A program made the position numbers and the translations under genes. Shown here one piece after another: positions 1 through 64,000 of a DNA stretch of 64,000 nt (position 1 is its first letter; every line of letters begins with the position of its first letter). The notes below the pieces were generated by a model. That model saw nothing but the letters and a program-made list of their open reading frames with translations. It ran no database searches and had not been told where the DNA came from. Location: the NCBI RefSeq assembly GCF_001940455.1, contig NZ_MKQR01000028.1, positions 350,057 through 414,056 on the forward strand, in the 5' to 3' direction. The DNA is from Actinokineospora bangkokensis (lineage in GTDB: Bacteria > Actinomycetota > Actinomycetes > Mycobacteriales > Pseudonocardiaceae).

Positions 1-68
1 GACCAGCGGGTGCCCAGCACCTCCGCGCGCAGCCGCAGGTAGACCTGGTCCCCCAGGGAGTCCGGCAC
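1..68 (-). CDS. GntR-family regulator, N-terminal fragment (runs off the window)
   Basis: A GTG codon at 66-68 opens a reading frame that leaves the left edge after 22 codons. The visible peptide contains LGDQVYLRLRAEVLG, which fits the first helix of the GntR winged helix-turn-helix, where the usual pattern is a Q-V-Y-x-R-L-R core followed by I-L-x-G. It starts one base after the urtE stop, so it may be the last gene of the urea operon. Only a fragment is visible, so the effector domain and even the family are an inference. Confidence 0.4.
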   Translation of the reverse strand, partial: MPDSLGDQVYLRLRAEVLGTRW

Positions 69-69
69 G

Positions 70-762
70 CTAGATGGCCATCGCCGCGCGGACCCGGTCG
101 ACCGCGGCGGGGCCGCCGTCGCCGCTGGCGGTGACCCGCCCGGCCTCCAGCACGTAGTACCGGGAGGCGGCCGAGAGCGCGAAGCCGATGTGCTGCTCGA
201 CGAGCAGCACCGCCAGCCCCGCGCCCGAGGCCAGCGACCGGATCGTCGCCTCGATCTCGGCCACCACCGACGGCTGGATGCCCTCGGTGGGCTCGTCGAG
301 CACCAGCAGCCGCGGCCGGGTGATCAGCGCCCGGGCGATCGCGAGCTGCTGGCGCTGGCCGCCGGAGAGCAGCCCGGCCCGGCGCCCGAGCACCGCGGTC
401 AGCGCCGGGAACAGCTCCAGCGCCTCGGCCGTGGCCGCCCGCCCGTCCTTGCGGGTGTCGGCCACCAGCCGCAGGTTGTCCTCGGCGGTCAGCTGCGGGA
501 AGCACTGCTGGCCCTGCGGGACGTAGGCCAGGCCGCGCTTGACCCGCTCGTGCGGGCGCAGCTTGGTGACGTCCTCCCCGTCGAGCAGCACCCGCCCCGA
601 CGACGGGCGCAGCAGCCCGGCGGCCGCCCGCAGCAGGGTCGTCTTGCCCGCCCCGTTGTGCCCGGTCACGGCGACGACGGAGTCCGCGGGCACCGACACG
701 GTGGCGCCGTGCACCACCGTCGTGCGGCCGTACCCGACGTGCACGTCCTCCAGCTCCAGCAT
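70..762 (-). CDS. urtE: Urea ABC transporter ATP-binding subunit UrtE
   Basis: ATPase of 230 residues in the branched-chain-amino-acid-type ABC family, second of the two nucleotide-binding subunits of the high-affinity urea importer. Walker A is GHNGAGKT at residues 34-41, the signature is LSGGQRQQ, and Walker B is LLVLDEP followed by TEGIQPS, a run typical of UrtE and LivF proteins. The ATG at 760-762 overlaps the urtD stop in TGATG, so translational coupling is likely and the longer upstream frame is not the gene. Last complete gene of the urtABCDE order. Assignment to urea rather than amino acids rests on the UrtA sequence and the operon order. Confidence 0.93.
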   Translation of the reverse strand: MLELEDVHVGYGRTTVVHGATVSVPADSVVAVTGHNGAGKTTLLRAAAGLLRPSSGRVLLDGEDVTKLRPHERVKRGLAYVPQGQQCFPQLTAEDNLRLVADTRKDGRAATAEALELFPALTAVLGRRAGLLSGGQRQQLAIARALITRPRLLVLDEPTEGIQPSVVAEIEATIRSLASGAGLAVLLVEQHIGFALSAASRYYVLEAGRVTASGDGGPAAVDRVRAAMAI

Positions 763-1505
763 CACCGCGCCCCTTCCGACGCCCGACCCAGGTAGACCTC
801 CTGCACCCGCGGGTCGGCCTGCACCTGCGCGACCGTCCCCTCGCTGAGCACCTTCCCGGCGTGCAGCACGGTGACCGAGGTGGCGAAGGAGCGCATGAAG
901 TCCATGTCGTGCTCCACCACCACGACCGTGCGGTCGGCGCCGATGCGCCGCAGCAGCTGCCCGGTCTCCTCCCGCTCGTGCGCGCTCATGCCCGCCACCG
1001 GCTCGTCGAGCAGCAGCACCCTGGCGTCCTGCACCAGCAGCATGCCGATCTCCAGCCACTGCTTCTGCCCGTGCGCGAGCACGCCCGCCTGCCGGTCGCG
1101 CAGGTCGGCCAGGCCGACGACCTCCAGCGCCTCGGCCACCGCCGCGGGCACCGCCGAGCGGCGGCGCAGCATCGTCAGCGGCCCGCGCCCGGCGCCCGCG
1201 GCGATGTCGAGGTTCTGCAGGACGCTCAGCTCCTCGAACACGCTCGCGGTCTGGAAGGTGCGCCCCACGCCGAGCCGGGCGATCCGGTGCACCTTCCTGC
1301 CCACCAGCTCGTGCCCGCCGAAGGTGACCGACCCGGTGGCGGGCACCAGCCCGGTGATGGCGTCCACCAGCGTCGTCTTGCCCGCGCCGTTGGGCCCGAT
1401 GAGGAACCGCAGCTCCCCGGGGCGCACCGACATCGTCACCCCGTCCACCGCGACGAACCCGTCGAAGGAGACCCCGACGCCCGCCAGCTCCAGCGACCCG
1501 CTCAC
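762..1505 (-). CDS. urtD: Urea ABC transporter ATP-binding subunit UrtD
   Basis: ATPase of 247 residues, partner of UrtE. Walker A is GPNGAGKTT at residues 37-45. The signature motif is the unusual LAHGQKQWLEIG, characteristic of UrtD, where LSGGQ would be expected in other LivG-like proteins. Walker B is VLLLDEP. The GTG start at 1503-1505 overlaps the urtC stop in a GTGA junction, and the stop overlaps the urtE start. Energises urea import on the cytoplasmic face together with UrtE. Confidence 0.93.
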   Translation of the reverse strand: MSGSLELAGVGVSFDGFVAVDGVTMSVRPGELRFLIGPNGAGKTTLVDAITGLVPATGSVTFGGHELVGRKVHRIARLGVGRTFQTASVFEELSVLQNLDIAAGAGRGPLTMLRRRSAVPAAVAEALEVVGLADLRDRQAGVLAHGQKQWLEIGMLLVQDARVLLLDEPVAGMSAHEREETGQLLRRIGADRTVVVVEHDMDFMRSFATSVTVLHAGKVLSEGTVAQVQADPRVQEVYLGRASEGAR

Positions 1506-2593
1506 GCCTTCCTCCTCAGCAGCGACCCGACCGTGGACAGCCCGCGCGGCAGGAACGCCACCACGAGCACGAACAGCGCGCCCTGGAAGTAGCTCCAGAA
1601 CGACGGGAACGCCTCCGACAGCGACGTCTGCGCCCAGGCCACCGCGATGGCCCCGACGACCGGGCCGAACAGCGTCGACCGGCCGCCGATGGCCACCCCG
1701 ATGAGGAAGGCGATGGAGGGCACCACGCCGACGCTCGCCGGGGAGATGATCCCGACGATCGGCACGAACAACGCGCCCGCGACGCCCGCCACCACCGCGG
1801 CGAAGACGTAGGCGACGATCTTCACCGTGGCCGGGTCGTAGCCCAGGAAGCGCACCCGCTCCTCCTGGTCGCGCACGGCGACGAGCAGCTCCCCGAACCG
1901 CGACCGGTAGAGCTGCCAGGTGATCAGCAGCACCACGAGCAGCACCGCCGCGGCGATGTAGAACAGCATCCGCTTGTTGACCGGGTCGAACAGGTTGTAG
2001 CCGAAGAACGACTTGAACCCGTTGAGCCCGTTGGTGCCGCCGATCGCCGCCTGCTGCCCGATGAGCAGGATCGCGAACGCCGCGGCCAGCGCCTGGGACA
2101 GGATGGCGAAGTACGCCCCGCGCACCCGCCGCCGGAACACCGCGGCGCCGAGGCCCAGCGCCACCAGGCCGGGGATGACCACGACGCCGACGAGGGTGAC
2201 CACCGGCGAGCGGAACGGCTCCCACCAGCCCGGCACCCGCCCGTCGCCGTAGAGCTTCATGAAGTCCGGCACGCCGCCCGCGCCCGCGTCGGCCAGCTTG
2301 AGGTGCATGGCCATGACGTAGGCGCCGAGGCCGAAGAACACCCCCTGCCCGAGGGTGAGCATCCCGCCGCGCCCCCACGCCAACCCGATGCCGACCGCCA
2401 CGATGGCGTAGCAGACGAACCGGCCCAGCAGCGCCAGCCGGAAGTCCGAGAGCACCGCGGGCGCGAGCACCAGCAGCGCCAGCCCCACGGCGATGAACCC
2501 CAGCGCGGTGGGCCACTCGCGGCGCCGCGCGGGCCCGGCGGGCTCGGCGGGCGCGGGGGCCTGCCGGGCCAGGTCGTCCTCGGTGGCCGTCAT
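1502..2593 (-). CDS. urtC: Urea ABC transporter permease UrtC
   Basis: Integral membrane permease of 363 residues of the LivM type. After a charged N-terminus (about 30 residues) come roughly eight to ten hydrophobic segments. The segment around GRGGMLTLGQGVFFGLGAY matches the conserved LivM motif, and a cytoplasmic loop with VRDQEERVRFLGY forms the likely ATPase-coupling region. The ATG at 2591-2593 overlaps the urtB stop (ATGA). Forms the membrane channel with UrtB. Confidence 0.92.
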   Translation of the reverse strand: MTATEDDLARQAPAPAEPAGPARRREWPTALGFIAVGLALLVLAPAVLSDFRLALLGRFVCYAIVAVGIGLAWGRGGMLTLGQGVFFGLGAYVMAMHLKLADAGAGGVPDFMKLYGDGRVPGWWEPFRSPVVTLVGVVVIPGLVALGLGAAVFRRRVRGAYFAILSQALAAAFAILLIGQQAAIGGTNGLNGFKSFFGYNLFDPVNKRMLFYIAAAVLLVVLLITWQLYRSRFGELLVAVRDQEERVRFLGYDPATVKIVAYVFAAVVAGVAGALFVPIVGIISPASVGVVPSIAFLIGVAIGGRSTLFGPVVGAIAVAWAQTSLSEAFPSFWSYFQGALFVLVVAFLPRGLSTVGSLLRRKA

Positions 2594-3474
2594 GCCAGGC
2601 TCCTCGTCCGGATGCTGAAGATCCCCTGCGGGCGCACCTGCAGGAAGACCACGACCACCACGAACACGGCCACCTTGGCGATGGAGGCCGTCGTGGAGTA
2701 CTCGAACGCCGCTTGCAGCACCCCGAGCCCGAACGCGGCGATCACCGTGCCCTTGACCTGCCCGATGCCGCCCGCGACGACCACCAGGAACGCGTCGACG
2801 ATGTAGTTGGTGCCCAGCGTCGGCCCGGTGGAGCCGAGCAGGGTCAGCGCGACCCCGGCGACGCCCGCCAGCCCGGACCCGATGAAGAAGGTCAGCCGGT
2901 CGGTGCCCCGGGTGGAGATCCCGACCGTCTCGGCGAGGTCGCGGTTCTGCACCACGCCGCGGATCCGCCTGCCCAGCGCGGTCCTGGCGAGCACCAGCGC
3001 GAGCCCGCCCACCGCGGCCAGCGACAGCGCCAGGATGAACACCCGCGACGCGGCCACCTCCGTCACGCCCAGGTCGACGCTGCCGGAGAGCCAGCTCGGC
3101 GCGCGCACGTCCACGTTCGGCGCGCCGAAGACGTCCCGCGCGACCTGCTGGAGCACCAGGGCCACGCCCCAGGTCACCAGCAGCGTGTCCAGCGGCCGGT
3201 GGTACATCCGGTGGATGAGGGTCATCTCCAGCACCAGCCCGAGGACCCCGCCCACCAGGAACCCGAGCGGGATCGACACGACCAGCGCCACCCCCGCGTC
3301 GCCGATCGCCCCCTGCACCACGAACGCCGTGTAGGCGCCCGCCATCATGAACTCGCCGTGGGCCATGTTGATCACGCCCATCTGCCCGAAGGTGAGCGAC
3401 AGGCCGAGCGCGGCCAGCAGCAGCACCGACCCCAGCGACGCCCCGGCGAACAACTGCCCGAACAGTGCCTCCAT
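2590..3474 (-). CDS. urtB: Urea ABC transporter permease UrtB
   Basis: LivH-type permease of 294 residues with the conserved LTFGQMGVINMAHGEFMMAGAY motif region near residues 25-48 and the RGVVQNRDLAETVGI coupling loop. I start at the ATG (3472-3474) because GGAGG lies at 3481-3485, six bases upstream. An in-frame TTG two codons earlier would touch that RBS directly and is unlikely. It follows urtA by 64 bases, the only real gap in the operon, where transcript levels of binding protein and permeases could be separated. Confidence 0.92.
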   Translation of the reverse strand: MEALFGQLFAGASLGSVLLLAALGLSLTFGQMGVINMAHGEFMMAGAYTAFVVQGAIGDAGVALVVSIPLGFLVGGVLGLVLEMTLIHRMYHRPLDTLLVTWGVALVLQQVARDVFGAPNVDVRAPSWLSGSVDLGVTEVAASRVFILALSLAAVGGLALVLARTALGRRIRGVVQNRDLAETVGISTRGTDRLTFFIGSGLAGVAGVALTLLGSTGPTLGTNYIVDAFLVVVAGGIGQVKGTVIAAFGLGVLQAAFEYSTTASIAKVAVFVVVVVFLQVRPQGIFSIRTRSLA

Positions 3475-3538
3475 CGACAACCTCCATGCTCGGCCCGGGG
3501 GCGGGCCCGGCGCGCCGGACCCGCCCCCGGGCGCCGGG

Positions 3539-4786
3539 TCAGCTGCTCAGCCCGCCCGCCCAGGCGTAGCCCTTGAGGAACGGGTCCGGCTCGATCGGCT
3601 TGCCGCTGCTCCACTCCGTGTAGATGAGCCCGTCGGTGCCGACCTTGCCGATCAACGCGGTCTTGGCGATGTGGTGGTTCTCGCCGTTGACGGTCACGGT
3701 GCCCTCGGGGGAGTCGTAGCTGGTGCCGCCCGCGGCCTTCTTGATGTCGTCCGGGGCGAACGACTTGGCCTTCTCCGCCATCGCCTTCCACAGCCACAGC
3801 GAGGTGTAGGCGGCCTCCATCGGGTCGGAGGTCACCCGGCCCGCGCCGTACTTGGCCTTGAACGCCTGCACGAACGCCTTGTTCGCCGGGGAGTCGACGG
3901 TCTGGTAGTAGTTCCACGCGGTCAGCTGGCCCGCCAGGTTGTCGACGCCGACGCCGCCGACCTCCTCCTCGGCGATGGACACCGACACCACCGGCATGGC
4001 GGCGGCGGTCAGGCCCGCGTTCTTGTACTCCTTGAAGAAGGCGACGTTGGAGTCGCCGTTGAGGGTGTTGAACACCGCGCCCGCGCCGGAGGCCTTGACC
4101 TTGTTGACGATGGTGGCGAAGTCGGTGTGGCCGAGCGGGGCGTACTCCTCGCCCTTGACCTCGATGCCGTTGGCCTTGGCGTAAGCCTGGATGATCTTGT
4201 TCGCGGTGCGCGGGAAGACGTAGTCCGAGCCCACCAGGAACAGCGACTTGACGCCCTTCTCCTTGAGGTAGTCCAGGGCCGGGACGATCTGCTGGTTGGT
4301 GGTGGCGCCGGTGTAGAAGATGTTCGGCGAGGACTCCAGCCCCTCGTACTGCACGGGGTAGAACAGCAGCGCGTTGGCGCCCTCGAACACCGGCAGCATC
4401 GCCTTGCGCGACGACGAGGTCCACCCGCCGAACACCGCGGCCACGCAGTCGGAGCTGATCAGCTTGCCCGCCTTCTCGGCGAACACCGTGGGCTCTGAGG
4501 CCCCGTCCTCGGTCACCACCTGCAGCTTCTTGCCGTTGACCCCGCCCGCGGCGTTGATCTGCTCGACGGCGAGGTTCAGCGAGTCGTTCACGGTCTTCTC
4601 GCTGATGGCCATGGTGCCCGACAGCGAGTTGAGGAACCCGACCTTGACGGAGTCGCCGGAGGTGTCCACGCAGGACGCACCACCCGACGCGGTGTCGCCG
4701 GTCTTGCTCCCGCACGCCGTGGCGACCAGGACGGCGGTGGACAACAGGGCGGTGACGCGCAGGGCGCGCCGGGGCACAACGCTCAC
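3539..4786 (-). CDS. urtA: Urea ABC transporter substrate-binding lipoprotein UrtA
   Basis: Periplasmic-type binding protein of 415 residues, class of the Leu/Ile/Val and amide-binding proteins. A lipoprotein signal peptide ends in ATA-Cys25, so the mature protein is probably tethered outside the membrane. The motifs VKVGFLNSLSGTMAISE, NAAGGVNGKKL, FGGWTSSSRKAMLPVFE and LLFYPVQYEG are the hallmarks of UrtA/AmiC-like proteins binding urea or short amides. The GTG start (4784-4786) has GAAAGG at 4794-4799, seven bases upstream. First gene of the operon. No urease gene lies in this window, so the fate of the urea is not shown here. Confidence 0.93.
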   Translation of the reverse strand: MSVVPRRALRVTALLSTAVLVATACGSKTGDTASGGASCVDTSGDSVKVGFLNSLSGTMAISEKTVNDSLNLAVEQINAAGGVNGKKLQVVTEDGASEPTVFAEKAGKLISSDCVAAVFGGWTSSSRKAMLPVFEGANALLFYPVQYEGLESSPNIFYTGATTNQQIVPALDYLKEKGVKSLFLVGSDYVFPRTANKIIQAYAKANGIEVKGEEYAPLGHTDFATIVNKVKASGAGAVFNTLNGDSNVAFFKEYKNAGLTAAAMPVVSVSIAEEEVGGVGVDNLAGQLTAWNYYQTVDSPANKAFVQAFKAKYGAGRVTSDPMEAAYTSLWLWKAMAEKAKSFAPDDIKKAAGGTSYDSPEGTVTVNGENHHIAKTALIGKVGTDGLIYTEWSSGKPIEPDPFLKGYAWAGGLSS

Positions 4787-5136
4787 AGGGGTGCCTTTCG
4801 GTGGTCGGTGTCGGAGAGCAGGCCCCGGGGTGGGGGTCGCACGTGCGGTGGCCTGCTGTGTCCAGGTGTGTCGACCGGGCTGTGTTCAGGCGGTGCTGGC
4901 GGGAAAGTTAGGGACGCGATGTTTCCCGGTACCGCTCCCGGCGGTTTCCGGGACGTGTCCCGCCGTTACGGGGACGGGGGTGCGGCGTAACACGAGAACG
5001 TTTCAGCTAGGCGCCAGGGTCTTGTGGCCCCCGGCCGCCGGTCGTCGGTCCCGTGCCTGCGGGACAAGGCATCCGACGCGCGGGCGCGTGCCGTCCGCGC
5101 GGCGCACCGCGGGGGCCGCGGTGTCCACTGTGAACA
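4787..5136. other. Intergenic region carrying the urtA promoter
   Basis: About 350 bases without a supported gene, upstream of urtA on the minus strand. On that strand I see a GTAAC at 4965-4969 and GAAAC at 4944-4948 and 4921-4925, spaced about two helical turns apart, which recalls half-sites of the actinobacterial nitrogen regulator GlnR. The spacing is irregular, so this is only suggestive. No clear -35/-10 pair stands out. Confidence 0.4.
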
Positions 5137-5172
5137 CGCAGGAGCCCGCGCCGGGTGGCGCGGGCTCCTGCG
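5137..5172 (-). terminator. Strong hairpin after the FadH-like gene
   Basis: A perfect 16-bp inverted repeat (5137-5152 with 5157-5172) encloses a GGGT loop and sits 10 bases beyond the stop of the minus-strand oxidoreductase gene. There is no T-run, as usual for actinobacterial terminators. It isolates this gene from the urt operon downstream. Confidence 0.8.
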
Positions 5173-5182
5173 GGGTGCGTGC

Positions 5183-7711
<2,529 letters not shown>

Positions 7712-7714
7712 CTA

Positions 7715-7742
7715 TGCAACGAGGTGCAGTGCAACGAGCTGC
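7715..7742. promoter_or_regulatory. Direct-repeat operator candidate in the padR promoter
   Basis: Two copies of TGCAACGAGNTGC (7715-7727 and 7730-7742), 15 bases apart, end 17 bases before the padR start. The position suits autoregulation, but PadR operators are usually inverted repeats, so the binder is an inference. Confidence 0.5.
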
Positions 7743-8033
7743 CTATGTGACCTGGACCGCCCCCGGAACCCCAGCCCGCCGAGCCGTCCACAGCCCGCCG
7801 AGTTGTCCACACCCTGTCGGTGGGGGTCGAGTTCCGTCGCCCCCCGCCGGTAGCGTTGAAAACAGGGTTCCCCTTGCCCGGGGTACACCCGCGCCAGCCT
7901 GCGACGAAGCACGAGCGACGGCGAAGCCGCCCCTCGATTCGGTTCTTCCGAGTTTTCCGAAGAACGCGACCACCCCAGGAAGCCGGGCCCGCAACGCAAT
8001 CCCCTGACCCACCCCCGCCGGCCCCGAGCCGCG
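7743..8033. other. Non-coding stretch between padR promoter and methyltransferase gene
   Basis: No supported gene. It contains a GTTCTTC/GAAGAAC inverted repeat (7942-7948 with 7959-7965) about 70 bases beyond the stop of the minus-strand methyltransferase gene, a possible weak terminator. It also contains an imperfect repeat of a short motif built on CCGCCGAG and GTCCACA around 7776-7814. Confidence 0.35.
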
Positions 8034-9062
8034 TCAGCCGAGGTGGTCGGCCACCCGGGCCGCGACCGCCCCGGCCAGCAGCGGCGGCACGGCGTTGCCG
8101 ATCTGGCGGGCGATCTCGATCTTGGAGCCGCGCCAGCGGAAGGTGTCGGGGAAGCTCTGCAGGCGGGCCGCCTCCAGGTGGGTGATGGGGCGGTGGTGCT
8201 CGGGGTGCAGGTAGCGGCCCTTCTCCGGTTTGAAGAACTCGGTGCGGATGGTCAGCGACGGCTGGTCCCAGCGCATCCGGCCCATGACGTCGGTGGTGCC
8301 CGTGCGCTTCTCGCGCCAGCAGCGGGGGAGCAGGTCGTCCGGGAGGTCGAACCGGCCGCCGCCCGGGGGGATCGCGCGGTAGCGGGCCAGCGACAGCGGG
8401 GTCGGGTTGCGGCCGACGTGCAGGTCCAGGCCGCGGAAGTCGCCGGGCAGGGTGCGGCCGAAGGCGCGCACGCTGCGGCTGGGCAGGGTGGTGGAGGCGG
8501 GGGCGGCGGGCAGGCCGGTGATGGCGGTGCGGACGCCGACCCAGTCCGCGCGGGTGTGGGTGGGGGTCGGCAGGGGGAGCGCGCCCACCCGGGAGCCGAG
8601 GACGAAGGCGCGCTTGCGGCGCTGCGGGACGCCGAAGTCGGCGGCGAGGAGCAGGCCCCAGCTCAGCTCGTAGCCCGCGGCGGCGGCCTCGGTGCGCAGC
8701 AGGGCGAACTCGGCTGAGCCCAGGAAGCGGTCGACGTTCTCGATGACGAACGCGCGGGGGCGCGCGGCCCGCACGACGCGGAAGTACTCCCGCCACAGGG
8801 CGTTGCGGGGGTCGTCGACGTCGCGGCTGCCGAGGGCGGAGAAGCCCTGGCACGGCGGTCCGCCCACGACCAGGTCGACCTCGGGGACGTCGGTGACGGT
8901 GGCGATGTCGCCCTGGTGGACGTGCTCGGGGCCGAAGTTGGCGGCGTAGGTGGCCGCGGCGGCGTGGTCGTGCTCGACCGCCAGGACGGGGTCGAAGGCG
9001 GCGCGGAAGCCCTGGCTGAGGCCGCCGCAGCCCGCGAACAGGTCGATCATCGTCATCGCCAC
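8034..9062 (-). CDS. Solitary DNA (cytosine-5) methyltransferase
   Basis: Protein of 342 residues with the ordered motifs of C5-cytosine methyltransferases: I (DLFAGCGGLSQGF), IV with the catalytic cysteine (GGPPCQGFSALG), VI (ENV), VIII (QRRKR), and C-terminal X (QIGNAVPP). Between VIII and X is a rather short target-recognition region of about 130 residues, so specificity should be a short site. Start is GTG at 9060-9062, with two in-frame ATGs within the next five codons as alternatives and no convincing RBS. No restriction endonuclease, very-short-patch repair or specificity gene lies beside it, so it is an orphan enzyme with a possible role in epigenetic marking or protection from a foreign nuclease. 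Confidence 0.9.
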   Translation of the reverse strand: MAMTMIDLFAGCGGLSQGFRAAFDPVLAVEHDHAAAATYAANFGPEHVHQGDIATVTDVPEVDLVVGGPPCQGFSALGSRDVDDPRNALWREYFRVVRAARPRAFVIENVDRFLGSAEFALLRTEAAAAGYELSWGLLLAADFGVPQRRKRAFVLGSRVGALPLPTPTHTRADWVGVRTAITGLPAAPASTTLPSRSVRAFGRTLPGDFRGLDLHVGRNPTPLSLARYRAIPPGGGRFDLPDDLLPRCWREKRTGTTDVMGRMRWDQPSLTIRTEFFKPEKGRYLHPEHHRPITHLEAARLQSFPDTFRWRGSKIEIARQIGNAVPPLLAGAVAARVADHLG

Positions 9063-9138
9063 GCCGCCAGGCTAGCCGGCCGGGGCCCGCGGGCGGGCAG
9101 GGCTCGTCCGCCGCCGTGCCGGGTGCGGGGAGCACGGC

Positions 9139-10095
9139 CTACGGGTGCACGGTGCCCGCGCGCTTCACGGTGCGGATGATCGGGCTCATCTCCACCTCCC
9201 GCACGTGCGCCAGCGCGCCGATGCGCCGGGTCAGGTAGCGGTAGAGGTCGCCGGTGTCGCGGCAGACGACGGAGGCCACCAGGTTGCGCGGGCCGGTGGT
9301 GGCCGCGCAGAACACGACCTCCGGGTGCGCCGCGAGCTCGCGGCCGGTCTCCTCCAGCAGCGACGGCGGCACGGCCGCCCACAGCTGGCAGTTGGCGTGG
9401 TAGCCCAGCCCCGCGGCGTCCACGTCCACGTCGAAGAACACCAGCCCGCCCGCGCGCAGCGCCTCCACCCGGCGCGCCGCGGTGGACTCCGACCAGCCCG
9501 CCGCCCTGGCCAGCACCGGGTAGGGGGCGCGGCCGTCGCGGGACAGCTCGCGCAGCAGGGGGCGGTCGGCGTCGGCGAAGTCGGTGGCGGGCGCCGCGGC
9601 CAGCCGCGGGCGCAGGGCGGCCACCTGGGCCTCGTCGAGCACCCGGAACCCGCCGAAGACGTCCGGCCCGCCGCCGTAGACCTGGAGCACGTTGTGCGCG
9701 GTCACCGACACCACCGGGGCGGTGTTCTGCAACCGCTGGAGCAGCAGGTCGTCGCGCTCCTGCGGTGACCAGGACTGCAAGCTCGCGCTGATCTCGGTGC
9801 CCGCCGACAGCAGGTGCACCCACCGGGTGTCCTCGCGCCGCGCCAGCGCCGCGGCCACCTCCAGCGCGCTCCCCGGCTGGCAGTGCAGGCGGATCAACCA
9901 GCGCGCGCCGCCGAGCCGGGCGGCGTCGACGGCCCCGACCACCCGCAGCACCCCGCCCTCGCGCAGCCGGGCGTAGCGGCGGGCCACCGTGCGGTCGGAG
10001 ACGCCCAGCACCTCCCCGACCCGGGCGAACGGCGCCCGGCCGTCGATGCTCAGGGCGTGCACGATGCGCACGTCAAGCGCGTCGATATCCACCAC
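9139..10095 (-). CDS. Lrp/AsnC-type regulator with two helix-turn-helix units
   Basis: Protein of 318 residues, about twice a classical Lrp. Two related halves are seen. The first has DALDVRIVHALSIDGRAPFARVGEVLGVSDRTVARRYARL; the second, near residue 175, has DRPLLRELSRDGRAPYPVLARAAGWSESTAARRVEAL. Each is followed by a ligand/RAM-like region. Such duplicated AsnC proteins are common in actinomycetes. GTG start preceded by a G-rich RBS. It is divergent from an efflux gene with about 80 bases between, so it probably controls that gene in response to an amino acid or drug-like ligand. Confidence 0.85.
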   Translation of the reverse strand: MVDIDALDVRIVHALSIDGRAPFARVGEVLGVSDRTVARRYARLREGGVLRVVGAVDAARLGGARWLIRLHCQPGSALEVAAALARREDTRWVHLLSAGTEISASLQSWSPQERDDLLLQRLQNTAPVVSVTAHNVLQVYGGGPDVFGGFRVLDEAQVAALRPRLAAAPATDFADADRPLLRELSRDGRAPYPVLARAAGWSESTAARRVEALRAGGLVFFDVDVDAAGLGYHANCQLWAAVPPSLLEETGRELAAHPEVVFCAATTGPRNLVASVVCRDTGDLYRYLTRRIGALAHVREVEMSPIIRTVKRAGTVHP

Positions 10096-10176
10096 TGCGG
10101 CCCCCGTTCGCGTCGGATGCTCCCATCATGGCCCTGTGAGGCGCGGTTTCACCCACCGGGACCCCACCCTGTGACC

Positions 10177-11640
10177 ATGCCCTCCACGCGTTCCCGGTGG
10201 TGGCCGCTCGTGGCCATCTGCCTCGGTTCCTTCATGCTCCTGCTGGACGTGACGATCGTGACCGTCGCGCTGCCGCAGATCGCCGCCGACCTGCACGCCT
10301 CGTTCAGCGCCCTGCAGTGGGTGCTCGACGTCTACGCCCTGGCCCTGGCCGCCCTGCTGCTCGCGGCGGGCTCGGTGGGCGACATCATCGGCCGCCGCCG
10401 CGCCTACGCCGCGGGCCTGGTGCTGTTCGCGCTCGGCTCGCTGGCCTGCGGCCTGGCCCCCTCGGCGGCCGTGCTCATCACCGCCCGCGGCCTGCAGGGC
10501 ATCGGCGGCGCGCTCATGTTCGCCACCACCACCGCCATGCTCAACGCCACCTACACCGGCCGCGACCGGGGCGTGGCCTTCGGCATCTGGGGCGCCACCA
10601 ACGGCGCCGCGTCCGCGCTGGGCCCGCTGGTCGGCGGGCTGCTCACCGAGCACGCGGGCTGGGAGTGGATCTTCCTGGTGAACCTGCCGGTCTCGGTGGT
10701 CACCCTCGCCCTCGCGCTGGCCGTCACCCAGGAGACCCGCAGGCCCGGCGTGCGCGTCGACGTGCCGGGGGTGGTCTCCTTCGGCGTGTTCGCCGGGGCG
10801 CTCACCTACGCGCTGATCCGCGCGGGCGACAGCGGCTGGACCGCGCCCGCCACGCTGGGGTTCCTCGCCACCGCCGCGGTGGCGTTCGCTGTGTTCCTCG
10901 CCGTCGAGCGCCGGGCCGAGCACCCGCTGCTGGACCTGGGCCTGTTCCGCTCGGCGTCGTTCAGCGCCACCATCACCGCGGGCCTGCTGCTCATGGCCGC
11001 CGCGTTCGCCGTGCTGGCCTACACGTCGGTGTGGTTGCAGGGCGTCCTCGGGCTGACCCCGGTGGCGGCGGGCGTGGCGATGCTGCCCCTGGCCATCTGC
11101 TCGTTCCTGGTGTCCGCGCTGGCGGGCAGGGCGCTGCAGGACGTCTCGCCGCGGTGGGTGGTCGGGGCGGGCATGGTGCTCGTCGGGGTCGGCGCGGCCC
11201 TGCAGGCGCTGGTCGACCGCGACTCGACCGCGTGGGTGCTGGTGCCGGGGCTGGCCGTCACCGGGGTCGGCGTCGGGTTGGCGATCCCGACCCTCACCTC
11301 GGCCGCGATGTCCGCCGCGCCGCCGCAGCTGGGCGGGATGGTGGCGGGCGCGCTCAACACCGCCCGCCAGCTCGGGTACGCGCTGGGCGTGGCCGTGCTG
11401 GGGCTGGTGTTCAAGCAGACCGTGCAGGGCCGCGTCGACGACGACGGCCTGGCGGGTGCCATCGCCGCCGGGCAGGCGCCCCGCACCGACGTGGTGCGCG
11501 AGGCCGTCGCCGCGGGCCTGCGCGACGGCTACCTGGTGGCCGCCGCCGCGGGCGTGGTCGGCGGGCTGCTCGTGCTGTGGCTGGTCCGCCCCGCCACCCG
11601 CGCCCACGGCCCCGCCGCGCCCGCCCCCGCCCGGCCGTGA
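10177..11640 (+). CDS. DHA2-family multidrug efflux transporter (major facilitator superfamily)
   Basis: Proton-driven exporter of 487 residues with about fourteen membrane segments. Motif A-like sequence GSVGDIIGRRRAYAAGL follows segment 2, the DHA2 motif LDVTIVTVALPQIAADL lies in segment 1, and RGLQGIGGALMFATTTAML is motif B/C. The repeat-half loop carries charged residues around VERRAEHPLLDL. The start is ATG 10177; an in-frame GTG at 10171 is possible, as neither has a clear RBS. It lies divergently from the Lrp-like regulator. Substrate cannot be read from sequence; relatives export antibiotics and dyes. Confidence 0.88.
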   Translation: MPSTRSRWWPLVAICLGSFMLLLDVTIVTVALPQIAADLHASFSALQWVLDVYALALAALLLAAGSVGDIIGRRRAYAAGLVLFALGSLACGLAPSAAVLITARGLQGIGGALMFATTTAMLNATYTGRDRGVAFGIWGATNGAASALGPLVGGLLTEHAGWEWIFLVNLPVSVVTLALALAVTQETRRPGVRVDVPGVVSFGVFAGALTYALIRAGDSGWTAPATLGFLATAAVAFAVFLAVERRAEHPLLDLGLFRSASFSATITAGLLLMAAAFAVLAYTSVWLQGVLGLTPVAAGVAMLPLAICSFLVSALAGRALQDVSPRWVVGAGMVLVGVGAALQALVDRDSTAWVLVPGLAVTGVGVGLAIPTLTSAAMSAAPPQLGGMVAGALNTARQLGYALGVAVLGLVFKQTVQGRVDDDGLAGAIAAGQAPRTDVVREAVAAGLRDGYLVAAAAGVVGGLLVLWLVRPATRAHGPAAPAPARP

Positions 11641-11763
11641 CGGCGCAGCGCCCTCGCCCGGGTCGGCGGCGTCCGGGGACTGGTCCACCGCGTCGCTGAC
11701 CGCCAGCCCGGTGTGAACGGCGCCTCAGTCGCGCACAACGGGCCCGCCCGCGGCAGGAGCGCT

Positions 11764-11807
11764 CCGTAACGCGCCTTCGGGACCGCGGACACGCCGCCGT
11801 AACGCGC
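11764..11807. repeat. Direct repeat in the nitrate reductase promoter
   Basis: CCGTAACGCGC occurs at 11764-11774 and again at 11797-11807, exactly 33 bases (three helical turns) apart and 45 bases before the nitrate reductase start. The GTAAC core resembles a GlnR half-site, so it may be a regulator binding site on one DNA face. Confidence 0.45.
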
Positions 11808-11851
11808 GCTCCCTAGCTTCGCCGTCAGCGGCCGGTGACCGAGGAGGGCGT

Positions 11852-14800
11852 GTGTCGACGACCGTGCGCACGGTGTGCTCCTACTGCGGTGTCGGGTGCG
11901 GCGTCCTGCTGGACGTCGGCATCGGGCCCGACGGGCGGCGCACCGCACTCAAGGCCAGCGGGGACAAGGCCCACCCCACCAACGGCGGTCGCCTGTGCAC
12001 CAAGGGCGCCACCAGCGCGGACCTGCTCGCCGCGGGCGACCGGCTGGGCACCGCCCTGGTCCGCCCCGACCGGGGCGCCGAACCCGTGCCCACCCCCGTC
12101 GACCAGGCCATCCGCGACGTCGCCGCCCGGCTGCGGGCGATCCTCGACGAGCACGGGCCGGACGCGGTGGCGCTCTACGTCTCCGGGCAGATGACGCTGG
12201 AGGCGCAGTACCTGGCGAACAAGCTGGCCAAGGGCTTCCTCGGCACCAACCAGATCGAGTCGAACTCCCGGCTGTGCATGGCCAGCGCGGGCACCGGCTA
12301 CAAGCTCTCCCTGGGCGCCGACGGCCCACCCGGGTCCTATGAGGACTTCGACCGCGCGGACGTCTTCCTCGTCACCGGCGCCAACATGGCCGACTGCCAC
12401 CCCATCCTGTTCCTGCGCATGATGGACCGGGTCAAGGCGGGCGCCAAGCTCATCGTCGTCGACCCCCGGCGCACCGCCACCGCGGAGAAGGCCGACCTGT
12501 TCCTCCAGCTGCGCCCCGGCACCGACCTCGCCCTGCTCAACGGCCTGCTGCACCTGCTCGTGGCGGGCGGGCACGTCGACCGGGCCTTCGTCGACGAGTG
12601 GACCGAGGGCTGGGACGCGATGCCGGGGTTCCTCGCCGACTACACCCCCGAGGCCGTCGCGGAGATCACCGGTGTGCCCGCCGCGGACCTGCGCGCGGCC
12701 GCCGAGCTGATCGGCGCCGCGGGGGAGTGGATGAGCTGCTGGACCATGGGCCTCAACCAGTCCACGCACGGCACCTGGAACACCAACGCCCTGGTCAACC
12801 TGCACCTGGCCACCGGGGCCATCTGCCGACCGGGCAGCGGCCCGTTCTCCCTCACCGGCCAGCCCAACGCCATGGGCGGCCGGGAGATGGGCTACATGGG
12901 ACCGGGGCTGCCGGGGCAGCGCAGCGTGCTCGCCCCCGCCGACCGGGCGTTCACCGAACGGGTGTGGGGGCTGCCCGAGGGCACCCTGCGCACCGACGCC
13001 GGGGCCGGGACGGTCGACCTGTTCGAGCGGATGGCCGCGGGCGAGGTCAAGGCCTGCTGGGTCATCTGCACCAACCCGGTGGGCTCGGTGGCCAACCGCA
13101 AGACCGTGCTGGCGGGCCTGGAGCGCGCCGAGCTGGTCATCACCCAGGACGTGTTCGCCGCGACCGAGACCAACGCCTACGCCGACGTGGTGCTGCCCGC
13201 GGCGATGTGGGCGGAGGGCGAGGGCGTGATGATCAACTCCGAGCGCACGCTGACCCTGGTGCCCGCCGCCGTCGAGCCGCCCGGCGAGGCCCTGCCGGAC
13301 TGGCGGCTCATCGCCGGGGTGGCCTGCGAGCTGGGCTTCGCCGACGCGTTCACCTACGGCAGCGCCGAGGAGGTGTTCGACGAGATCAAGCAGTTCCACA
13401 ACCCGGTCACCGGCTACGACCTGCGCGGGGTGACCTACGAGCGGCTGCGCGAGACCCCGGTGCAGTGGCCCGCCCCGCCCGGCAGCGGCCCGCGCAACCC
13501 CATCCGCTACCGCGAGGGCGACGGCCTGCGCTTCCCCACCCCCAGCGGCAAGGCGCAGTTCTTCGCCCGCCCGCACATGCCGCCCGCGGAGATGCCCGAC
13601 GAGGACTACCCGTTCGCGCTCAACACCGGCAGGCTCCAGCACCAGTGGCACACCCTGACCAAGACGGGCAAGATCGCCAAGCTCACCAAGCTCAACCCGG
13701 GCCCGTTCGTCGAGGTGAACCCCGCCGACGCCCGCGCGCTGTCCATCGTGGACGGCGACACCGTGGAGGTCGCCTCCCGCCGCGGCCGGGCCGTGCTGCC
13801 CGCGGTGGTGACCGACCGGGTCCGGCCGGGGTGCGTGTTCGCGCCGTTCCACTGGAACGACCTGTTCGGGGAGTACCTGAGCGTCAACGCCGTCACCAAC
13901 GACGCGGTGGACCCGCTGTCGTTCCAGCCGGAGCTGAAGGTGTGCGCGGTGGCGCTGACCAAGATCGCCACAGCCGCCACAGCCGCCACAGCCGCCACAG
14001 CCACCACCGCCCCCGCCGAGCCGTCCGACGCGCTGGCGGCGCGGTTCGGCGTGGGCGGGGTCGAACCGCCGGTGCTGGGCGAGGCGGAGAGGACCTACCT
14101 CGCGGCGTTCCTGCAGGGCGTGCAGACCGCGGGGAGCGCGCCGGGCGTGCCCGTGCTGCCCGCGGGCTCGCCGCTGTCCCCCGCGCAGAGCCAGTGGGTC
14201 AACGGCCTGCTGGCGGGGCTGTTCTCCCGCGCGGCGGCGGGGGCCGGGACGCGTGAAGTGCTCGTGCTGTGGGCCTCGCAAACCGGCAACGCCGAGGAGT
14301 TCGCGGGCTCGGTCGCGGCGGCGCTGGCGGGCGCGGGCCACTCGACCAAGCTCGTGTGCATGGCCGACATCAGCCCGTCGGCCCTGCCGAGCGAGGTCGA
14401 CCTGCTCTTCGTCAGCAGCACCTTCGGCGACGGCGACGCCCCGGACAACGGCACCGGCTTCTGGAGCGAGCTGTCCACCGTGGACTCCCTGGAGGGCGTC
14501 CGCTACGCCGTGCTCGCCCTCGGCGACTCCAACTACGACGACTTCTGCGGCCACGGCAAGCGCCTCGACGCCCGCCTCGACGAGCTGGGCGCCCGCCGCC
14601 TGGCCCCGCGCGTCGACTGCGAACCGGACTACGAGGGCCCGGCCCGCCAGTGGCTCGACCAGGTGGTCGCGGCGCTCGCGGGCCCGTCCGCACCGGCCAG
14701 GACCACCGAGCGCGCCCCGGAACCCGCGGGCCGCGCCAAGCCCGGCGTGCGGCTCGCCCCGCTCGTCGGCAACCGCCTGCTGAGCCTGCCCGGCGCCGCC

Positions 14801-15844
14801 AAGGAGGTCCGCCAGTTCACCTTCGACCTCTCCGGCACCGACCTGGCCTACGACGTGGGCGACGCCCTGGGCGTGTGGCCGGACAACCACCCCGCCCTGG
14901 TCGAGGAGTGGCTGGCGGTCACCGGCCTCACCGGCGCGGAGACCGTGGAGGTGGCCTCCGTGGGCGAGGTCGCGTTCGCCGAGGCCCTGGCCAGGCACCT
15001 GGAGATCGCCAAGGTCACCCCCGGCCTCGTGCGCTTCCTCGCCGAGCGCACCCACGACCGCGACCTGGCCATCCTGCTGCGCCAGGACGACCGCGACGCG
15101 CTGGCCAAGTGGTCCTGGGGCCGCCAAGCCGTCGACGTCGCCGCGGCCTACCCGCTGCGCGCCACGGCCCAGGAGTGGGTGTCGGCCTTCAAGCGCCTGC
15201 AACCCCGCCAGTACTCCATCTCGTCGAGCCCCCTGACCGACCCCACCCGCGTCAGCCTCACCGTCTCGGTCATCCGCTACGGCGCCACCCGCCCCCGCAC
15301 CGGCGTCTGCTCGGCCTACCTGGCCGACGCCGAGCCGGGCCTGGAGGTCCCCCTCTTCATCCAGCGCACCCCCCACTTCAAGCCCCCCGCCGACCCCGCC
15401 ACCCCCGCCATCATGGTCGGCCCCGGCACCGGCATCGCCCCCTTCAAGGCCTTCCTCGACCACCGCAGGGCCCGCGGCGACCACGCCCCCAACTGGCTCT
15501 TCTTCGGCGAGCAGCAGCGGGCCACCGACTTCTACTACGAGGACGAGCTCACCGCCCACCGCACCACCGGCACCCTCACCCGCCTCGACACCGCCTTCTC
15601 CCGCGACCAGCGCACCAAGGTCTACGTCCAGGACCGCATGCGAGAACAGGCCCCCACCCTCTACTCCTGGCTGGAGAGCGGAGCCCACCTCTACATCTGC
15701 GGCGACGCCACCAGAATGGCCAAGGACGTCGACCGCACCCTCAAGGAGATCATCACCCACCAAGCCCACCTCGACCCCCAGGAAGCCGAAGCCTACGTAA
15801 AGCGCCTCACCACCGAAAAGCGCTACCTCCGCGACGTCTACTGA
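11852..15844 (+). CDS. Assimilatory nitrate reductase fused to a CysJ-like flavoprotein reductase
   Basis: Single protein of 1330 residues. Residues 1 to about 700 form a molybdopterin oxidoreductase of the NasA/NarB type. An N-terminal 4Fe-4S site (Cys9, Cys12, Cys16, Cys49) and the bis-MGD core with [26 protein letters not shown] and [17 protein letters not shown] support this. An Ala/Thr linker at about 706-717 leads to a diflavin reductase. Its parts are flavodoxin ([12 protein letters not shown], near 805), FAD domain ([10 protein letters not shown], near 1118) and NAD(P)H domain ([13 protein letters not shown] and [13 protein letters not shown]). Electrons should pass from NAD(P)H via FAD, FMN and Fe-S to molybdenum, reducing nitrate to nitrite. 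The GTG start has GGAGGG just upstream. This fusion is known in actinobacteria. No nitrite reductase or transporter gene is in the window. Confidence 0.92.
13967..14002 (+). repeat. Four tandem copies of a 9-bp unit in the domain linker
   Basis: GCCACAGCC is repeated four times without a break and encodes the Ala-Thr-Ala linker between the nitrate reductase and flavoprotein parts. Unit length is a multiple of three, so copy changes alter linker length without a frameshift. Confidence 0.9.
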
Positions 15845-15867
15845 CCCGCTACCGCCACCACCCTGTG

Positions 15868-15893
15868 CTATGACTGGGGGCTATGACTGGGGC
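15868..15893 (+). repeat. Tandem 13-bp repeat at the kinase start
   Basis: CTATGACTGGGG plus one base is duplicated (15868-15880 and 15881-15893). Both copies contain an ATG, in different frames. Only the second ATG (15883) opens the kinase frame; the first would read a different, short peptide. Confidence 0.75.
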
Positions 15894-16533
15894 GGTGCGG
15901 CCAGACGTCCAACAGCGGCTCCGTCACGTCAAGTGGATCGGCGGCGGCAGCGGGGCGGGGAAGTCGACCATCGCCCGCCACCTCGCCGCCCGCCACGGCC
16001 TGCGGATCTACGCAACCGACGACGCCATGCTCGACCACGCACGGCGGAGCACCCCGGAAAGCGCGCCACAGCTGACCCGGTTCCTGGAGATGTCCATGGA
16101 CGAGCGGTGGTTGGGGCAGACGCCGGAGGCCATGGTGGACTCCTTCCACTGGTTCCGCGGCGAATGCTTCGACCTGGTGGTCGAGGACCTGCTGACCACG
16201 GCGGCCAAGCCGGGTGGCGTCATCGCGGAGGGCTTCCGCCTGCTCCCACACCTCGTTCGGCCGCTTCTCATCGACCCGGGGCAAGCGGTGTGGCTGCTTC
16301 CCACCCCAGAATTCCGGTCCGCCGCCTTCGACAACCGCGGGACGATGTGGGACATCCCCAACGCGACGAGCGACCCCCGCACCGCACAATGCAATCTCCT
16401 CAAACGTGACCACTTGTTCACCGAACGCCTGCGTCGTGAAGTGGAGGGCCTCGGCCTGCCGTTCGTCGACGTGCACGGATCACTCGGCGAAGATGAGCTG
16501 GTGAACCACGTTGCTGCAACGCTGGGGCTATGA
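15883..16533 (+). CDS. P-loop kinase of unknown substrate
   Basis: Protein of 216 residues with a clear Walker A, GGGSGAGKST, around Lys27, followed by the pattern of small adenylate/shikimate-kinase-like enzymes: YATDDAMLDHARR after strand 2 and a later GGVIAEGFRLLPHLV strand. An Arg-rich lid region (TERLRREVEGL) follows. It could phosphorylate a small molecule or act on an antibiotic or nucleotide; nothing visible fixes the substrate. It lies 38 bases after the nitrate reductase gene, and its stop is ten bases before the candidate left border of the defence island. It could therefore belong to either the chromosome or the island. Confidence 0.75.
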   Translation: MTGAVRPDVQQRLRHVKWIGGGSGAGKSTIARHLAARHGLRIYATDDAMLDHARRSTPESAPQLTRFLEMSMDERWLGQTPEAMVDSFHWFRGECFDLVVEDLLTTAAKPGGVIAEGFRLLPHLVRPLLIDPGQAVWLLPTPEFRSAAFDNRGTMWDIPNATSDPRTAQCNLLKRDHLFTERLRREVEGLGLPFVDVHGSLGEDELVNHVAATLGL

Positions 16534-16543
16534 CCGCAAGGTT

Positions 16544-16555
16544 CCCCGGCAGGAT
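16544..16555 (+). other. Candidate left attachment-site remnant of the defence island
   Basis: CCCCGGCAGGAT here is identical, in the same orientation, to the T-arm part of the tRNA-Arg gene at 41149-41160. Directly to its right the sequence becomes AT-rich (only 4 G/C in 16561-16580). A direct repeat of a tRNA 3' part at the far edge of a foreign-looking block is the usual mark of integration, but 12 bp is short. Confidence 0.4.
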
Positions 16556-17423
16556 AAGGCTTATTCATGAATTAATCTTCTTCGTGACAGCGCGACATGA
16601 CCCAGGCCGCCGCCGACCTGGTCGCCCAGGACTTGTGTGTGAATCGCCGCGCCTCCAGTGTCCCGTCGATGGGGTTCAACTCGACGAGTCCGGGGCTTTA
16701 CGTTGCCGCTGGGTGGTTTTGTTGCCTGGGATTGGTTGTCGCGTTCGTGCTGCTATGCCTGCATAATTGTGACCGCCTGCTGAACTGAGATCGGCGACAT
16801 CGGCGAGTTCGGATCGCACAATGGCGCGTCGCCGCTCGCTTTTGCAGGCTTTATGCCCGTGTCGGAACGCGGCCCAGTGGAGCTGCCCGTACGTCTTCCG
16901 CGCCCGCGCGTCGGCGACGTCGAGCGCTTCGAGGAAGCCCTCACGGATCACGGAGTCCAGGTCGTTGCGTTTGTTGGGGAACCGGGAACCAGGCTTGCCG
17001 CCGATGTGTGTCAGGCCTGGTACCATCGTGATGGCGGCCACCGTCGTCCACGGCTCCGGCTCCCGTTTACGCCCAGCGGACCGGCTCCTGCTACACGGCG
17101 TCTTTAATCACCCAGCTCTTTTAGCGCTTCAGCAATAGCACGTGCACCTCGTCCGGCGGAAGCACCCTCGGCGGCAGTCCACATTCCGGTGCCGCGCAGT
17201 CAGGGTGAGCGGGTGCGGTCCGGCGGTCATCGCCAGGAACCGCCGTTCGAGCACGTCCAAGTGCGAAGGGGAGCGCGGGGTCATCGTTCAAGAGCTTTCC
17301 GGGGTGGGGGACATCTCGCCGCCTAACCCGTCCAGACCATCGTTCGATGGGACGGATTCACCAGAACGGGTGATGTGTCGCTGTTGTCCCCGGCTTGGCA
17401 CCCTGCCTTCGTACCCTGGGGCC
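16556..17423. other. Lower-GC stretch without a confident gene, left of Wadjet
   Basis: About 870 bases of mixed, partly AT-rich sequence between the kinase and jetA. Open frames exist on both strands, none recognised as a family, and I see no integrase or complete transposase. It probably holds remnants of genes lost from the left end of the island plus the jetA promoter. Confidence 0.5.
16676..17041 (-). CDS. Uncharacterised small protein or gene remnant
   Basis: Possible frame of 121 residues starting at GTG 17039-17041. The middle (NKRNDLDSVIREGFLEALDV through RHGHKACKSERRRAIV) has high third-position GC and a natural, charged helical composition. The last 35 residues look less protein-like, which suggests a truncated gene. 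An overlapping plus-strand frame (16853-17107) also has plausible composition, so strand is not certain. I recognise no domain. Confidence 0.3.
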   Translation of the reverse strand: MAAITMVPGLTHIGGKPGSRFPNKRNDLDSVIREGFLEALDVADARARKTYGQLHWAAFRHGHKACKSERRRAIVRSELADVADLSSAGGHNYAGIAARTRQPIPGNKTTQRQRKAPDSSS

Positions 17424-18956
17424 GTGATCGATCACGACGAGATGCCGGAGACGGAGGAGCCCGCTGATGCGTGGTCGGCTCTCCTTCCCGGGCAGGAATT
17501 CGTTCCGGCCTATCTGACCTCGCGGTTTGCGGCGCAGTACCGGGTGATCGTCGACGTCCTGCTGGCCGAGCAGGACACGAGTCTCACCGGGTTGTCCTTT
17601 GACGAGGTGGCCGCCGGTGTTCGCGTTCGCCTCGCCGAGCAGGTACCGGCCGAGGTGGTCGACCGCCTGCTCGCTCCTGGGGTTCTGCACCTTGACGCGC
17701 GGCTGGAGCGGTTAGTGCAGTGGCGGGTCTTGACCCGTTGGCAGGAACCCGCTCGCTCGGGGGAGGACTTCCTGCGGCGGCGCGACCGGTACCAGCTCAC
17801 CCCGAGAGCAGCCGGTCTGCACGTCTTCTGGTCGTCGGTCGACGACACCGAGGAGGCCGCGGGTGATCTCACACTGGCGCCGCGTGCCATCCATGAACGG
17901 CTGCTCGCCTTCGCGGAGTCGATTCGCCAGGCGGTGTACACCGATGCGGCGACGGAGTTCCAGCAGGTCGGAGCCATGCACCAAGCGATGGCCACGGCGG
18001 CTCGCGGGTGGCAGCGCACGCTGGCGCACGCCCTGTCAGGTGGGCCGGACCAAGCCAAGCAGGACCTGCTGTGGCAGACGTTGCGCTCTTACATCGGCAT
18101 GTGGGGTGAGCAGGTCGATGTCCACACACCGCGGATCGCGGAGCTGGTGGTCGAGCTGGACCCGTTGTTGACACCTGACGTGTGGCGGGCGTGCGTTCGC
18201 GCCGCGTTGGACACCGATGCGGACGACGAGGTGGTTACCTCCCAGGCACGCCGCTGGGAGCACATCTGGGAGGCCCTTGGTTCGTGGTTCGGTGGTGCTG
18301 ATAGCCAGGCCCGTAGGCTGCGGCGCCAGCTGCGTGACCTGGTCGCTCCGTGGGCGCGCAACATGAACCTCCTGCTGGACACCGGTGGCGCGGTCACCCG
18401 CCGCGCTGAACTCCTGGCCTTGGCCGTCGCGGTCGAACGCGCTCCCGACGAAGAGAGCGCCTGGCGGATCTGGGACACCGCAGTCGGTGCGTTCTCCGCA
18501 CGCCACCTGCTGATGGCGCCGAACTCCGCCGATGACAGTGACTTGAGCTGGACCACCGCACCGCCCGCGCCGGTCACGGCCCGCTTCCGCGAACAGGGCG
18601 CTCGCGCTGCAGTCGGCAGGCGGACCAAGATCCCGGATTACTCGACGGGCAAGAGCGCCGCCCGTCGGGCCAGGCTCGCGGCCCAAGCCGCCCGCAGCGG
18701 CGCAGAGGCGACGCTGCGTCAACGTTCCGGAACACACCTGGCCGACTGGGGCGAGATCACCGACGCCGAACTGAACCTGCTGTTGGAGTTTGTCGGCGTC
18801 GTGCGGCGGGCGCGGTCGGAGAGCGCGGTGACCGGAGACGGCCGGTGGCGAATCACGCTGCGCCGACCACCGCAGGTGCACGACACCATGAGCTTGCACG
18901 CTGGCAGTGGCAGCATGACGACCTTGAACTGGTACTTCGAGATGGAGCCTGCGTGA
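17424..18956 (+). CDS. jetA: Wadjet anti-plasmid system subunit JetA (DUF2397 family)
   Basis: Protein of 510 residues in the DUF2397/TIGR02677 family, the kleisin-like subunit of this Wadjet variant. The N-terminal part (YLTSRFAAQYRVIVDVLLAEQDTS onward) and a mid domain with RRDRYQLTPRAAG match the family's winged-helix layout. The C-terminus is rich in Arg and ends in a small domain with DAELNLLLEFVGVVRRAR. Family knowledge: JetABC form an SMC-like motor that loads on circular plasmid DNA. Start taken as GTG 17424; an in-frame ATG at 17442 is possible. First of four genes joined by GTGA overlaps, so the operon is tightly coupled. Confidence 0.85.
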   Translation: MIDHDEMPETEEPADAWSALLPGQEFVPAYLTSRFAAQYRVIVDVLLAEQDTSLTGLSFDEVAAGVRVRLAEQVPAEVVDRLLAPGVLHLDARLERLVQWRVLTRWQEPARSGEDFLRRRDRYQLTPRAAGLHVFWSSVDDTEEAAGDLTLAPRAIHERLLAFAESIRQAVYTDAATEFQQVGAMHQAMATAARGWQRTLAHALSGGPDQAKQDLLWQTLRSYIGMWGEQVDVHTPRIAELVVELDPLLTPDVWRACVRAALDTDADDEVVTSQARRWEHIWEALGSWFGGADSQARRLRRQLRDLVAPWARNMNLLLDTGGAVTRRAELLALAVAVERAPDEESAWRIWDTAVGAFSARHLLMAPNSADDSDLSWTTAPPAPVTARFREQGARAAVGRRTKIPDYSTGKSAARRARLAAQAARSGAEATLRQRSGTHLADWGEITDAELNLLLEFVGVVRRARSESAVTGDGRWRITLRRPPQVHDTMSLHAGSGSMTTLNWYFEMEPA

Positions 18957-20098
18957 ACCGCGAGGCTGCCAACCGGCAACGGGCGTTCACCGCTCTGCTC
19001 CGCTCGCCGGTGCTCGGCCGTCGTACCCACCCCGAGATATGGCCGCTGGTGCGGGCAAACCGCGTGACGTTGGGCGAGTGGTTCGCCCAGCGGCTCGGTT
19101 ACCGACTGGTGGTGACTGACTCCGCGGCCCGGTTGTTCCGGCTCCCTGTTGACGGTGCCGTCGTGGCGCCCCGACGGTTCAGGCCGCCGACCCGGCGGGT
19201 GCTCGTGCTGGCCATCCTGGCCGCGGCCGGGGCTGAGGACGCCGAGGACATCACCACCACCCAGGATCTGTCCGACCGGGTCCGGGTGCTCTCCGCGCAC
19301 GAGGACGTTGAGCTCGCCCACTACGACCCCGACCGGTTCGCCGAGCGCACCCTGTTCGTCAAGGCTGTCCACCTGCTGGTGTCCGTGGGGGCGTTGCGGC
19401 CGACTGCTCGTGACGACGAGGATCAACGTGAGGGGTGGGCGCACCGCCGGGATGCGATCGGCGGCGCTTACGAAGTCCGCCGCGAGTTGCTGTTGCGACT
19501 GGTCGACCCTGCTTCATTGCGCGCCGCACTCACCGGAGGGCACGATGCGGGGGCGCCCCACGAGGCAGCGGCGCGGATCGGCTTGATGCGCAAGCTGCTC
19601 GAATTGCCCGTGGTCCTGTACGAGGACCTCACCGACGCGGAGCGGTTCTACCTGACCGGTCAGCGGCACCGTGTCCTAGCTTGGTGCGCTGAGATGACCG
19701 GCTGGGTGGTTGAGCAACGGGCGGAAGGGATGGCGCTTATCGCCGCCGATGAGGCAGACACGGACCTGCCGTTTCCGCGGTTGCGTGCCGCCGACTTCGC
19801 TGCCTTGATGGTTCTTGACGAGCTGGTGCGGACGTATGGTGCGGGTTCGGTCGTCACAGCCGACGAGCTGGGTTCAGCGGCCGCCGCTGTCCGGGAGCGG
19901 CACTCCCAGGCGATGACCAATGACTTGCGCGTGGGCAACGCCGTGGAATCCACGGCGCTGGACCTGCTGGGTGCGCTGGACCTGTTGCGTCCGACCGGAG
20001 TACCGGACAGATGGCGTTTGACCGCCGCTGCGGCCCGCTACCGTGACCCGCGCGTGGTCGCCGTGAACGCGAGGCTCGACGAGGAGGGTGAAGGGTGA
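18953..20098 (+). CDS. jetB: Wadjet subunit JetB (DUF2398 family)
   Basis: Protein of 381 residues in the DUF2398/TIGR02678 family, the KITE-like winged-helix partner that binds the kleisin JetA. Features seen are an N-terminal RQRAFTALLRSPVLGRRTHPEIWPLVRANR block and a FRLP-VDGAVVAPRRF segment. A PPTRRVLVLAILAAAG stretch follows. GTG start at 18953 overlaps the jetA stop (GTGA), and its own stop overlaps the jetC start. Identification comes from the motif pattern together with the fixed gene order jetA-jetB-jetC-jetD. Confidence 0.85.
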   Translation: MNREAANRQRAFTALLRSPVLGRRTHPEIWPLVRANRVTLGEWFAQRLGYRLVVTDSAARLFRLPVDGAVVAPRRFRPPTRRVLVLAILAAAGAEDAEDITTTQDLSDRVRVLSAHEDVELAHYDPDRFAERTLFVKAVHLLVSVGALRPTARDDEDQREGWAHRRDAIGGAYEVRRELLLRLVDPASLRAALTGGHDAGAPHEAAARIGLMRKLLELPVVLYEDLTDAERFYLTGQRHRVLAWCAEMTGWVVEQRAEGMALIAADEADTDLPFPRLRAADFAALMVLDELVRTYGAGSVVTADELGSAAAAVRERHSQAMTNDLRVGNAVESTALDLLGALDLLRPTGVPDRWRLTAAAARYRDPRVVAVNARLDEEGEG

Positions 20099-23000
20099 CC
20101 CGACCGGCACCTGACCGCGAGCGGTGGCTGGCGGCAGCCATGACGGGTGGCCTCCCGGAGCCGGGTCTCCGCCGTTGGCAGCCCTTGCGCGTGGGCATCG
20201 TCAACCTGTGGGAGTACGACCATGCGGAGTTCTGGTTCGCCGACGGCCGTCTGGTGCTGCGCGGCGGCAATGGAGCGGGCAAGACGAAAGTGCTCGAACT
20301 GACGACCTTGATGCTCCTGCGCGGGGAGATCGGCGCCTCCGTGCTCGACCCGTTCGGGTCTCACCACCGCACCATGCGTTTCAACCTGTTGCCCACGGGT
20401 GAGGATGATGACCCCCGTCCGCCATCGGATGCCGGTCTGGGTTACGCCTGGGCTGAGTTTGGCAGGCTCGACGACGACGGCACGGCGCGGTTCTTCGTCT
20501 GCGGGCTCGGTGTCAGCGCCCGTCGCGGCAGCGGCACCTCTGCGGTGACCACGTGGCACCTGATCACTCACCTGCGGCCGGGACGCGACCTGAAGCTGTC
20601 CACGGCCAACCGGCCGCTCGACCAGAAAGAGCTCAAGAAGGTCCCCGGCGTCACGGTGCCCGACAGCGCCGCGCGATACCGCGCCAGGGTGGCATCGGAG
20701 CTGTTCGGACTGGGCTCCGACGCCTACGACAATCTGACCGAGCTGCTCAAGCAACTGCGCAAGCCCAAGCTGGGGGAACGGCTCAACCCCACCAGCCTCG
20801 CCGAGACGCTGCGTGCAGCCCTGCCACCGCTCGCGACCGCGGAGATCACCCAGCTCGCCGACGGGTGGGACAACCTGGAGAAGCTGCGAACGGCCGTGGA
20901 GCAAACCCGCAGTGCGGCCGTGCGACTGGTGGACTTCGTGCGCACCGGTTGGAGCCCATGGGCGCGCACCGTCGTGCGTCACCGCGCCGATGCGCTGGCT
21001 GCGGCGACCACTGAGCTGGACCGCACCACCAAAGATCGTCGGGCTGCGGAAACCGCGTTGACCACGGCCCGGGGTGAAGCCGACGAGCTGGACAAGGACA
21101 TCAGCGGGACGCGATTGCAACGAGGTGACCTCGGCACGGAGCTGCGCGAGTTGCTGGACAGCCAGGCATTTCAGGACGCCGTGAGCGCGGCTGGCCGCGT
21201 CGAGGGGCTTCGTGACCAGCTCGGTGCCCTGGCAGAGCAACTGGTGGGAGTCGACGAGCGCCACGCAAGGGCGGCTGAGGATGTGGCGGAGGTCGCCGAG
21301 TCGGAGGCAACCGCCGCTTCCGCCGCTGAGCAGGCTGAGTCGGATGTGGTTCATGCGTCCCGCCGCGTCCAGGCAGCCGGGCGTCCCGCCGGACTGCACC
21401 AGTCGGCTGCTCGACACCTGCCAGCTCGTGACGTGCCCGCGTTGCGCGCCGACCTTTCGGTACGCCGTGAGCGCTTCACCCGGTTGCAGCGCTTGCGTGC
21501 GGAGTTCGACCGGGCCGAGTCGAACGCGACGCGTTCGGCCGACTTGCTGGCCGACCGGGAGTCGGACCTGAACGAGGCCGCCGAACAGCGGGAACTGGCG
21601 CGTGATGGGGTCGAGACCGCAGTGGACACCCTGCGCAGGCAGCTCCGGGAGTGGAACGCGAACGTCGTCCTCGCCAAGGCTGACGAGCGAACCGTCGAGT
21701 CGTGGTGTGATCTGGTGGCCGAGTTGACCGCCGTGGACCCGTCGGGCGCTTCGACCGAACAGCGAGGCGTCTCCCCTGCGGCGGAGGTCGCCCGGCACGT
21801 CGAGGGGGTCCGCGACACGCTGAAGTCGCGACGCGCGGCACTGGTCCACGAGCACCGGGCGCTCGTGGCGGAACACGAGCAGGTCACAGCGGAATTGGCC
21901 GGGGTGCTCGACCGGACGGAGCGCCCGCCGACCCCTCCGGACTCGTGGCGCCGTCGCGATCGGCCGGAGCCCGACAGCGGGCTGGGCGCGCCGTTCTGGC
22001 GGTGCGTGCAGCCCGTCGACGAGTTGTCGATGGATGAGGTCGACCTGCTGGAGGCGACCTTGGCCGCCGCGGGCGTGCTCGACGCCTGGCTGAGCGCCGA
22101 CGGCGAGCTGATCACTCTGGAAGGCGGGGAACAAGCGGACACGGTGGTGCGCGCGAGTGGTATCCCAGTTGACGCGAACCTGACGCAGGTGTTGGAACCC
22201 ACCCCGGCTGGCGGTGTTACGGAGACCGCCATCCACGCCGTGCTCGCCTCGATCGGCTGGCACGACTCCCGCCCCCGCGGCAATGGGGCTGGAACCTGGT
22301 TGGCGGCGGACGGTACGTGGCGGTGTGCCACCGTGTCCGGACGCGCCGAGGTCGCCCGACCCGCCTCCTACCTGGGGGCCACCGCCCGTGAGTCCGCCAG
22401 GCAGCGGGAGATCGACCGGCTGCGGACCCGACTGGCGGCACTCGAGGAATCGACCAGCGCGTTCGCGGCCAGGATCGGGAAACTCGACGACGACCTGCGC
22501 CGCCTCGCCGATGAGTCAGGGAGGCTTCCGGGAGAGCGCGTGGTCACCGACGCCGTCTCCACCATGCGAGAGAGGGAACGGCAAGCAGCCGACAGCGAAC
22601 GTAAGGTGGCCTCGGCCAGGGATGCCCACCGTACGATCGAAGCTGCCAGGGATACCGCTTGGGCGGACTTCTCCGCGTATGCGGGCGAGCACGCCTTCCC
22701 ACTGGGCGACCTGGCGCTCCACGACGCGGCTTTGCGGAAATATCATGAGGCCCTGGATGAACTGGCCCACCGAAAGGAACTGCTCGGCCTACGCACAGTG
22801 ACCCTCGTACGCGTGCAAAACGATTTGGCCGCCGCTCATCGCAGGCTTGCCGGCGTTGATGCGGAACTGCACGACCTGCGAGGGCGAAAGCGCAAGGCTG
22901 AGGTCCGCCTGCGCACCGCGGAAGAGGCAATCACCAGCGATGTCCACGCGCAGTTGAACCGCCGCGCCGAGCTTGACCGTCTGGTGGAGCAGGTCGACCG

Positions 23001-24303
23001 CAAACTCGACGAACTGGGGAATAGGCTCACGGCCGCGCTCGTCACGGTCACCCGAGCCGAGGAAACCCTCGATCGGCACGAGGAACGGAGGCAAAGCGCG
23101 GAACGCAGGCGGGATGCCGCGCTGTCGGTGTGGTGGGAGGTGTACGACGCGGGCATCGCGCAGCCCCTCGGGCTGGAGGAACCGGAACGCCGAAGCGTGG
23201 AGTCCGCGCGCGAGTCGACCCGCGCCGCACGCCGGGAACTACCTGACCCAGGCGAGGAGGACCGCGCCTGGAGGCTCTGCTACAGCAAGCTCGAAGCACT
23301 GCGACAGGACCTGCTGCCCGACCGCGACGCCCGCGTGCAGGAGCCGGAACACGACCGCGCGATCCCGCGCGTGGTCGTCCTGGCCGACAGCTCGGCTGGC
23401 TGGCAGGCCCCTCCAGCCGCTGCTGACCTGCTCGCCCACCAGGTGCACGAGCAGGAGAACGCTTTTGACTCCGAACAGCAACAAGTGCTGACCACCCTGC
23501 TCGGATCCACGTTCATCGAACACCTCAAGGACCGGCTGGACTACACCGCCCGGACCTTCACCGACATCAACAAGCAATTGACCAGCCACCCGACCCGGCA
23601 CGGCAACGCCGTGCAGCTCAAGTGGGAACCCGACCCCACTGACCCGGACGCGGGCGCCGTCGTGGACGCTTTGACCCAGGGCTACCAGCAGCTGTCACCC
23701 GGACGTCAGGATACGGTGCGCTCCTTCCTCGCCCGCAAGATCGACGCTGCCAGGGCGGATGCGGCTTCCGAGGGCTCCGCCGACTGGCGGGAGCACCTGT
23801 CCACCGCGCTGGACTACCGCGGCTGGCTGAAGATCTCGCTGCAGTACCGTCCGGGTTCGACCAGCCGTTGGGTGCCGTTCGACGCAGCCAAACACGGTGC
23901 CAAGTCCGGCGGTGAGAAGGTCGTGCTGCTGTCCCAGCCGTTGTTCGCAGCCGCGGTGGTTGCCTACAACGCCGCAGGTGGGCACGCTCCGCGTTGCGTT
24001 TGGCTGGACGAGGCCATGACCGGCGTGGACGACGAGATCAAGGCGTCGTTCATGGGCCTGACGGTGGGCTTCGACTTGGACGTGATGCTGACCGCCCACG
24101 ACGAGTGGTGCAAGTACCCGACCGTCCCGGCGGTGGCTGTATATGACCTGGCCAGGCACAAGGGACTACCCGGAGTCGACGCCGTTCCATACCTGTGGTG
24201 TGGCGGAGACTGGACCGCGGTCGCACTGCCGATCTCCGACGAACGCCCGGATGAGGCGCTGATGGCAGCGGATGGCCTGTTCGCCGAGATGGACGCTGAG
24301 TGA
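20095..24303 (+). CDS. jetC: Wadjet SMC-like ATPase JetC
   Basis: Motor protein of 1402 residues of the TIGR02680-like MukB/SMC type. The N-terminal head has Walker A GGNGAGKT at residues 57-64. A long coiled-coil-rich middle (roughly 290-1100, full of E/R/A heptads) is interrupted by a hinge-like region near 600-700. The C-terminal head has the ABC signature KSGGEK at 1270-1275, Walker B VWLDEA around Asp1305-Glu1306, and a D-loop-like GVDD. All ATPase residues are intact, so the motor should be active. Known role in Wadjet: ATP-driven loop extrusion that detects small circular DNA for cleavage by JetD. GTGA overlaps at both ends. Confidence 0.9.
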   Translation: MTRPAPDRERWLAAAMTGGLPEPGLRRWQPLRVGIVNLWEYDHAEFWFADGRLVLRGGNGAGKTKVLELTTLMLLRGEIGASVLDPFGSHHRTMRFNLLPTGEDDDPRPPSDAGLGYAWAEFGRLDDDGTARFFVCGLGVSARRGSGTSAVTTWHLITHLRPGRDLKLSTANRPLDQKELKKVPGVTVPDSAARYRARVASELFGLGSDAYDNLTELLKQLRKPKLGERLNPTSLAETLRAALPPLATAEITQLADGWDNLEKLRTAVEQTRSAAVRLVDFVRTGWSPWARTVVRHRADALAAATTELDRTTKDRRAAETALTTARGEADELDKDISGTRLQRGDLGTELRELLDSQAFQDAVSAAGRVEGLRDQLGALAEQLVGVDERHARAAEDVAEVAESEATAASAAEQAESDVVHASRRVQAAGRPAGLHQSAARHLPARDVPALRADLSVRRERFTRLQRLRAEFDRAESNATRSADLLADRESDLNEAAEQRELARDGVETAVDTLRRQLREWNANVVLAKADERTVESWCDLVAELTAVDPSGASTEQRGVSPAAEVARHVEGVRDTLKSRRAALVHEHRALVAEHEQVTAELAGVLDRTERPPTPPDSWRRRDRPEPDSGLGAPFWRCVQPVDELSMDEVDLLEATLAAAGVLDAWLSADGELITLEGGEQADTVVRASGIPVDANLTQVLEPTPAGGVTETAIHAVLASIGWHDSRPRGNGAGTWLAADGTWRCATVSGRAEVARPASYLGATARESARQREIDRLRTRLAALEESTSAFAARIGKLDDDLRRLADESGRLPGERVVTDAVSTMRERERQAADSERKVASARDAHRTIEAARDTAWADFSAYAGEHAFPLGDLALHDAALRKYHEALDELAHRKELLGLRTVTLVRVQNDLAAAHRRLAGVDAELHDLRGRKRKAEVRLRTAEEAITSDVHAQLNRRAELDRLVEQVDRKLDELGNRLTAALVTVTRAEETLDRHEERRQSAERRRDAALSVWWEVYDAGIAQPLGLEEPERRSVESARESTRAARRELPDPGEEDRAWRLCYSKLEALRQDLLPDRDARVQEPEHDRAIPRVVVLADSSAGWQAPPAAADLLAHQVHEQENAFDSEQQQVLTTLLGSTFIEHLKDRLDYTARTFTDINKQLTSHPTRHGNAVQLKWEPDPTDPDAGAVVDALTQGYQQLSPGRQDTVRSFLARKIDAARADAASEGSADWREHLSTALDYRGWLKISLQYRPGSTSRWVPFDAAKHGAKSGGEKVVLLSQPLFAAAVVAYNAAGGHAPRCVWLDEAMTGVDDEIKASFMGLTVGFDLDVMLTAHDEWCKYPTVPAVAVYDLARHKGLPGVDAVPYLWCGGDWTAVALPISDERPDEALMAADGLFAEMDAE

Positions 24304-25544
24304 CGAACACGATCCCACCCGGCATCGAGGGCTGGGCACGCCTCCCAGGACCCGCAGCGGTACTCGACGCCGTGCACACCCGGGCCAGACGCGGGCACCG
24401 CACCGAAACGGGAACGCTCACCGGCCTCGCGCTGACCGCGCAGCAGCGTCGGGAAGTCGCGCTGCTGCTCGGCACCCGGTGGGAACTGTCCGGTAGGCCC
24501 GTCCGTCTCCAGGACATGGCGGTGAAGCTGGCCGAACACCACCTGACCGTCCGCGGACTCGTCGAAGTACTGCACGGCGAACAGATCGAACCCGATAAGG
24601 AATACCGCAGCCGTGCCCAAGCCGTGGCGACCGCTGAGCGCGACCGCGCGGCCACACACCTGATCGAGTCGGGTGTGGCCGTAGATGTGGCGGAGCGATG
24701 GCTGGCCGACACCGGCTTGCCTCGGCCGGGCTCAGGTCAGCTCCAGACCTTGGCCGAACAGGTGGCGACCGTGCTCACCAGACTGCGCACCACGAGCAGC
24801 GGGACAAGGCTCGCCCAACTTGCCGCGGACACCGTGCATGACGCCCACGCGCTCGATGCAGATCGGCAACTGGGACGCGGGGTGGCGCGTCTCCTGGCGA
24901 TCGAGCACGACCTGCCCCGACCACAACGAGCAGGTCGAGCCTGGCGCGCGGCGTGGACCGCTGCGGGGGTGGCGTGCGACGGCGTGTCGTCCCGCGTGCT
25001 GGCGCTGAACCTCCCGCTGACCGGTGAATCCCCGGCCGCGAGGCTGTGCGTCGCCGCTCCCGGCGAGCCCGTCTGGTTGACGCTTCGTTCACTCACGGGC
25101 TCCTGGACTGCTTCCGCGAGTGACGTCTTCGTGTGTGAGAACCCCACGATCGCGGAAGCTGCCGCCGATGCGCTCGGCTTGACCTGTCCACCACTGGTGT
25201 GCACCGATGGGATCGCCTCAGGCGCTGCCCTCGACCTCCTTGCCGGACTCGCCATCGCCGGTTGCACGATCCACGCGCGGGCAGACTTCGACCCGGCGGG
25301 GTTCACCATCGCAGACCAAGTGCTTTCTGTGGCGCCCGACGCGCTGTCGTGGCGGTTCAACGCACGAACTTATGCCGAGGAGCGCGGCCTGAGCGGCCAC
25401 CACGACGCCCCCGAGGATCTCGCGGCGGCTGTCGCCGGATTGCGCGTCGCCTACGACCTCGCACGCCTCCCGGTGCATGAGGAGCGGGTGCTTACCCTGC
25501 TGCTGTCAGACCTCGCGGTCGGAGCAGGCTCCGCGGGTCGGTAG
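24300..25544 (+). CDS. jetD: Wadjet nuclease subunit JetD (DUF2399, Toprim-like)
   Basis: Protein of 414 residues, the topoisomerase VI-A-like DNA-cleaving subunit. The N-terminal two thirds are a DUF3323-like region. The C-terminal DUF2399 Toprim fold carries VCENPTI with Glu280 and DFDPAG with Asp329 and Asp331, the expected acidic metal-binding residues, so it appears catalytically competent. GTG start overlaps the jetC stop. It ends 29 bases before the converging drmC stop, so the Wadjet and DISARM transcripts run into each other. I would class the set as the DUF2397/2398/2399 Wadjet subtype, probably type II in the published scheme, but I am not sure of the number. Confidence 0.87.
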   Translation: MTNTIPPGIEGWARLPGPAAVLDAVHTRARRGHRTETGTLTGLALTAQQRREVALLLGTRWELSGRPVRLQDMAVKLAEHHLTVRGLVEVLHGEQIEPDKEYRSRAQAVATAERDRAATHLIESGVAVDVAERWLADTGLPRPGSGQLQTLAEQVATVLTRLRTTSSGTRLAQLAADTVHDAHALDADRQLGRGVARLLAIEHDLPRPQRAGRAWRAAWTAAGVACDGVSSRVLALNLPLTGESPAARLCVAAPGEPVWLTLRSLTGSWTASASDVFVCENPTIAEAAADALGLTCPPLVCTDGIASGAALDLLAGLAIAGCTIHARADFDPAGFTIADQVLSVAPDALSWRFNARTYAEERGLSGHHDAPEDLAAAVAGLRVAYDLARLPVHEERVLTLLLSDLAVGAGSAGR

Positions 25545-25573
25545 AACGGAGAGGATTTGCGTGGGCTCGGCGG

Positions 25574-26299
25574 TCAAGGCGCGACCTCGTAAAGGGTGTC
25601 CTCGACATCACGCAGTTGCCGCTCCACGGCCTCGGTGAGGTTGCGGTCGTCGAGCAGGACCCCGAACTCGACGTTGCCGTGCTCCGCGCTCCAGGAGAAG
25701 TTCGCGCTGGACACCAGCAGGAACCGGTGGTCGACAGCGACGAACTTGGCGTGGTTGCGCACTACCGCACCACCGAACTCGACGGTTCGCAGGATCACGG
25801 CGGGTGCGAGGTGGTCCGCCACCTCGGCGGCGGTAGGAGCTCCCCGGCCGGAGGCCGACGCGTCGAGGTACACCCGAACCGCGACACCGGGACGCTGCGC
25901 CGCCCGGCGAAGTGCCGTCCACAGACCGGAGGTCCGCTGGAAGTTGAACGTCGAGCACGTCACGGAGTGACGGGCGGCGTCCACCAGGTGTGGGGAGGAC
26001 GCGGTGAGCGGTCCGCCTCGGGCGAGGTGGCCTGGCATCGTCCACAGGGGCGTCGCCGTGGTCGGTGCTGACCGTGCGCCCTCGACAGCGCGAAGCACCG
26101 CGATCTGGGCAGGTGTTGACCCTTCCCGCAGCAGTTCCCGAACACGGCCGCGCTGCCTCTGAGCGACGGCGCGCACAGCGCTGGTGAGCGTGTCGCCCCG
26201 GGACAGGCGGTCGGCGAGCAGGCCAGCCTCCGTGCCAGTGAGCCGTTCCCCAAGCTCGCGGGCTGACGCCGGATCAATCCACTCGGCCGAAAAAGCCAA
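25574..26299 (-). CDS. drmC: DISARM phospholipase D-like protein DrmC
   Basis: Protein of 241 residues ending class 1 DISARM. The HKD motif reads NHAKFVAVD and is followed by SSANFSWSAEHGNVEFGVL, typical of PLD-superfamily nucleases. Only one HKD is present, so it should act as a dimer. The start is not certain: I choose TTG 26297-26299, which has GGGAG five bases upstream, overlaps drmB by 26 bases and gives the usual length for the family. The frame extends further upstream inside drmB, but that part is a shadow of drmB. Family knowledge: DrmC is present in DISARM but was reported dispensable for phage protection in tested systems. Confidence 0.85.
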   Translation of the reverse strand: MAFSAEWIDPASARELGERLTGTEAGLLADRLSRGDTLTSAVRAVAQRQRGRVRELLREGSTPAQIAVLRAVEGARSAPTTATPLWTMPGHLARGGPLTASSPHLVDAARHSVTCSTFNFQRTSGLWTALRRAAQRPGVAVRVYLDASASGRGAPTAAEVADHLAPAVILRTVEFGGAVVRNHAKFVAVDHRFLLVSSANFSWSAEHGNVEFGVLLDDRNLTEAVERQLRDVEDTLYEVAP

Positions 26300-28307
26300 T
26301 GCCGCTCCCGGGGAGGTCGACGAGGAAACGCCGGTCGAGGAACCGGTTCGCCCGTTCGCACGACGTTTCCGACGCCATCGCGCAGCAGTGGCAGGCGGCT
26401 CCGTGCAGGAAGTCCTCCGCGTCCTGGGGAGTGCGCATGGCGCAAATCGGGTCGGAGGAGCAGCGTTGAGCACGGTAGAGCGCTCCCGACACCACACGTT
26501 CCAGCCGCTCCGGCTCACTGAGCTGCACCAGGCCGCCGAGGGTCCCGTCGCTGTCAGAGGCTGTCGTGCAGATCAGCAAACCGGCGGCTGCCGGACGGCT
26601 GTCGGTCTCGGGCCAGGCGTAGAGACGTTCGGACAGGCTCGCGGCGGAGTATCCGCACTTCATCGCCATCTCTCTGATCAAGACGTGGGCGAAGGTGTGC
26701 ACGAGCCAGTAGCGCGGCGGTCGCAGGCGGGTGCTGTGGTCTACCGGTTTCGCGGTCTCGGAGGAGCGCCGCTCGAAGTTGCGCCGGTGAGCCTCGCGGT
26801 GGGCGATCCAGACCGGGTCGTGCTCGACCATCGCCTCCCACTCGGCCACCGCGGACTCGTCGAGCTGGAGGAACACACCTTCCCCTCGGTCCTCGGTGGC
26901 GACCGTCCACGCGGGCCGCTCCGCCCTGGCGAGCGGGACCAGCCGCGAGAGATCGCCGACGCGGTCCATGTCGTCGATACGGGTGAAGCCGACGAGGGCG
27001 TTGACCTTGCGCAGACGCTCGACCGCCAGCACGCGCGTTACCTGCGGACGCAGCGACGGGTCCCGTTCGCGACGGGACAGTGTCAACCCGCTCGTTTCAT
27101 CCTCGTGCCGCAACCCGAGAGGGTCCTTGAGCAGGTACTGCCACTCCGGGACGAGGAGGTCGACCGGGTCCCAGTCCTCGCGCCACCGATCCAGTTCCTC
27201 GTCGGACTCGCCAGGCGCCAGCGCGGCGGCGACCGCCTGGGCGAGCTTGTCGTCGGGAATCGTCGCGAGGTCCGGCGGACTGCCCGGTTTGCCTTCGAGC
27301 ACGTCGCGCAAGGTGTCCAGGTCGTCGGCGTACTTGGCCAGCCTATCGCCGAGCACGGTGCGGATGCGGACCGCGAGGTCCCCAGTGGTCTCCTGCTGGG
27401 ACTCCGGCATGACGATGATCGACTGCGTCGCCGGGAACCACAGGTTCGACGCGCCCACCAGCATCAGCCGCGTCTCTTTGCGGCAACCGCTCGGCTCGAA
27501 CGCGTCCAAGTGCGGGTGACGACCTCGACATCCAGGCAACTTGCCGCGACCCGCCTCGCCCTGGGCCTCGTTCATCGGTCGCCGCGCGCCGCACGACTCG
27601 CAGCCGATGACGGCAGACGCGCCCTTGCCCGCAGTGCGATCGACCATCTTCAACGCGGGGAACTCGGCGTTCGGGCAGGGCGACCAGTGGTGGACCCACT
27701 CGTCGTAAGGGAACTCGTCGAGGTGGCCGTCTACGCAGGCGAGCAGGTACCGGGCAGGCACGGCGATGCGCCGTACGGGCTTGCGGCCGCGATTGCCCGC
27801 GCGTCCCGTGCACTTGGCGTGCTCGAAGCACGCGAGATCGGTTCGGAACGGGTGAGTGTTGGTGTAAGCGAACTGCGACAGGCTGCCGAGCATGTCGCAG
27901 CCGGTGCACCGCATCCACTGCGGGAAGATCCGCGCGGGCACGCCGAGGTCGTTGCCCTCGGTCGAGAAACTGATCTTCTTGGGCTGGTTGGGGTGTGGGC
28001 GCAGCCGCACGTCCCTCGATCGGAGCAGCTTCGCCACCACGTCGCGCAGGCGCGGCGCGCGAATTTCCTGGGGATTGTCGCGCCGCCGCCAGATGCGGTC
28101 CCAGTCGTCCAGGCCGGTGGGCATGATCGTGAACTGCGGCAGATCCATGATCGCGCCGGGCCCGTAGGTGTAGAGCAACGACGACGGGCGGCCGGAGCCG
28201 ACCTTCGCACGATTGTGCTTGATCGCCTTCTCAGCCTCCCTCTCGGCGTCCCCCAGCGGGTCAACAGCCGTCGCGGGGTCGTAGATGAAGCGGGTGTCGG
28301 TGGTCAT
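26274..28307 (-). CDS. drmB: DISARM DUF1998 protein DrmB
   Basis: Protein of 677 residues with the DUF1998 domain at the C-terminus (about 530-677: YWLVHTFAHVLIREMAMKCGYSAASLSERLY, then CHCCAMASETSCERANRFLDR). Several metal-binding Cys pairs are visible, CTGC near 136 and CESC near 236. The Cys-rich pattern is as expected for DrmB, which binds DrmA and DNA and helps recognise incoming phage DNA ends. ATG 28305-28307 overlaps the drmA stop by one base (TGATG). Complete, with no frame damage. Confidence 0.92.
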   Translation of the reverse strand: MTTDTRFIYDPATAVDPLGDAEREAEKAIKHNRAKVGSGRPSSLLYTYGPGAIMDLPQFTIMPTGLDDWDRIWRRRDNPQEIRAPRLRDVVAKLLRSRDVRLRPHPNQPKKISFSTEGNDLGVPARIFPQWMRCTGCDMLGSLSQFAYTNTHPFRTDLACFEHAKCTGRAGNRGRKPVRRIAVPARYLLACVDGHLDEFPYDEWVHHWSPCPNAEFPALKMVDRTAGKGASAVIGCESCGARRPMNEAQGEAGRGKLPGCRGRHPHLDAFEPSGCRKETRLMLVGASNLWFPATQSIIVMPESQQETTGDLAVRIRTVLGDRLAKYADDLDTLRDVLEGKPGSPPDLATIPDDKLAQAVAAALAPGESDEELDRWREDWDPVDLLVPEWQYLLKDPLGLRHEDETSGLTLSRRERDPSLRPQVTRVLAVERLRKVNALVGFTRIDDMDRVGDLSRLVPLARAERPAWTVATEDRGEGVFLQLDESAVAEWEAMVEHDPVWIAHREAHRRNFERRSSETAKPVDHSTRLRPPRYWLVHTFAHVLIREMAMKCGYSAASLSERLYAWPETDSRPAAAGLLICTTASDSDGTLGGLVQLSEPERLERVVSGALYRAQRCSSDPICAMRTPQDAEDFLHGAACHCCAMASETSCERANRFLDRRFLVDLPGSGIGFFGRVD

Positions 28308-31300
28308 CAGGGCTCCGAGGGCGGTTGCCAGCGCGGCGCTCCGGGCGGCGCGATGTAGACGAGGTTCTCCTTCACGGGGCTCACCAAGAGGTTGATCTCC
28401 GGCTGCACCTCCCGCATCGAGTTGGCCACCACGAACGGCGGCGCGTCCCGCGAACCAGTTCGGGACTTGGAGTTCTCGGCGCTCATCATCAACGCGTCGT
28501 GCCTGGTGTCGTCGGTGACCCGCTCGTAGACCATGGACTTGCGGTGGTCGGCCAGGAACCGGCGGCGTTTCTCCCAGTTGTCCAGCCGGTTGCGCAGCAG
28601 GTGGGACGTCCTGAGCGCGGTGTCCTCGTCCGCAGCCCGCAGCACCCGGTCCACCAAGGCGTCGATGATCTCGACGACGACGTCCCGTCGTCCGTCGATG
28701 GCTCCGGCGTTGTGCTCGGGGGACAGCCCTTGCGCCTCGGCGGCCTGAAGGACACGCGCGGCGCTGACGAGGACACCGTCCAGACCTCGGTCCAGCGAGG
28801 TCGCGGAGAACGGCGTGACCGACAAAGCCTCGACCTGGGCGTAAAACGTTTCATGGTAGTACCGGAACTGCTCGAAGTGGGCGAGGTCGCGCGGCCTGGC
28901 CCAGTTGCCCAGGGATACGACCAAGCCGGGGCGAGCGGCGTCGCGCCCGACGCGAGAGGAGGCCTGGATGTACTCGGCGGTGTTCTTGGGTTGCCCGACC
29001 ACCAGCATCAGCCCAAGTCTGGTCACGTCCACACCCACCTGCAGCATGGACGTCGCGAGCACCGCGTCGAACGGGCTCACCTCGCGGGTCGGCACGGGCT
29101 TCTTCGCTGCGCGCTGCGCCATGATCTCCCGCTTGCCCGCGGTGGTGTCGAACTCGGGGGAGAAACCCACAGCCATCTGGTCCAGGGTGGCGGTGATGTC
29201 CGCGCTCGCCACCCGTGAGGTCAGTTCGGCGACGTGCAGGGACCCGAAGTTGGTCCCGGTCCGCCTCGGCAGCGCAGACCACGGGCGGCCCTTCGACAGC
29301 GCCGTCTGGATGTCGTCGCCCATATACCGGGCCATGCCTGCCAATTCGCGGGTCGCGCTGAAGTAGCCCACCAGCGACATGTACGGATCGGCGGCCTCGC
29401 GGGACCGGTCGAACAGCAACTGGCCCGCCGCCAGCAGCACCTCGGCGACGCGGATCTCGGCGGTGGTGAGACGCACACCCGTGGTGGACAGCCCGATGTA
29501 GCGGCGCCCTGGGAACCTATCCGAGATCTCCTCCTCCTTGGAGAAGAACGTCCGGCCGGCGTCGAGAACCTGTGGGGGAAAGATAGTCACATCTCGCCCG
29601 TAGAGCGCTTTGACCTGATCAGCGGCATTGCGGGCGGTGGCGGTCGAGGCGACGAGCAGCGGGCGGACTGGCTGCCCATTGGCGGTGCGCCACATGCTCA
29701 TGACGTCGATCGCGACCTCGAAGAGCCCTACTGTGGTGCCGAGCGCGCCGGTGATCAGGTGCAGCTCGTCCTGGATGATCAGATCCGGCGGCCGCAGACG
29801 AATCCCGGGACGTACAGGTGCCACAGGCAGACCAGCCTTGACGGGATGTTTGTTCCCGACCTTGATCTCGCAGTGCTTGTAGTCGGGGTGCACCACTCCG
29901 TGCCGCTCGCACCGACGCGAGACGTACCCAAAAAGCGAAGCAGCCTCACCTTCACGTGCGAGCCGTGCGAACTTGTCGACGGTCGCAATGACGAAGGACG
30001 GTGTCAGGCGGTAGATCTCCTCATCGACCGTCAGCACCGGCAGACCGTCGGGCGAGTCGCCGCCTTCAGCAAACGGGCACTCGGCGAGGTCGTCGCCGCA
30101 GTACACGTGCACCCGCCGCGTCTCAGCCCTGGCTACGACGTCCTTGGACGTGATCTTGGTTCCGCACCACGGGCAGCGTTGGATCTGCAACACCGTGAGC
30201 CGGTATCCGACACCGGTGTTGTTGGCGCGGGTGAGCTGAGCCTCGGCTTCGTCGAACCGCTTCGGGCTGACGTCCGTTCCGACCCACAACCCTATCCGGA
30301 ACGGTTCGGCACCCCACGTGTCGACATCGGCGAGGCGGGCGACCTCCGCCGCGCAGACCAGGGCCGTGGCGCGCTGGAACTGCTGCGCGGTGAGCAGTCG
30401 CAGTGTGTAACGCATCAGCACTGCCACGCCGGAGTTGCCGTCCAGCGGTCCATCCGGTGTAAACACCTCGCGCTGCTGACGGCGGATCGCGAACGTGTAC
30501 GCGGCCAGGCCCAGGTACGCCTCGGTCTTGCCACCACCAGTCGGGAAGAACAGCAACTGCGCCTTCGGATCACCGCCGGAGCGGCGCTCGGCTGCGGGGT
30601 CTGTGAGCATCGGCAACTGCATCAGCACGAACGCGAGCTGGAACGTTCGCCAGGAATGTGCCTTCGGGCCCTGCGCGAGCACTGCGGTCCGCGCCTGCTC
30701 GATCGTTTCCCGCGGGTTCTTCGCCCGCCGTTGCGCCACCTGCGACTGGATTCGCTGATCGGCCATGACCTGGTTCATGAACCGGAAGCAGCGCAGAGCT
30801 TCCTCGTCGGAGAGCAGGTGCTCTAGCCCGGCGGCCAGCTGTGCCTGAACCTGCCGGGCCTCCTCGACCAGTTCGATCCCGTCCTCGCGCAGGTGCTCCG
30901 GCAGCGCTTTTGCGCGGGTGAGTTCACCATCGAGCCAAGTCCCATAGCCACGGACGATGGGTTCCAACCCGGCGCGCAACTCCTCCTCGGTCGCGGTGCT
31001 CAATGCGCGCATATCCAGCAGCGCCGACCCGATCTCCTCGGCGGTGGTCTGCGGCGTCTCGGCGGTCGGCAGCCAGGTCGTCCACACGGCGCTCGCCCGC
31101 CTGCTTCCAGCGGACGACTCCCAGTCCACGGAACAGGTTCGGCCGATAGCGAACTCCAACCGGTCGCGGTACTGGAGGTTGAGCCTGCGGAGTTCGTCGT
31201 CGCGTTCCTCGCGGGCGTCAGTGAGCCGGTCCGTCACCGGCATGAACACTTCCGCACCGCCCGCGTCGACCTTGACCCTTGTTTGATATAGCCACGCGTT

Positions 31301-31978
31301 GACCGGGATCTTGCGCGGCGCGACCCGGTCGTTGCACAGCGCCACCTCGATGAGCCGCTTGCCGTCCGTGACGTCGTCATACCGGTCGATGCGCAGCACC
31401 ACGGTGTCGCGGAGGTGGATCGTCGTCGTCCGCGCGGGGCTGAGGTCGGCGACGACGACCTTCTTGACGAACTCGATCGGCGTGCGCTTGTACCGCCGGA
31501 CCTTGCTCTCCTTGTCCTTCATCGGCTCGTACTGCCCCCACGAGGCGGTGACGGTGAACTCGGCGAGGTCGTCGGGAATCTGGCAGCGCAGGCCCATCGA
31601 CGCCGGGATCATCAAACCGCGCTGCTGCGGCTGGTCCTCGACCTCGTCCTCGTCGGCGCCCGCGCCGCTCTCGTCCACAGCGGTGACTGGCACGCCCTGC
31701 ACCTGCTCGGCGTCGAAGGCGTCGCCGACATCGGTGGCGGCCTCGTCCTCCTCGGCGTCAGACGGATCGTCACGACCCGCCTTGAGCTTGAACGGCGCGA
31801 TCCGCCCGACCAGGTACACCACGTCCGGCGGGCCGTCGAGCACCTCCTCCGGACCGTTGGCGGGCCCAAGGAGTTCCCGTTCGAGGATGTCGACCAGGTT
31901 CTCCCGTACCGTCAGCGACGTTCCGTCCGGCTCGTGCGCGAGGCGGTACTGCTGTTCACGCTCGTGCGGCGCGGTCAC
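28307..31978 (-). CDS. drmA: DISARM helicase DrmA
   Basis: Protein of 1223 residues. An N-terminal region of about 450 residues is followed by a superfamily 2 helicase: Walker A FFPTGGGKTEAYLG near 480, zinc-type CPWCG and CGDD near 600-640, Walker B box DELH (LIIQDELHLITG) near 735, motif III STATAR, and motif VI QASSRVGRD near 1007. DrmA with DrmB forms the core DISARM complex. The GTG start overlaps the drmMI stop (GTGA). An acidic stretch (about 70-120) with many Asp and Glu lies in the N-terminal part. Key helicase residues are all present. Confidence 0.92.
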   Translation of the reverse strand: MTAPHEREQQYRLAHEPDGTSLTVRENLVDILERELLGPANGPEEVLDGPPDVVYLVGRIAPFKLKAGRDDPSDAEEDEAATDVGDAFDAEQVQGVPVTAVDESGAGADEDEVEDQPQQRGLMIPASMGLRCQIPDDLAEFTVTASWGQYEPMKDKESKVRRYKRTPIEFVKKVVVADLSPARTTTIHLRDTVVLRIDRYDDVTDGKRLIEVALCNDRVAPRKIPVNAWLYQTRVKVDAGGAEVFMPVTDRLTDAREERDDELRRLNLQYRDRLEFAIGRTCSVDWESSAGSRRASAVWTTWLPTAETPQTTAEEIGSALLDMRALSTATEEELRAGLEPIVRGYGTWLDGELTRAKALPEHLREDGIELVEEARQVQAQLAAGLEHLLSDEEALRCFRFMNQVMADQRIQSQVAQRRAKNPRETIEQARTAVLAQGPKAHSWRTFQLAFVLMQLPMLTDPAAERRSGGDPKAQLLFFPTGGGKTEAYLGLAAYTFAIRRQQREVFTPDGPLDGNSGVAVLMRYTLRLLTAQQFQRATALVCAAEVARLADVDTWGAEPFRIGLWVGTDVSPKRFDEAEAQLTRANNTGVGYRLTVLQIQRCPWCGTKITSKDVVARAETRRVHVYCGDDLAECPFAEGGDSPDGLPVLTVDEEIYRLTPSFVIATVDKFARLAREGEAASLFGYVSRRCERHGVVHPDYKHCEIKVGNKHPVKAGLPVAPVRPGIRLRPPDLIIQDELHLITGALGTTVGLFEVAIDVMSMWRTANGQPVRPLLVASTATARNAADQVKALYGRDVTIFPPQVLDAGRTFFSKEEEISDRFPGRRYIGLSTTGVRLTTAEIRVAEVLLAAGQLLFDRSREAADPYMSLVGYFSATRELAGMARYMGDDIQTALSKGRPWSALPRRTGTNFGSLHVAELTSRVASADITATLDQMAVGFSPEFDTTAGKREIMAQRAAKKPVPTREVSPFDAVLATSMLQVGVDVTRLGLMLVVGQPKNTAEYIQASSRVGRDAARPGLVVSLGNWARPRDLAHFEQFRYYHETFYAQVEALSVTPFSATSLDRGLDGVLVSAARVLQAAEAQGLSPEHNAGAIDGRRDVVVEIIDALVDRVLRAADEDTALRTSHLLRNRLDNWEKRRRFLADHRKSMVYERVTDDTRHDALMMSAENSKSRTGSRDAPPFVVANSMREVQPEINLLVSPVKENLVYIAPPGAPRWQPPSEP

Positions 31979-34900
31979 TCGCCACCCTCCTCTTCTTGTA
32001 TGGGCGGCGGTGCCTCGCCCTGAGCGGCGGCGCGCTTATGGTTTTCTTCGAGCAGCAGGTCCAGAATTTCCACGCGGGCGGCCGGACTGACCGTCCAGCG
32101 GGTCATCTGTCGGTACGTGTGGAAACCGTGGTCGAGCGGCACGTCGTCCCAGCCGTAGGCGGCCATCACGGCGCGATCGAGTTCGACGTGAATCTCCCGC
32201 ATCCGCGCCACGTCGGCATCGTCGGAATCGGCGGTGCCGGGGTCGTTGACCAGGTTGTACAGCTTGGTCAACCCAAGCTGGCGCCGCAACATGATCTCCC
32301 GCCGCTCGCCGTCCAACACCCGCCCAACCTCCGCCAGTCGCTCGGTCGGCTCAGGGCGAGGGAACGTCTCGAACACATCGGACGGAGTGTAACGGGGGTC
32401 GTTCCGCATCCCCGATCCATACTTGATCGCCCAGGTCTGGTGCATACTCGACGACAACACCGCTTGATCAGCGAACGACTCCGTCGCGAAAATGACCGTA
32501 GCTTCACTGGCAACAAGTTTCCCGCTTACTCGCACAGGCATTACGGTCTTGCTGACTCGCGCGATGACCAACACGTCGGTCAAGCCCGCGACAGCCTTTC
32601 GCATACCAAGCGCCAGCTCCGCAAACTGCCACCATCGATCTCGTCGCGCACTTCTTTTATTTTTCAATCGTTCTGGGCGGACCCTTCCATAAACACGCTG
32701 AAAGGGGGCAGCGTATTGCTTTGCGGCAGACTCGGTAAGATTATTGAAGTCGATCACCCGGCGGGATGGGGACGTGTCCGGGCGGGAGTTGAGGTCTTCA
32801 CCATTGAGGTAGGGAAAGAGCACCTCGGCGTTCTTCGCGTCGGCTTCGATCCAGTCGGCGGCTTCCTCGGGTTCCAGCACGAACCCCATGCCCAGCACAT
32901 AGCAACCGATAAAGGCCATGCCGGTGTTCTCGGCCAGCCGGACCGGTGCGCCGTCCACCCGCCCGGCGGGCTCCAAGAGGGTCGAGATGCCCGCCACCGC
33001 CACGCCATCGGCCACCCGGGGAACCTCGCCCGCGACCGCCTCCCGCGTGCCCCACACCGCCGCGTACTCCAGGTTGGCGCTGGCTACCGGCCACGACCTG
33101 CTTTGGATCGCCCGCGTGATGGTGAAGCCACCGGCGACCATCCGGTCCAGCCCCACCTCACGGGTGTCGCCCTGCGCCACAGTGTTGGTGGCGATGAGCC
33201 CGAGATTGCCATGAGCGTTGAGCAGTGCACTCGCCCGCAGGAAGAAGTACCCGACAAGGTCGGCGCTGCCCTTGGTGCCGCCCGCCACCGCGTTCACGAA
33301 CCAGTCCCGGACATTGGTGCCCATCGTGCCGGTCAGCTTCTGACCACCCAGGAAGGGCGGGTTGCCGATGACCGCGTCGAAACCGCCGCGAGTCATCACG
33401 TCCGGCACCATCACCGGCCAGTGCAGCGGTTTCCAGCGTTCGTAGTCGGTGCGCACGGTCGGAGTCAGTCCGGCGGTCAGAATCCCGTCGAGCATGGCGC
33501 GGTCGCCATCGGGCGCGTAGGCGTCGCTGAGTGCGATGCGCAGGTTCTCGTACTCGGCGTTGAGCTTTTTGCTCGGTTTGCCTCCGGGTCTCAGACCGGC
33601 CGCGGTCACGGCGTCGCCGATCTCGTTCAGGCGCGCGACCAGTTCCCGGTACTCACCCCACTGGCGGCGCTTGGTGGTCGCGGACCGCTGCGGATCGGCG
33701 TTGTCGACCTCGCTGGCTAGCTTCTCCCGCAAGCGCACCGCCCGGCTCAGGATGCCGTCCAAGTCAGGCTGGAACAGCGGCATCTGGCGCACGGAGTCGG
33801 GGTCGATGTGCTGGAACTTCAACTGCCGCACGTCGGTGATCCCCAGCAGCGAGTTGCCGTGCAGGATCTTGTCGTCCACGAACGAGAACGGCAACCTGGC
33901 GTCCAGCGACACCAGCCACAGCGAGAGCTTGCACATCTCCACAGCCATGCCGTTGATGTCCGCCCCGTACAAGCAGTTGGCCACCACGGTCCGGACAGCG
34001 TGGGTCTGCTGGTCGTGCGGCGTGCCGATGGCGACGCCCTCCCGCCGCCACGCCTCCACCAGCCGCGCCGCGAGGTACCGCGCCGCCGCCACGAGGAAGG
34101 CGCCCGAGCCGCACGCGATGTCGGCGATCTTCAGGTCGAGGATGCGGTCCGACGACACCGGCGCCCAGGCGTCCCGGTTCGCCGTCTGGTGCGGCCCCGG
34201 GTCGTAGACCAACGGCTCCAGAGCGTGCAGCACCACCTCCTCGGCCAATGACTTGGGTGTGTAGTGCGCACCCGCCGAAGCGCGCGACGGCGTCTCCACC
34301 ACCAGCACACCACCCGGCACGGCAACCAGAGGCCGGTTCCGCAGGTCCCGGCGGATGATCCCGACGAACGGACGCAGACGGTGGCGCAGCTCCTCGTCCG
34401 TCGTGACCGCGCGCAGCGCCCGCTCCGCGTCCTCGACCTGCGAGCTCTCCCGGATCGCCTTGGTCAGCGCGGCCTTGGACGGCGGGGTGGCGGCGGGCTG
34501 GTTCTCCTTGGCCCAGGCGAGCAGGGCTTCGGCCAGTGCCGTGTCGGTGCGCTTGGACTCGGCGAAGGATTCCAGCACGGCCAGCGGAACCTCGGGCTCC
34601 TCGCCCTCCTTCCCGATGAGGCCGACCATCACTTCATCGACCTCGGCGCAGGAGTAGCCCAGCAGGCCCTCGTAGATGTAGCCGATCTGCTCCACGTCGA
34701 TGTCGCGGAACGAGATGCGCCGGGCGGGTTGCCCCTTGATCTTGGCGACCTGCACGGCCCGCAGCACTTCCAGCATCACCCGGTCGGACACGGTGATCGC
34801 GAGCCCACCGGACCGGCCCCACGCGGTCAGGAAAGGAAAGCGGCCCGAGTCGAACAGCGAGCCGCCGTAGGACGGTAGGCGGATGTCCTCGAAGGACGCA

Positions 34901-35967
34901 CCCTGGTACAGCGCCAGAGAGGTGGCGAGCAGGCGGTGCCAGGTCAGGTAGGTGTTGTCGAGGGCCTCGGCACTCTCCTCGCGGACGCGGGTGTCGAGTG
35001 CGTCCAACTCCTCGCTGATGCCGTAGCCCAAGTTGAACAGCCGCCCCTGCGGCAGCAGGCCGCGTTCCTCGGCGAACAGCAGGAACACCACCCGCATCAT
35101 CACCGTCACGGCCGCCTCGTAGACCTCGCCCCGGTCCTCGGGCAGCGGGTCGTCCTCGGCGCCCAGCGCCGCCTCGGACAGGGCTTGCACGAGCAGTTCG
35201 ACCGCGCGGCGCACCTGGGTGCCCAGGGCCTCGGTGATCTCTTCGGCGGCGGCGACCGATTCGCCGAACAGCTCGGTCAGTCGGTCCTCGGGCTTGCCGC
35301 CGATCAGCCTGCGGCGCTGGAGCAGCGCGATCACCGCGTCGCGTGTCTGGGCTTCCTCGATCCACGTCTGTGCGTCCACGATGCCCGAGGCGGCCATCGT
35401 CTCCCTGCGAGCGCTGACGATCGCCCACCAGCGGCCGTCGGTGACCACACCAATGGGCACACCGGAGGAGCGCAGCAGCTCCTCCACGCGATCAATCGGA
35501 GAAGCGGCCCACCCGTCGTCCAGCGGATCGCGCAGCGACTCGACCGGGTCGACCACGAGCACCAGCGCGCCGACAGCCTCCCTGTGGACCACCTCGCCGC
35601 TGGCGCGCATGGTCACGCTGTGGTCCGGAGAGCGTACCTCAGCAGTGGAGTCCGCGCGGTAGGACTCGCCCCAGCCGAACACGTCACGGAGGACGGTCTC
35701 CACCCAGATGTCCCGCTCCTTGCGGTACAGCTCCAATGAGCCCGGGTCGTCCCGCCGGAAGTCCCAGTCCTCCCACGCCTTCTCGAACGCTGGCTTGGCG
35801 TCCTTGAGGGCCGCTACCGCATCCGCGTCCGGTCGCGGCATCCCCTGCGGCCAGACGCGTTTCAACGCTGGCACCGCCAGGAAAGGCCCGTCGGTGTCGA
35901 CCAGTTCCAGCCACCGGCGGTGCAGCTCGGCTTCGTTCGGCGGGGACTTGCGGCCGGGGCGCGTCAT
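31975..35967 (-). CDS. drmMI: DISARM class 1 adenine methyltransferase DrmMI
   Basis: Protein of 1330 residues resembling type IIL/Eco57I-like N6-adenine methyltransferases. The N-terminal half (about 1-560) is helical with no clear nuclease motif. Motif I is ADIACGSGAFLVAAA near 621 and the catalytic NPPF (GNPPFLGGQKLTG) is near 870. A C-terminal target-recognition domain follows at about 1050-1260. It should mark host DNA so that DISARM does not attack it. The recognition domain is encoded by much more AT-rich DNA than the rest (29 of 60 G/C at 32641-32700), suggesting replacement of that domain by transfer. ATG start overlaps the drmD stop. Confidence 0.9.
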   Translation of the reverse strand: MTRPGRKSPPNEAELHRRWLELVDTDGPFLAVPALKRVWPQGMPRPDADAVAALKDAKPAFEKAWEDWDFRRDDPGSLELYRKERDIWVETVLRDVFGWGESYRADSTAEVRSPDHSVTMRASGEVVHREAVGALVLVVDPVESLRDPLDDGWAASPIDRVEELLRSSGVPIGVVTDGRWWAIVSARRETMAASGIVDAQTWIEEAQTRDAVIALLQRRRLIGGKPEDRLTELFGESVAAAEEITEALGTQVRRAVELLVQALSEAALGAEDDPLPEDRGEVYEAAVTVMMRVVFLLFAEERGLLPQGRLFNLGYGISEELDALDTRVREESAEALDNTYLTWHRLLATSLALYQGASFEDIRLPSYGGSLFDSGRFPFLTAWGRSGGLAITVSDRVMLEVLRAVQVAKIKGQPARRISFRDIDVEQIGYIYEGLLGYSCAEVDEVMVGLIGKEGEEPEVPLAVLESFAESKRTDTALAEALLAWAKENQPAATPPSKAALTKAIRESSQVEDAERALRAVTTDEELRHRLRPFVGIIRRDLRNRPLVAVPGGVLVVETPSRASAGAHYTPKSLAEEVVLHALEPLVYDPGPHQTANRDAWAPVSSDRILDLKIADIACGSGAFLVAAARYLAARLVEAWRREGVAIGTPHDQQTHAVRTVVANCLYGADINGMAVEMCKLSLWLVSLDARLPFSFVDDKILHGNSLLGITDVRQLKFQHIDPDSVRQMPLFQPDLDGILSRAVRLREKLASEVDNADPQRSATTKRRQWGEYRELVARLNEIGDAVTAAGLRPGGKPSKKLNAEYENLRIALSDAYAPDGDRAMLDGILTAGLTPTVRTDYERWKPLHWPVMVPDVMTRGGFDAVIGNPPFLGGQKLTGTMGTNVRDWFVNAVAGGTKGSADLVGYFFLRASALLNAHGNLGLIATNTVAQGDTREVGLDRMVAGGFTITRAIQSRSWPVASANLEYAAVWGTREAVAGEVPRVADGVAVAGISTLLEPAGRVDGAPVRLAENTGMAFIGCYVLGMGFVLEPEEAADWIEADAKNAEVLFPYLNGEDLNSRPDTSPSRRVIDFNNLTESAAKQYAAPFQRVYGRVRPERLKNKRSARRDRWWQFAELALGMRKAVAGLTDVLVIARVSKTVMPVRVSGKLVASEATVIFATESFADQAVLSSSMHQTWAIKYGSGMRNDPRYTPSDVFETFPRPEPTERLAEVGRVLDGERREIMLRRQLGLTKLYNLVNDPGTADSDDADVARMREIHVELDRAVMAAYGWDDVPLDHGFHTYRQMTRWTVSPAARVEILDLLLEENHKRAAAQGEAPPPIQEEEGGE

Positions 35968-38900
35968 GCGCGCACCATCCCGGCCTCGGCGTCCGCCGGG
36001 GTCAGCGCGAACACGACCGCCGCGGCGGAGACGTGCGGCCTGATGTCCCGGTAACGCTCCTCGATCGAGGCGACCTCACGCCGTTCCTCTTCGTCCAAGC
36101 CCGCAAGCCGGTCCTCCATCGCGCGCAGGTCACGGCGGCGCTGGGCCTGCTGGTCGTCGGTGAACAGCTTCTCCTCCTCGGCGCGGATCTCGCCCGCCAA
36201 CCGGTCGCGGGACTCCCGCAGGTTCTCCCGGAAGGCGCCGAAGATCTCGTGCACGCGGGCGATGTCGGAGTTCCGACGGCGTTCCAGGTCCTCGGTCACT
36301 CGGGTCTGCCGCGTCTCCGCCTTACGCCTCATCGCGGCCTCCAACCGCGTGCGCAGCCGGGAACCCTCCGCGTTCCACATCTCGCTCAGCGTCGCGCGCA
36401 CGCTCTCGCTGGCCAGCGAGAGGTCTTCGGCGTCCAAGGTGGCGTCGAGCACGTCTTCGACCTTCTGTTCGGCCATCGCGTTGCCGTGCACCCGGATGCC
36501 GGTCAGGAAGACCTCCTCGTGCAGCCTCAGTCCACCCCTGCCGACCAGGACCAGTCGGGACACCGCGGCCACGCACGACTCCGGCAGGTCCTCGGCGACG
36601 ACCGCGGTCACGCGGTTCACCGGCGAGTCCACGCCGAACAGCGCGCTGCGCAGCACCCTCGTGGCGCGCTGCATGAGCCCATGACCGAGGTGGACGTGCA
36701 CCAGGTCGGGCCTTCCTCGCGCGGCCGTGTCGTCGAACGTGATCGGCCGGGGCTTGCCAGGTTCCAACCGGGTGTCCAGACCGCGCAGGGCAACCTGCCA
36801 CGCCGCACCCAGGTTCGGCACCGAGAAGACCGGGGCGTCGGTGTCCTCGGCGAAGGAGAAGTCCTCCACCAGGGGAGGCTGGGCGGTGAGGGTGAGGGCG
36901 GTGTCCACAACGCGGCGGGCGTTGGCGGGAGTCAGATGCATCTCCGTCTTCCGAGCATCGTAGGTACTGGACAGCTCGGTAAGCCTGCGGTTGAGCTCCT
37001 GCCCGCCGGCAAGTGTGGAGTTGATGACGGCGTTGCCGTCGTCGGGGGCCGTGCGCCGTGCCTTGCGCCCACCGGGTGCAGGGGCGAAGTGGTCTTGCAC
37101 GACCTGGTTGACCGAGTCGAGGTCGGCGGCCACTGTCCCGATCTTGTTCGCCACCCGCTCCACCAGGAACCTGGCGTCCCGCGCGTACGTGCCGTCGGAG
37201 ATGTCGGGGACGAACTGAAAGATCTGTGGCGTCTCGCGCTGCCCGTATCGGTCGATCCGACCGATCCGCTGTTCGAGTCGGGACGGGTTGAACGGGATGT
37301 CGAAGTTGACCAGCCGGTGGCAGTGGTCCTGGAGATCGATGCCCTCGCCTGCGGAGTCGGTCGCCACCAGAACGCGCACCAGGTGCTTCGACGGGTGGGC
37401 GGTGAACTGGGCGCGGATCAGCTCCCGCTCTTCGGTGGGCGTGGAGCCTTGGATCGTCGCCAGCACGTCGCGGTAGCCGCGTTGAGTCAGCACGTCCGCG
37501 ATCCACTCGAGGGTGACCGCGTACTCGGTGAACACCACCACGCGGTCGTTGGTCCATGTGCGGCCATCCGGGCGGCACACCCCGTCGAGGAAACGGATCA
37601 GCGCCTCCAGCTTCGAGTCCGGTCGTTTTTCGTACCGGCTCCCCCAGGCGATCAGGGTCTCGATCTCCCGGCCGGTGGCGGCGACCAACGGGTCGGAGCG
37701 CTTGCTCTGCCGCAGAGCGGTGAACTCGGGGTGCTCGGCGTCACCCTCCTCCTCGTCGGACTGGCCACTGCCCAACACCTCGGTGTAGTACTGGTCCTCG
37801 TCGTCGAAGTCGAGTTGGCGTCCCGTGCCCGCAGCCTGTTCATACAGTTCCAGCGTGCGGGCGAAGGCCCAAGGGCTGGACAGGAAGCGCTTCTTCAGCA
37901 GCATGGCCACGAGCCCGCCGGCGTGCCCTCGCCCGTTCGCACGGGCGCTGTCGGCGAGGATGCGGTCCAGCAGGGCGAAGTGGCGCTCCTCCTGATCGTC
38001 GAGCGTGAAGGGGATCTGCTTCAGCTCCCGAGCGCGGAACCCCTTCTCCGGCAGTTCAGACTTCAACCGGCGCACCGCGACCTCCCGCAGCGCACGCTTG
38101 TCCAGCATCGCGCCGCGGGTGAACCGACGGCCGTCGATCATCTCCATGAGCGCGGTGAACGACTCTGAGTAGCCGTTGTGCGGGGTCGCGCTGAGGAAGA
38201 GGCGGTGCTCGCACTTCTCAGCGAGAGTCTTCGTCGCAATGGTGCGCTGGCTGTCAACGGCGTAACCCCGCCCTCCTGGGGCTGTCGACGGGCTTGCGGG
38301 AGCGACGTGGTGCGCTTCGTCGACCACCAGCACGTCGAACGCGAACCGGCGCGCCGACTTGGTGTCCGACACATCGGCGAACACATCACGCAACAGGCGC
38401 TGCGCCCTTAGGGCGGGCAACCACGACATGCTGACGATCACCCTGGGGAACAGCCGGAACGGGTTGGCCGCCAGTCCGTGGCTGCGCCGGACCCGCGCCA
38501 TCAAGGCGCTGTTGACGATGACGAACTCCAGGCCGAACTTCTCCCGCATTTCGTCCTGCCACTTCAGCGCGAGGCTGGGCGGGCAGACGATGACCACGGA
38601 TCGGGCGCGGTGCCGAAGCAGCAGCTCCTGGATGACGAGCCCGGCCTCGATGGTCTTGCCCAGGCCGACGTCGTCGGCGAGCAGCAGGTTCGTTCGTGAC
38701 GACTGGAGAGCGCGTCGCAGCGGTTCGAGCTGGTACGCCTCCACGTTCGCGCCACTGCGGAACGGTGCCTGGTAGGAATCCGCGTCTGCCGAGGTCACGG
38801 CACCCCAGCGCACGGCGTCCACGAAGGCTGCCAGCGTGGTCGGGTCGTCGAACCCGTCGGGCGTGATGGTCTCCGGCAGACCCTGGTCGGGCGCGACGGT

Positions 38901-39143
38901 GTGCCCGACCTCCAGCTCCCACACCACGGTGAGCTCCTGCCCCAGGCGGTCCTCCTCCAACGACTGGAGGTTGACGGCGTGGGTGATGCCTGCGACCCCC
39001 TCGTCGGCAGGGCTGCGTGGCAGGCCCTGCCGACGGACCGACGCCACCGCCCACGTCGACCCCCGGACGTTGACGACCTGCCCGGGTTCAGGCACTGGCG
39101 GCAAGGCTGCCGACCTGGGCGGGTCGTCGGACACGACGGTCAC
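35964..39143 (-). CDS. drmD: DISARM SNF2-like helicase DrmD
   Basis: Protein of 1059 residues with a SNF2/RapA-like helicase core. Walker A DDVGLGKTIEAG lies near 161, the DEAH box VVDEAHHVAP near 275, motif III SATPHNGYSES near 330, and motif VI EQRIGRIDRYGQ near 628. The C-terminal third is Arg/Glu-rich and coiled-coil-like. DrmD defines class 1 DISARM. I start at GTG 39141-39143 because GGAGAGGGG lies about six bases upstream. A GTG eight codons earlier (39167) has no RBS and is a possible longer form. It heads the drmD-MI-A-B-C transcript and faces the XRE/ImmA regulator across about 80 bases. Confidence 0.9.
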   Translation of the reverse strand: MTVVSDDPPRSAALPPVPEPGQVVNVRGSTWAVASVRRQGLPRSPADEGVAGITHAVNLQSLEEDRLGQELTVVWELEVGHTVAPDQGLPETITPDGFDDPTTLAAFVDAVRWGAVTSADADSYQAPFRSGANVEAYQLEPLRRALQSSRTNLLLADDVGLGKTIEAGLVIQELLLRHRARSVVIVCPPSLALKWQDEMREKFGLEFVIVNSALMARVRRSHGLAANPFRLFPRVIVSMSWLPALRAQRLLRDVFADVSDTKSARRFAFDVLVVDEAHHVAPASPSTAPGGRGYAVDSQRTIATKTLAEKCEHRLFLSATPHNGYSESFTALMEMIDGRRFTRGAMLDKRALREVAVRRLKSELPEKGFRARELKQIPFTLDDQEERHFALLDRILADSARANGRGHAGGLVAMLLKKRFLSSPWAFARTLELYEQAAGTGRQLDFDDEDQYYTEVLGSGQSDEEEGDAEHPEFTALRQSKRSDPLVAATGREIETLIAWGSRYEKRPDSKLEALIRFLDGVCRPDGRTWTNDRVVVFTEYAVTLEWIADVLTQRGYRDVLATIQGSTPTEERELIRAQFTAHPSKHLVRVLVATDSAGEGIDLQDHCHRLVNFDIPFNPSRLEQRIGRIDRYGQRETPQIFQFVPDISDGTYARDARFLVERVANKIGTVAADLDSVNQVVQDHFAPAPGGRKARRTAPDDGNAVINSTLAGGQELNRRLTELSSTYDARKTEMHLTPANARRVVDTALTLTAQPPLVEDFSFAEDTDAPVFSVPNLGAAWQVALRGLDTRLEPGKPRPITFDDTAARGRPDLVHVHLGHGLMQRATRVLRSALFGVDSPVNRVTAVVAEDLPESCVAAVSRLVLVGRGGLRLHEEVFLTGIRVHGNAMAEQKVEDVLDATLDAEDLSLASESVRATLSEMWNAEGSRLRTRLEAAMRRKAETRQTRVTEDLERRRNSDIARVHEIFGAFRENLRESRDRLAGEIRAEEEKLFTDDQQAQRRRDLRAMEDRLAGLDEEERREVASIEERYRDIRPHVSAAAVVFALTPADAEAGMVRA

Positions 39144-39188
39144 GTGGTTCCCCTCTCCGAAAGTCACTGCCAGTTATCATCATGCTCT

Positions 39189-39205
39189 CTTGCGATTTTC
39201 GCAAG
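39189..39205. promoter_or_regulatory. Palindromic operator between drmD and the XRE regulator
   Basis: CTTGCGATTTTCGCAAG is a perfect palindrome with 7-bp arms and a 3-base centre, the only such site in the divergent spacer. It overlaps TTGCGA -35-like elements for both directions. Binding here by the adjacent XRE protein would shut both the regulator and the DISARM operon. Confidence 0.7.
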
Positions 39206-39217
39206 TCCGGTTAGGGT
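39190..39217 (+). promoter_or_regulatory. Leaderless promoter of the XRE/ImmA gene
   Basis: TTGCGA (39190-39195) and TAGGGT (39212-39217) are separated by 16 bases. Transcription would begin about seven bases later, at the GTG itself (39225), giving a leaderless mRNA, consistent with the absence of any RBS. Confidence 0.5.
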
Positions 39218-39224
39218 CGGCCGT

Positions 39225-40325
39225 GTGACAAGCGTTCCGGACCGCGTGCGCGACCTGATCAAAGCGTCGAACCTGACCCGCCGTGCCTTCGCCGCGCGGA
39301 TCGGTCTCGACGAGTCCAAGCTGTCCAAGTCGTTGAGCGGTACACGACGCTTCTCCTCGGTCGACCTCGCTCGTATCGCCGAAACCTGCGACGTGACCGT
39401 GGACTGGCTGCTTACGGGAGACACGCCCGCGGTGAGCATGGCCGCCAGAGCGAGCGGCGGTAGCGCGCGGTCGGCCCTCGAAGCCGCGACGCGCTTCAGC
39501 GCTACCCGTGCCGACCTGGCGACGCTCGGCTACTCCCAGCAGTGGCGAACCCCGCCGTCTCGCCGTGTGGCGAACCGGTACGCGGACGAAGGCCGAGACC
39601 TGGCGCACTGGGCAACCGAGGTGTGCGGCGAGTCCGGCCCTCCCGCGACCACCAAGGACCTGAGCAGCCTGGTCGAAGCGGTCTTCGGCGCCGATGTGGC
39701 CGTAGTGGACCTCGACAGCGACTTCGACGGTCTGGCTGTCTCCTCGGCCAACGTAAAGCTGATAGTGCTCGCCACCAGCCCGCTCCCGTCGAGGCAACGA
39801 TTCACGCTCGCCCACGAACTCGGGCACCTGCTCGCCGGTGACGACCAGGACATTCACCTCGACCGGGATGTCTTCGACCGCGCGCAGACCAGAGATCCGG
39901 GGGAGGCGCGCGCCAACGCTTTTGCTTCCGCGTTCCTCATGCCCGAGGCTGCGCTGCGTAGTGCTGTGCAGGCGGGCATCACGGAAGCGGCTTTCGCCTC
40001 GCTCGCGTGCGACCTGGTCGTCAGTCCATCCGCGCTCGCCTACCGCCTGCTTCACCTGAGATTCATCGACGCGGGGACCTGTGACCGTTACAAGACGATC
40101 ACCGCCGCCAAGGCCGCACACATGGCGGGTCGAGGCGACGAGTTCGCCCGACAAGTCGCTGCGTCGAGCACGACGCGGCTACCCGGCCTTCTAGTACAAG
40201 ACGCTTACGCCGCCTATGAGGCAGGGAAGACTACGCTCAGGCCGTACGCGAACCTTCTCGGAGTCAATGTCGACGTCCTCCGCGACTCGATCGAGGCCAA
40301 CACGGTGGTGGACGGCGCTTCGTGA
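39225..40325 (+). CDS. XRE-family regulator with ImmA/IrrE metallopeptidase domain
   Basis: Protein of 366 residues. An N-terminal XRE helix-turn-helix (about 1-60: RRAFAARIGLDESKLSKSLSGTRRFS) is followed by a linker. Next is a COG2856/ImmA-type zinc peptidase with LAHELGHLLAG near 196 and the downstream Glu-containing EARANAFASAFLMP helix. ImmA-type enzymes cleave partner repressors under stress. Here the DNA-binding and protease parts are in one chain, so it could cleave itself or a partner, releasing repression. It is divergent from DISARM across a palindrome and overlaps the following PIN-like remnant by GTGA, which is a common arrangement of XRE-ImmA with a toxin-like PIN partner. Confidence 0.85.
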   Translation: MTSVPDRVRDLIKASNLTRRAFAARIGLDESKLSKSLSGTRRFSSVDLARIAETCDVTVDWLLTGDTPAVSMAARASGGSARSALEAATRFSATRADLATLGYSQQWRTPPSRRVANRYADEGRDLAHWATEVCGESGPPATTKDLSSLVEAVFGADVAVVDLDSDFDGLAVSSANVKLIVLATSPLPSRQRFTLAHELGHLLAGDDQDIHLDRDVFDRAQTRDPGEARANAFASAFLMPEAALRSAVQAGITEAAFASLACDLVVSPSALAYRLLHLRFIDAGTCDRYKTITAAKAAHMAGRGDEFARQVAASSTTRLPGLLVQDAYAAYEAGKTTLRPYANLLGVNVDVLRDSIEANTVVDGAS

Positions 40326-40600
40326 ACACGTTCCTGTTCTCGGACAACACGGTGTTATGCAACTTCGCCGCTGTCGATCGCCTCGACCTGCTCGAATCGG
40401 CGCTGAACCAGCGCGGCAGATGGACCGAAGCGGTCGCGTACGAGGCGTCGAGGTCCGCATCCTCCCTCCCCGCCAGGCATAACGACCCGGGAGGCGATCA
40501 ACATCGTCGCCATCGCGGTGGCCCACGGTGACATCGCCGAGACCCAGCGTTCGACCTTATGCACATGATGGTGCAGGCCGGGAGGTCCCCCGTCTTCCAC
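40322..40600 (+). pseudogene. Frameshifted remnant of a PIN-like protein, partner of the XRE/ImmA gene
   Basis: A GTGA overlap opens a frame reading NTFLFSDNTVLCNFAAVDRL through TEAVAYEASRSA, with the acidic SDNTVLCNF start of PIN-fold proteins, to about 40450. The match then stops and resumes in another frame at about 40479 (ITTREAINIVAIAVAHGDIAE). It returns to the first frame at about 40553 (DLMHMMVQAGRS). A large internal part, including the further acidic residues, is missing. Two frame changes and a deletion mark it as dead. The family resemblance is from pattern memory and unverified. Confidence 0.6.
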
Positions 40601-41142
40601 GCACACCAGCGCAGCTTCGCCACTGACACACAGCAAGCGGACCGGTGGGGTGTCGCAGACCACCGATGTGAAGATCGGGCAGTCACGCTTGGGACCGAGT
40701 CCAGATGGACTTGTCGGCGTGGCGAACGCCGACGCCCACGACGGGCAGGATGTTGATAATGGAAGTGAGATCGGCTTCGATCAGCGCGACATCGGCTGCC
40801 CGGGTGTTCTCCTCGACGCGGCGGGCATTGCGACCGACGGGACGCGCGCCACGAGTGAGCCACGCCCGGGTCCGGGTGCGAGGCCGCTGAGCAAGCCCAC
40901 GGTCACCTCGACTGAGCCTGGCCGGGCGCCAGTCGTGGAATCACTGTAAGAAGCCATCGAGTTCAGTGCCGAAATCCAACGTGTGCTCACAACCTCAAGC
41001 GACGTCGAATTGAACGTTCAGTCTAGGTCGCGCACCCTGTAGGAGACCAACGAGAACAGCATTCACCTAGGCTTGTGTGCTATTACTCTGCACTGAGGCT
41101 TGTGAAGAAGCGGTGCTGGTCAACGGACATTCTTGATCATGT
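40601..41142. other. Non-coding and decayed sequence between the PIN remnant and the tRNA
   Basis: About 540 bases in which no frame gives a recognisable protein. GC content falls toward the tRNA (AT-rich around 40990-41110). It fits the outer, eroded end of an integrated island. I see no integrase, transposase or inverted repeats. Confidence 0.5.
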
Positions 41143-41218
41143 TGGTGCCCCCGGCAGGATTCGAACCTGCGACACACGGTTTAGGAAACCGATGCTCTAT
41201 CCCCTGAGCTACGAGGGC
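41143..41218 (-). tRNA. tRNA-Arg (anticodon CCT), CCA encoded
   Basis: The minus strand folds as a normal cloverleaf. The acceptor starts GCCCTCG (paired with CGGGGGC), the D-arm contains GCTCAGGGGATAGAGC, the anticodon loop is TTCCTAA with anticodon CCT, and the T-arm is GCAGGTTCGAATCCTGC. Discriminator A is followed by an encoded CCA (41143-41145). It reads the rare AGG codon. Its 3' end faces the defence island, which is the classical integration target of tyrosine-recombinase elements. Confidence 0.96.
41149..41160 (+). other. tRNA part duplicated at the far side of the island
   Basis: CCCCGGCAGGAT inside the tRNA T-arm/acceptor is repeated at 16544-16555 in the same direction. It is the candidate right attachment half-site, placing the tRNA 3' end at the island border. 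Confidence 0.4.
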
Positions 41219-41414
41219 CTGCGGCCACACCCTACCTGGTCCTCCCGCAGGCGGATGCAGGTGGACCCGTGGGTGGATGCCGGGTGCGCCCCGGGGCTGG
41301 TCCACTAGGGGCGTTCCCGGATGCCCCGGGTCGCCGGCAGGTGCAAGGTAGAGCCGCGGTGAGGTGCCGCGGCTCGGGTGGGGCTACCCGGGTCAACCAG
41401 GAGGGGGACGCGCT

Positions 41415-42329
41415 GTGGGTGACGGCGATCGGTTGGAGATCGATCAGGTCTCCAAGCGGTACGGGGACGTCGTGGCTTTGGCTGGGATGTCGTTCGACGT
41501 GCGGGCGGGGGAGCTGTTCGGGTTCGTGGGGTCCAACGGGGCGGGGAAGACGACCACGATGCGGATCGCGCTCGGGGTGCTCGCCGCGGATTCCGGGGAG
41601 GTGCGGTGGGCGGGTGAGCCCATCACGGCCGAGACCCGGAGGTGGATCGGGTACATGCCCGAGGAGCGGGGGCTCTACCCCAAGATGAAGGTGGGGGAGC
41701 AGCTGACCTACCTGGCCCGGTTGCACGGACTCTCGGCCGGGGCGGCGGGGAAGGCCGCGCGGGAGTGGACCGAGCGGCTGGGGGTGGGAAAGCGGTGGGA
41801 CGACGAGGTGCAGAAGCTGTCTTTGGGCAACCAGCAGCGGGTGCAGCTGGCCGCCGCGCTGGTGCACGACCCCCGGATCCTCGTGCTCGATGAGCCGTTC
41901 TCCGGGCTGGACCCGGTGGCGGTGGACGTGATGAGCGGGGTGCTCAAGGACAAGGCCGCCGAGGGGGTGCCGGTGGTGTTCTCCAGCCACCAGCTCGACC
42001 TGGTGCAGCGGTTGTGCGACCGGGTGGGCATCGTGCGCAGTGGTCGGATGGTCGCCTGCGACACGGTGGACGCGCTGCGGGACACCGGGTCGGTGCAGCT
42101 GGTGGTGGACGTCCCGGACGCCGGGCCCGGGTGGGCCGACGGGTTGCCGGGGGTGGCCGTCAAGGAGCAGGTGGGGTCGCAGACGGTGCTGGAGCTGGGG
42201 GAGGGCGCTGACGACCAGGTGGTGCTGCGCGCCGCGCTGGCGACCGGTCGGGTGGCTGAGTTCTCCCGGCGACGCTCGTCGCTGACCGAGTTGTTCCGCA
42301 ACGTCGTGACCGAGGGGGAGGGCGCGTGA
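41415..42329 (+). CDS. ABC exporter ATP-binding protein (NatA-like)
   Basis: ATPase of 304 residues. Walker A GSNGAGKTT lies near residue 40, the Q-loop region is YMPEERGLYPKM, the signature LSLGNQQRVQLA and Walker B ILVLDEPFSGLDP. The PEERGLY and NQQRVQ patterns match the NatA/YhaQ group rather than macrolide or lipid exporters. The C-terminal 80 residues form the usual regulatory extension. The GTG start at 41415 has GGAGGGGG seven bases upstream. It is coupled by GTGA to its permease. Substrate (Na+, antibiotic or peptide) is not determinable. Confidence 0.87.
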   Translation: MGDGDRLEIDQVSKRYGDVVALAGMSFDVRAGELFGFVGSNGAGKTTTMRIALGVLAADSGEVRWAGEPITAETRRWIGYMPEERGLYPKMKVGEQLTYLARLHGLSAGAAGKAAREWTERLGVGKRWDDEVQKLSLGNQQRVQLAAALVHDPRILVLDEPFSGLDPVAVDVMSGVLKDKAAEGVPVVFSSHQLDLVQRLCDRVGIVRSGRMVACDTVDALRDTGSVQLVVDVPDAGPGWADGLPGVAVKEQVGSQTVLELGEGADDQVVLRAALATGRVAEFSRRRSSLTELFRNVVTEGEGA

Positions 42330-43531
42330 GCACGCCGGACATCCAGATGGGGAAGTGGTCGGCGGTCGGGCTGGTGGCGAGCCGGGAGATCGGCACCAGG
42401 TTGCGGTCGAAGGCCTACCAGGTCACCACCGCGGTCACCCTGCTGCTGCTGGTCGGGTTCGCGCTGGTCATGAAGTTCACCAGCGGCGGCACCGACGCGA
42501 CGATCGGCTTCACCGGGCCCAGCGCCGCGCTGGAGGCGCCGCTGAAGGCCACCGCGTCCGCCGTGGGGGAGGACATCGCCACGACGACCGTGGCTGACGA
42601 GGCCGAGGGGCGCAAGCAAGTCGCGGACGGCACGCTCGACGCGCTGCTCGTGGGGGACGGCTCGAAGATCGTCGTGGTGGTCCAGCAGGACATCGACGAC
42701 CCGCTGCGCAACGCGCTCAACGTGCTGGCCCAGCAGGTGGCGCTCAACCAGGAGATCAGCGACCTCGGCGGTGACCCGGCGGCGGTGAACGCGGGCGTGG
42801 CCTCGGCCAAGGCGGAGGTGCAGCCGCTGGAGCCGCCGCGCTCCTACGACCCGCAGCAGCTCACGCTGGGCATCATCGCGGGCATCCTGATCTACATGTC
42901 GCTGCTGATCAACGGGCAGGCCGTGGCGCAGGGCGTGGTCGAGGAGAAGTCGAGCCGGGTCGTGGAGCTGCTGCTGGCCACCATCCGGCCGTGGCAGCTG
43001 ATGGCGGGCAAGGTGCTCGGCATCGGGGTGGTCGGGCTCGTGCAGATGGTGATCATCGGCGGCGGTGGTGCCGCGGTCGCGGTGGGGACGGGCGTGCTGA
43101 CCATCCCGCTGTCGGCGGCGGTGGGCACGGTCGTGTGGCTGGTCGTGTGGTTCCTGCTGGGCTTCCTGGCGTACTCGCTGGTGTTCGCGGCCCTGGGCGC
43201 GCTGGTGTCGCGGCAGGAGGACGTCGGCGGGGTGATCACGCCGCCGTTGATGTTCGTGGTCCTCGGCTACGTGCTGGGCATCTCGATCCTGCCCGGCGAC
43301 CCGGGCAACAAGCTGGTCGAGGTGCTGTCGGTGATCCCGCTGTTCGCCCCGACGCTGATGCCGATGCGCCTGGCGATGGGCGGCGTGCCCGCCTGGGAGG
43401 CGGGGCTCGCGGTCGTGCTGATGGTCGCGGTCATCCCGCTGCTGGTGTGGCTGGCGGGGCGCATCTACGGCAACGCGGTCATGCGCAGCGGCGTCAAGGT
43501 CAAGCTGGGCGACGCGCTGCGCGCTGCCTGA
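42326..43531 (+). CDS. ABC-2 type permease (NatB-like)
   Basis: Membrane protein of 401 residues. One membrane segment lies near the N-terminus (YQVTTAVTLLLLVGFALVM), then an extracytoplasmic domain of about 140 residues, then five or so C-terminal segments. The conserved GVVEEKSSRVVELLLATIRPWQLMAGK stretch is the ABC-2/NatB coupling motif. GTG 42326 overlaps the ATPase stop. It forms the export channel with the preceding protein. A strong terminator follows directly. Confidence 0.87.
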   Translation: MSTPDIQMGKWSAVGLVASREIGTRLRSKAYQVTTAVTLLLLVGFALVMKFTSGGTDATIGFTGPSAALEAPLKATASAVGEDIATTTVADEAEGRKQVADGTLDALLVGDGSKIVVVVQQDIDDPLRNALNVLAQQVALNQEISDLGGDPAAVNAGVASAKAEVQPLEPPRSYDPQQLTLGIIAGILIYMSLLINGQAVAQGVVEEKSSRVVELLLATIRPWQLMAGKVLGIGVVGLVQMVIIGGGGAAVAVGTGVLTIPLSAAVGTVVWLVVWFLLGFLAYSLVFAALGALVSRQEDVGGVITPPLMFVVLGYVLGISILPGDPGNKLVEVLSVIPLFAPTLMPMRLAMGGVPAWEAGLAVVLMVAVIPLLVWLAGRIYGNAVMRSGVKVKLGDALRAA

Positions 43532-43534
43532 CCC

Positions 43535-43574
43535 CGGACCGGGGGTCCCACCCGCGGGTGGGACCCCCGGTCCG
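43535..43574 (+). terminator. Terminator of the NatAB-like operon
   Basis: A perfect 19-bp stem (43535-43553 with 43556-43574) begins three bases after the permease stop. It is the longest perfect inverted repeat I noticed in the window. Confidence 0.85.
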
Positions 43575-43825
43575 CTCTGGCAAGGGTGTGAACACATCTC
43601 GGGTTTGAGGTCGCTGAGCTGGGGGAAGTGGAGCGGTAGGAGGCTGGGTCGGGTGGCCCCGGCGGCGTGAACGGCCGGGTCGGAGGGGTCGCCGGGGTAG
43701 CATCCGACGCGAGCCTGGGCCTCGTCCGCGCACGCCGATCCACCGGACGGCGTACCCCTGGACGGGTGAGGTCCGGGTGCCGACCCGGCCCCACCCGGGG
43801 GTCGGAACGCCAGTCGGGAGGCGTT

Positions 43826-44473
43826 GTGATCAAGGTGTTGATCGCGGACGACGAGGACCTCGTCCGCTCCGGCCTGCGCACCATCCTGTCCTCCGCGGGG
43901 GACATCGAGGTCGTGGCCGAGTGCTCGGACGGGTCGCACGTGGCCGACCTGGCCCGCCAGCACCGCCCGCACGTGGTCCTGCTGGACATCCGCATGGGCG
44001 CCGCCGACGGCATCGCCGCCCTGCGCAGGCTCCGCGCCCTCCCCGAGCCCCCGGCCGTCTCGATGCTCACCACCTTCGACGTCGACGAGTACGTCCAGGT
44101 CGCCCTGCGCGCGGGCGCCTCCGGCTTCCTGCTCAAGGACACCGAACCCGTCCAGCTCATCAAGGCCGTCCGCGACCTCGCCCGCGGCGGCGCCGTCCTG
44201 GACCCCAAGGTCGCCGCCCGCGTCGTCTCCGCCGTCGCCGACGGCGAGCGCGCCGCCGAACCCGCCCGCCGCCTCCTGTCCTCCCTCTCCGACCGCGAGC
44301 TGGAGGTCGTCGGCCTCATCGGCCAGGGCATGTCCAACGCCGAGATCGGCGCCGCCCTCCACCTCTCCGAGGCCACCGTCAAGGGCTACGTCTCCGCCGT
44401 CCTGGGGAAGATCGGCGCCGCCAACCGGGTCCAGGCCGCCCTCGTCGCCTACCGCGGCGGCCTCATCGCCTGA
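43826..44473 (+). CDS. Orphan NarL/FixJ-type response regulator
   Basis: Protein of 215 residues. The receiver domain (about 1-120) has the acidic pair ADDED, the phosphoacceptor Asp in VVLLDIRMGAADG, Thr/Ser in LTTFDVDEY and Lys in FLLKDTE. The C-terminal LuxR helix-turn-helix has LSDRELEVVGLIGQGMSNAEIGAALHLSEATVKGYVSAVLGKIG. GTG start with GGGAGG a few bases upstream. No histidine kinase is next to it, so its partner is elsewhere or it is regulated otherwise. About 250 bases before it hold no other gene. Confidence 0.88.
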   Translation: MIKVLIADDEDLVRSGLRTILSSAGDIEVVAECSDGSHVADLARQHRPHVVLLDIRMGAADGIAALRRLRALPEPPAVSMLTTFDVDEYVQVALRAGASGFLLKDTEPVQLIKAVRDLARGGAVLDPKVAARVVSAVADGERAAEPARRLLSSLSDRELEVVGLIGQGMSNAEIGAALHLSEATVKGYVSAVLGKIGAANRVQAALVAYRGGLIA

Positions 44474-44516
44474 CCGAGGACGGGCCCCGCCAGGCCGAGC
44501 AACCCAGGAACGCGAC

Positions 44517-44564
44517 AGAGCCGCGAGCGGGGACCCAGGGGTGGAGGTCCGAGCTCGCGGCTCT
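44517..44564 (+). terminator. Hairpin after the NarL-type regulator gene
   Basis: AGAGCCGCGAG (44517-44527) pairs perfectly with CTCGCGGCTCT (44554-44564) across a 26-base loop and is followed by TTGTCT. It lies 43 bases after the regulator's stop. Confidence 0.6.
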
Positions 44565-44616
44565 TGTCTGCTCCGGGGATGGAGCACCGGTCCGGGGGCA
44601 GCGGACCGGGGTTGGT

Positions 44617-44639
44617 CTGGGCCGCCAGGAGCGGCCCAG
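44617..44639 (-). terminator. Hairpin after the PepD-like gene
   Basis: A 9-bp perfect stem (44617-44625 with 44631-44639) and a 5-base loop lie three bases beyond the stop codon of the minus-strand protease gene. Confidence 0.6.
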
Positions 44640-44642
44640 CGT

Positions 44643-46175
44643 CTAGTTGGCGTCGACCGGTTGGCCGCCGAGGGTGGCCTCGACCTGGTTGTTGCCGTCG
44701 ACGGTGAGCGTGACCTTGTCGTTGGGGGCGTGGGAGCGGACGGCGGCGACGAGGGCGTCGGCGTCGTCGATGCGGCGGTCGTCGAGCTGGGTGACGACGT
44801 CGCCCTGCTTGAGGCCCGCGGCCTGGCCCGCGCCGCCGCCGACGACCTCGGCGATGAGGGCGCCCTGGCCGTTGGGGTTGTCGCGGACGGAGACGCCCAG
44901 GACGGTCTGGGTGGCCTTGCCGGTCTTGACGATCTCGTCGGCGGTGCGGCGGGCCTGGTTGATCGGGATGGCGAAGCCGATGCCGACCGACCCGCCCTGG
45001 GTGCTGGCCGAGGAGGTGGGGCTGTAGATGGCGGAGTTGATGCCGATGATCTGGCCCGCCATGTTGACCAGCGGGCCGCCGGAGTTGCCCGGGTTGATGG
45101 CCGCATCGGTCTGGATGGCGTCGAGGACGGTGGCCTGGCTGCCGTTCTCCCCGCCCGCCCGGGTGGGCCGGTTGAGCGAGCTGACGATGCCCGAGGTGAC
45201 CGTGCCCGCCAGCTCGAACGGCGAGCCGATGGCGACGACCTCCTGGCCGACCTTGAGGTCGTCGGAGCGGCCCAGCTCGGCCACGGTCAGGCCGCTGACG
45301 CCCTGGGCGCGCACCACGGCGACGTCGGACGTCGGGTCGCGGCCGACGACGGTGGCGGTGGCGGTCTTGCCGTTCTGGAACACCGCCTGGATCTGCCCGC
45401 CCTGCGCGGCGGGCTCGACCACGTGGTTGTTGGTGACGATCAGGCCGTCGCTGCTGATGACGAAGCCGGAGCCCTCACCCGCCGCGGTCTGCCCGCGCAC
45501 CTGGAGCTGCACGACGCTCGGCAACACCTTCTGCGCCACCGACTCGACCGAACCGGCCGGGGCGGACGCGCTCTGCTGGGCGGTGGGCGGGGTGTCCAAT
45601 GCGGACACCCCGGTGCCGCCGGAGGAGTTGTCGGAGGCCACCAGGTAGCCGCCCGCGGCACCCGCGGCGCCGCCGACGAGCAGCGCCAGCACCGCCATCC
45701 CGGCGACCAGGCCGCCCGCGCCCCGGCGCCGCTGCTGCGGCTGCTGGGGGAGCTGGCCCGTGTGCTGCTGCTGGTAGGGGTTGGCGACCGGCTGCCCCGC
45801 GTAGCCGGGGTGCGGCGCCGCGGACCCGTAGAGGACCTGCTGGTGCGCGCCGGTGTCGTGCGCGGACCCCGGGGTGGACCCGAAGGCGGCGGTCTGGTCG
45901 GCCCCGGTGCCGCTGCCCTGCGCCGACCACGGCGACCAGTGCTGCTGCTCCGGGGCGGAGTAGCCGGCCCCCGGCGCGGTGGGGCCCTGCTCCCCACCGG
46001 CCGGGGGGCCGGACTCCAGTCGACCGGGGCCCTGCTCCCCGGTCGAAGCCCGATGCTCGCCTGAGTCCGCCGCCGCCCCGTGCGCGCCCGCGGCCCCTGC
46101 CGCCGCTCGCGCCGACCACGGGTCGACGTCGCCGGGTCCCTTGCCGGCTCCGGAATCGGGTTCGTTCTCGGTCAT
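44643..46175 (-). CDS. HtrA/DegP-family serine protease with PDZ domain (PepD-like)
   Basis: Protein of 510 residues. A long low-complexity cytoplasmic N-terminus (about 1-150; Gly, Pro, Gln rich) is followed by one membrane segment (GLVAGMAVLALLVGGAAGAAG). Then comes the extracytoplasmic trypsin-like domain with catalytic His in TNNHVV, Asp in SDVAVV and Ser in NPGNSGGPL, and a C-terminal PDZ domain with GLKQGDVVTQLDDRRI. It should degrade or chaperone misfolded envelope proteins. A pair of TCTCAG repeats at 46198-46214, also present before mprA, points to control by the nearby two-component system, as known for PepD in mycobacteria. Confidence 0.9.
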   Translation of the reverse strand: MTENEPDSGAGKGPGDVDPWSARAAAGAAGAHGAAADSGEHRASTGEQGPGRLESGPPAGGEQGPTAPGAGYSAPEQQHWSPWSAQGSGTGADQTAAFGSTPGSAHDTGAHQQVLYGSAAPHPGYAGQPVANPYQQQHTGQLPQQPQQRRRGAGGLVAGMAVLALLVGGAAGAAGGYLVASDNSSGGTGVSALDTPPTAQQSASAPAGSVESVAQKVLPSVVQLQVRGQTAAGEGSGFVISSDGLIVTNNHVVEPAAQGGQIQAVFQNGKTATATVVGRDPTSDVAVVRAQGVSGLTVAELGRSDDLKVGQEVVAIGSPFELAGTVTSGIVSSLNRPTRAGGENGSQATVLDAIQTDAAINPGNSGGPLVNMAGQIIGINSAIYSPTSSASTQGGSVGIGFAIPINQARRTADEIVKTGKATQTVLGVSVRDNPNGQGALIAEVVGGGAGQAAGLKQGDVVTQLDDRRIDDADALVAAVRSHAPNDKVTLTVDGNNQVEATLGGQPVDAN

Positions 46176-46197
46176 GGCTCCACCTTGAACCTCTCGA

Positions 46198-46214
46198 CTG
46201 AGAAGGACCTGAGA
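46198..46214 (-). promoter_or_regulatory. MprA-box-like direct repeat before the PepD-like gene
   Basis: On the minus strand this reads TCTCAGGTCCTTCTCAG, two TCTCAG half-sites with 11-base period, 23 bases before the ATG. A weaker third copy follows one period away (46220-46225). The same repeat occurs before the response regulator gene. Confidence 0.75.
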
Positions 46215-46239
46215 CGCGCCTGTGCGATCGCTGGGGAGT

Positions 46240-47328
46240 TCAGCGGCCGTAGCGGGCGGGTGCCGCGCGCAGCCGCGCGGCCAGGTCCTCGGGGGTCACG
46301 TCGTTCACCCACACGGCCATGCCGGACTCCGACCCGGCCAGGTACTTGAGCTTGTCCGCGGTCCGCAGGATCGAGAACACCTCCAGGTGCAGCCAGGCCA
46401 GGTCCCGCCCGGTGCGCACCGGCGCCTGGTGCCAGGCGGCGATGTAGGGCAGTTGCCGGTCGTATAGCCCGTCCAACCTGCCCAAAACCATGAGGTACAG
46501 CTCAGCGAAGTCGTCGCGCTCGGCGGTGCTGAGCGCGGGCAGGTCGGGCACCTGCCGGTTCGGCACCACGTGCACCTCGACCGGCCAGCGCGCCGCGGAG
46601 GGCACGAACGCCGTCCAGTGCTCGGACTCGAACAGCACCCGGGTGCCCGCCGAGCGCTCCAGCTCCAGCACGTCGCCCATCACCGGGCGCCCGCGCTCGG
46701 CCAGGTAGCGCCCGGCCTCGGCCAGCATGAGCGCGGTGCGCGGGGTGACGAAGGGGTAGCCGTAGATCTGCCCGTGCGGGTGGCTCAGCGTCACGCCGAT
46801 CTCGTCGCCGCGGTTCTCGAACGGGAACACCTGCTCCACGCCGGGCAGCGCGCCCAGCACCTCGGTGCGGTCGGCCCACGCGTCGACGACGGTGCGCACC
46901 CGTGACGGGGGCAGCTCCCCGAAGGAGGTGGTGTGCTGGTCGGTGAAGCACATGACCTCGCACTTGCCGATCCCCGGGCCCACCGGCACCAGGCCGGGCC
47001 GCACCTCGCCGGTGGCGTGCTGGGAGAACGAGGGGAACCGGTTCTCGAAGACCACCACGTCGTAGGCGGGCTCGGGGACCTCGGTCGGCTTGCCCGGGGT
47101 GGACGGGCACAGCGGGCACAGGCCCGCGGGCGGCTTGTACGTGCGGGTCTGCCGGTGGGCGGCCAGGGCCACCCACTCGCCGGTCAGCGGGTCGCGGCGG
47201 ACCTGCGACGCGGTGGCGCTCTCCGGCAGGTCCCGGGTGTCGACCGCCTCCCGCGCCGGGGCGTCCGGGGTGTCGTCGAAGTAGGTGATCTCTCGGCCGT
47301 CGGCCAGGGTCCGGACTGTGCGCCTCAC
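46240..47328 (-). CDS. galT: Galactose-1-phosphate uridylyltransferase
   Basis: Enzyme of 362 residues of the Leloir pathway, exchanging UMP between UDP-glucose and galactose-1-phosphate. The active-site HPH is seen in VTLSHPHGQIYGYPF. The zinc-type CPLCP near residue 70 and the C-terminal histidines in AWHQAP and WLHLEVFS complete the family pattern. GTG start at 47328. It starts 19 bases after the mprB-like stop on the same strand, so it may share that transcript. No galK or galE is in the window. Confidence 0.92.
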   Translation of the reverse strand: MRRTVRTLADGREITYFDDTPDAPAREAVDTRDLPESATASQVRRDPLTGEWVALAAHRQTRTYKPPAGLCPLCPSTPGKPTEVPEPAYDVVVFENRFPSFSQHATGEVRPGLVPVGPGIGKCEVMCFTDQHTTSFGELPPSRVRTVVDAWADRTEVLGALPGVEQVFPFENRGDEIGVTLSHPHGQIYGYPFVTPRTALMLAEAGRYLAERGRPVMGDVLELERSAGTRVLFESEHWTAFVPSAARWPVEVHVVPNRQVPDLPALSTAERDDFAELYLMVLGRLDGLYDRQLPYIAAWHQAPVRTGRDLAWLHLEVFSILRTADKLKYLAGSESGMAVWVNDVTPEDLAARLRAAPARYGR

Positions 47329-47347
47329 GTGGGCAGTCTAGGAACGC

Positions 47348-48763
47348 TCACCCCGGCTCGCCGGGGAGGCGCATGGCCATCAGCGCGCCGCCGTCGGCCG
47401 ACCGGCTGGCGTACACCGTCCCGCCGTGCCGCTCCGCGGCGCTCTTGACGATGGCCAGGCCCAGCCCGGAGCCGGGCAGGGTGCGCGCCTCCTCCGAGCG
47501 GTAGAACCGGTCGAACACGTGCGGCAGGTCGTCGTCGGAGATGCCCGGGCCCGCGTCCGCGACCCGGATGAACGCGTGCCCGTCGCCGCTGGGCTCCAGC
47601 GACACCCGCACCACGCCCCCCGGCGGGCTGAACTTCACCGCGTTGTCCAGCAGGTTGAGCACCGCGCGCTCCAGCGAGGCCGCGTGCCCGACCAGGTGGA
47701 AGGGCTGCGTGCGCACCTCGAAGGTGACGTCGCCCGCGCGCCGCCGCGCCCGCTCCAGCGCCGCGTCGACGACCTCGGTCAGCTCCACGTGCTCGTGGGC
47801 GACCGGGGCGGCGTCCTCGCGGGCCAGCTCCACCAGGTCCCCGATGAGCTGGGTCAGCTCGTCGAGCTGGGCGCCGAGGTCGGCCTGGATCTCGGTCTTG
47901 TCCTCCGGGTCCAGCGTCGGCGCGCCGGGCTGCTCGGAGGCGATGAGCAGCTCCAGGTTGGTGCGCAGCGAGGTCAGCGGGGTGCGCAGCTCGTGCCCGG
48001 CGTCGGCCACCAGCCGCCGCTGCCGCTCCTGGGACTCGGCCACCGCGCCCAGCATCGAGTTGAAGCTGGAGGTCAACCGGGACAGCTCGTCGTCGCCGAG
48101 CACCGGGATGGGCCGCAGGTCGCCGGTGCGGGCCACCCGCTCGGTGGCGGCGGTCAGCCGCTGCACCGGCAGCAGGCCGCCGCGGGCCACCGCGGTGCCC
48201 GCCAGCGCGGCGACGATGATCCCGGACCCGCTGATGACGATGAGCACCACGGCCAGCTTGCCCAGCACGGACTTGGTGGAGTCCAGCGGCTGGGCGAGCA
48301 CCAGCGCGGTGCCGCTGATCAGCGGGTACGGCACGGCCAGGATGCGCGAGTCGCTGGCCTGGTCGGTGCGGAAGGACTGCCCGCGCTGCCCGCGGGCGAC
48401 CGCCACCTCCTCCGCGGTCACCGGAGGGTGGTCGATGGCCACGTCCTCGAACAGCGAGTCGCCGCTGGTGTTGACCACGTCGAACCGGATGTCGGTCAGC
48501 TCCAGGAACACCCCGGGGATCTGCGCGCGGGTGGCGGTGATCGGCTGCGAGCTGCGCAGCACGGTCGCCGCCCGGTCCTGCAGGCTGTCGTCGACCTGCT
48601 GGTAGAGGCCCTGGTAGACGGTGATGTAGGCGCCCAGCGACACCAGCGCCACCGCGCCGCCCACGCACAGCGCGGCCAGCAGGGTGATGCGCGAGCGCAG
48701 CGAGACCCGCTGGTGGTCGGGCACCCGGTCCGGGCGCCGCTCGGTCCGCCCCAGCAGGCTCAC
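47348..48763 (-). CDS. MprB-like sensor histidine kinase
   Basis: Membrane kinase of 471 residues. It has a first membrane segment ([22 protein letters not shown]), an extracytoplasmic sensor of about 130 residues, a second segment near 165-190, and a HAMP linker with [22 protein letters not shown]. The H-box is [20 protein letters not shown] with His near 257. The N, G1 and G2 boxes are [18 protein letters not shown] and [12 protein letters not shown] 48763 overlaps the regulator stop (GTGA). The MprB family senses envelope stress. The nearby PepD-like protease supports this role. Confidence 0.88.
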
Positions 48764-49455
48764 GGGGGCGTCTCGCGCAGCACGTAGCCCACCCCGCGCA
48801 CGGTGTGGATGAGCCGCGGCTCGCCCTCGGACTCGGTCTTGCGGCGCAGGTAGCCCACGTAGACCTCCAGCGCGTTGCCCGAGGTCGGGAAGTCGTAGCC
48901 CCACACCTCCTCCAGGATGCGGCTGCGGGTCAGGACCTGCTTCGGGTGCGAGAGCAACAGCTCCAGCAGCGCGAACTCGGTCCTGGTCAGGCTGATCCCG
49001 CGCTCGCCCCGGCGCACCTCGCGGGTGCCCGGGTCCAGCTCCAGGTCCGCGAAGCGCAGCGGCGCCGCCGCGGGCGCCCCGGCCTGCTCGTGGGTGGCCC
49101 GCCGCAGCAGCGCCCGCAGCCTGGCCAGCAGCTCCTCCAGGGCGAAGGGCTTGGGCAGGTAGTCGTCGGCGCCGGCGTCGAGCCCGGCCACCCGGTCGGA
49201 CACCAGGTCGCGCGCGGTCAGCACGAGGATCGGCAGGTCGTCGCCGACCCCCCGGAGCCTGCGGCAGACCTCCAGCCCGTCCAGCCTGGGCATCATGACG
49301 TCGAGCACCATGGCGTCGGGCCGGTCGGCGCCCAGCACGGCCTCCAGGGCCTGCTGGCCGTCGCTGGCGAGCTCCACCTGGTACCCGTTGAACTGCAACG
49401 ACCGCCTCAGCGACTCGCGCACGGCCCGATCGTCGTCGACCACGAGGATGCGCAT
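48760..49455 (-). CDS. MprA-like OmpR-family response regulator
   Basis: Protein of 231 residues. The receiver has [12 protein letters not shown], phosphoacceptor Asp in [13 protein letters not shown], and the conserved Lys in [13 protein letters not shown]. The C-terminal winged helix has [37 protein letters not shown] 49453-49455 is preceded by a TCTCAG-N5-TCTCAG repeat 24 bases away, suggesting autoregulation. It is coupled to the kinase by GTGA. Orthology to MprA is inferred from sequence pattern and the shared operator with the PepD-like gene. Confidence 0.88.
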
Positions 49456-49478
49456 GGCGGTCAGTCTGTCCTGCGCGG

Positions 49479-49495
49479 CTGAGACGCGCCTGAGA
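49479..49495 (-). promoter_or_regulatory. MprA-box-like direct repeat before the regulator gene
   Basis: On the minus strand TCTCAGGCGCGTCTCAG, two TCTCAG halves with 11-base period, identical in layout to the site before the PepD-like protease. Confidence 0.75.
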
Positions 49496-49561
49496 GGCCC
49501 ATCAGGACAACCTGGGACATCCGGACCAGCCAGGACGCCGCGGGCACCGGGGACGAGCGGG

Positions 49562-50731
49562 TCAGAACGCGTCGGCCAGCCTCGGCAACCCCGGCCCCCC
49601 GACCAGCCGGTCGAGCGCCCGCGCGGCCTCGGCGTCCCCGTCGAGCAGCCCCGACCTGCGCAGCTGCCCGGACGAGGCGGCCCCGGCGAACCACGGCCCG
49701 AGCGCCCGCGCGAGCAGCCGCACCGACCCCTCACCGCCGCGCTCGGCCCGCACCTGCCCGCCCTCGGCGGTCAGCCGCCACCGCCCGGCCTGCCACGGCG
49801 CGTGCTCGTCGACGACCTCGACGTCCACCGCCAGGTCCGGCGCGTGCGGCCAGCCCCGGGCGGCCACCGCCGCGGGCAGGTCCACCACCCGCAGCATCCA
49901 GGTCTCCACGTGCGCGCCCCGGGTCACCGAGCTGGGCAGCACCAGGTCGAGCAGCGCCGGGTCGAGCACCCGCAGGCCCGCCTCCGGGGTGTACCCGGCC
50001 CAGCTCGCCACCTGCCCGAGCAGGGCGTGCGCGGTGTCGACGTCGTCGGCCACCAGGTCGAGCACGTCCACCGTGGACCCGTCCGGCCGCCGGGCCACCA
50101 GGTACCCGCGCACCCCGGAGCCGTCGACGGCCACGGTGAACACGTCCTCCGCCAGCGCCCGCTCCACGGTGAACCCCGGCGTCGTCCGGTCGAACATCCC
50201 GTCGATGTCGCGCGCGGTGCGCAGGTAGGCGTCCTGCGCCCCGGCCAGGTCGGCGGCGGTGCCCGGGCGCACCTCGACGTCCACCCGGGGCACCCGCAGC
50301 TCGGCCAGCGGCACCCGGACGCGCTCCAGCGCCCCGGCGTGCTCCCAGCCGCGCGCCCGGTAGGGCCGCTTGACGTACGGGAACAACGCCGACACGGCCT
50401 GCCCGGCCTCGCGCATGCCCACCAGGGCGTCGTCGAGCAGCGCCGAGGCCACCCCGCGCCCCCGCGCGTGCGGCGCCACCGCCACGCTGGCCACGCCGCC
50501 GCACGGCACCGCCCGCCCGCCGAAGAACTGCCGGAACGCCCACACCCGGGTGAACCCGACCACGGCACCGCCCAGCTCGGCCACCGCCGCGGTGAACCCG
50601 GGGGAGTCCACCCAGGACGGGTCGGCCTCCCGGGGCCCGCCGAAGGCCAGCCCGCGCAGCGCCTGCGCCGCGGCGGCGTCCTCCCGCACGCACGGCCGGA
50701 CGACCACCGCGCCGCCCGCGGACCCGCTCAC
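49562..50731 (-). CDS. Eis-like GNAT N-acetyltransferase with SCP2-like C-terminal domain
   Basis: Protein of 389 residues. The N-terminal GNAT fold (about 1-150) has the acetyl-CoA loop [18 protein letters not shown] second, degenerate GNAT half with [19 protein letters not shown] follows, and the last 110 residues ([31 protein letters not shown]) form the sterol-carrier-like domain of the Eis family. Eis enzymes acetylate aminoglycosides and Lys side chains. It overlaps the dehydrogenase stop by GTGA (start GTG 50731), so both are in one transcript, for no obvious metabolic reason. Confidence 0.83.
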
Positions 50732-51576
50732 CACGCGAAGAACCCCTGCCCGCTCTTGCGGCCCAGCTCCCCGCGGGCCACCTTCTCCCGCAGCAGCGCG
50801 GGCGGGGTGAACCGCGGTCCCAGCTCCCGCTCCAGGTGCTCGGCGATCGACAGCCGCACGTCCAGTCCCACCAGGTCGGTCAGCCGCAGCGGACCCATCG
50901 GCCACGCGTAGCCCAGCCGCATCCCGGTGTCGATGTCCTCCGGGCTCGCGACGCCCTCCTCGACCATCCGGATCGCCTCCAGCCCCACCGCCACCCCCAG
51001 CCGGGAGGTGGCGAAGCCGGGGGAGTCCCGGACCTCGATGACGGTCTTGCCCAGCGCCTCGGCCCACCCGCGCACCGTGGCCAGCACCCCGGCGGGCAGG
51101 CCCGCGTGGTGCACCAGCTCGACCAGGGCCTGCACCGGCACCGGGTTGAAGAAGTGCATCCCGACGACGCGCTCCCCGGGCAGCCCCTCGGCGAGGGTGC
51201 CGATGGACAGCGACGAGGTGTTCGAGGCCAGTACCGCCTCCGGGCAGGCCCGCGCCACCCGCGACAGCACGCCGCGCTTGAGCGCGATGTCCTCGGGCAC
51301 CGCCTCGACCGCCAGCTCCGCGTCCGCGGGCAGGTCAGCGAGGTCGGGCACCACCGCCAGCCGCTCCAGCAGCGCCGCCGCGGTCGTGCCGTCGGGCAGC
51401 TTGCCCCGGTCCTCGGCCTTGCCGACCGAGGCCGCCACCGCGGCCCGGGCGGCCTCGGCGCGCTCGGCGCCCGCCTCGGCCAGGACCACGGAGCCACCCG
51501 CCGCGAGGAACACGTGCGCGATGCCCGCGCCCATCGTCCCCCCGCCGATCACCGCGGTGGTTGCCGGAACGCCCAC
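50728..51576 (-). CDS. 3-hydroxyacyl-CoA dehydrogenase
   Basis: NAD-dependent enzyme of 282 residues, length typical of the short FadB2/HbdA group. The N-terminal Rossmann motif is VIGGGTMGAGIAHVF. Catalytic residues are in SNTSSLSIGTLAEGL and in the HFFNPVPVQALVELV segment with His-Phe-Phe-Asn. The C-terminal domain has DIDTGMRLGYAWPMGPLRLTDLVGLD. GTG 51576 is chosen because GGAGGAGG lies six bases upstream; longer upstream frames are not coding. It oxidises 3-hydroxyacyl-CoA in fatty-acid breakdown or butanoyl metabolism. Confidence 0.88.
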   Translation of the reverse strand: MGVPATTAVIGGGTMGAGIAHVFLAAGGSVVLAEAGAERAEAARAAVAASVGKAEDRGKLPDGTTAAALLERLAVVPDLADLPADAELAVEAVPEDIALKRGVLSRVARACPEAVLASNTSSLSIGTLAEGLPGERVVGMHFFNPVPVQALVELVHHAGLPAGVLATVRGWAEALGKTVIEVRDSPGFATSRLGVAVGLEAIRMVEEGVASPEDIDTGMRLGYAWPMGPLRLTDLVGLDVRLSIAEHLERELGPRFTPPALLREKVARGELGRKSGQGFFAW

Positions 51577-51649
51577 GCCAGTCCTCCTCCGTTGGTCGGA
51601 CCCCTTTCTTATCAGCCACCCGGGCGGGGTGGCGTGTGAACATTGCGGC

Positions 51650-52291
51650 ATGCGGATCATCCTGCTGCGCCACGGCGAGAGCCTGGGCAACGTCGACGAG
51701 CTGGCCTACTGCCGGACGCCGGACCACGCCCTCCCGCTGACCGACCTCGGGCGGGCCCAAGCGGCGGCGGCGAGCCCCGAGGTGCTCTCGCTCATCGGGG
51801 CGGCGCCGGTGGCGGCCTACGTGAGCCCGTACGCGCGGGCTGTGGACACCTACCGGCTCCTGGACCTGCCCGCGGTGGAGCGGTGCGTGTGGGAGCCCCG
51901 GCTGCGCGAGCAGGACTGGGGCAACCTCCAGGACCCGGACGAGCAGGAGGAGCAGAAGCGGCTGCGCCACGAGTTCGGGCACTTCTTCTACCGGCTCCCG
52001 CACGGGGAGTCGGGGGCGGACGTGGACGACCGCGTCGCGAGCTTCCTGTCCGAACTGGAGCTGCGCATCGCCAAGGACCCGGACCACCCGGACACGGCGC
52101 TCGTGGTGTCGCACGGGTTGACGGTGCGCCTGCTGTGCAGGCGGGTGTTCTCGTGGAGCATCGACCTGTTCGAGTCGCTGTCGAACCCGGGGCACTGCGC
52201 CGTGCGGGTGCTGGAGCGGACGGGGGACAGGTGGGTGCTCGACCGGCCGTTCGAGCAGTGGCGCGACTCCCCGGACGGGACCGTGCAGTAG
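51650..52291 (+). CDS. Histidine phosphatase (phosphoglycerate-mutase-like)
   Basis: Protein of 213 residues. It starts with IILLRHGESLGN, where RHG carries the phospho-accepting histidine. Later VSHGLTVRLLCRRVF supplies the second catalytic histidine, and YVSPYARAVDTYRLL and EPRLREQDWGNLQ complete the fold. The substrate is unknown. The family includes phosphatases of small metabolites and proteins. No convincing RBS precedes ATG 51650. It is divergent from the dehydrogenase gene and is followed by a hairpin. Confidence 0.85.
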   Translation: MRIILLRHGESLGNVDELAYCRTPDHALPLTDLGRAQAAAASPEVLSLIGAAPVAAYVSPYARAVDTYRLLDLPAVERCVWEPRLREQDWGNLQDPDEQEEQKRLRHEFGHFFYRLPHGESGADVDDRVASFLSELELRIAKDPDHPDTALVVSHGLTVRLLCRRVFSWSIDLFESLSNPGHCAVRVLERTGDRWVLDRPFEQWRDSPDGTVQ

Positions 52292-52297
52292 CGATCG

Positions 52298-52345
52298 CTC
52301 CGCTTTCCCCTGCCGCACAAGCGTGCAAAGCAGGGGAAAGCGGAG
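52298..52345 (+). terminator. Hairpin after the histidine phosphatase gene
   Basis: A perfect 16-bp inverted repeat (52298-52313 with 52330-52345) begins six bases after the stop. The 16-base loop can itself pair GCAC with GTGC. Confidence 0.8.
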
Positions 52346-52481
52346 TGGAGGTCAGTGTGGATGGTGAACTGGTGTTCGTCATGGCACCGAGTGTGGACAG
52401 CCCCACCGACACTTTTCGCTGCTGCGCGGCGCTTCTCGGCGAATCCGCGCGGACTTCACCCGTGTGGGTGGACGGTGATCC

Positions 52482-52643
52482 TCAGAGGTAACCGCGCTTG
52501 TAGGCGGCCACCAGCCTGCGCGGCACCAGGAGCTTGCGCCCGTCGGGTGTGCTGACCGGCACGAGCTCGGGTGCCGACGCCTTCCACTGCGCGCGGCGGG
52601 ACCGGGTGTTGGCGCGCGACGTGCGGCGCTTCGGGACGGCCAT
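52482..52643 (-). CDS. rpmF: 50S ribosomal protein L32, zinc-free form
   Basis: Protein of 53 residues beginning [20 protein letters not shown], the L32 signature, with no cysteine at all, unlike the zinc-binding paralogue. It is last of a minus-strand set with rpmE and the MRF-like gene. The start overlaps the rpmE stop (TGATG). Zinc-free paralogues replace the metal-containing proteins when zinc is scarce, freeing zinc. Confidence 0.93.
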
Positions 52644-52888
52644 CAGCGCTTGCCGTAGCGCTGGTAGAAGCGCTCGACCCGGCCCGCGGTGTCCATGACC
52701 CGCTGGTTGCCGGTCCAGAACGGGTGCGAGTCGCTGGTGACGTCCACGACGATCAGCGGGTACGTCGCCCCGTCGGACCACTCGACGGTCCGCTCCGAGG
52801 TGGCGGTGGACCGGGTCAGGAACTGCTTCCCGGTCGACTGGTCCTGGAAGACGACCGGGTGGTAGTCGGGGTGGATGCCCTTCTTCAC
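52643..52888 (-). CDS. rpmE: 50S ribosomal protein L31 type B, zinc-free form
   Basis: Protein of 81 residues starting [15 protein letters not shown] and ending [12 protein letters not shown], diagnostic of type B L31, which lacks the CxxC zinc knuckle (no Cys present). GTG 52888 overlaps the stop of the MRF-like gene (GTGA). Expression is expected under zinc limitation through the Zur-like boxes upstream. Confidence 0.94.
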
Positions 52889-53838
52889 AGCGCTGTCCTC
52901 TCGTGTTCGACGGCCTCGGTGAAGGCCCGGGTGATGCGGTCGGGGTCCGCGGCGTGGGTGATCACGGCGAGCTCCTGGACCCGGTCGCCCCAGGCGGGGT
53001 GCCAGTCCATGGCCGCCCTGGCGCGCCGGTGCGGCGCCGCCGCGCCCCAGTCGTCGGAGGCGGCGAGCCAGGTGTCGACGGGGGACAGCGCGAGGCCGCC
53101 GCCCGCGGACTCCAGCAGCAGCACCTCGTCCGGCCTGCTCGCCATCCACAGCCTGCCCCGGGCGCGCACGACGCCGTGCAGCAGCACGTCGAGCGCGTCG
53201 TCCAGCCGCCGCGGGTCGAACGGACCGCGGGCGCGGAACGTGACGACCTGCACGCCCGCCTCGGCCGACAGCGGCGGCTGACCGCGCAGCAGCGGGCCGA
53301 ACACCTCGTCCACGGGCGCGTGGCGCACGCCGTCGAGCAGGTCGGGGGCCACCTGCATGGCGTGCACCCGCCGCACCGGCGCGGCGAGGCGGTCGAGGAC
53401 GGCCCTGGTGCGCAGGTCGAGCGCGCCGTGCAGGACGAGCAGGTCGGCGGCCTCGGCGTGGCCCACCGCGACCTGGGCGACGGTCCGGTCGCCGTCGACG
53501 AGGTCGTCGCCGGTGGCCGCGGCGAGCCAGTCGTCGTCGAGCACCGACACGACGGCGGTCACCGGCAGTTCGCGGGCGATGGGCCCCGGCTCCAGCAGCG
53601 GGTCCAGGTGGACCACCAGCCGGTCGAACGCGTCCGCGAGCATGGCCAGGTCGGCGCGCAGGGCGCAGGACGCGCAGTGCCCGCTGAGCAGGTGCGCGCC
53701 CGCGGTGCCGTCGACCCGCAGGGTGCGGCGGATGCCGTCGCGCAGGTCGTAGGCCACCAGGGCGGTGCCGGGTCCGACCAGCCGCGCGGCGACCCCGGCC
53801 GCCGCCGCCCGGTCGAGTCCGGCCACGAGTGCGAGCAC
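52885..53838 (-). CDS. CobW/MRF-like protein of the zinc-starvation ribosome locus
   Basis: Protein of 317 residues of the CobW-like family in the variety found beside zinc-free ribosomal genes, where it is called a ribosome-hibernation-factor recruiting GTPase in mycobacteria. The N-terminus reads [19 protein letters not shown] where a GxxGxGK P-loop would be expected, so the Walker A Lys is absent. [10 protein letters not shown] near residue 57 recalls the CobW metal-binding CxCC site, and the C-terminal [21 protein letters not shown] is a CobW_C domain. The start is GTG 53838, chosen for GGAGG five bases upstream. It leads the operon with rpmE and rpmF. Confidence 0.8.
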
Positions 53839-53851
53839 GGCCACCTCCACA

Positions 53852-53866
53852 TGACAACCATTTCCA
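53852..53866. promoter_or_regulatory. Zur-box-like site for the minus-strand operon
   Basis: TGACAACCATTTCCA fits the imperfect palindrome TGANAANNNTTTTCA of the zinc uptake regulator. It lies 13 bases before the MRF-like start. Confidence 0.6.
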
Positions 53867-53904
53867 ACTGACTGCCCGAGAGCGTACCCTCGTCGCCGTC
53901 CAGT

Positions 53905-53919
53905 TGAAAACGATTCCCA
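53905..53919. promoter_or_regulatory. Zur-box-like site for rpmB-rpmG
   Basis: TGAAAACGATTCCCA, with a strong left half and a weaker right half of the Zur consensus, lies 15 bases before rpmB. Together with the other site it places both divergent transcripts under zinc control. Confidence 0.7.
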
Positions 53920-53934
53920 TGTCTGTGAGGTCAC

Positions 53935-54171
53935 ATGTCCGCGATCTGCCAGGTCACCGGGCGCAAGCCGGGTTTCGGCAACCGCGTCTCGCACTCGAAC
54001 CGGCGCACCCGGCGGCGGTTCGACCCCAACGTGCAGACCCGCCGGTACTGGCTGCCGGGTGAGCGCCGCTGGATCACCCTGCGGGTGTCCACCAAGGGCA
54101 TCCGCACCATCGATCGGCACGGCATCGAGCGGGTCGTCGCCCGCCTGCGCGCCGCGGGAGAGAAGGTCTGA
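53935..54171 (+). CDS. rpmB: 50S ribosomal protein L28, zinc-free form
   Basis: Protein of 78 residues, [31 protein letters not shown] with a C-terminal [19 protein letters not shown] end. It keeps only one Cys, so no zinc knuckle can form. It starts the plus-strand divergent transcript and its stop overlaps the rpmG start (TGATG). Confidence 0.94.
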
Positions 54172-54335
54172 TGGCGGGCAACGAGATCCGCCCCATCGTC
54201 AAGCTGCGCTCCACGGCGGGCACGGGCTACACCTACGTCACCCGCAAGAACCGCCGCACCACCCCCGACCGGCTCGTGCTGCGCAAGTTCGACCCGGTGG
54301 TGCGCAGGCACGTCGACTTCCGCGAGGACCGCTGA
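54171..54335 (+). CDS. rpmG: 50S ribosomal protein L33, zinc-free form
   Basis: Protein of 54 residues, [30 protein letters not shown], lacking both CxxC pairs of the zinc form. ATG overlaps the rpmB stop. I see no rpsN or rpsR after it, though those often complete this locus. Confidence 0.93.
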
Positions 54336-54399
54336 GGCGTCGGGGCGCGGCGCGCCCCCGGGCGCCCGTGTCCCGCGCGGACGGCAACGCCGTTCCCGG

Positions 54400-54430
54400 C
54401 CGCGGCGCGGATCGACGGTCCGCGCCGCGG
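54400..54430 (+). terminator. Hairpin after rpmB-rpmG
   Basis: A perfect 12-bp G+C stem (54400-54411 with 54419-54430) and a 7-base loop lie 64 bases after rpmG, before the diguanylate cyclase gene. Confidence 0.5.
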
Positions 54431-54531
54431 GTGCGCGTTACTCCGAACGGGTCACGCCGGGTCCGCCTGTAGCCTTCGCGGCACCGCGCGGGTGGGCGCG
54501 GGCCCTGCCGCCTGGCGTCGGCGAGGCCGAG

Positions 54532-56037
54532 GTGAGCGTGGGGACGGTGTTGGGTCAGGACGGGCAGTCACAGGGGGCCGCGGCCGCGCTGCGCGCCGAC
54601 CGCGAGGTCGCCATGCTCATCGACGCCGGTCGCACCGACGCCGCCAACGCCCTGTTCGACCAGCTGCTGTCGAAGGTCCCGCCCAACCTCGCCCCGTGGA
54701 CCAGGGCCGCGCTGCTCACCCGGCGGGCGGTCTCGGCGTGGCGGCTGCGCCGCATCCCGCTCGCGCTGGAGCTGGCCGCCGAGGGCTGGACCGACATCGA
54801 CATCGAGCACCCGCGCGGCTCCGACGCCGCCGACACCCTGGGCAGGCTGGGCTACCTGCTGGAGGGCATCGGCCACCGGCACGCCGCGACCGAGGCGCTG
54901 CGCGTCGCGGTGTCGGTGGCCAGGGCGGGCGACGACGTCGAGGTGTGCGCGCACGCCCTGCAGAACCTCGGCGGCATGCTGAACTTCCGGGCCTGCGAGC
55001 TGCCGCCCGAGCGGGCCCTGCCGGTGTCCGCCGAGGCGAAGGCGCTGCTGGAGGAGGGGCTGGCCCTCGTCGACGGCGGCCGGGTGCACCTGGCGCTGCT
55101 CGCCGCGCACGCCGCGTCGCTGGCCGGGGTGGGCGACCTGCCCGCCGCGGAGGAGGCGGCCCGGCGCACGATCGAGCTGGCCGAGGGCAACCGGTGGGCC
55201 TGCTCGGTGGGCAACTGGGTGCTCTCCAGGGTGCGCCGCGCGCAGGGGTCCACCGCCGCCGCGGTCGAGCACGCCAAGGCCGCGCTCGCCGACGCCGAGG
55301 CGGTCAACGACACCTCGCTGGTGCAGCGCTACTCCACCGACCTCGCCGACACCTGCCGGGAGGCGGGCGACCACGCGGGCGAGGCCGAGGCGCTGCGCCG
55401 CACCCTCGCCGCCCGCGCGACCGCCGTGGAGACCCTGCAGGAGGGCCTGGCCCAGGCGCTGGAGCAGCGGCGGGTGGCCATCCGCGCGCAGCGGCTGGCG
55501 ACCGCGGCGCAGGAGGCCGCCGAGCGCGACCCGCTCACCGGGCTGGCCAACCGGCTCGGCCTGGAGCGCGCCGCGCCGCACATCCTCGCCCACGCCGCGA
55601 ACGCGGCCCGCACCCCGTGGCTGATCGTGATCGACATCGACTGGTTCAAGTCGGTCAACGACGCCGCCGGGCACGCCGCGGGCGACGCCGCGCTGCGCGA
55701 GATCGCGGGCGTGCTGCGCGCCGAGTGCCGGGTGGGCGACCTCATCGCGCGGTGGGCGGGCGACGAGTTCGTCGTGCTGCTCACCCACCCCGGCGACGAG
55801 CCGTCCCCGATCGGCCCGGCCGTGGCCGAGCGCATCCGCACCGCCGTCGACCGGCACGACTGGACGACCGTGCTGGGGGCGGTGCAGCGCCCCACCGTCT
55901 CGATCGGGGTCGCGGCGGGCCCGGGGCCGTTCGACCGCCTCTTCGCCAACGCCGACGCCGCGCTCTACCAGGCCAAGCGCAAGGGGCGCAACCGCGTCGA
56001 GGCGTTCGATCAGGCCTCGGGCGCCGCCCCGGTCTGA
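54532..56037 (+). CDS. TPR-like/GGDEF diguanylate cyclase
   Basis: Cytosolic protein of 501 residues. The first 300 residues are helical repeats of TPR type (for example ALRVAVSVARAGDDVEVCAHALQNLGG). The C-terminal GGDEF domain begins with RDPLTGLANRLGLERA. The signature is AGDEF at 409-413 in place of GGDEF, an accepted active variant, and RVGD at 400-403 exactly five residues before it fits the product-inhibition I-site. It should make cyclic di-GMP in response to a protein partner. No EAL domain follows. GTG start. Its end overlaps the converging membrane gene by 28 bases. Confidence 0.87.
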   Translation: MSVGTVLGQDGQSQGAAAALRADREVAMLIDAGRTDAANALFDQLLSKVPPNLAPWTRAALLTRRAVSAWRLRRIPLALELAAEGWTDIDIEHPRGSDAADTLGRLGYLLEGIGHRHAATEALRVAVSVARAGDDVEVCAHALQNLGGMLNFRACELPPERALPVSAEAKALLEEGLALVDGGRVHLALLAAHAASLAGVGDLPAAEEAARRTIELAEGNRWACSVGNWVLSRVRRAQGSTAAAVEHAKAALADAEAVNDTSLVQRYSTDLADTCREAGDHAGEAEALRRTLAARATAVETLQEGLAQALEQRRVAIRAQRLATAAQEAAERDPLTGLANRLGLERAAPHILAHAANAARTPWLIVIDIDWFKSVNDAAGHAAGDAALREIAGVLRAECRVGDLIARWAGDEFVVLLTHPGDEPSPIGPAVAERIRTAVDRHDWTTVLGAVQRPTVSIGVAAGPGPFDRLFANADAALYQAKRKGRNRVEAFDQASGAAPV

Positions 56038-56438
56038 CGCGACCGGACGAGCGCGCGCACGCCGAGGAACGCCAGCACGCCCACCCACACCACGCCCAGC
56101 GCGATCCCCAGGCCCGCCCAGTAGTCGCGGTCGTGCAGCCCGGGGTTGACCGGCACCCCGAACGGCCGCCAGAGCAGCGGGACGGCCAGCAGCGCCAGGA
56201 CCGCCGACGCCACCACCCCCGCCTTGACCGGCCCGGCCCACCGCGGCACCAGGCGGCCGATCAGCACGGCCACCCCGCCGACCACCGGGGCGATCAGCAG
56301 GTCGTGCAGCAGCGGGCCGCCGACGAAGATCGCGAGCCCCTGCCAGGCGTCGCGGAACGACGCCGACCCGAACTCGACCGCCAGCCAGGCACCCCAGGCC
56401 AGCATCGCCAGCCCCGCCACGAACAGCGCCGCCCTCAC
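56010..56438 (-). CDS. Small four-segment membrane protein, uncharacterised
   Basis: Protein of 142 residues with about four hydrophobic helices (AALFVAGLAMLAWGAWLAV, IFVGGPLLHDLLIAPVVGGVAVLIG, AGVVASAVLALLAVPLLW, WAGLGIALGVVWVGVLAFLGV). I recognise no family. GTG 56438 overlaps the stop of the molybdopterin oxidoreductase gene, so it is the last gene of that operon and may assist it in the membrane. Confidence 0.75.
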   Translation of the reverse strand: MRAALFVAGLAMLAWGAWLAVEFGSASFRDAWQGLAIFVGGPLLHDLLIAPVVGGVAVLIGRLVPRWAGPVKAGVVASAVLALLAVPLLWRPFGVPVNPGLHDRDYWAGLGIALGVVWVGVLAFLGVRALVRSRQTGAAPEA

Positions 56439-57493
56439 AGCACCTCCAACCGCGTGACCCACTTGGTCTGCAACACCCCTGGCCGGGTCGGGGCGATCAC
56501 CCGGCACGGGTACCCGTGGTCCGGCGACAGCGGCGCGTCGAACACGCGCAGTGCCAGCAGCGTCCGACGATCACCGGTGTGGGTGCCCGGCAGCACCGAC
56601 GTGCTGTACAGCCCGCTGCGCTCCAGCGACGACACCCGCAGGTCCACCCCGGGGGTCACGCCGCACCGCCGCAGCAGTTCCGCGATCCGCACCCCGCCCC
56701 ACGCCGCCGACGCGCTCCAGCCCTCGACGCAGGAGATGGGCAGCTCCTCCGTCGCCTGCGGGAGGGCGTTCAGGTCCTCCAGCGAGAAGCGGGTGACACC
56801 ACCCGCGACGACCTCCAGCCGCCAGTCCGCGGGGACGGTGATCCCGGCCGCGGACGCCGTGCGGTTGACGGGGAGGTCTGTGGTGCCGCGCCAGGACAGC
56901 ACTGACACGCGGCGCAGCAGGGGCACGGTCGCACCCGCTGTGGCGACGACCGCCAACCCCGTCGCCAGGCCCGTCGTGCGCAGGAACTGCCTGCGGTCGG
57001 CGTCCACCCGCGGTTGAAGCGCGCGCTTGATGATCGGCAGCTTCACCGCCACGTGCACCAGGATCGACCCGATCGCGATCCACGCCACGGCGTAGTGCGC
57101 GGTGGGGAAGTAGAAGCCCCACAGGTAGTTCTGCGCGACGTTGAACAAGCCGGTGAACAGCTCGAAGAAGGCGGCACCCGACAGCACCAGGATCGAGCCG
57201 CGCTCCACCGCGTGCAGGAACGACTTCACCACGGGGCGCTCGAACAGCTTCGGGTAGACGCTCCACAGCTTCGCCAGCAGCAGCGGGACGCACGCGATGC
57301 CGGTGATGACGTGCAGGCCCTGCGTCACCCGGTACAACCACACCGGTGAGCTGGGCCAGGCGAACCACCCGGGCGGGTGCTGGATGAGGTGGCTGAGCAG
57401 CCCCGTCACGAAGCACACGGCGAACGCGATGCCCAGCCAGCGGCCGACGCGCGCGGTCACCCGCTCGTCGTGCGCCGGGGCGGCGAACCTCAC
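56435..57493 (-). CDS. Membrane-anchored molybdopterin oxidoreductase (sulfite-oxidase/YedY-like)
   Basis: Protein of 352 residues. It has a membrane part with about four helices (LGIAFAVCFVTGLLSH, VITGIACVPLLLAK, GSILVLSGAAFFELFTG, AWIAIGSILVHVAVK). A twin-arginine-like RRQFLRTTG segment near 165 leads a fifth helix. A C-terminal sulfite-oxidase-type molybdopterin domain has LPQATEELPISCVEGWSASAAW, where the Cys near 251 is the expected molybdenum ligand, and ends with GYPCRVIAPTRPGVLQTKWVTRLEVL. Start GTG 57493 (GTGA with the methyltransferase stop). Substrate is unknown. Electrons may come through the membrane part. Confidence 0.83.
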   Translation of the reverse strand: MRFAAPAHDERVTARVGRWLGIAFAVCFVTGLLSHLIQHPPGWFAWPSSPVWLYRVTQGLHVITGIACVPLLLAKLWSVYPKLFERPVVKSFLHAVERGSILVLSGAAFFELFTGLFNVAQNYLWGFYFPTAHYAVAWIAIGSILVHVAVKLPIIKRALQPRVDADRRQFLRTTGLATGLAVVATAGATVPLLRRVSVLSWRGTTDLPVNRTASAAGITVPADWRLEVVAGGVTRFSLEDLNALPQATEELPISCVEGWSASAAWGGVRIAELLRRCGVTPGVDLRVSSLERSGLYSTSVLPGTHTGDRRTLLALRVFDAPLSPDHGYPCRVIAPTRPGVLQTKWVTRLEVL

Positions 57494-58113
57494 CACGTCG
57501 GCACCAACTCGGCCACCCACCGGCCCGCCTGCTCGCGCACCCAGCGCGCCACCAGCCCGGCCTCGGCCGCCACGGCGGGCACCGCCTCGGCGGACAACCA
57601 CGCCCAGTCGAACCACGGCCCCGCCGACGCCCCGTCCGCGACCCTGGCCCGCCCGCTGCCGACGCCCGCGCCGGGCGGGTCGACCTCCACCAGCGCGGAC
57701 CCGTGCGGCGCCAGCAGCTGCCGCACCCGGCGCAGCAGCCGGACCGGGTCGCCGCCGATGCCGACGTTGCCGTCGGCCAGCAGCACGTGCGCCCACCGGC
57801 CCTCGCCGGGCAGCGGGTCGTAGACGTCGCGCTCCAGCGCCGCCGCGCCCCGACCCCTGGTCAGGGCCACCGCGACCGGTGAGGTGTCGACGCCGAGGGC
57901 GGGCACCCCGCGCCCGGTGAGCGCGGCGGTCAACCTGCCGGGGCCGCAGCCCACGTCGAGGGTCGGCCCGTCGCAGGCGTCGAGCATCGGCGAGTCGCCC
58001 ACGCACGGCGCGGCGCCCCAGCGCTGCACCTCCAGCGCGATCCGGGAGCCCGCCGAGGTCTCCAGCCAGCACTGCTCGCCGCGCAGGCCCCCGTCGAACA
58101 ACCCGGCCGTCAT
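57490..58113 (-). CDS. Class I SAM-dependent methyltransferase
   Basis: Protein of 207 residues with motif I TLDVGCGPGRLTAAL near 55 and post-I GVDTSPVAVAL. A DVYDPLPGEGRWAHVLLADGNVGIGGD segment follows, typical of small-molecule methyltransferases. The ATG at 58111-58113 overlaps the stop of the DUF2064 gene (ATGA). It belongs to a five-gene coupled operon with a glycosyltransferase, so a sugar or lipid-linked product is plausible. Confidence 0.82.
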   Translation of the reverse strand: MTAGLFDGGLRGEQCWLETSAGSRIALEVQRWGAAPCVGDSPMLDACDGPTLDVGCGPGRLTAALTGRGVPALGVDTSPVAVALTRGRGAAALERDVYDPLPGEGRWAHVLLADGNVGIGGDPVRLLRRVRQLLAPHGSALVEVDPPGAGVGSGRARVADGASAGPWFDWAWLSAEAVPAVAAEAGLVARWVREQAGRWVAELVPTW

Positions 58114-58772
58114 CGGACCGCCAAGCAGGCGACGGCCCGCGCGAAGCGACCACCGGGGCAGCCCGCGGCCACCGCCAGCGCGTCCTCCATGGTGTCCACA
58201 TCGGATAGGGAAGGCAGGTCGGACAGCTCGACCCCGGCCCGCGCCAGCGCCTCCGCCGTGCGGTCGCCGGTGTCGTCGCACGACATCGGCACCGAGCGCA
58301 GGACGCCCGCCCAGCTCGGGTCCCGCAGGCCGAGCCCCCACCACCCGCCGTCGAACGCCCTGCCGAGGACGCCGTCCTCCCCCGCCTCCAACGCGGACAC
58401 CGCGGAGCCCAGCAGGTCCGCGTCCACCTGCGGGGTGTCCATGCCGATCTGGAACACCGGCTCACCGGGGAAGCAGTCGGCCACGTCGGCGTGCGCGCGG
58501 GCCAGCCGCTCCGCGAAGCCGTCACCCCGCTGGGCGAACACGACGAACCGCGACAGCACCCCGGCCAGCTCGCTCGAGCGCTGCGCGGCCACGAGGTCAC
58601 CCGTCATCGCCACCACCGGGCGGACCCCGGGCACCGCCAGCACCGCGTCCAGGGTGTCCAGCAGCGCCGCCGCCGCGATGTCGGCGGCCTCCTCCGGGGT
58701 CGCGGGCGGGGTCAACCGCGTCTTCGCCAGCCCGGCCACCGGGGCCTTCGCCACCACCAGCAAGCACGTCAT
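58110..58772 (-). CDS. DUF2064/TIGR04282-type glycosyltransferase-like protein
   Basis: Protein of 220 residues, a nucleotidyl/glycosyl transferase fold. The start VVAKAPVAGLAKTRL is diagnostic of DUF2064 (CofC-like phosphate-binding loop). FQIGMDTPQVDADLL carries the DxD-like acidic site, and GVLGRAFDGGWWGLGLR the family motif. The substrate is unknown. The ATG overlaps the preceding glycosyltransferase stop. In many actinobacteria it accompanies a GT2 and a methyltransferase. Confidence 0.84.
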   Translation of the reverse strand: MTCLLVVAKAPVAGLAKTRLTPPATPEEAADIAAAALLDTLDAVLAVPGVRPVVAMTGDLVAAQRSSELAGVLSRFVVFAQRGDGFAERLARAHADVADCFPGEPVFQIGMDTPQVDADLLGSAVSALEAGEDGVLGRAFDGGWWGLGLRDPSWAGVLRSVPMSCDDTGDRTAEALARAGVELSDLPSLSDVDTMEDALAVAAGCPGGRFARAVACLAVR

Positions 58773-59428
58773 CGCAGGACCCCCGCCATGTCCCGGATGG
58801 CGCGGACCGTGCCGCGCACCGAACCAGAGACCTTGGACCTGGTCCCCGCCGCGCGCGGCCGGTAGGCCACAGGTGCTTCCCACACCGACCACCGCGCCTC
58901 CGCGGCGCGGATGAGGAGTTCCAGGGGATACCCGAACGCGCGGTCCTGCACACCGAGCTCCAGGAGGTCCTCCCTGCCCACCGCGCGCGCGGGCGCGATG
59001 TCGGTGACGGGGAGACCGCGCCTGCGCAACATCGCCGCAAGGACGGCGTTACCCGCGCGCGCGTGCCACGGCCACACCCCGCGCTGCGCGGGCACCCGCT
59101 TGCCGACGGCCATCCGCGCCTCGCCGCCCGCGACGGCGGCGACGAGCTTGGGCAGCTCACCGGGGTCGAGCGACCCGTCGGCGTCGAGGAAGCACACGAC
59201 GTCGGACGTCGCGTGCTCCAGTCCGGTGTGCACGGCGGCGCCGTACCCCTTCCGGGGCTCGTGCACCACCTTCGCGCCCAGCGCCGCCGCGACCTCGGGC
59301 GACCCGTCGGTGGACCCGTTGTCCACCACGATCGCCCGGTACCCCGCGGGCAGCGCGCCGAGCACCCCGGGCAGCGCGGCCGCCTCGTCCAGGCAGGGCA
59401 GCACCACGTCGACCTCTCGCACGTCCAT
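58769..59428 (-). CDS. Glycosyltransferase family 2
   Basis: Enzyme of 219 residues, a short GT-A fold: VVLPCLDEAAALPGVL, then VVDNGSTDGSPEVA, GYGAAVHTGLEHA, and the metal-binding DxD in VVCFLDADGSLDPGEL. No membrane helices. It resembles dolichyl-phosphate-type glucosyl/mannosyl transferases but lacks their C-terminal anchor. ATG 59428. It heads the minus-strand operon, with about 160 bases of divergent spacer to the polytopic membrane protein. Confidence 0.86.
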   Translation of the reverse strand: MDVREVDVVLPCLDEAAALPGVLGALPAGYRAIVVDNGSTDGSPEVAAALGAKVVHEPRKGYGAAVHTGLEHATSDVVCFLDADGSLDPGELPKLVAAVAGGEARMAVGKRVPAQRGVWPWHARAGNAVLAAMLRRRGLPVTDIAPARAVGREDLLELGVQDRAFGYPLELLIRAAEARWSVWEAPVAYRPRAAGTRSKVSGSVRGTVRAIRDMAGVLR

Positions 59429-59586
59429 GGCGCCAACCGTAGGACCGGCGGTCGCGCTCGGACACTCGAACGCCCCCCGGCGGGGTGACCGCAATGATCT
59501 CGTCAGCGCCATTACGGGAATCTGACGCCCGGTCCGAATCCCCTGCGCGGTCGGAGGGTGTCGGCCCCGCGCGGTAGGTTCCCCGC

Positions 59587-60942
59587 ATGGCCACCCGAAC
59601 CCCCACCCGCACCAGCGGTCTGCGCGCGGACCTGATCGCCGCGGGCGCCGCGCTCGCGCTGGTCGCCGCCGCGATCGCGGTGGGCTTCGGCGCGGGCGTG
59701 CGGCTCTTCGGCAGCACCCACTTCCCCGGCGCCCCGGACTCCTTCGGCGAGTGGCCGGTGCTGGCGCAGTGGTTGCCGCACGTCGGGCCCGGCACGCCCC
59801 TGGCGGTCGTGGTGGCCGTCGCCGGCATCACCTGGGGGCCCACGCTGGCCCAGCGGCTGAGCTGGCGGCGGGCGCTGGCCGCCACCTACGGCCTCGGGAT
59901 CGCGTGGACGTTCTCGCTGGCGCTGGTCGACGGGTGGACCCGGGGCATCGCCAACCAGCTCACCTCGCAGGACGAGTACCTGGCCGCCGTCCCCGGCATC
60001 ACCGACATCCCGCGCATGCTGGAGACGTTCGCCGGCCGCATCCTCGACTACCAGCCCGACTCGTGGATCACCCACGTCGCGGGCCACCCGCCGGGCATCA
60101 CCCTGCTGTTCGTCTGGCTGGACCGGATCGGGCTCGGCGGGGGCGCGTGGGCCGCGGTCGTCTGCGTCCTCGTCGGCGGGCTGGTCACCGTCGCCGTCCC
60201 CACGACCATCGCCGCCCTGGGCGACCCGGACCGCGCGCGGCTGGCGCTGCCGTTCCTGGCGCTGTTCCCCGGCGCGGTGTGGATGGGCGTCTCGGCCGAC
60301 GCGCTGTTCGCCGGGGTGACGGCGTGCGGGGTGGCGCTGCTGGCGGTGGGCGCGGTGCGGCAGCGGTGGGCGCTGTGCTTCGCGGGCGGGGTGCTGCTCG
60401 GGTGCGGGATCTTCCTGTCCTACGGGCTGATGCTCATGGGCGTCATCGCGCTGTCGGCCGTGCTCGTCGCGGGCAGCTGGAAGGCGCTGGCGTGGGCGGT
60501 CCCGGGGGCGTTGGTGGTGGTCGCCGCGTTCCTGGTGGCGGGCTTCTGGTGGGTCGACGGCTACCACCTGGTCGTGGAGCGGTACTACCAGGGGATCGCC
60601 AACTTCCGGCCGTACGGCTACTGGGTCTGGGCGGACCTGGCGAGCCTGGTGTTCGTGCTGGGCCCGGCGACGGCGGCCGGCCTGCGCCGCTCGGCCGTCG
60701 ACGGGTTCCTCCGGCTGCGGCCCTCGGCCACGGTCGCGATGACCAGGGGGGCGCTGCTGGCGGTCCTGGCCGCCGACCTGTCCGGGTTGTCGAAGTCCGA
60801 GGTCGAGCGGATCTGGCTGCCGTTCGCGGTGTGGCTGGTGGCCGCCTGCGCCCTGCTCCCGCGGCGCACCCACCGCTGGTGGCTGGCCGGGCAGGCGGTG
60901 CTCGCCCTGGCGGTCAACCACCTGCTGCTCACCAACTGGTGA
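59587..60942 (+). CDS. Polytopic membrane protein, possible GT-C-type transferase
   Basis: Protein of 451 residues with about eleven hydrophobic helices. An extracytoplasmic loop after helix 2-3 has conserved-looking DEYLAAVPGITDIPRM and YQPDSWITHVAGHPPGITLLFVWLDRI. The acidic residue in the first loop plus a HPPG motif recall polyprenyl-phosphate-using GT-C enzymes and related membrane proteins. Function is not established. It lies opposite the glycosyltransferase operon, ahead of a two-component pair. Confidence 0.7.
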   Translation: MATRTPTRTSGLRADLIAAGAALALVAAAIAVGFGAGVRLFGSTHFPGAPDSFGEWPVLAQWLPHVGPGTPLAVVVAVAGITWGPTLAQRLSWRRALAATYGLGIAWTFSLALVDGWTRGIANQLTSQDEYLAAVPGITDIPRMLETFAGRILDYQPDSWITHVAGHPPGITLLFVWLDRIGLGGGAWAAVVCVLVGGLVTVAVPTTIAALGDPDRARLALPFLALFPGAVWMGVSADALFAGVTACGVALLAVGAVRQRWALCFAGGVLLGCGIFLSYGLMLMGVIALSAVLVAGSWKALAWAVPGALVVVAAFLVAGFWWVDGYHLVVERYYQGIANFRPYGYWVWADLASLVFVLGPATAAGLRRSAVDGFLRLRPSATVAMTRGALLAVLAADLSGLSKSEVERIWLPFAVWLVAACALLPRRTHRWWLAGQAVLALAVNHLLLTNW

Positions 60943-60998
60943 TCGGGGGGCATCCTGGGCTGATTACCCTTCCCGCGTCCCCACCTCCGGAGGCGCCC

Positions 60999-61697
60999 GT
61001 GCCCGAGCCGTCCACCGTGCTCGTCGTCGACGACGACACCACCGTCGCCGACGTCGTCCGCCGCTACCTCGAACGCGGCGGCCACCGCGTCGTGCTCGTC
61101 GAGAACGGCGAGGACGCCCTGCGCAGCGCCGCGGCGGACCCGCCCGACCTGGTCGTGCTCGACCTGATGCTGCCCGGCATCGACGGGCTGGAGGTGTGCA
61201 GGCGGCTGCGGCGCGACAGCGCGGTCCCGGTCATCATGCTCACCGCCCTGGGGGAGGAGGAGAACCGCATCGCGGGGTTGCAGCTCGGCGCGGACGACTA
61301 CGTCACCAAGCCGTTCAGCCCCCGCGAGCTGGCGCTGCGCGTCGACGGGGTGCTGCGCCGCTCCCGGGCCGCCGCGGCCACCCCCGCCGCGCGCACCGTC
61401 GACGACGGGGACCTGCTGCTCGACGCGGGCGCCCGCAAGGCGTCGCTGCGCGGGGTCGAGCTGCCGCTGACCACGCGGGAGTTCGACCTGCTGGAGTTCT
61501 TCCTGACCCACCCCGGCCAGGCGTTCACCCGCGACCAGCTGCTCGAACGGGTGTGGGGGTGGACCTTCGGCGACCAGTCGACGGTCACCGTCCACGTCCG
61601 GCGGCTGCGCGAGAAGGTCGAGGCCACCCCCGCCCGCCCCACCCGCATCACGACGGTGTGGGGCGTGGGCTACCGGTACGACCCCGCGCGGCAGTGA
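60999..61697 (+). CDS. OmpR-family response regulator
   Basis: Protein of 232 residues. The receiver has [12 protein letters not shown], phosphoacceptor Asp in [13 protein letters not shown], and Lys in [13 protein letters not shown]. The winged-helix domain has [37 protein letters not shown] 60999 has GGAGG at 60989-60993. It is paired with the kinase 55 bases downstream. Targets are probably the surrounding glycan/molybdopterin genes, by position only. Confidence 0.88.
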
Positions 61698-61752
61698 CAG
61701 CGCCCGGCCGCAACACCGCCCCAGCCCGCCCCGAACCCCACCGGTGGTCGCC

Positions 61753-62793
61753 GTGATCAGCGCTGACGAGTCGTTCCAGCAACTGCTGGCGCACCTGCTG
61801 CACATCCTGCCGGTCGCGGCGGCGCTGGTGCTGCCGGTCGTCCTCGCGGGCGGGCTGCTGCTGCGGGTGCTGCGCGGCGGCTCGCTCACCACGACGATGA
61901 CCGTGCTGGTGCTCGTGCCGGTCGCCGGGCTGGTGGCGGGCATCCTCGGCGTCGCCGGGTTCATGTTCACCGACACCCTCACCACCACCCTGCTCGTGTG
62001 CCTGCTGGTGACCCTGGTGACGGTGCCGGTCGCGGTCGTCTACGGCAGGCACGTCGGCCGCCGCAGCGTGTGGGAGCGGGAGGCGCGCGAGCGCGAGCGC
62101 GCCGCCGAGGCCGCCCGCCGCGAACTCGTCGCGTGGATCAGCCACGACCTGCGCACCCCGCTGGCGGGCATCCGCGCCATGGCCGAGGCCCTGGCCGACG
62201 GCGTGGTGGCCGACCACCGCGGCGTCACCGGGTACGCCACCCGGATCGGCAGCGAGACCCGGCGGCTGTCGGGCATGGTCGACGACCTGTTCGAGCTGTC
62301 CAGGATCACCGCGGGCGCGCTGCGGCTCGACACCGGCGAGGTGCCGCTGCAGGAGGTCGTCTCCGACGCCGTGGCCACCCAGGAGCACCTCGCCCACCGC
62401 AAGCGGGTGCGGGTCCTGGCGACGACCGCCGCGCCCGCGGTCGTCCTGGGCTCCGACCCCGAGCTGGGCCGGGTCGTGCGCAACCTGCTCTCCAACGCCA
62501 TCCGGCACACCCCGCCCGAGGGCACCGTGCACGTCCGCATCGGCGCGGACGGCGCGGACGCCACCCTCACCGTCTCCGACGCCTGCGGCGGCATCCCCGA
62601 GCACGAGCTGCCCCGGGTGTTCGAGGTCGCCTTCCGCGGCACCTCCGCCCGCACCCCCGGCACCGAGACCCGCGGCGGGCTGGGGCTGGCCATCGCGAAG
62701 GGGCTCGTGGAGGCCCACCGCGGGCGCATCTCCGCCCGCAACCACGACGACGGCTGCTGCTTCGAGGTGCGGCTGCCGCTGGCCCACGCCTGA
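61753..62793 (+). CDS. Sensor histidine kinase of the second two-component pair
   Basis: Protein of 346 residues. Three membrane helices at the N-terminus ([58 protein letters not shown]) leave almost no outside loop, so the signal is probably sensed in the membrane. H-box [20 protein letters not shown]-box [15 protein letters not shown], and G-boxes [10 protein letters not shown] and [11 protein letters not shown] follow. The start is GTG 61753, with a weak GGTGG before it. A GTG three codons upstream is an alternative. Confidence 0.85.
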
Positions 62794-63008
62794 ACCACCC
62801 ACAGCCCGCCCACACCCTGTGGACAACCCGGTGGACCGCTGGTGCGCGCGCACGCGGGGGCGCCCGGAACCTTTTTGCCGGTGGGGATTGCCCGGCGCGC
62901 CCGGCCCGAGCCCCCACAGCCGCAGAAATGCCGGCGAGTCATGACCGATCGGTGACGTCGGGCAGGCGCGGTGAGCGGCAGGCGCGGCGGGGACCTACGG
63001 TCAGCGGC

Positions 63009-64000
63009 ATGCGAGTGCTGATCACCGGTGGTGCGGGCTTCGTCGGTTCGCACGTGGCGGACCTGGCGGCCGAGCGCGGCCACGAGGTCCTGCTGCTGGA
63101 CAACCTGCTGCCCAAGGCGCACGGGACGAGCGAGCCGCCCGCCTGGACCCGCGGGCACGAGCTGGTCGTGGGCGACGTCCGCGACCACGACCTGCTGGCG
63201 TCGCTGCTGCCGCGGGTGGACCTGGTGTGCCACCAGGCCGCCGTGGTCGGCCACGGGCTCGACCCCTCGGACGCCCCGGAGTACGCCAGCCACAACGACT
63301 ACGGCACCGCGGTGCTGCTCGCCGCCATGCACGGGGTGGGCCTGCGGCGGCTGGTGCTGGCGTCGTCCATGGTGGTCTACGGCGAGGGCCGGTACAGCTG
63401 CGCCGAGCACGGGGTCGTCCGGCCGGGACCGCGCCGCCAGTCCGACATCGACGCGGGCGACTACGAGCCGCCCTGCCCGGTGTGCGGGGCCGCGCTGGAA
63501 CCGCAGCTGGTCCCCGAGGACGCCCCGATCGACCCGCGCAGCACCTACGCGGCCACCAAGGCCGCCCAGGAGTACCTGGCCTCGGCGTGGGCCCGGCAGA
63601 CCGGCGGGCACGTGTGGGCGTTGCGGTACCACAACATCTACGGCCCGCGGATGCCCCGCGACACCCCGTACGCCGGTGTGGCGAGCCTGTTCCGCTCGGC
63701 CCTCGAACGCGGCGAGGCCCCGACGGTGCTTGAGGACGGCAACCAACGGCGCGACTTCGTGCACGTCTCCGACATCGCACTCGCCAACGTGCTCGCCTGC
63801 GAGCGGGCGGGGGAGGAAGGCGCGCTGACGCCGGTGAACGTGTGCTCGGGGACGCCGCACACCGTGGGGGACCTGGCCCGCGAGCTGGCCGCCGCCTGCG
63901 GTGGGCCGGAGCCCCGGGTCGTCGGCGGGGCCAGGGCGGCCGACGTGCGGCACGTGGTAGCGGACCCGCGGGCGGCCCGGGACGTGCTGGGCTTCGCCGC
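63009..64000 (+). CDS. NAD-dependent epimerase/dehydratase (partial, runs off the window)
   Basis: Extended short-chain dehydrogenase, 330 residues visible. The N-terminal Rossmann motif is VLITGGAGFVGSHVADL, the Ser of the catalytic site is in LVLASSMVVYGEG, and the YxxxK active site is in RSTYAATKAAQEYL. An inserted CPVCGAAL pair plus an earlier Cys may form a small metal-binding loop not usual in GalE. A nucleotide-sugar substrate is likely, linking it to the nearby glycosyltransferases. The C-terminus lies beyond the right edge. Confidence 0.88.
   Translation, partial: MRVLITGGAGFVGSHVADLAAERGHEVLLLDNLLPKAHGTSEPPAWTRGHELVVGDVRDHDLLASLLPRVDLVCHQAAVVGHGLDPSDAPEYASHNDYGTAVLLAAMHGVGLRRLVLASSMVVYGEGRYSCAEHGVVRPGPRRQSDIDAGDYEPPCPVCGAALEPQLVPEDAPIDPRSTYAATKAAQEYLASAWARQTGGHVWALRYHNIYGPRMPRDTPYAGVASLFRSALERGEAPTVLEDGNQRRDFVHVSDIALANVLACERAGEEGALTPVNVCSGTPHTVGDLARELAAACGGPEPRVVGGARAADVRHVVADPRAARDVLGFA

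Follow-up and report, generated by a model that had tools for sequence, protein, structure and literature searches.

A candidate operator shared by a fused XRE-ImmA regulator and a divergent class 1 DISARM operon in Actinokineospora bangkokensis

CapH+CapP combines a repressor (CapH) with an ImmA-like protease (CapP). According to the passages cited here, the repressor is cut by the ssDNA-activated protease (PMC10693628, PMC13373217), and CapP is described as a protease (PMC10904395). The pair controls CBASS and is reported also beside DISARM and Pycsar; one source associates it with DISARM (PMC10693628), another links DISARM to CapW/BrxR and CapH+CapP jointly (PMC13373217). In RosmerTA, ImmA antitoxins are paired with varied toxins (PMC10440598), a 2009 study predicted XRE-COG2856 fusions adjoining PIN toxins (PMC2701414), and PD-lambda-2 includes an Xre-peptidase fusion (PMC9519451). 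RptR, a restriction-modification-linked repressor, and its palindrome are conserved together across defence loci (PMC12255303). A passage in PMC9142583 mentions constitutive DrmAB expression, which counts against a switch on DISARM.

We analysed a stretch of 64,000 nucleotides of the A. bangkokensis genome (contig NZ_MKQR01000028.1; the window), in which a regulator gene stands head-to-head with drmD (Table 1). Like CapH+CapP, the regulator combines a lambda-type HTH with an M78 zinc protease and is encoded beside an immune operon, here DISARM. Unlike CapH+CapP, where repressor and protease are two genes, both domains lie on one 366-aa chain, the putative operator is shared with the divergent operon, and a PIN partner gene comes next in relatives. 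As in RosmerTA and the XRE-COG2856 + PIN pairs, an HTH-ImmA protein matched by the PADLOC model RmrA overlaps or adjoins a toxin-like gene. However, in the window this partner is a broken remnant rather than the intact toxin gene of a RosmerTA-like locus, and the regulator faces a complete DISARM operon. IrrE/PprI-DdrO of Deinococcus consists of two proteins, in contrast to the single chain here. BrxR/CapW is likewise a dedicated regulator beside a defence operon; a WYL domain is absent among the Pfam matches of our regulator. RptR differs in that it is described as small and helical, with sites of 6 bp, and the cited passages mention no protease domain for it (PMC12255303). The first-pass annotation had considered a protease-gated switch on DISARM to be new. 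As an idea it is not, since CapH+CapP with DISARM is already published (PMC10693628, PMC13373217), but in the open-access literature we found no description of the fused regulator, its operator or control of drmD. Apparently new are the fused HTH-protease chain with its PIN-fold partner (broken in the window genome), an operator that is both defined and conserved, and the occurrence of module relatives next to BREX and Wadjet-like genes.

The operon belongs to DISARM class 1, whose gene set we take to be drmD and drmMI with the core genes drmA, drmB and drmC: all five PADLOC models matched, and the genes are adjacent on one strand. For drmD we chose the GTG at 39143, with GGAGAGGGG upstream of it, as the start; the longest open reading frame would begin at 39167. 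Directly beyond drmC lies a complete Wadjet set (PADLOC JetA2, JetB2, JetC2 and JetD2; 17142-25544, + strand), so that the window represents a defence island. Some 600 bp beyond the end of the broken PIN gene, a tRNA-Arg (CCT) at 41143-41218 (- strand) may mark where the island integrated.

Table 1. Features of the DISARM and regulator locus, in window coordinates.
Feature	Position	Strand	Basis
drmC (PLD domain)	25574..26518	-	PADLOC DrmC, 360.8 bits
drmB	26274..28307	-	PADLOC DrmB, 236.5 bits
drmA	28307..31978	-	PADLOC DrmA, 950.2 bits
drmMI (methyltransferase)	31975..35967	-	PADLOC DrmMI, 1673.6 bits
drmD (SNF2-type helicase), likely start GTG 39143	35964..39143	-	PADLOC DrmD, 1273.9 bits
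Putative -10 GATGAT of drmD promoter, 17-nt spacer	39176..39181	-	Locus comparison
Candidate operator, inverted repeat CTTGCGA-TTT-TCGCAAG (CTTGCGATTTTCGCAAG)	39189..39205	.	Sequence, conservation, single exact copy in genome
Putative -35 TTGCGA of regulator promoter, inside candidate operator	39190..39195	+	Sequence; arrangement common to 10 DISARM loci compared
Putative -35 TTGCGA of drmD promoter, inside candidate operator	39199..39204	-	Sequence, locus comparison
Putative -10 TAGGGT of regulator promoter, 16-nt spacer	39212..39217	+	Predicted from sequence
XRE-ImmA regulator, 366 aa	39225..40325	+	Pfam, PADLOC, alignments, AF2 model, VIA-align
PIN-fold partner remnant, start overlapping regulator stop	40322..40538	+	tblastn pieces

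The regulator comprises an N-terminal HTH_3 domain with the lambda-repressor-like fold of XRE proteins (residues 9-62), a Peptidase_M78 domain (residues 173-275; PF06114, 63.4 bits) and a helical C-terminal part, in which no GAF-type sensor was identified. The HExxH motif and downstream glutamate of the ImmA/IrrE family are both present. The HELGH that had been noted as intact occupies residues 197-201, and none of H197, E198, H201 and E227 varies among the 43 aligned sequences. By alignment with IrrE, in which the corresponding glutamate presumably binds the metal, E227 is the likely third metal ligand. Besides RmrA, the PADLOC models CapP and CapH match the regulator. In the AF2 model (pLDDT 85.8), CapP (7t5t) was the best structural match of the protease domain among the VIA-align matches listed, and the N-terminal domain of CapH (7t5u) was among those of the HTH. 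Between the two domains, an Ala-Ala-Arg at residues 73-75 (window 39441-39449) is invariant in all 43 sequences and falls in a low-confidence region of the model; it may mark where the chain is cut. By analogy, release of repression through the regulator's own protease domain is plausible.

The spacer between the divergent genes measures 81 bp if translation starts at GTG 39143 for drmD and GTG 39225 for the regulator. As the first-pass annotation had reported, an inverted repeat lies between the class 1 DISARM drmD and the XRE-ImmA gene, at 39189-39205; the core of this 17-bp repeat, TTGCGA-N3-TCGCAA, spans 39190-39204. It had been called perfectly palindromic, which holds for the arms (7 of 7 positions complementary) but not for the TTT centre, making it an inverted repeat with a 3-nt centre. 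Nor is it central in the spacer, as had been stated: drmD is 45 bp away and the regulator 19 bp, and the repeat sits between the two putative -10 boxes. One TTGCGA (39190-39195) points to the regulator, the other (39204-39199) to drmD. A search of the organism's own 7.45-Mb genome, which had been suggested as a check, found the 15-mer TTGCGATTTTCGCAA exactly only at 39190-39204. With up to 2 mismatches it occurred at two places, the second having 2 mismatches.

A strict sigma-70 consensus scan of 39000-39400 found no promoter, and both putative promoters are weak, including the drmD -10 box. The claim that the repeat overlaps a putative -35 TTGCGA of either gene was borne out, and all 10 DISARM loci that we compared show the same arrangement. 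Towards the regulator, the operator TTGCGA is followed at 16-18 nt by a hexamer that starts with TAG in 9 of these loci, and by TTGAAT at 17 nt in L028. The regulator start codon lies 20-21 nt past the core in the DISARM loci compared, so the regulator transcript is likely leaderless or nearly so. On the drmD side, a hexamer whose second base is A and whose last is T lies at exactly 17 nt in 9 of the 10 loci (the tenth has TTAGAT), versus 3 of 9 other regulator loci and 0 of 14 loci of the XRE-TetR family described below. The contrast of 9/10 with 3/9 (Fisher test, 0.02) ignores kinship, several of the ten loci being close relatives; we settled on the hexamer pattern and the 17-bp spacer once the sequences had been inspected, and the contrast shrinks with spacers of 16-18 nt. 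In a recount covering spacers of 14-21 nt, xAxxxT hexamers at 16-18 nt occurred on the far side of the operator in 9/10 DISARM, 3/9 other regulator and 3/14 XRE-TetR loci, and on the own side in 8/10, 9/9 and 14/14, respectively. In 9 of the 10 loci a weak putative -10 of drmD is spaced 17 bp from the shared half-site, so a single bound dimer could block both promoters. In L078, whose drmD is about 82% identical and where no regulator was found, GATGAT and the ribosome-binding sequence are kept and the operator is absent; both elements thus appear to belong to drmD. In L004, a 51-bp inverted repeat (9947-9997; 24-bp perfect arms, 3-nt centre) extends over both divergent promoters and makes them mirror images of each other. 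Overlap of the operator with a real drmD promoter is nevertheless supported more weakly than the pairing of operator and regulator.

This pairing emerged from comparison across genomes. In a public genome scan, six relatives of the regulator (L003-L008) were all divergent from drmD; the core was present in the spacer of L003, L004 and L005 and absent from L006, L007 and L008. The regulator is not common, being found in 14 of 397 genomes of the order (E 1e-20) and 4 of 396 genomes of the phylum (E 1e-30), its own genome counted in both. Across 390 genomes of the family, drmD was located 43 times, in 41 genomes, and we looked for the site at 30 of these 43 places, covering roughly 1.5 kb of flanking DNA at most. 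We detected the core in 9 of 11 drmD loci with the regulator versus none of 19 without it, where the best partial matches upstream of drmD had 3-5 mismatches. We therefore rejected the operator as an element of DISARM itself. Searched in the same 390 genomes, the regulator occurred at 16 places in 15 genomes, 14 of them with the core upstream and some without DISARM. Of 15 distinct loci with at least 55% identity, 14 were divergent from drmD. The remaining one, L131, encodes a 62%-identical regulator with the operator present; the 16 kb examined there contain no DISARM gene. Distant regulators (35-46% identity) beside a PIN-like gene also have the core (L029-L033, L046, L133 and the plasmid locus L216), and no DISARM genes were found near them within the stretches examined. 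Conversely, in four DISARM loci with a regulator relative (L006, L045, L007 and L008) neither an exact nor a near core was found (best 4-5 mismatches), and no inverted repeat with arms of at least 6 bp lay upstream of L006, L045 or L056 (identical with locus L007). DISARM therefore does not need the site. The operator travels with the regulator and not with DISARM, a point missed by the first-pass annotation. The pairing is well supported by this comparison, and the inverted repeat is very probably the operator of the XRE-ImmA regulator.

Presence of the core was tied to the recognition helix. In a set of 31 loci, hand-picked from those retrieved with duplicates of one genome left out, 20 of 20 loci with the exact core have a helix of the form [KA][LM][SN][KR][SA]L, a pattern written after viewing the sequences. 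Ten loci with other helices lack the core, namely six remote relatives and four DISARM-linked loci, whose helices are KLSQSM (L007, L008) and QFRECL (L006, L045). Searched alone, the pattern TTGCGAWWWTCGCAA matched in 82 of 390 family genomes, and its reversed control gave zero among the matches listed. The first 30 loci in list order, which are not a random sample, comprised 3 of this regulator, 17 of an XRE-TetR family, 8 long hairpins and 2 others (L090, L091). The 17 XRE-TetR loci (L093-L102, L106, L107, L109, L113-L116) were picked by a profile of regulators; in the 14 of them that were read, all 14 proteins have the helix KLSK[SA]L and the site lies just upstream of the gene. The protein has about 290 aa, with HTH and TetR domains in the one scanned, and PDB 4ich has the same recognition helix. 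The two families have little in common beyond the HTH, yet they have the same site. The operator is therefore not exclusive to our regulator, and cross-regulation is possible where both co-occur in one genome. The 8 hairpins (L103-L105, L108, L110, L111, L117, L118), centred on TTGCGAATTTCGCAA or TTGCGAAATTCGCAA and all from one genus, are likely terminator or repeat elements unrelated to the regulators. We also rejected a phage origin, a phage collection having given no match to the regulator at E up to 1e-15. Viral contigs yielded 173 relatives, the strongest match among the 80 retained being 35% identical; the only one examined, L136, which is also the last of the 31 loci above, has the operator with one mismatch and the helix KLTKSL.

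In relatives the regulator is usually accompanied by a PIN-fold partner gene, which the first-pass annotation had overlooked. Open copies encode 172-201 aa (L003-L006, L027-L033, L045 and L046; the start region of L030 differs), and the L003 relative has the PIN/VapC fold with its conserved acidic residues (VIA-align). In the window, tblastn recovers pieces of a gene that has lost its central part and its reading frame. Pairwise dN/dS against A. rifamycinica was 0.19 for the regulator, 0.075 for drmD and 0.073 for the first 50 PIN codons, so PIN loss is too recent to judge purifying selection on the regulator afterwards. Regulator relatives were also seen in other surroundings. In L133 (6530-8026), a regulator-PIN pair with operator is divergent from a truncated BrxC/PglY (BREX) gene, with a GmrSD-type gene past the PIN gene; its far side is without the -10 pattern, so this measure lends no support to BREX being controlled there. 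The same genome (G919) also holds a DISARM-linked regulator with a changed helix and without the operator. In L132 (7859-15304), the pair and operator lie directly downstream of a different DrmA-DrmB pair, in a stretch that also holds a type II methyltransferase and a drmD relative. L046 and L216 have regulator relatives beside Wadjet-like genes. Finally, in L047 (3537-14995) DrmA and DrmMI relatives flank a regulator of 35% identity that lacks the operator and is accompanied by a PIN gene, which is another kind of DISARM link.

We propose that a regulator dimer would bind TTGCGA-N3-TCGCAA through its N-terminal HTH and cover the -35 elements of its own and of the divergent drmD promoter. One dimer would thereby repress the regulator itself, with the PIN partner gene where intact, and the same dimer the whole drmD-drmMI-drmA-drmB-drmC operon. 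Upon a damage or infection signal the repressor would be lost, most likely via its own CapP/IrrE-like metalloprotease domain, and DISARM would be released. Taken whole, this is the best explanation and one we hold to be probable. Its parts differ in strength: the comparisons make control of DISARM by the regulator a well-supported prediction and repression likely. We infer the dimer, repression rather than activation and the operon-wide effect, and we draw cleavage and its trigger purely by analogy.

Several other explanations were weighed against it. The one we rate highest, though still unlikely, agrees that both promoters are repressed but makes the M78 domain a sensor of a ligand or partner (PIN toxin, nucleotide, CoA), with release by a conformational change. 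It is compatible with the operator part of our proposal; the invariant active-site residues and the best structural match to CapP, a described protease (PMC10904395), speak against it. Somewhat less probable still is an operator that serves only the autoregulation of a toxin-antitoxin-like XRE-ImmA/PIN pair, with drmD linked through the defence island and read from an independent promoter of its own. Because regulator-PIN pairs that lack DISARM (L029-L033, L131) have the site too, its conservation would be explained by autoregulation alone; it precedes XRE-TetR genes as well, the other regulator loci have xAxxxT at 16-18 nt in 9/9 cases on their own side but in 3/9 across the operator, and the occurrence of XRE-COG2856 fusions next to PIN toxins has long been predicted (PMC2701414). 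Against this reading stand the putative -10 on the drmD side of 9 of the 10 DISARM loci, the retention of GATGAT and the ribosome-binding sequence in L078 without regulator or operator, the recurrence of the divergent arrangement in 14 of 15 close relatives, and the symmetry of L004 over both promoters.

Activation of drmD from the shared site is very improbable. Nothing specific favours it, except that a weak drmD promoter could need help; against it, repressors usually bind across -35 boxes, and the site overlaps the putative -35 of each gene. That the repeat is a chance product or a terminator-type hairpin has next to no probability. About 2% of shuffled spacers contain an equally good repeat (388 of 20,000 base shuffles gave a perfect repeat of at least 7 bp with a loop of at most 8), and 8 of the 30 pattern loci are long hairpins. 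However, there is no terminator-like site in 39000-39400, the presence of the repeat depends on the recognition helix, and it is kept between divergent starts at a near-fixed distance from the regulator. Its conservation in other genomes led us to reject chance and marks it as real.

Returning to repression from a shared operator, a named regulator and a 17-bp operator make DISARM control a simple reporter experiment, for which natural variants are on offer: loci whose helix and operator have altered in concert, and a drmD lineage that lacks regulator and operator alike. The common site suggests a readable helix-to-site code in two actinobacterial regulator families, and the relatives suggest a controller module reused across defence systems. 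More tentatively, fused HTH-protease, PIN nuclease and operator may form a portable cassette, inserted before or next to DISARM, BREX and Wadjet-like genes, that ties their expression to a toxin under one repressor, the toxin arm having been lost and the DISARM switch kept in A. bangkokensis. If so, a signal that inactivates the regulator would turn on DISARM and free or induce the PIN nuclease as a fallback.
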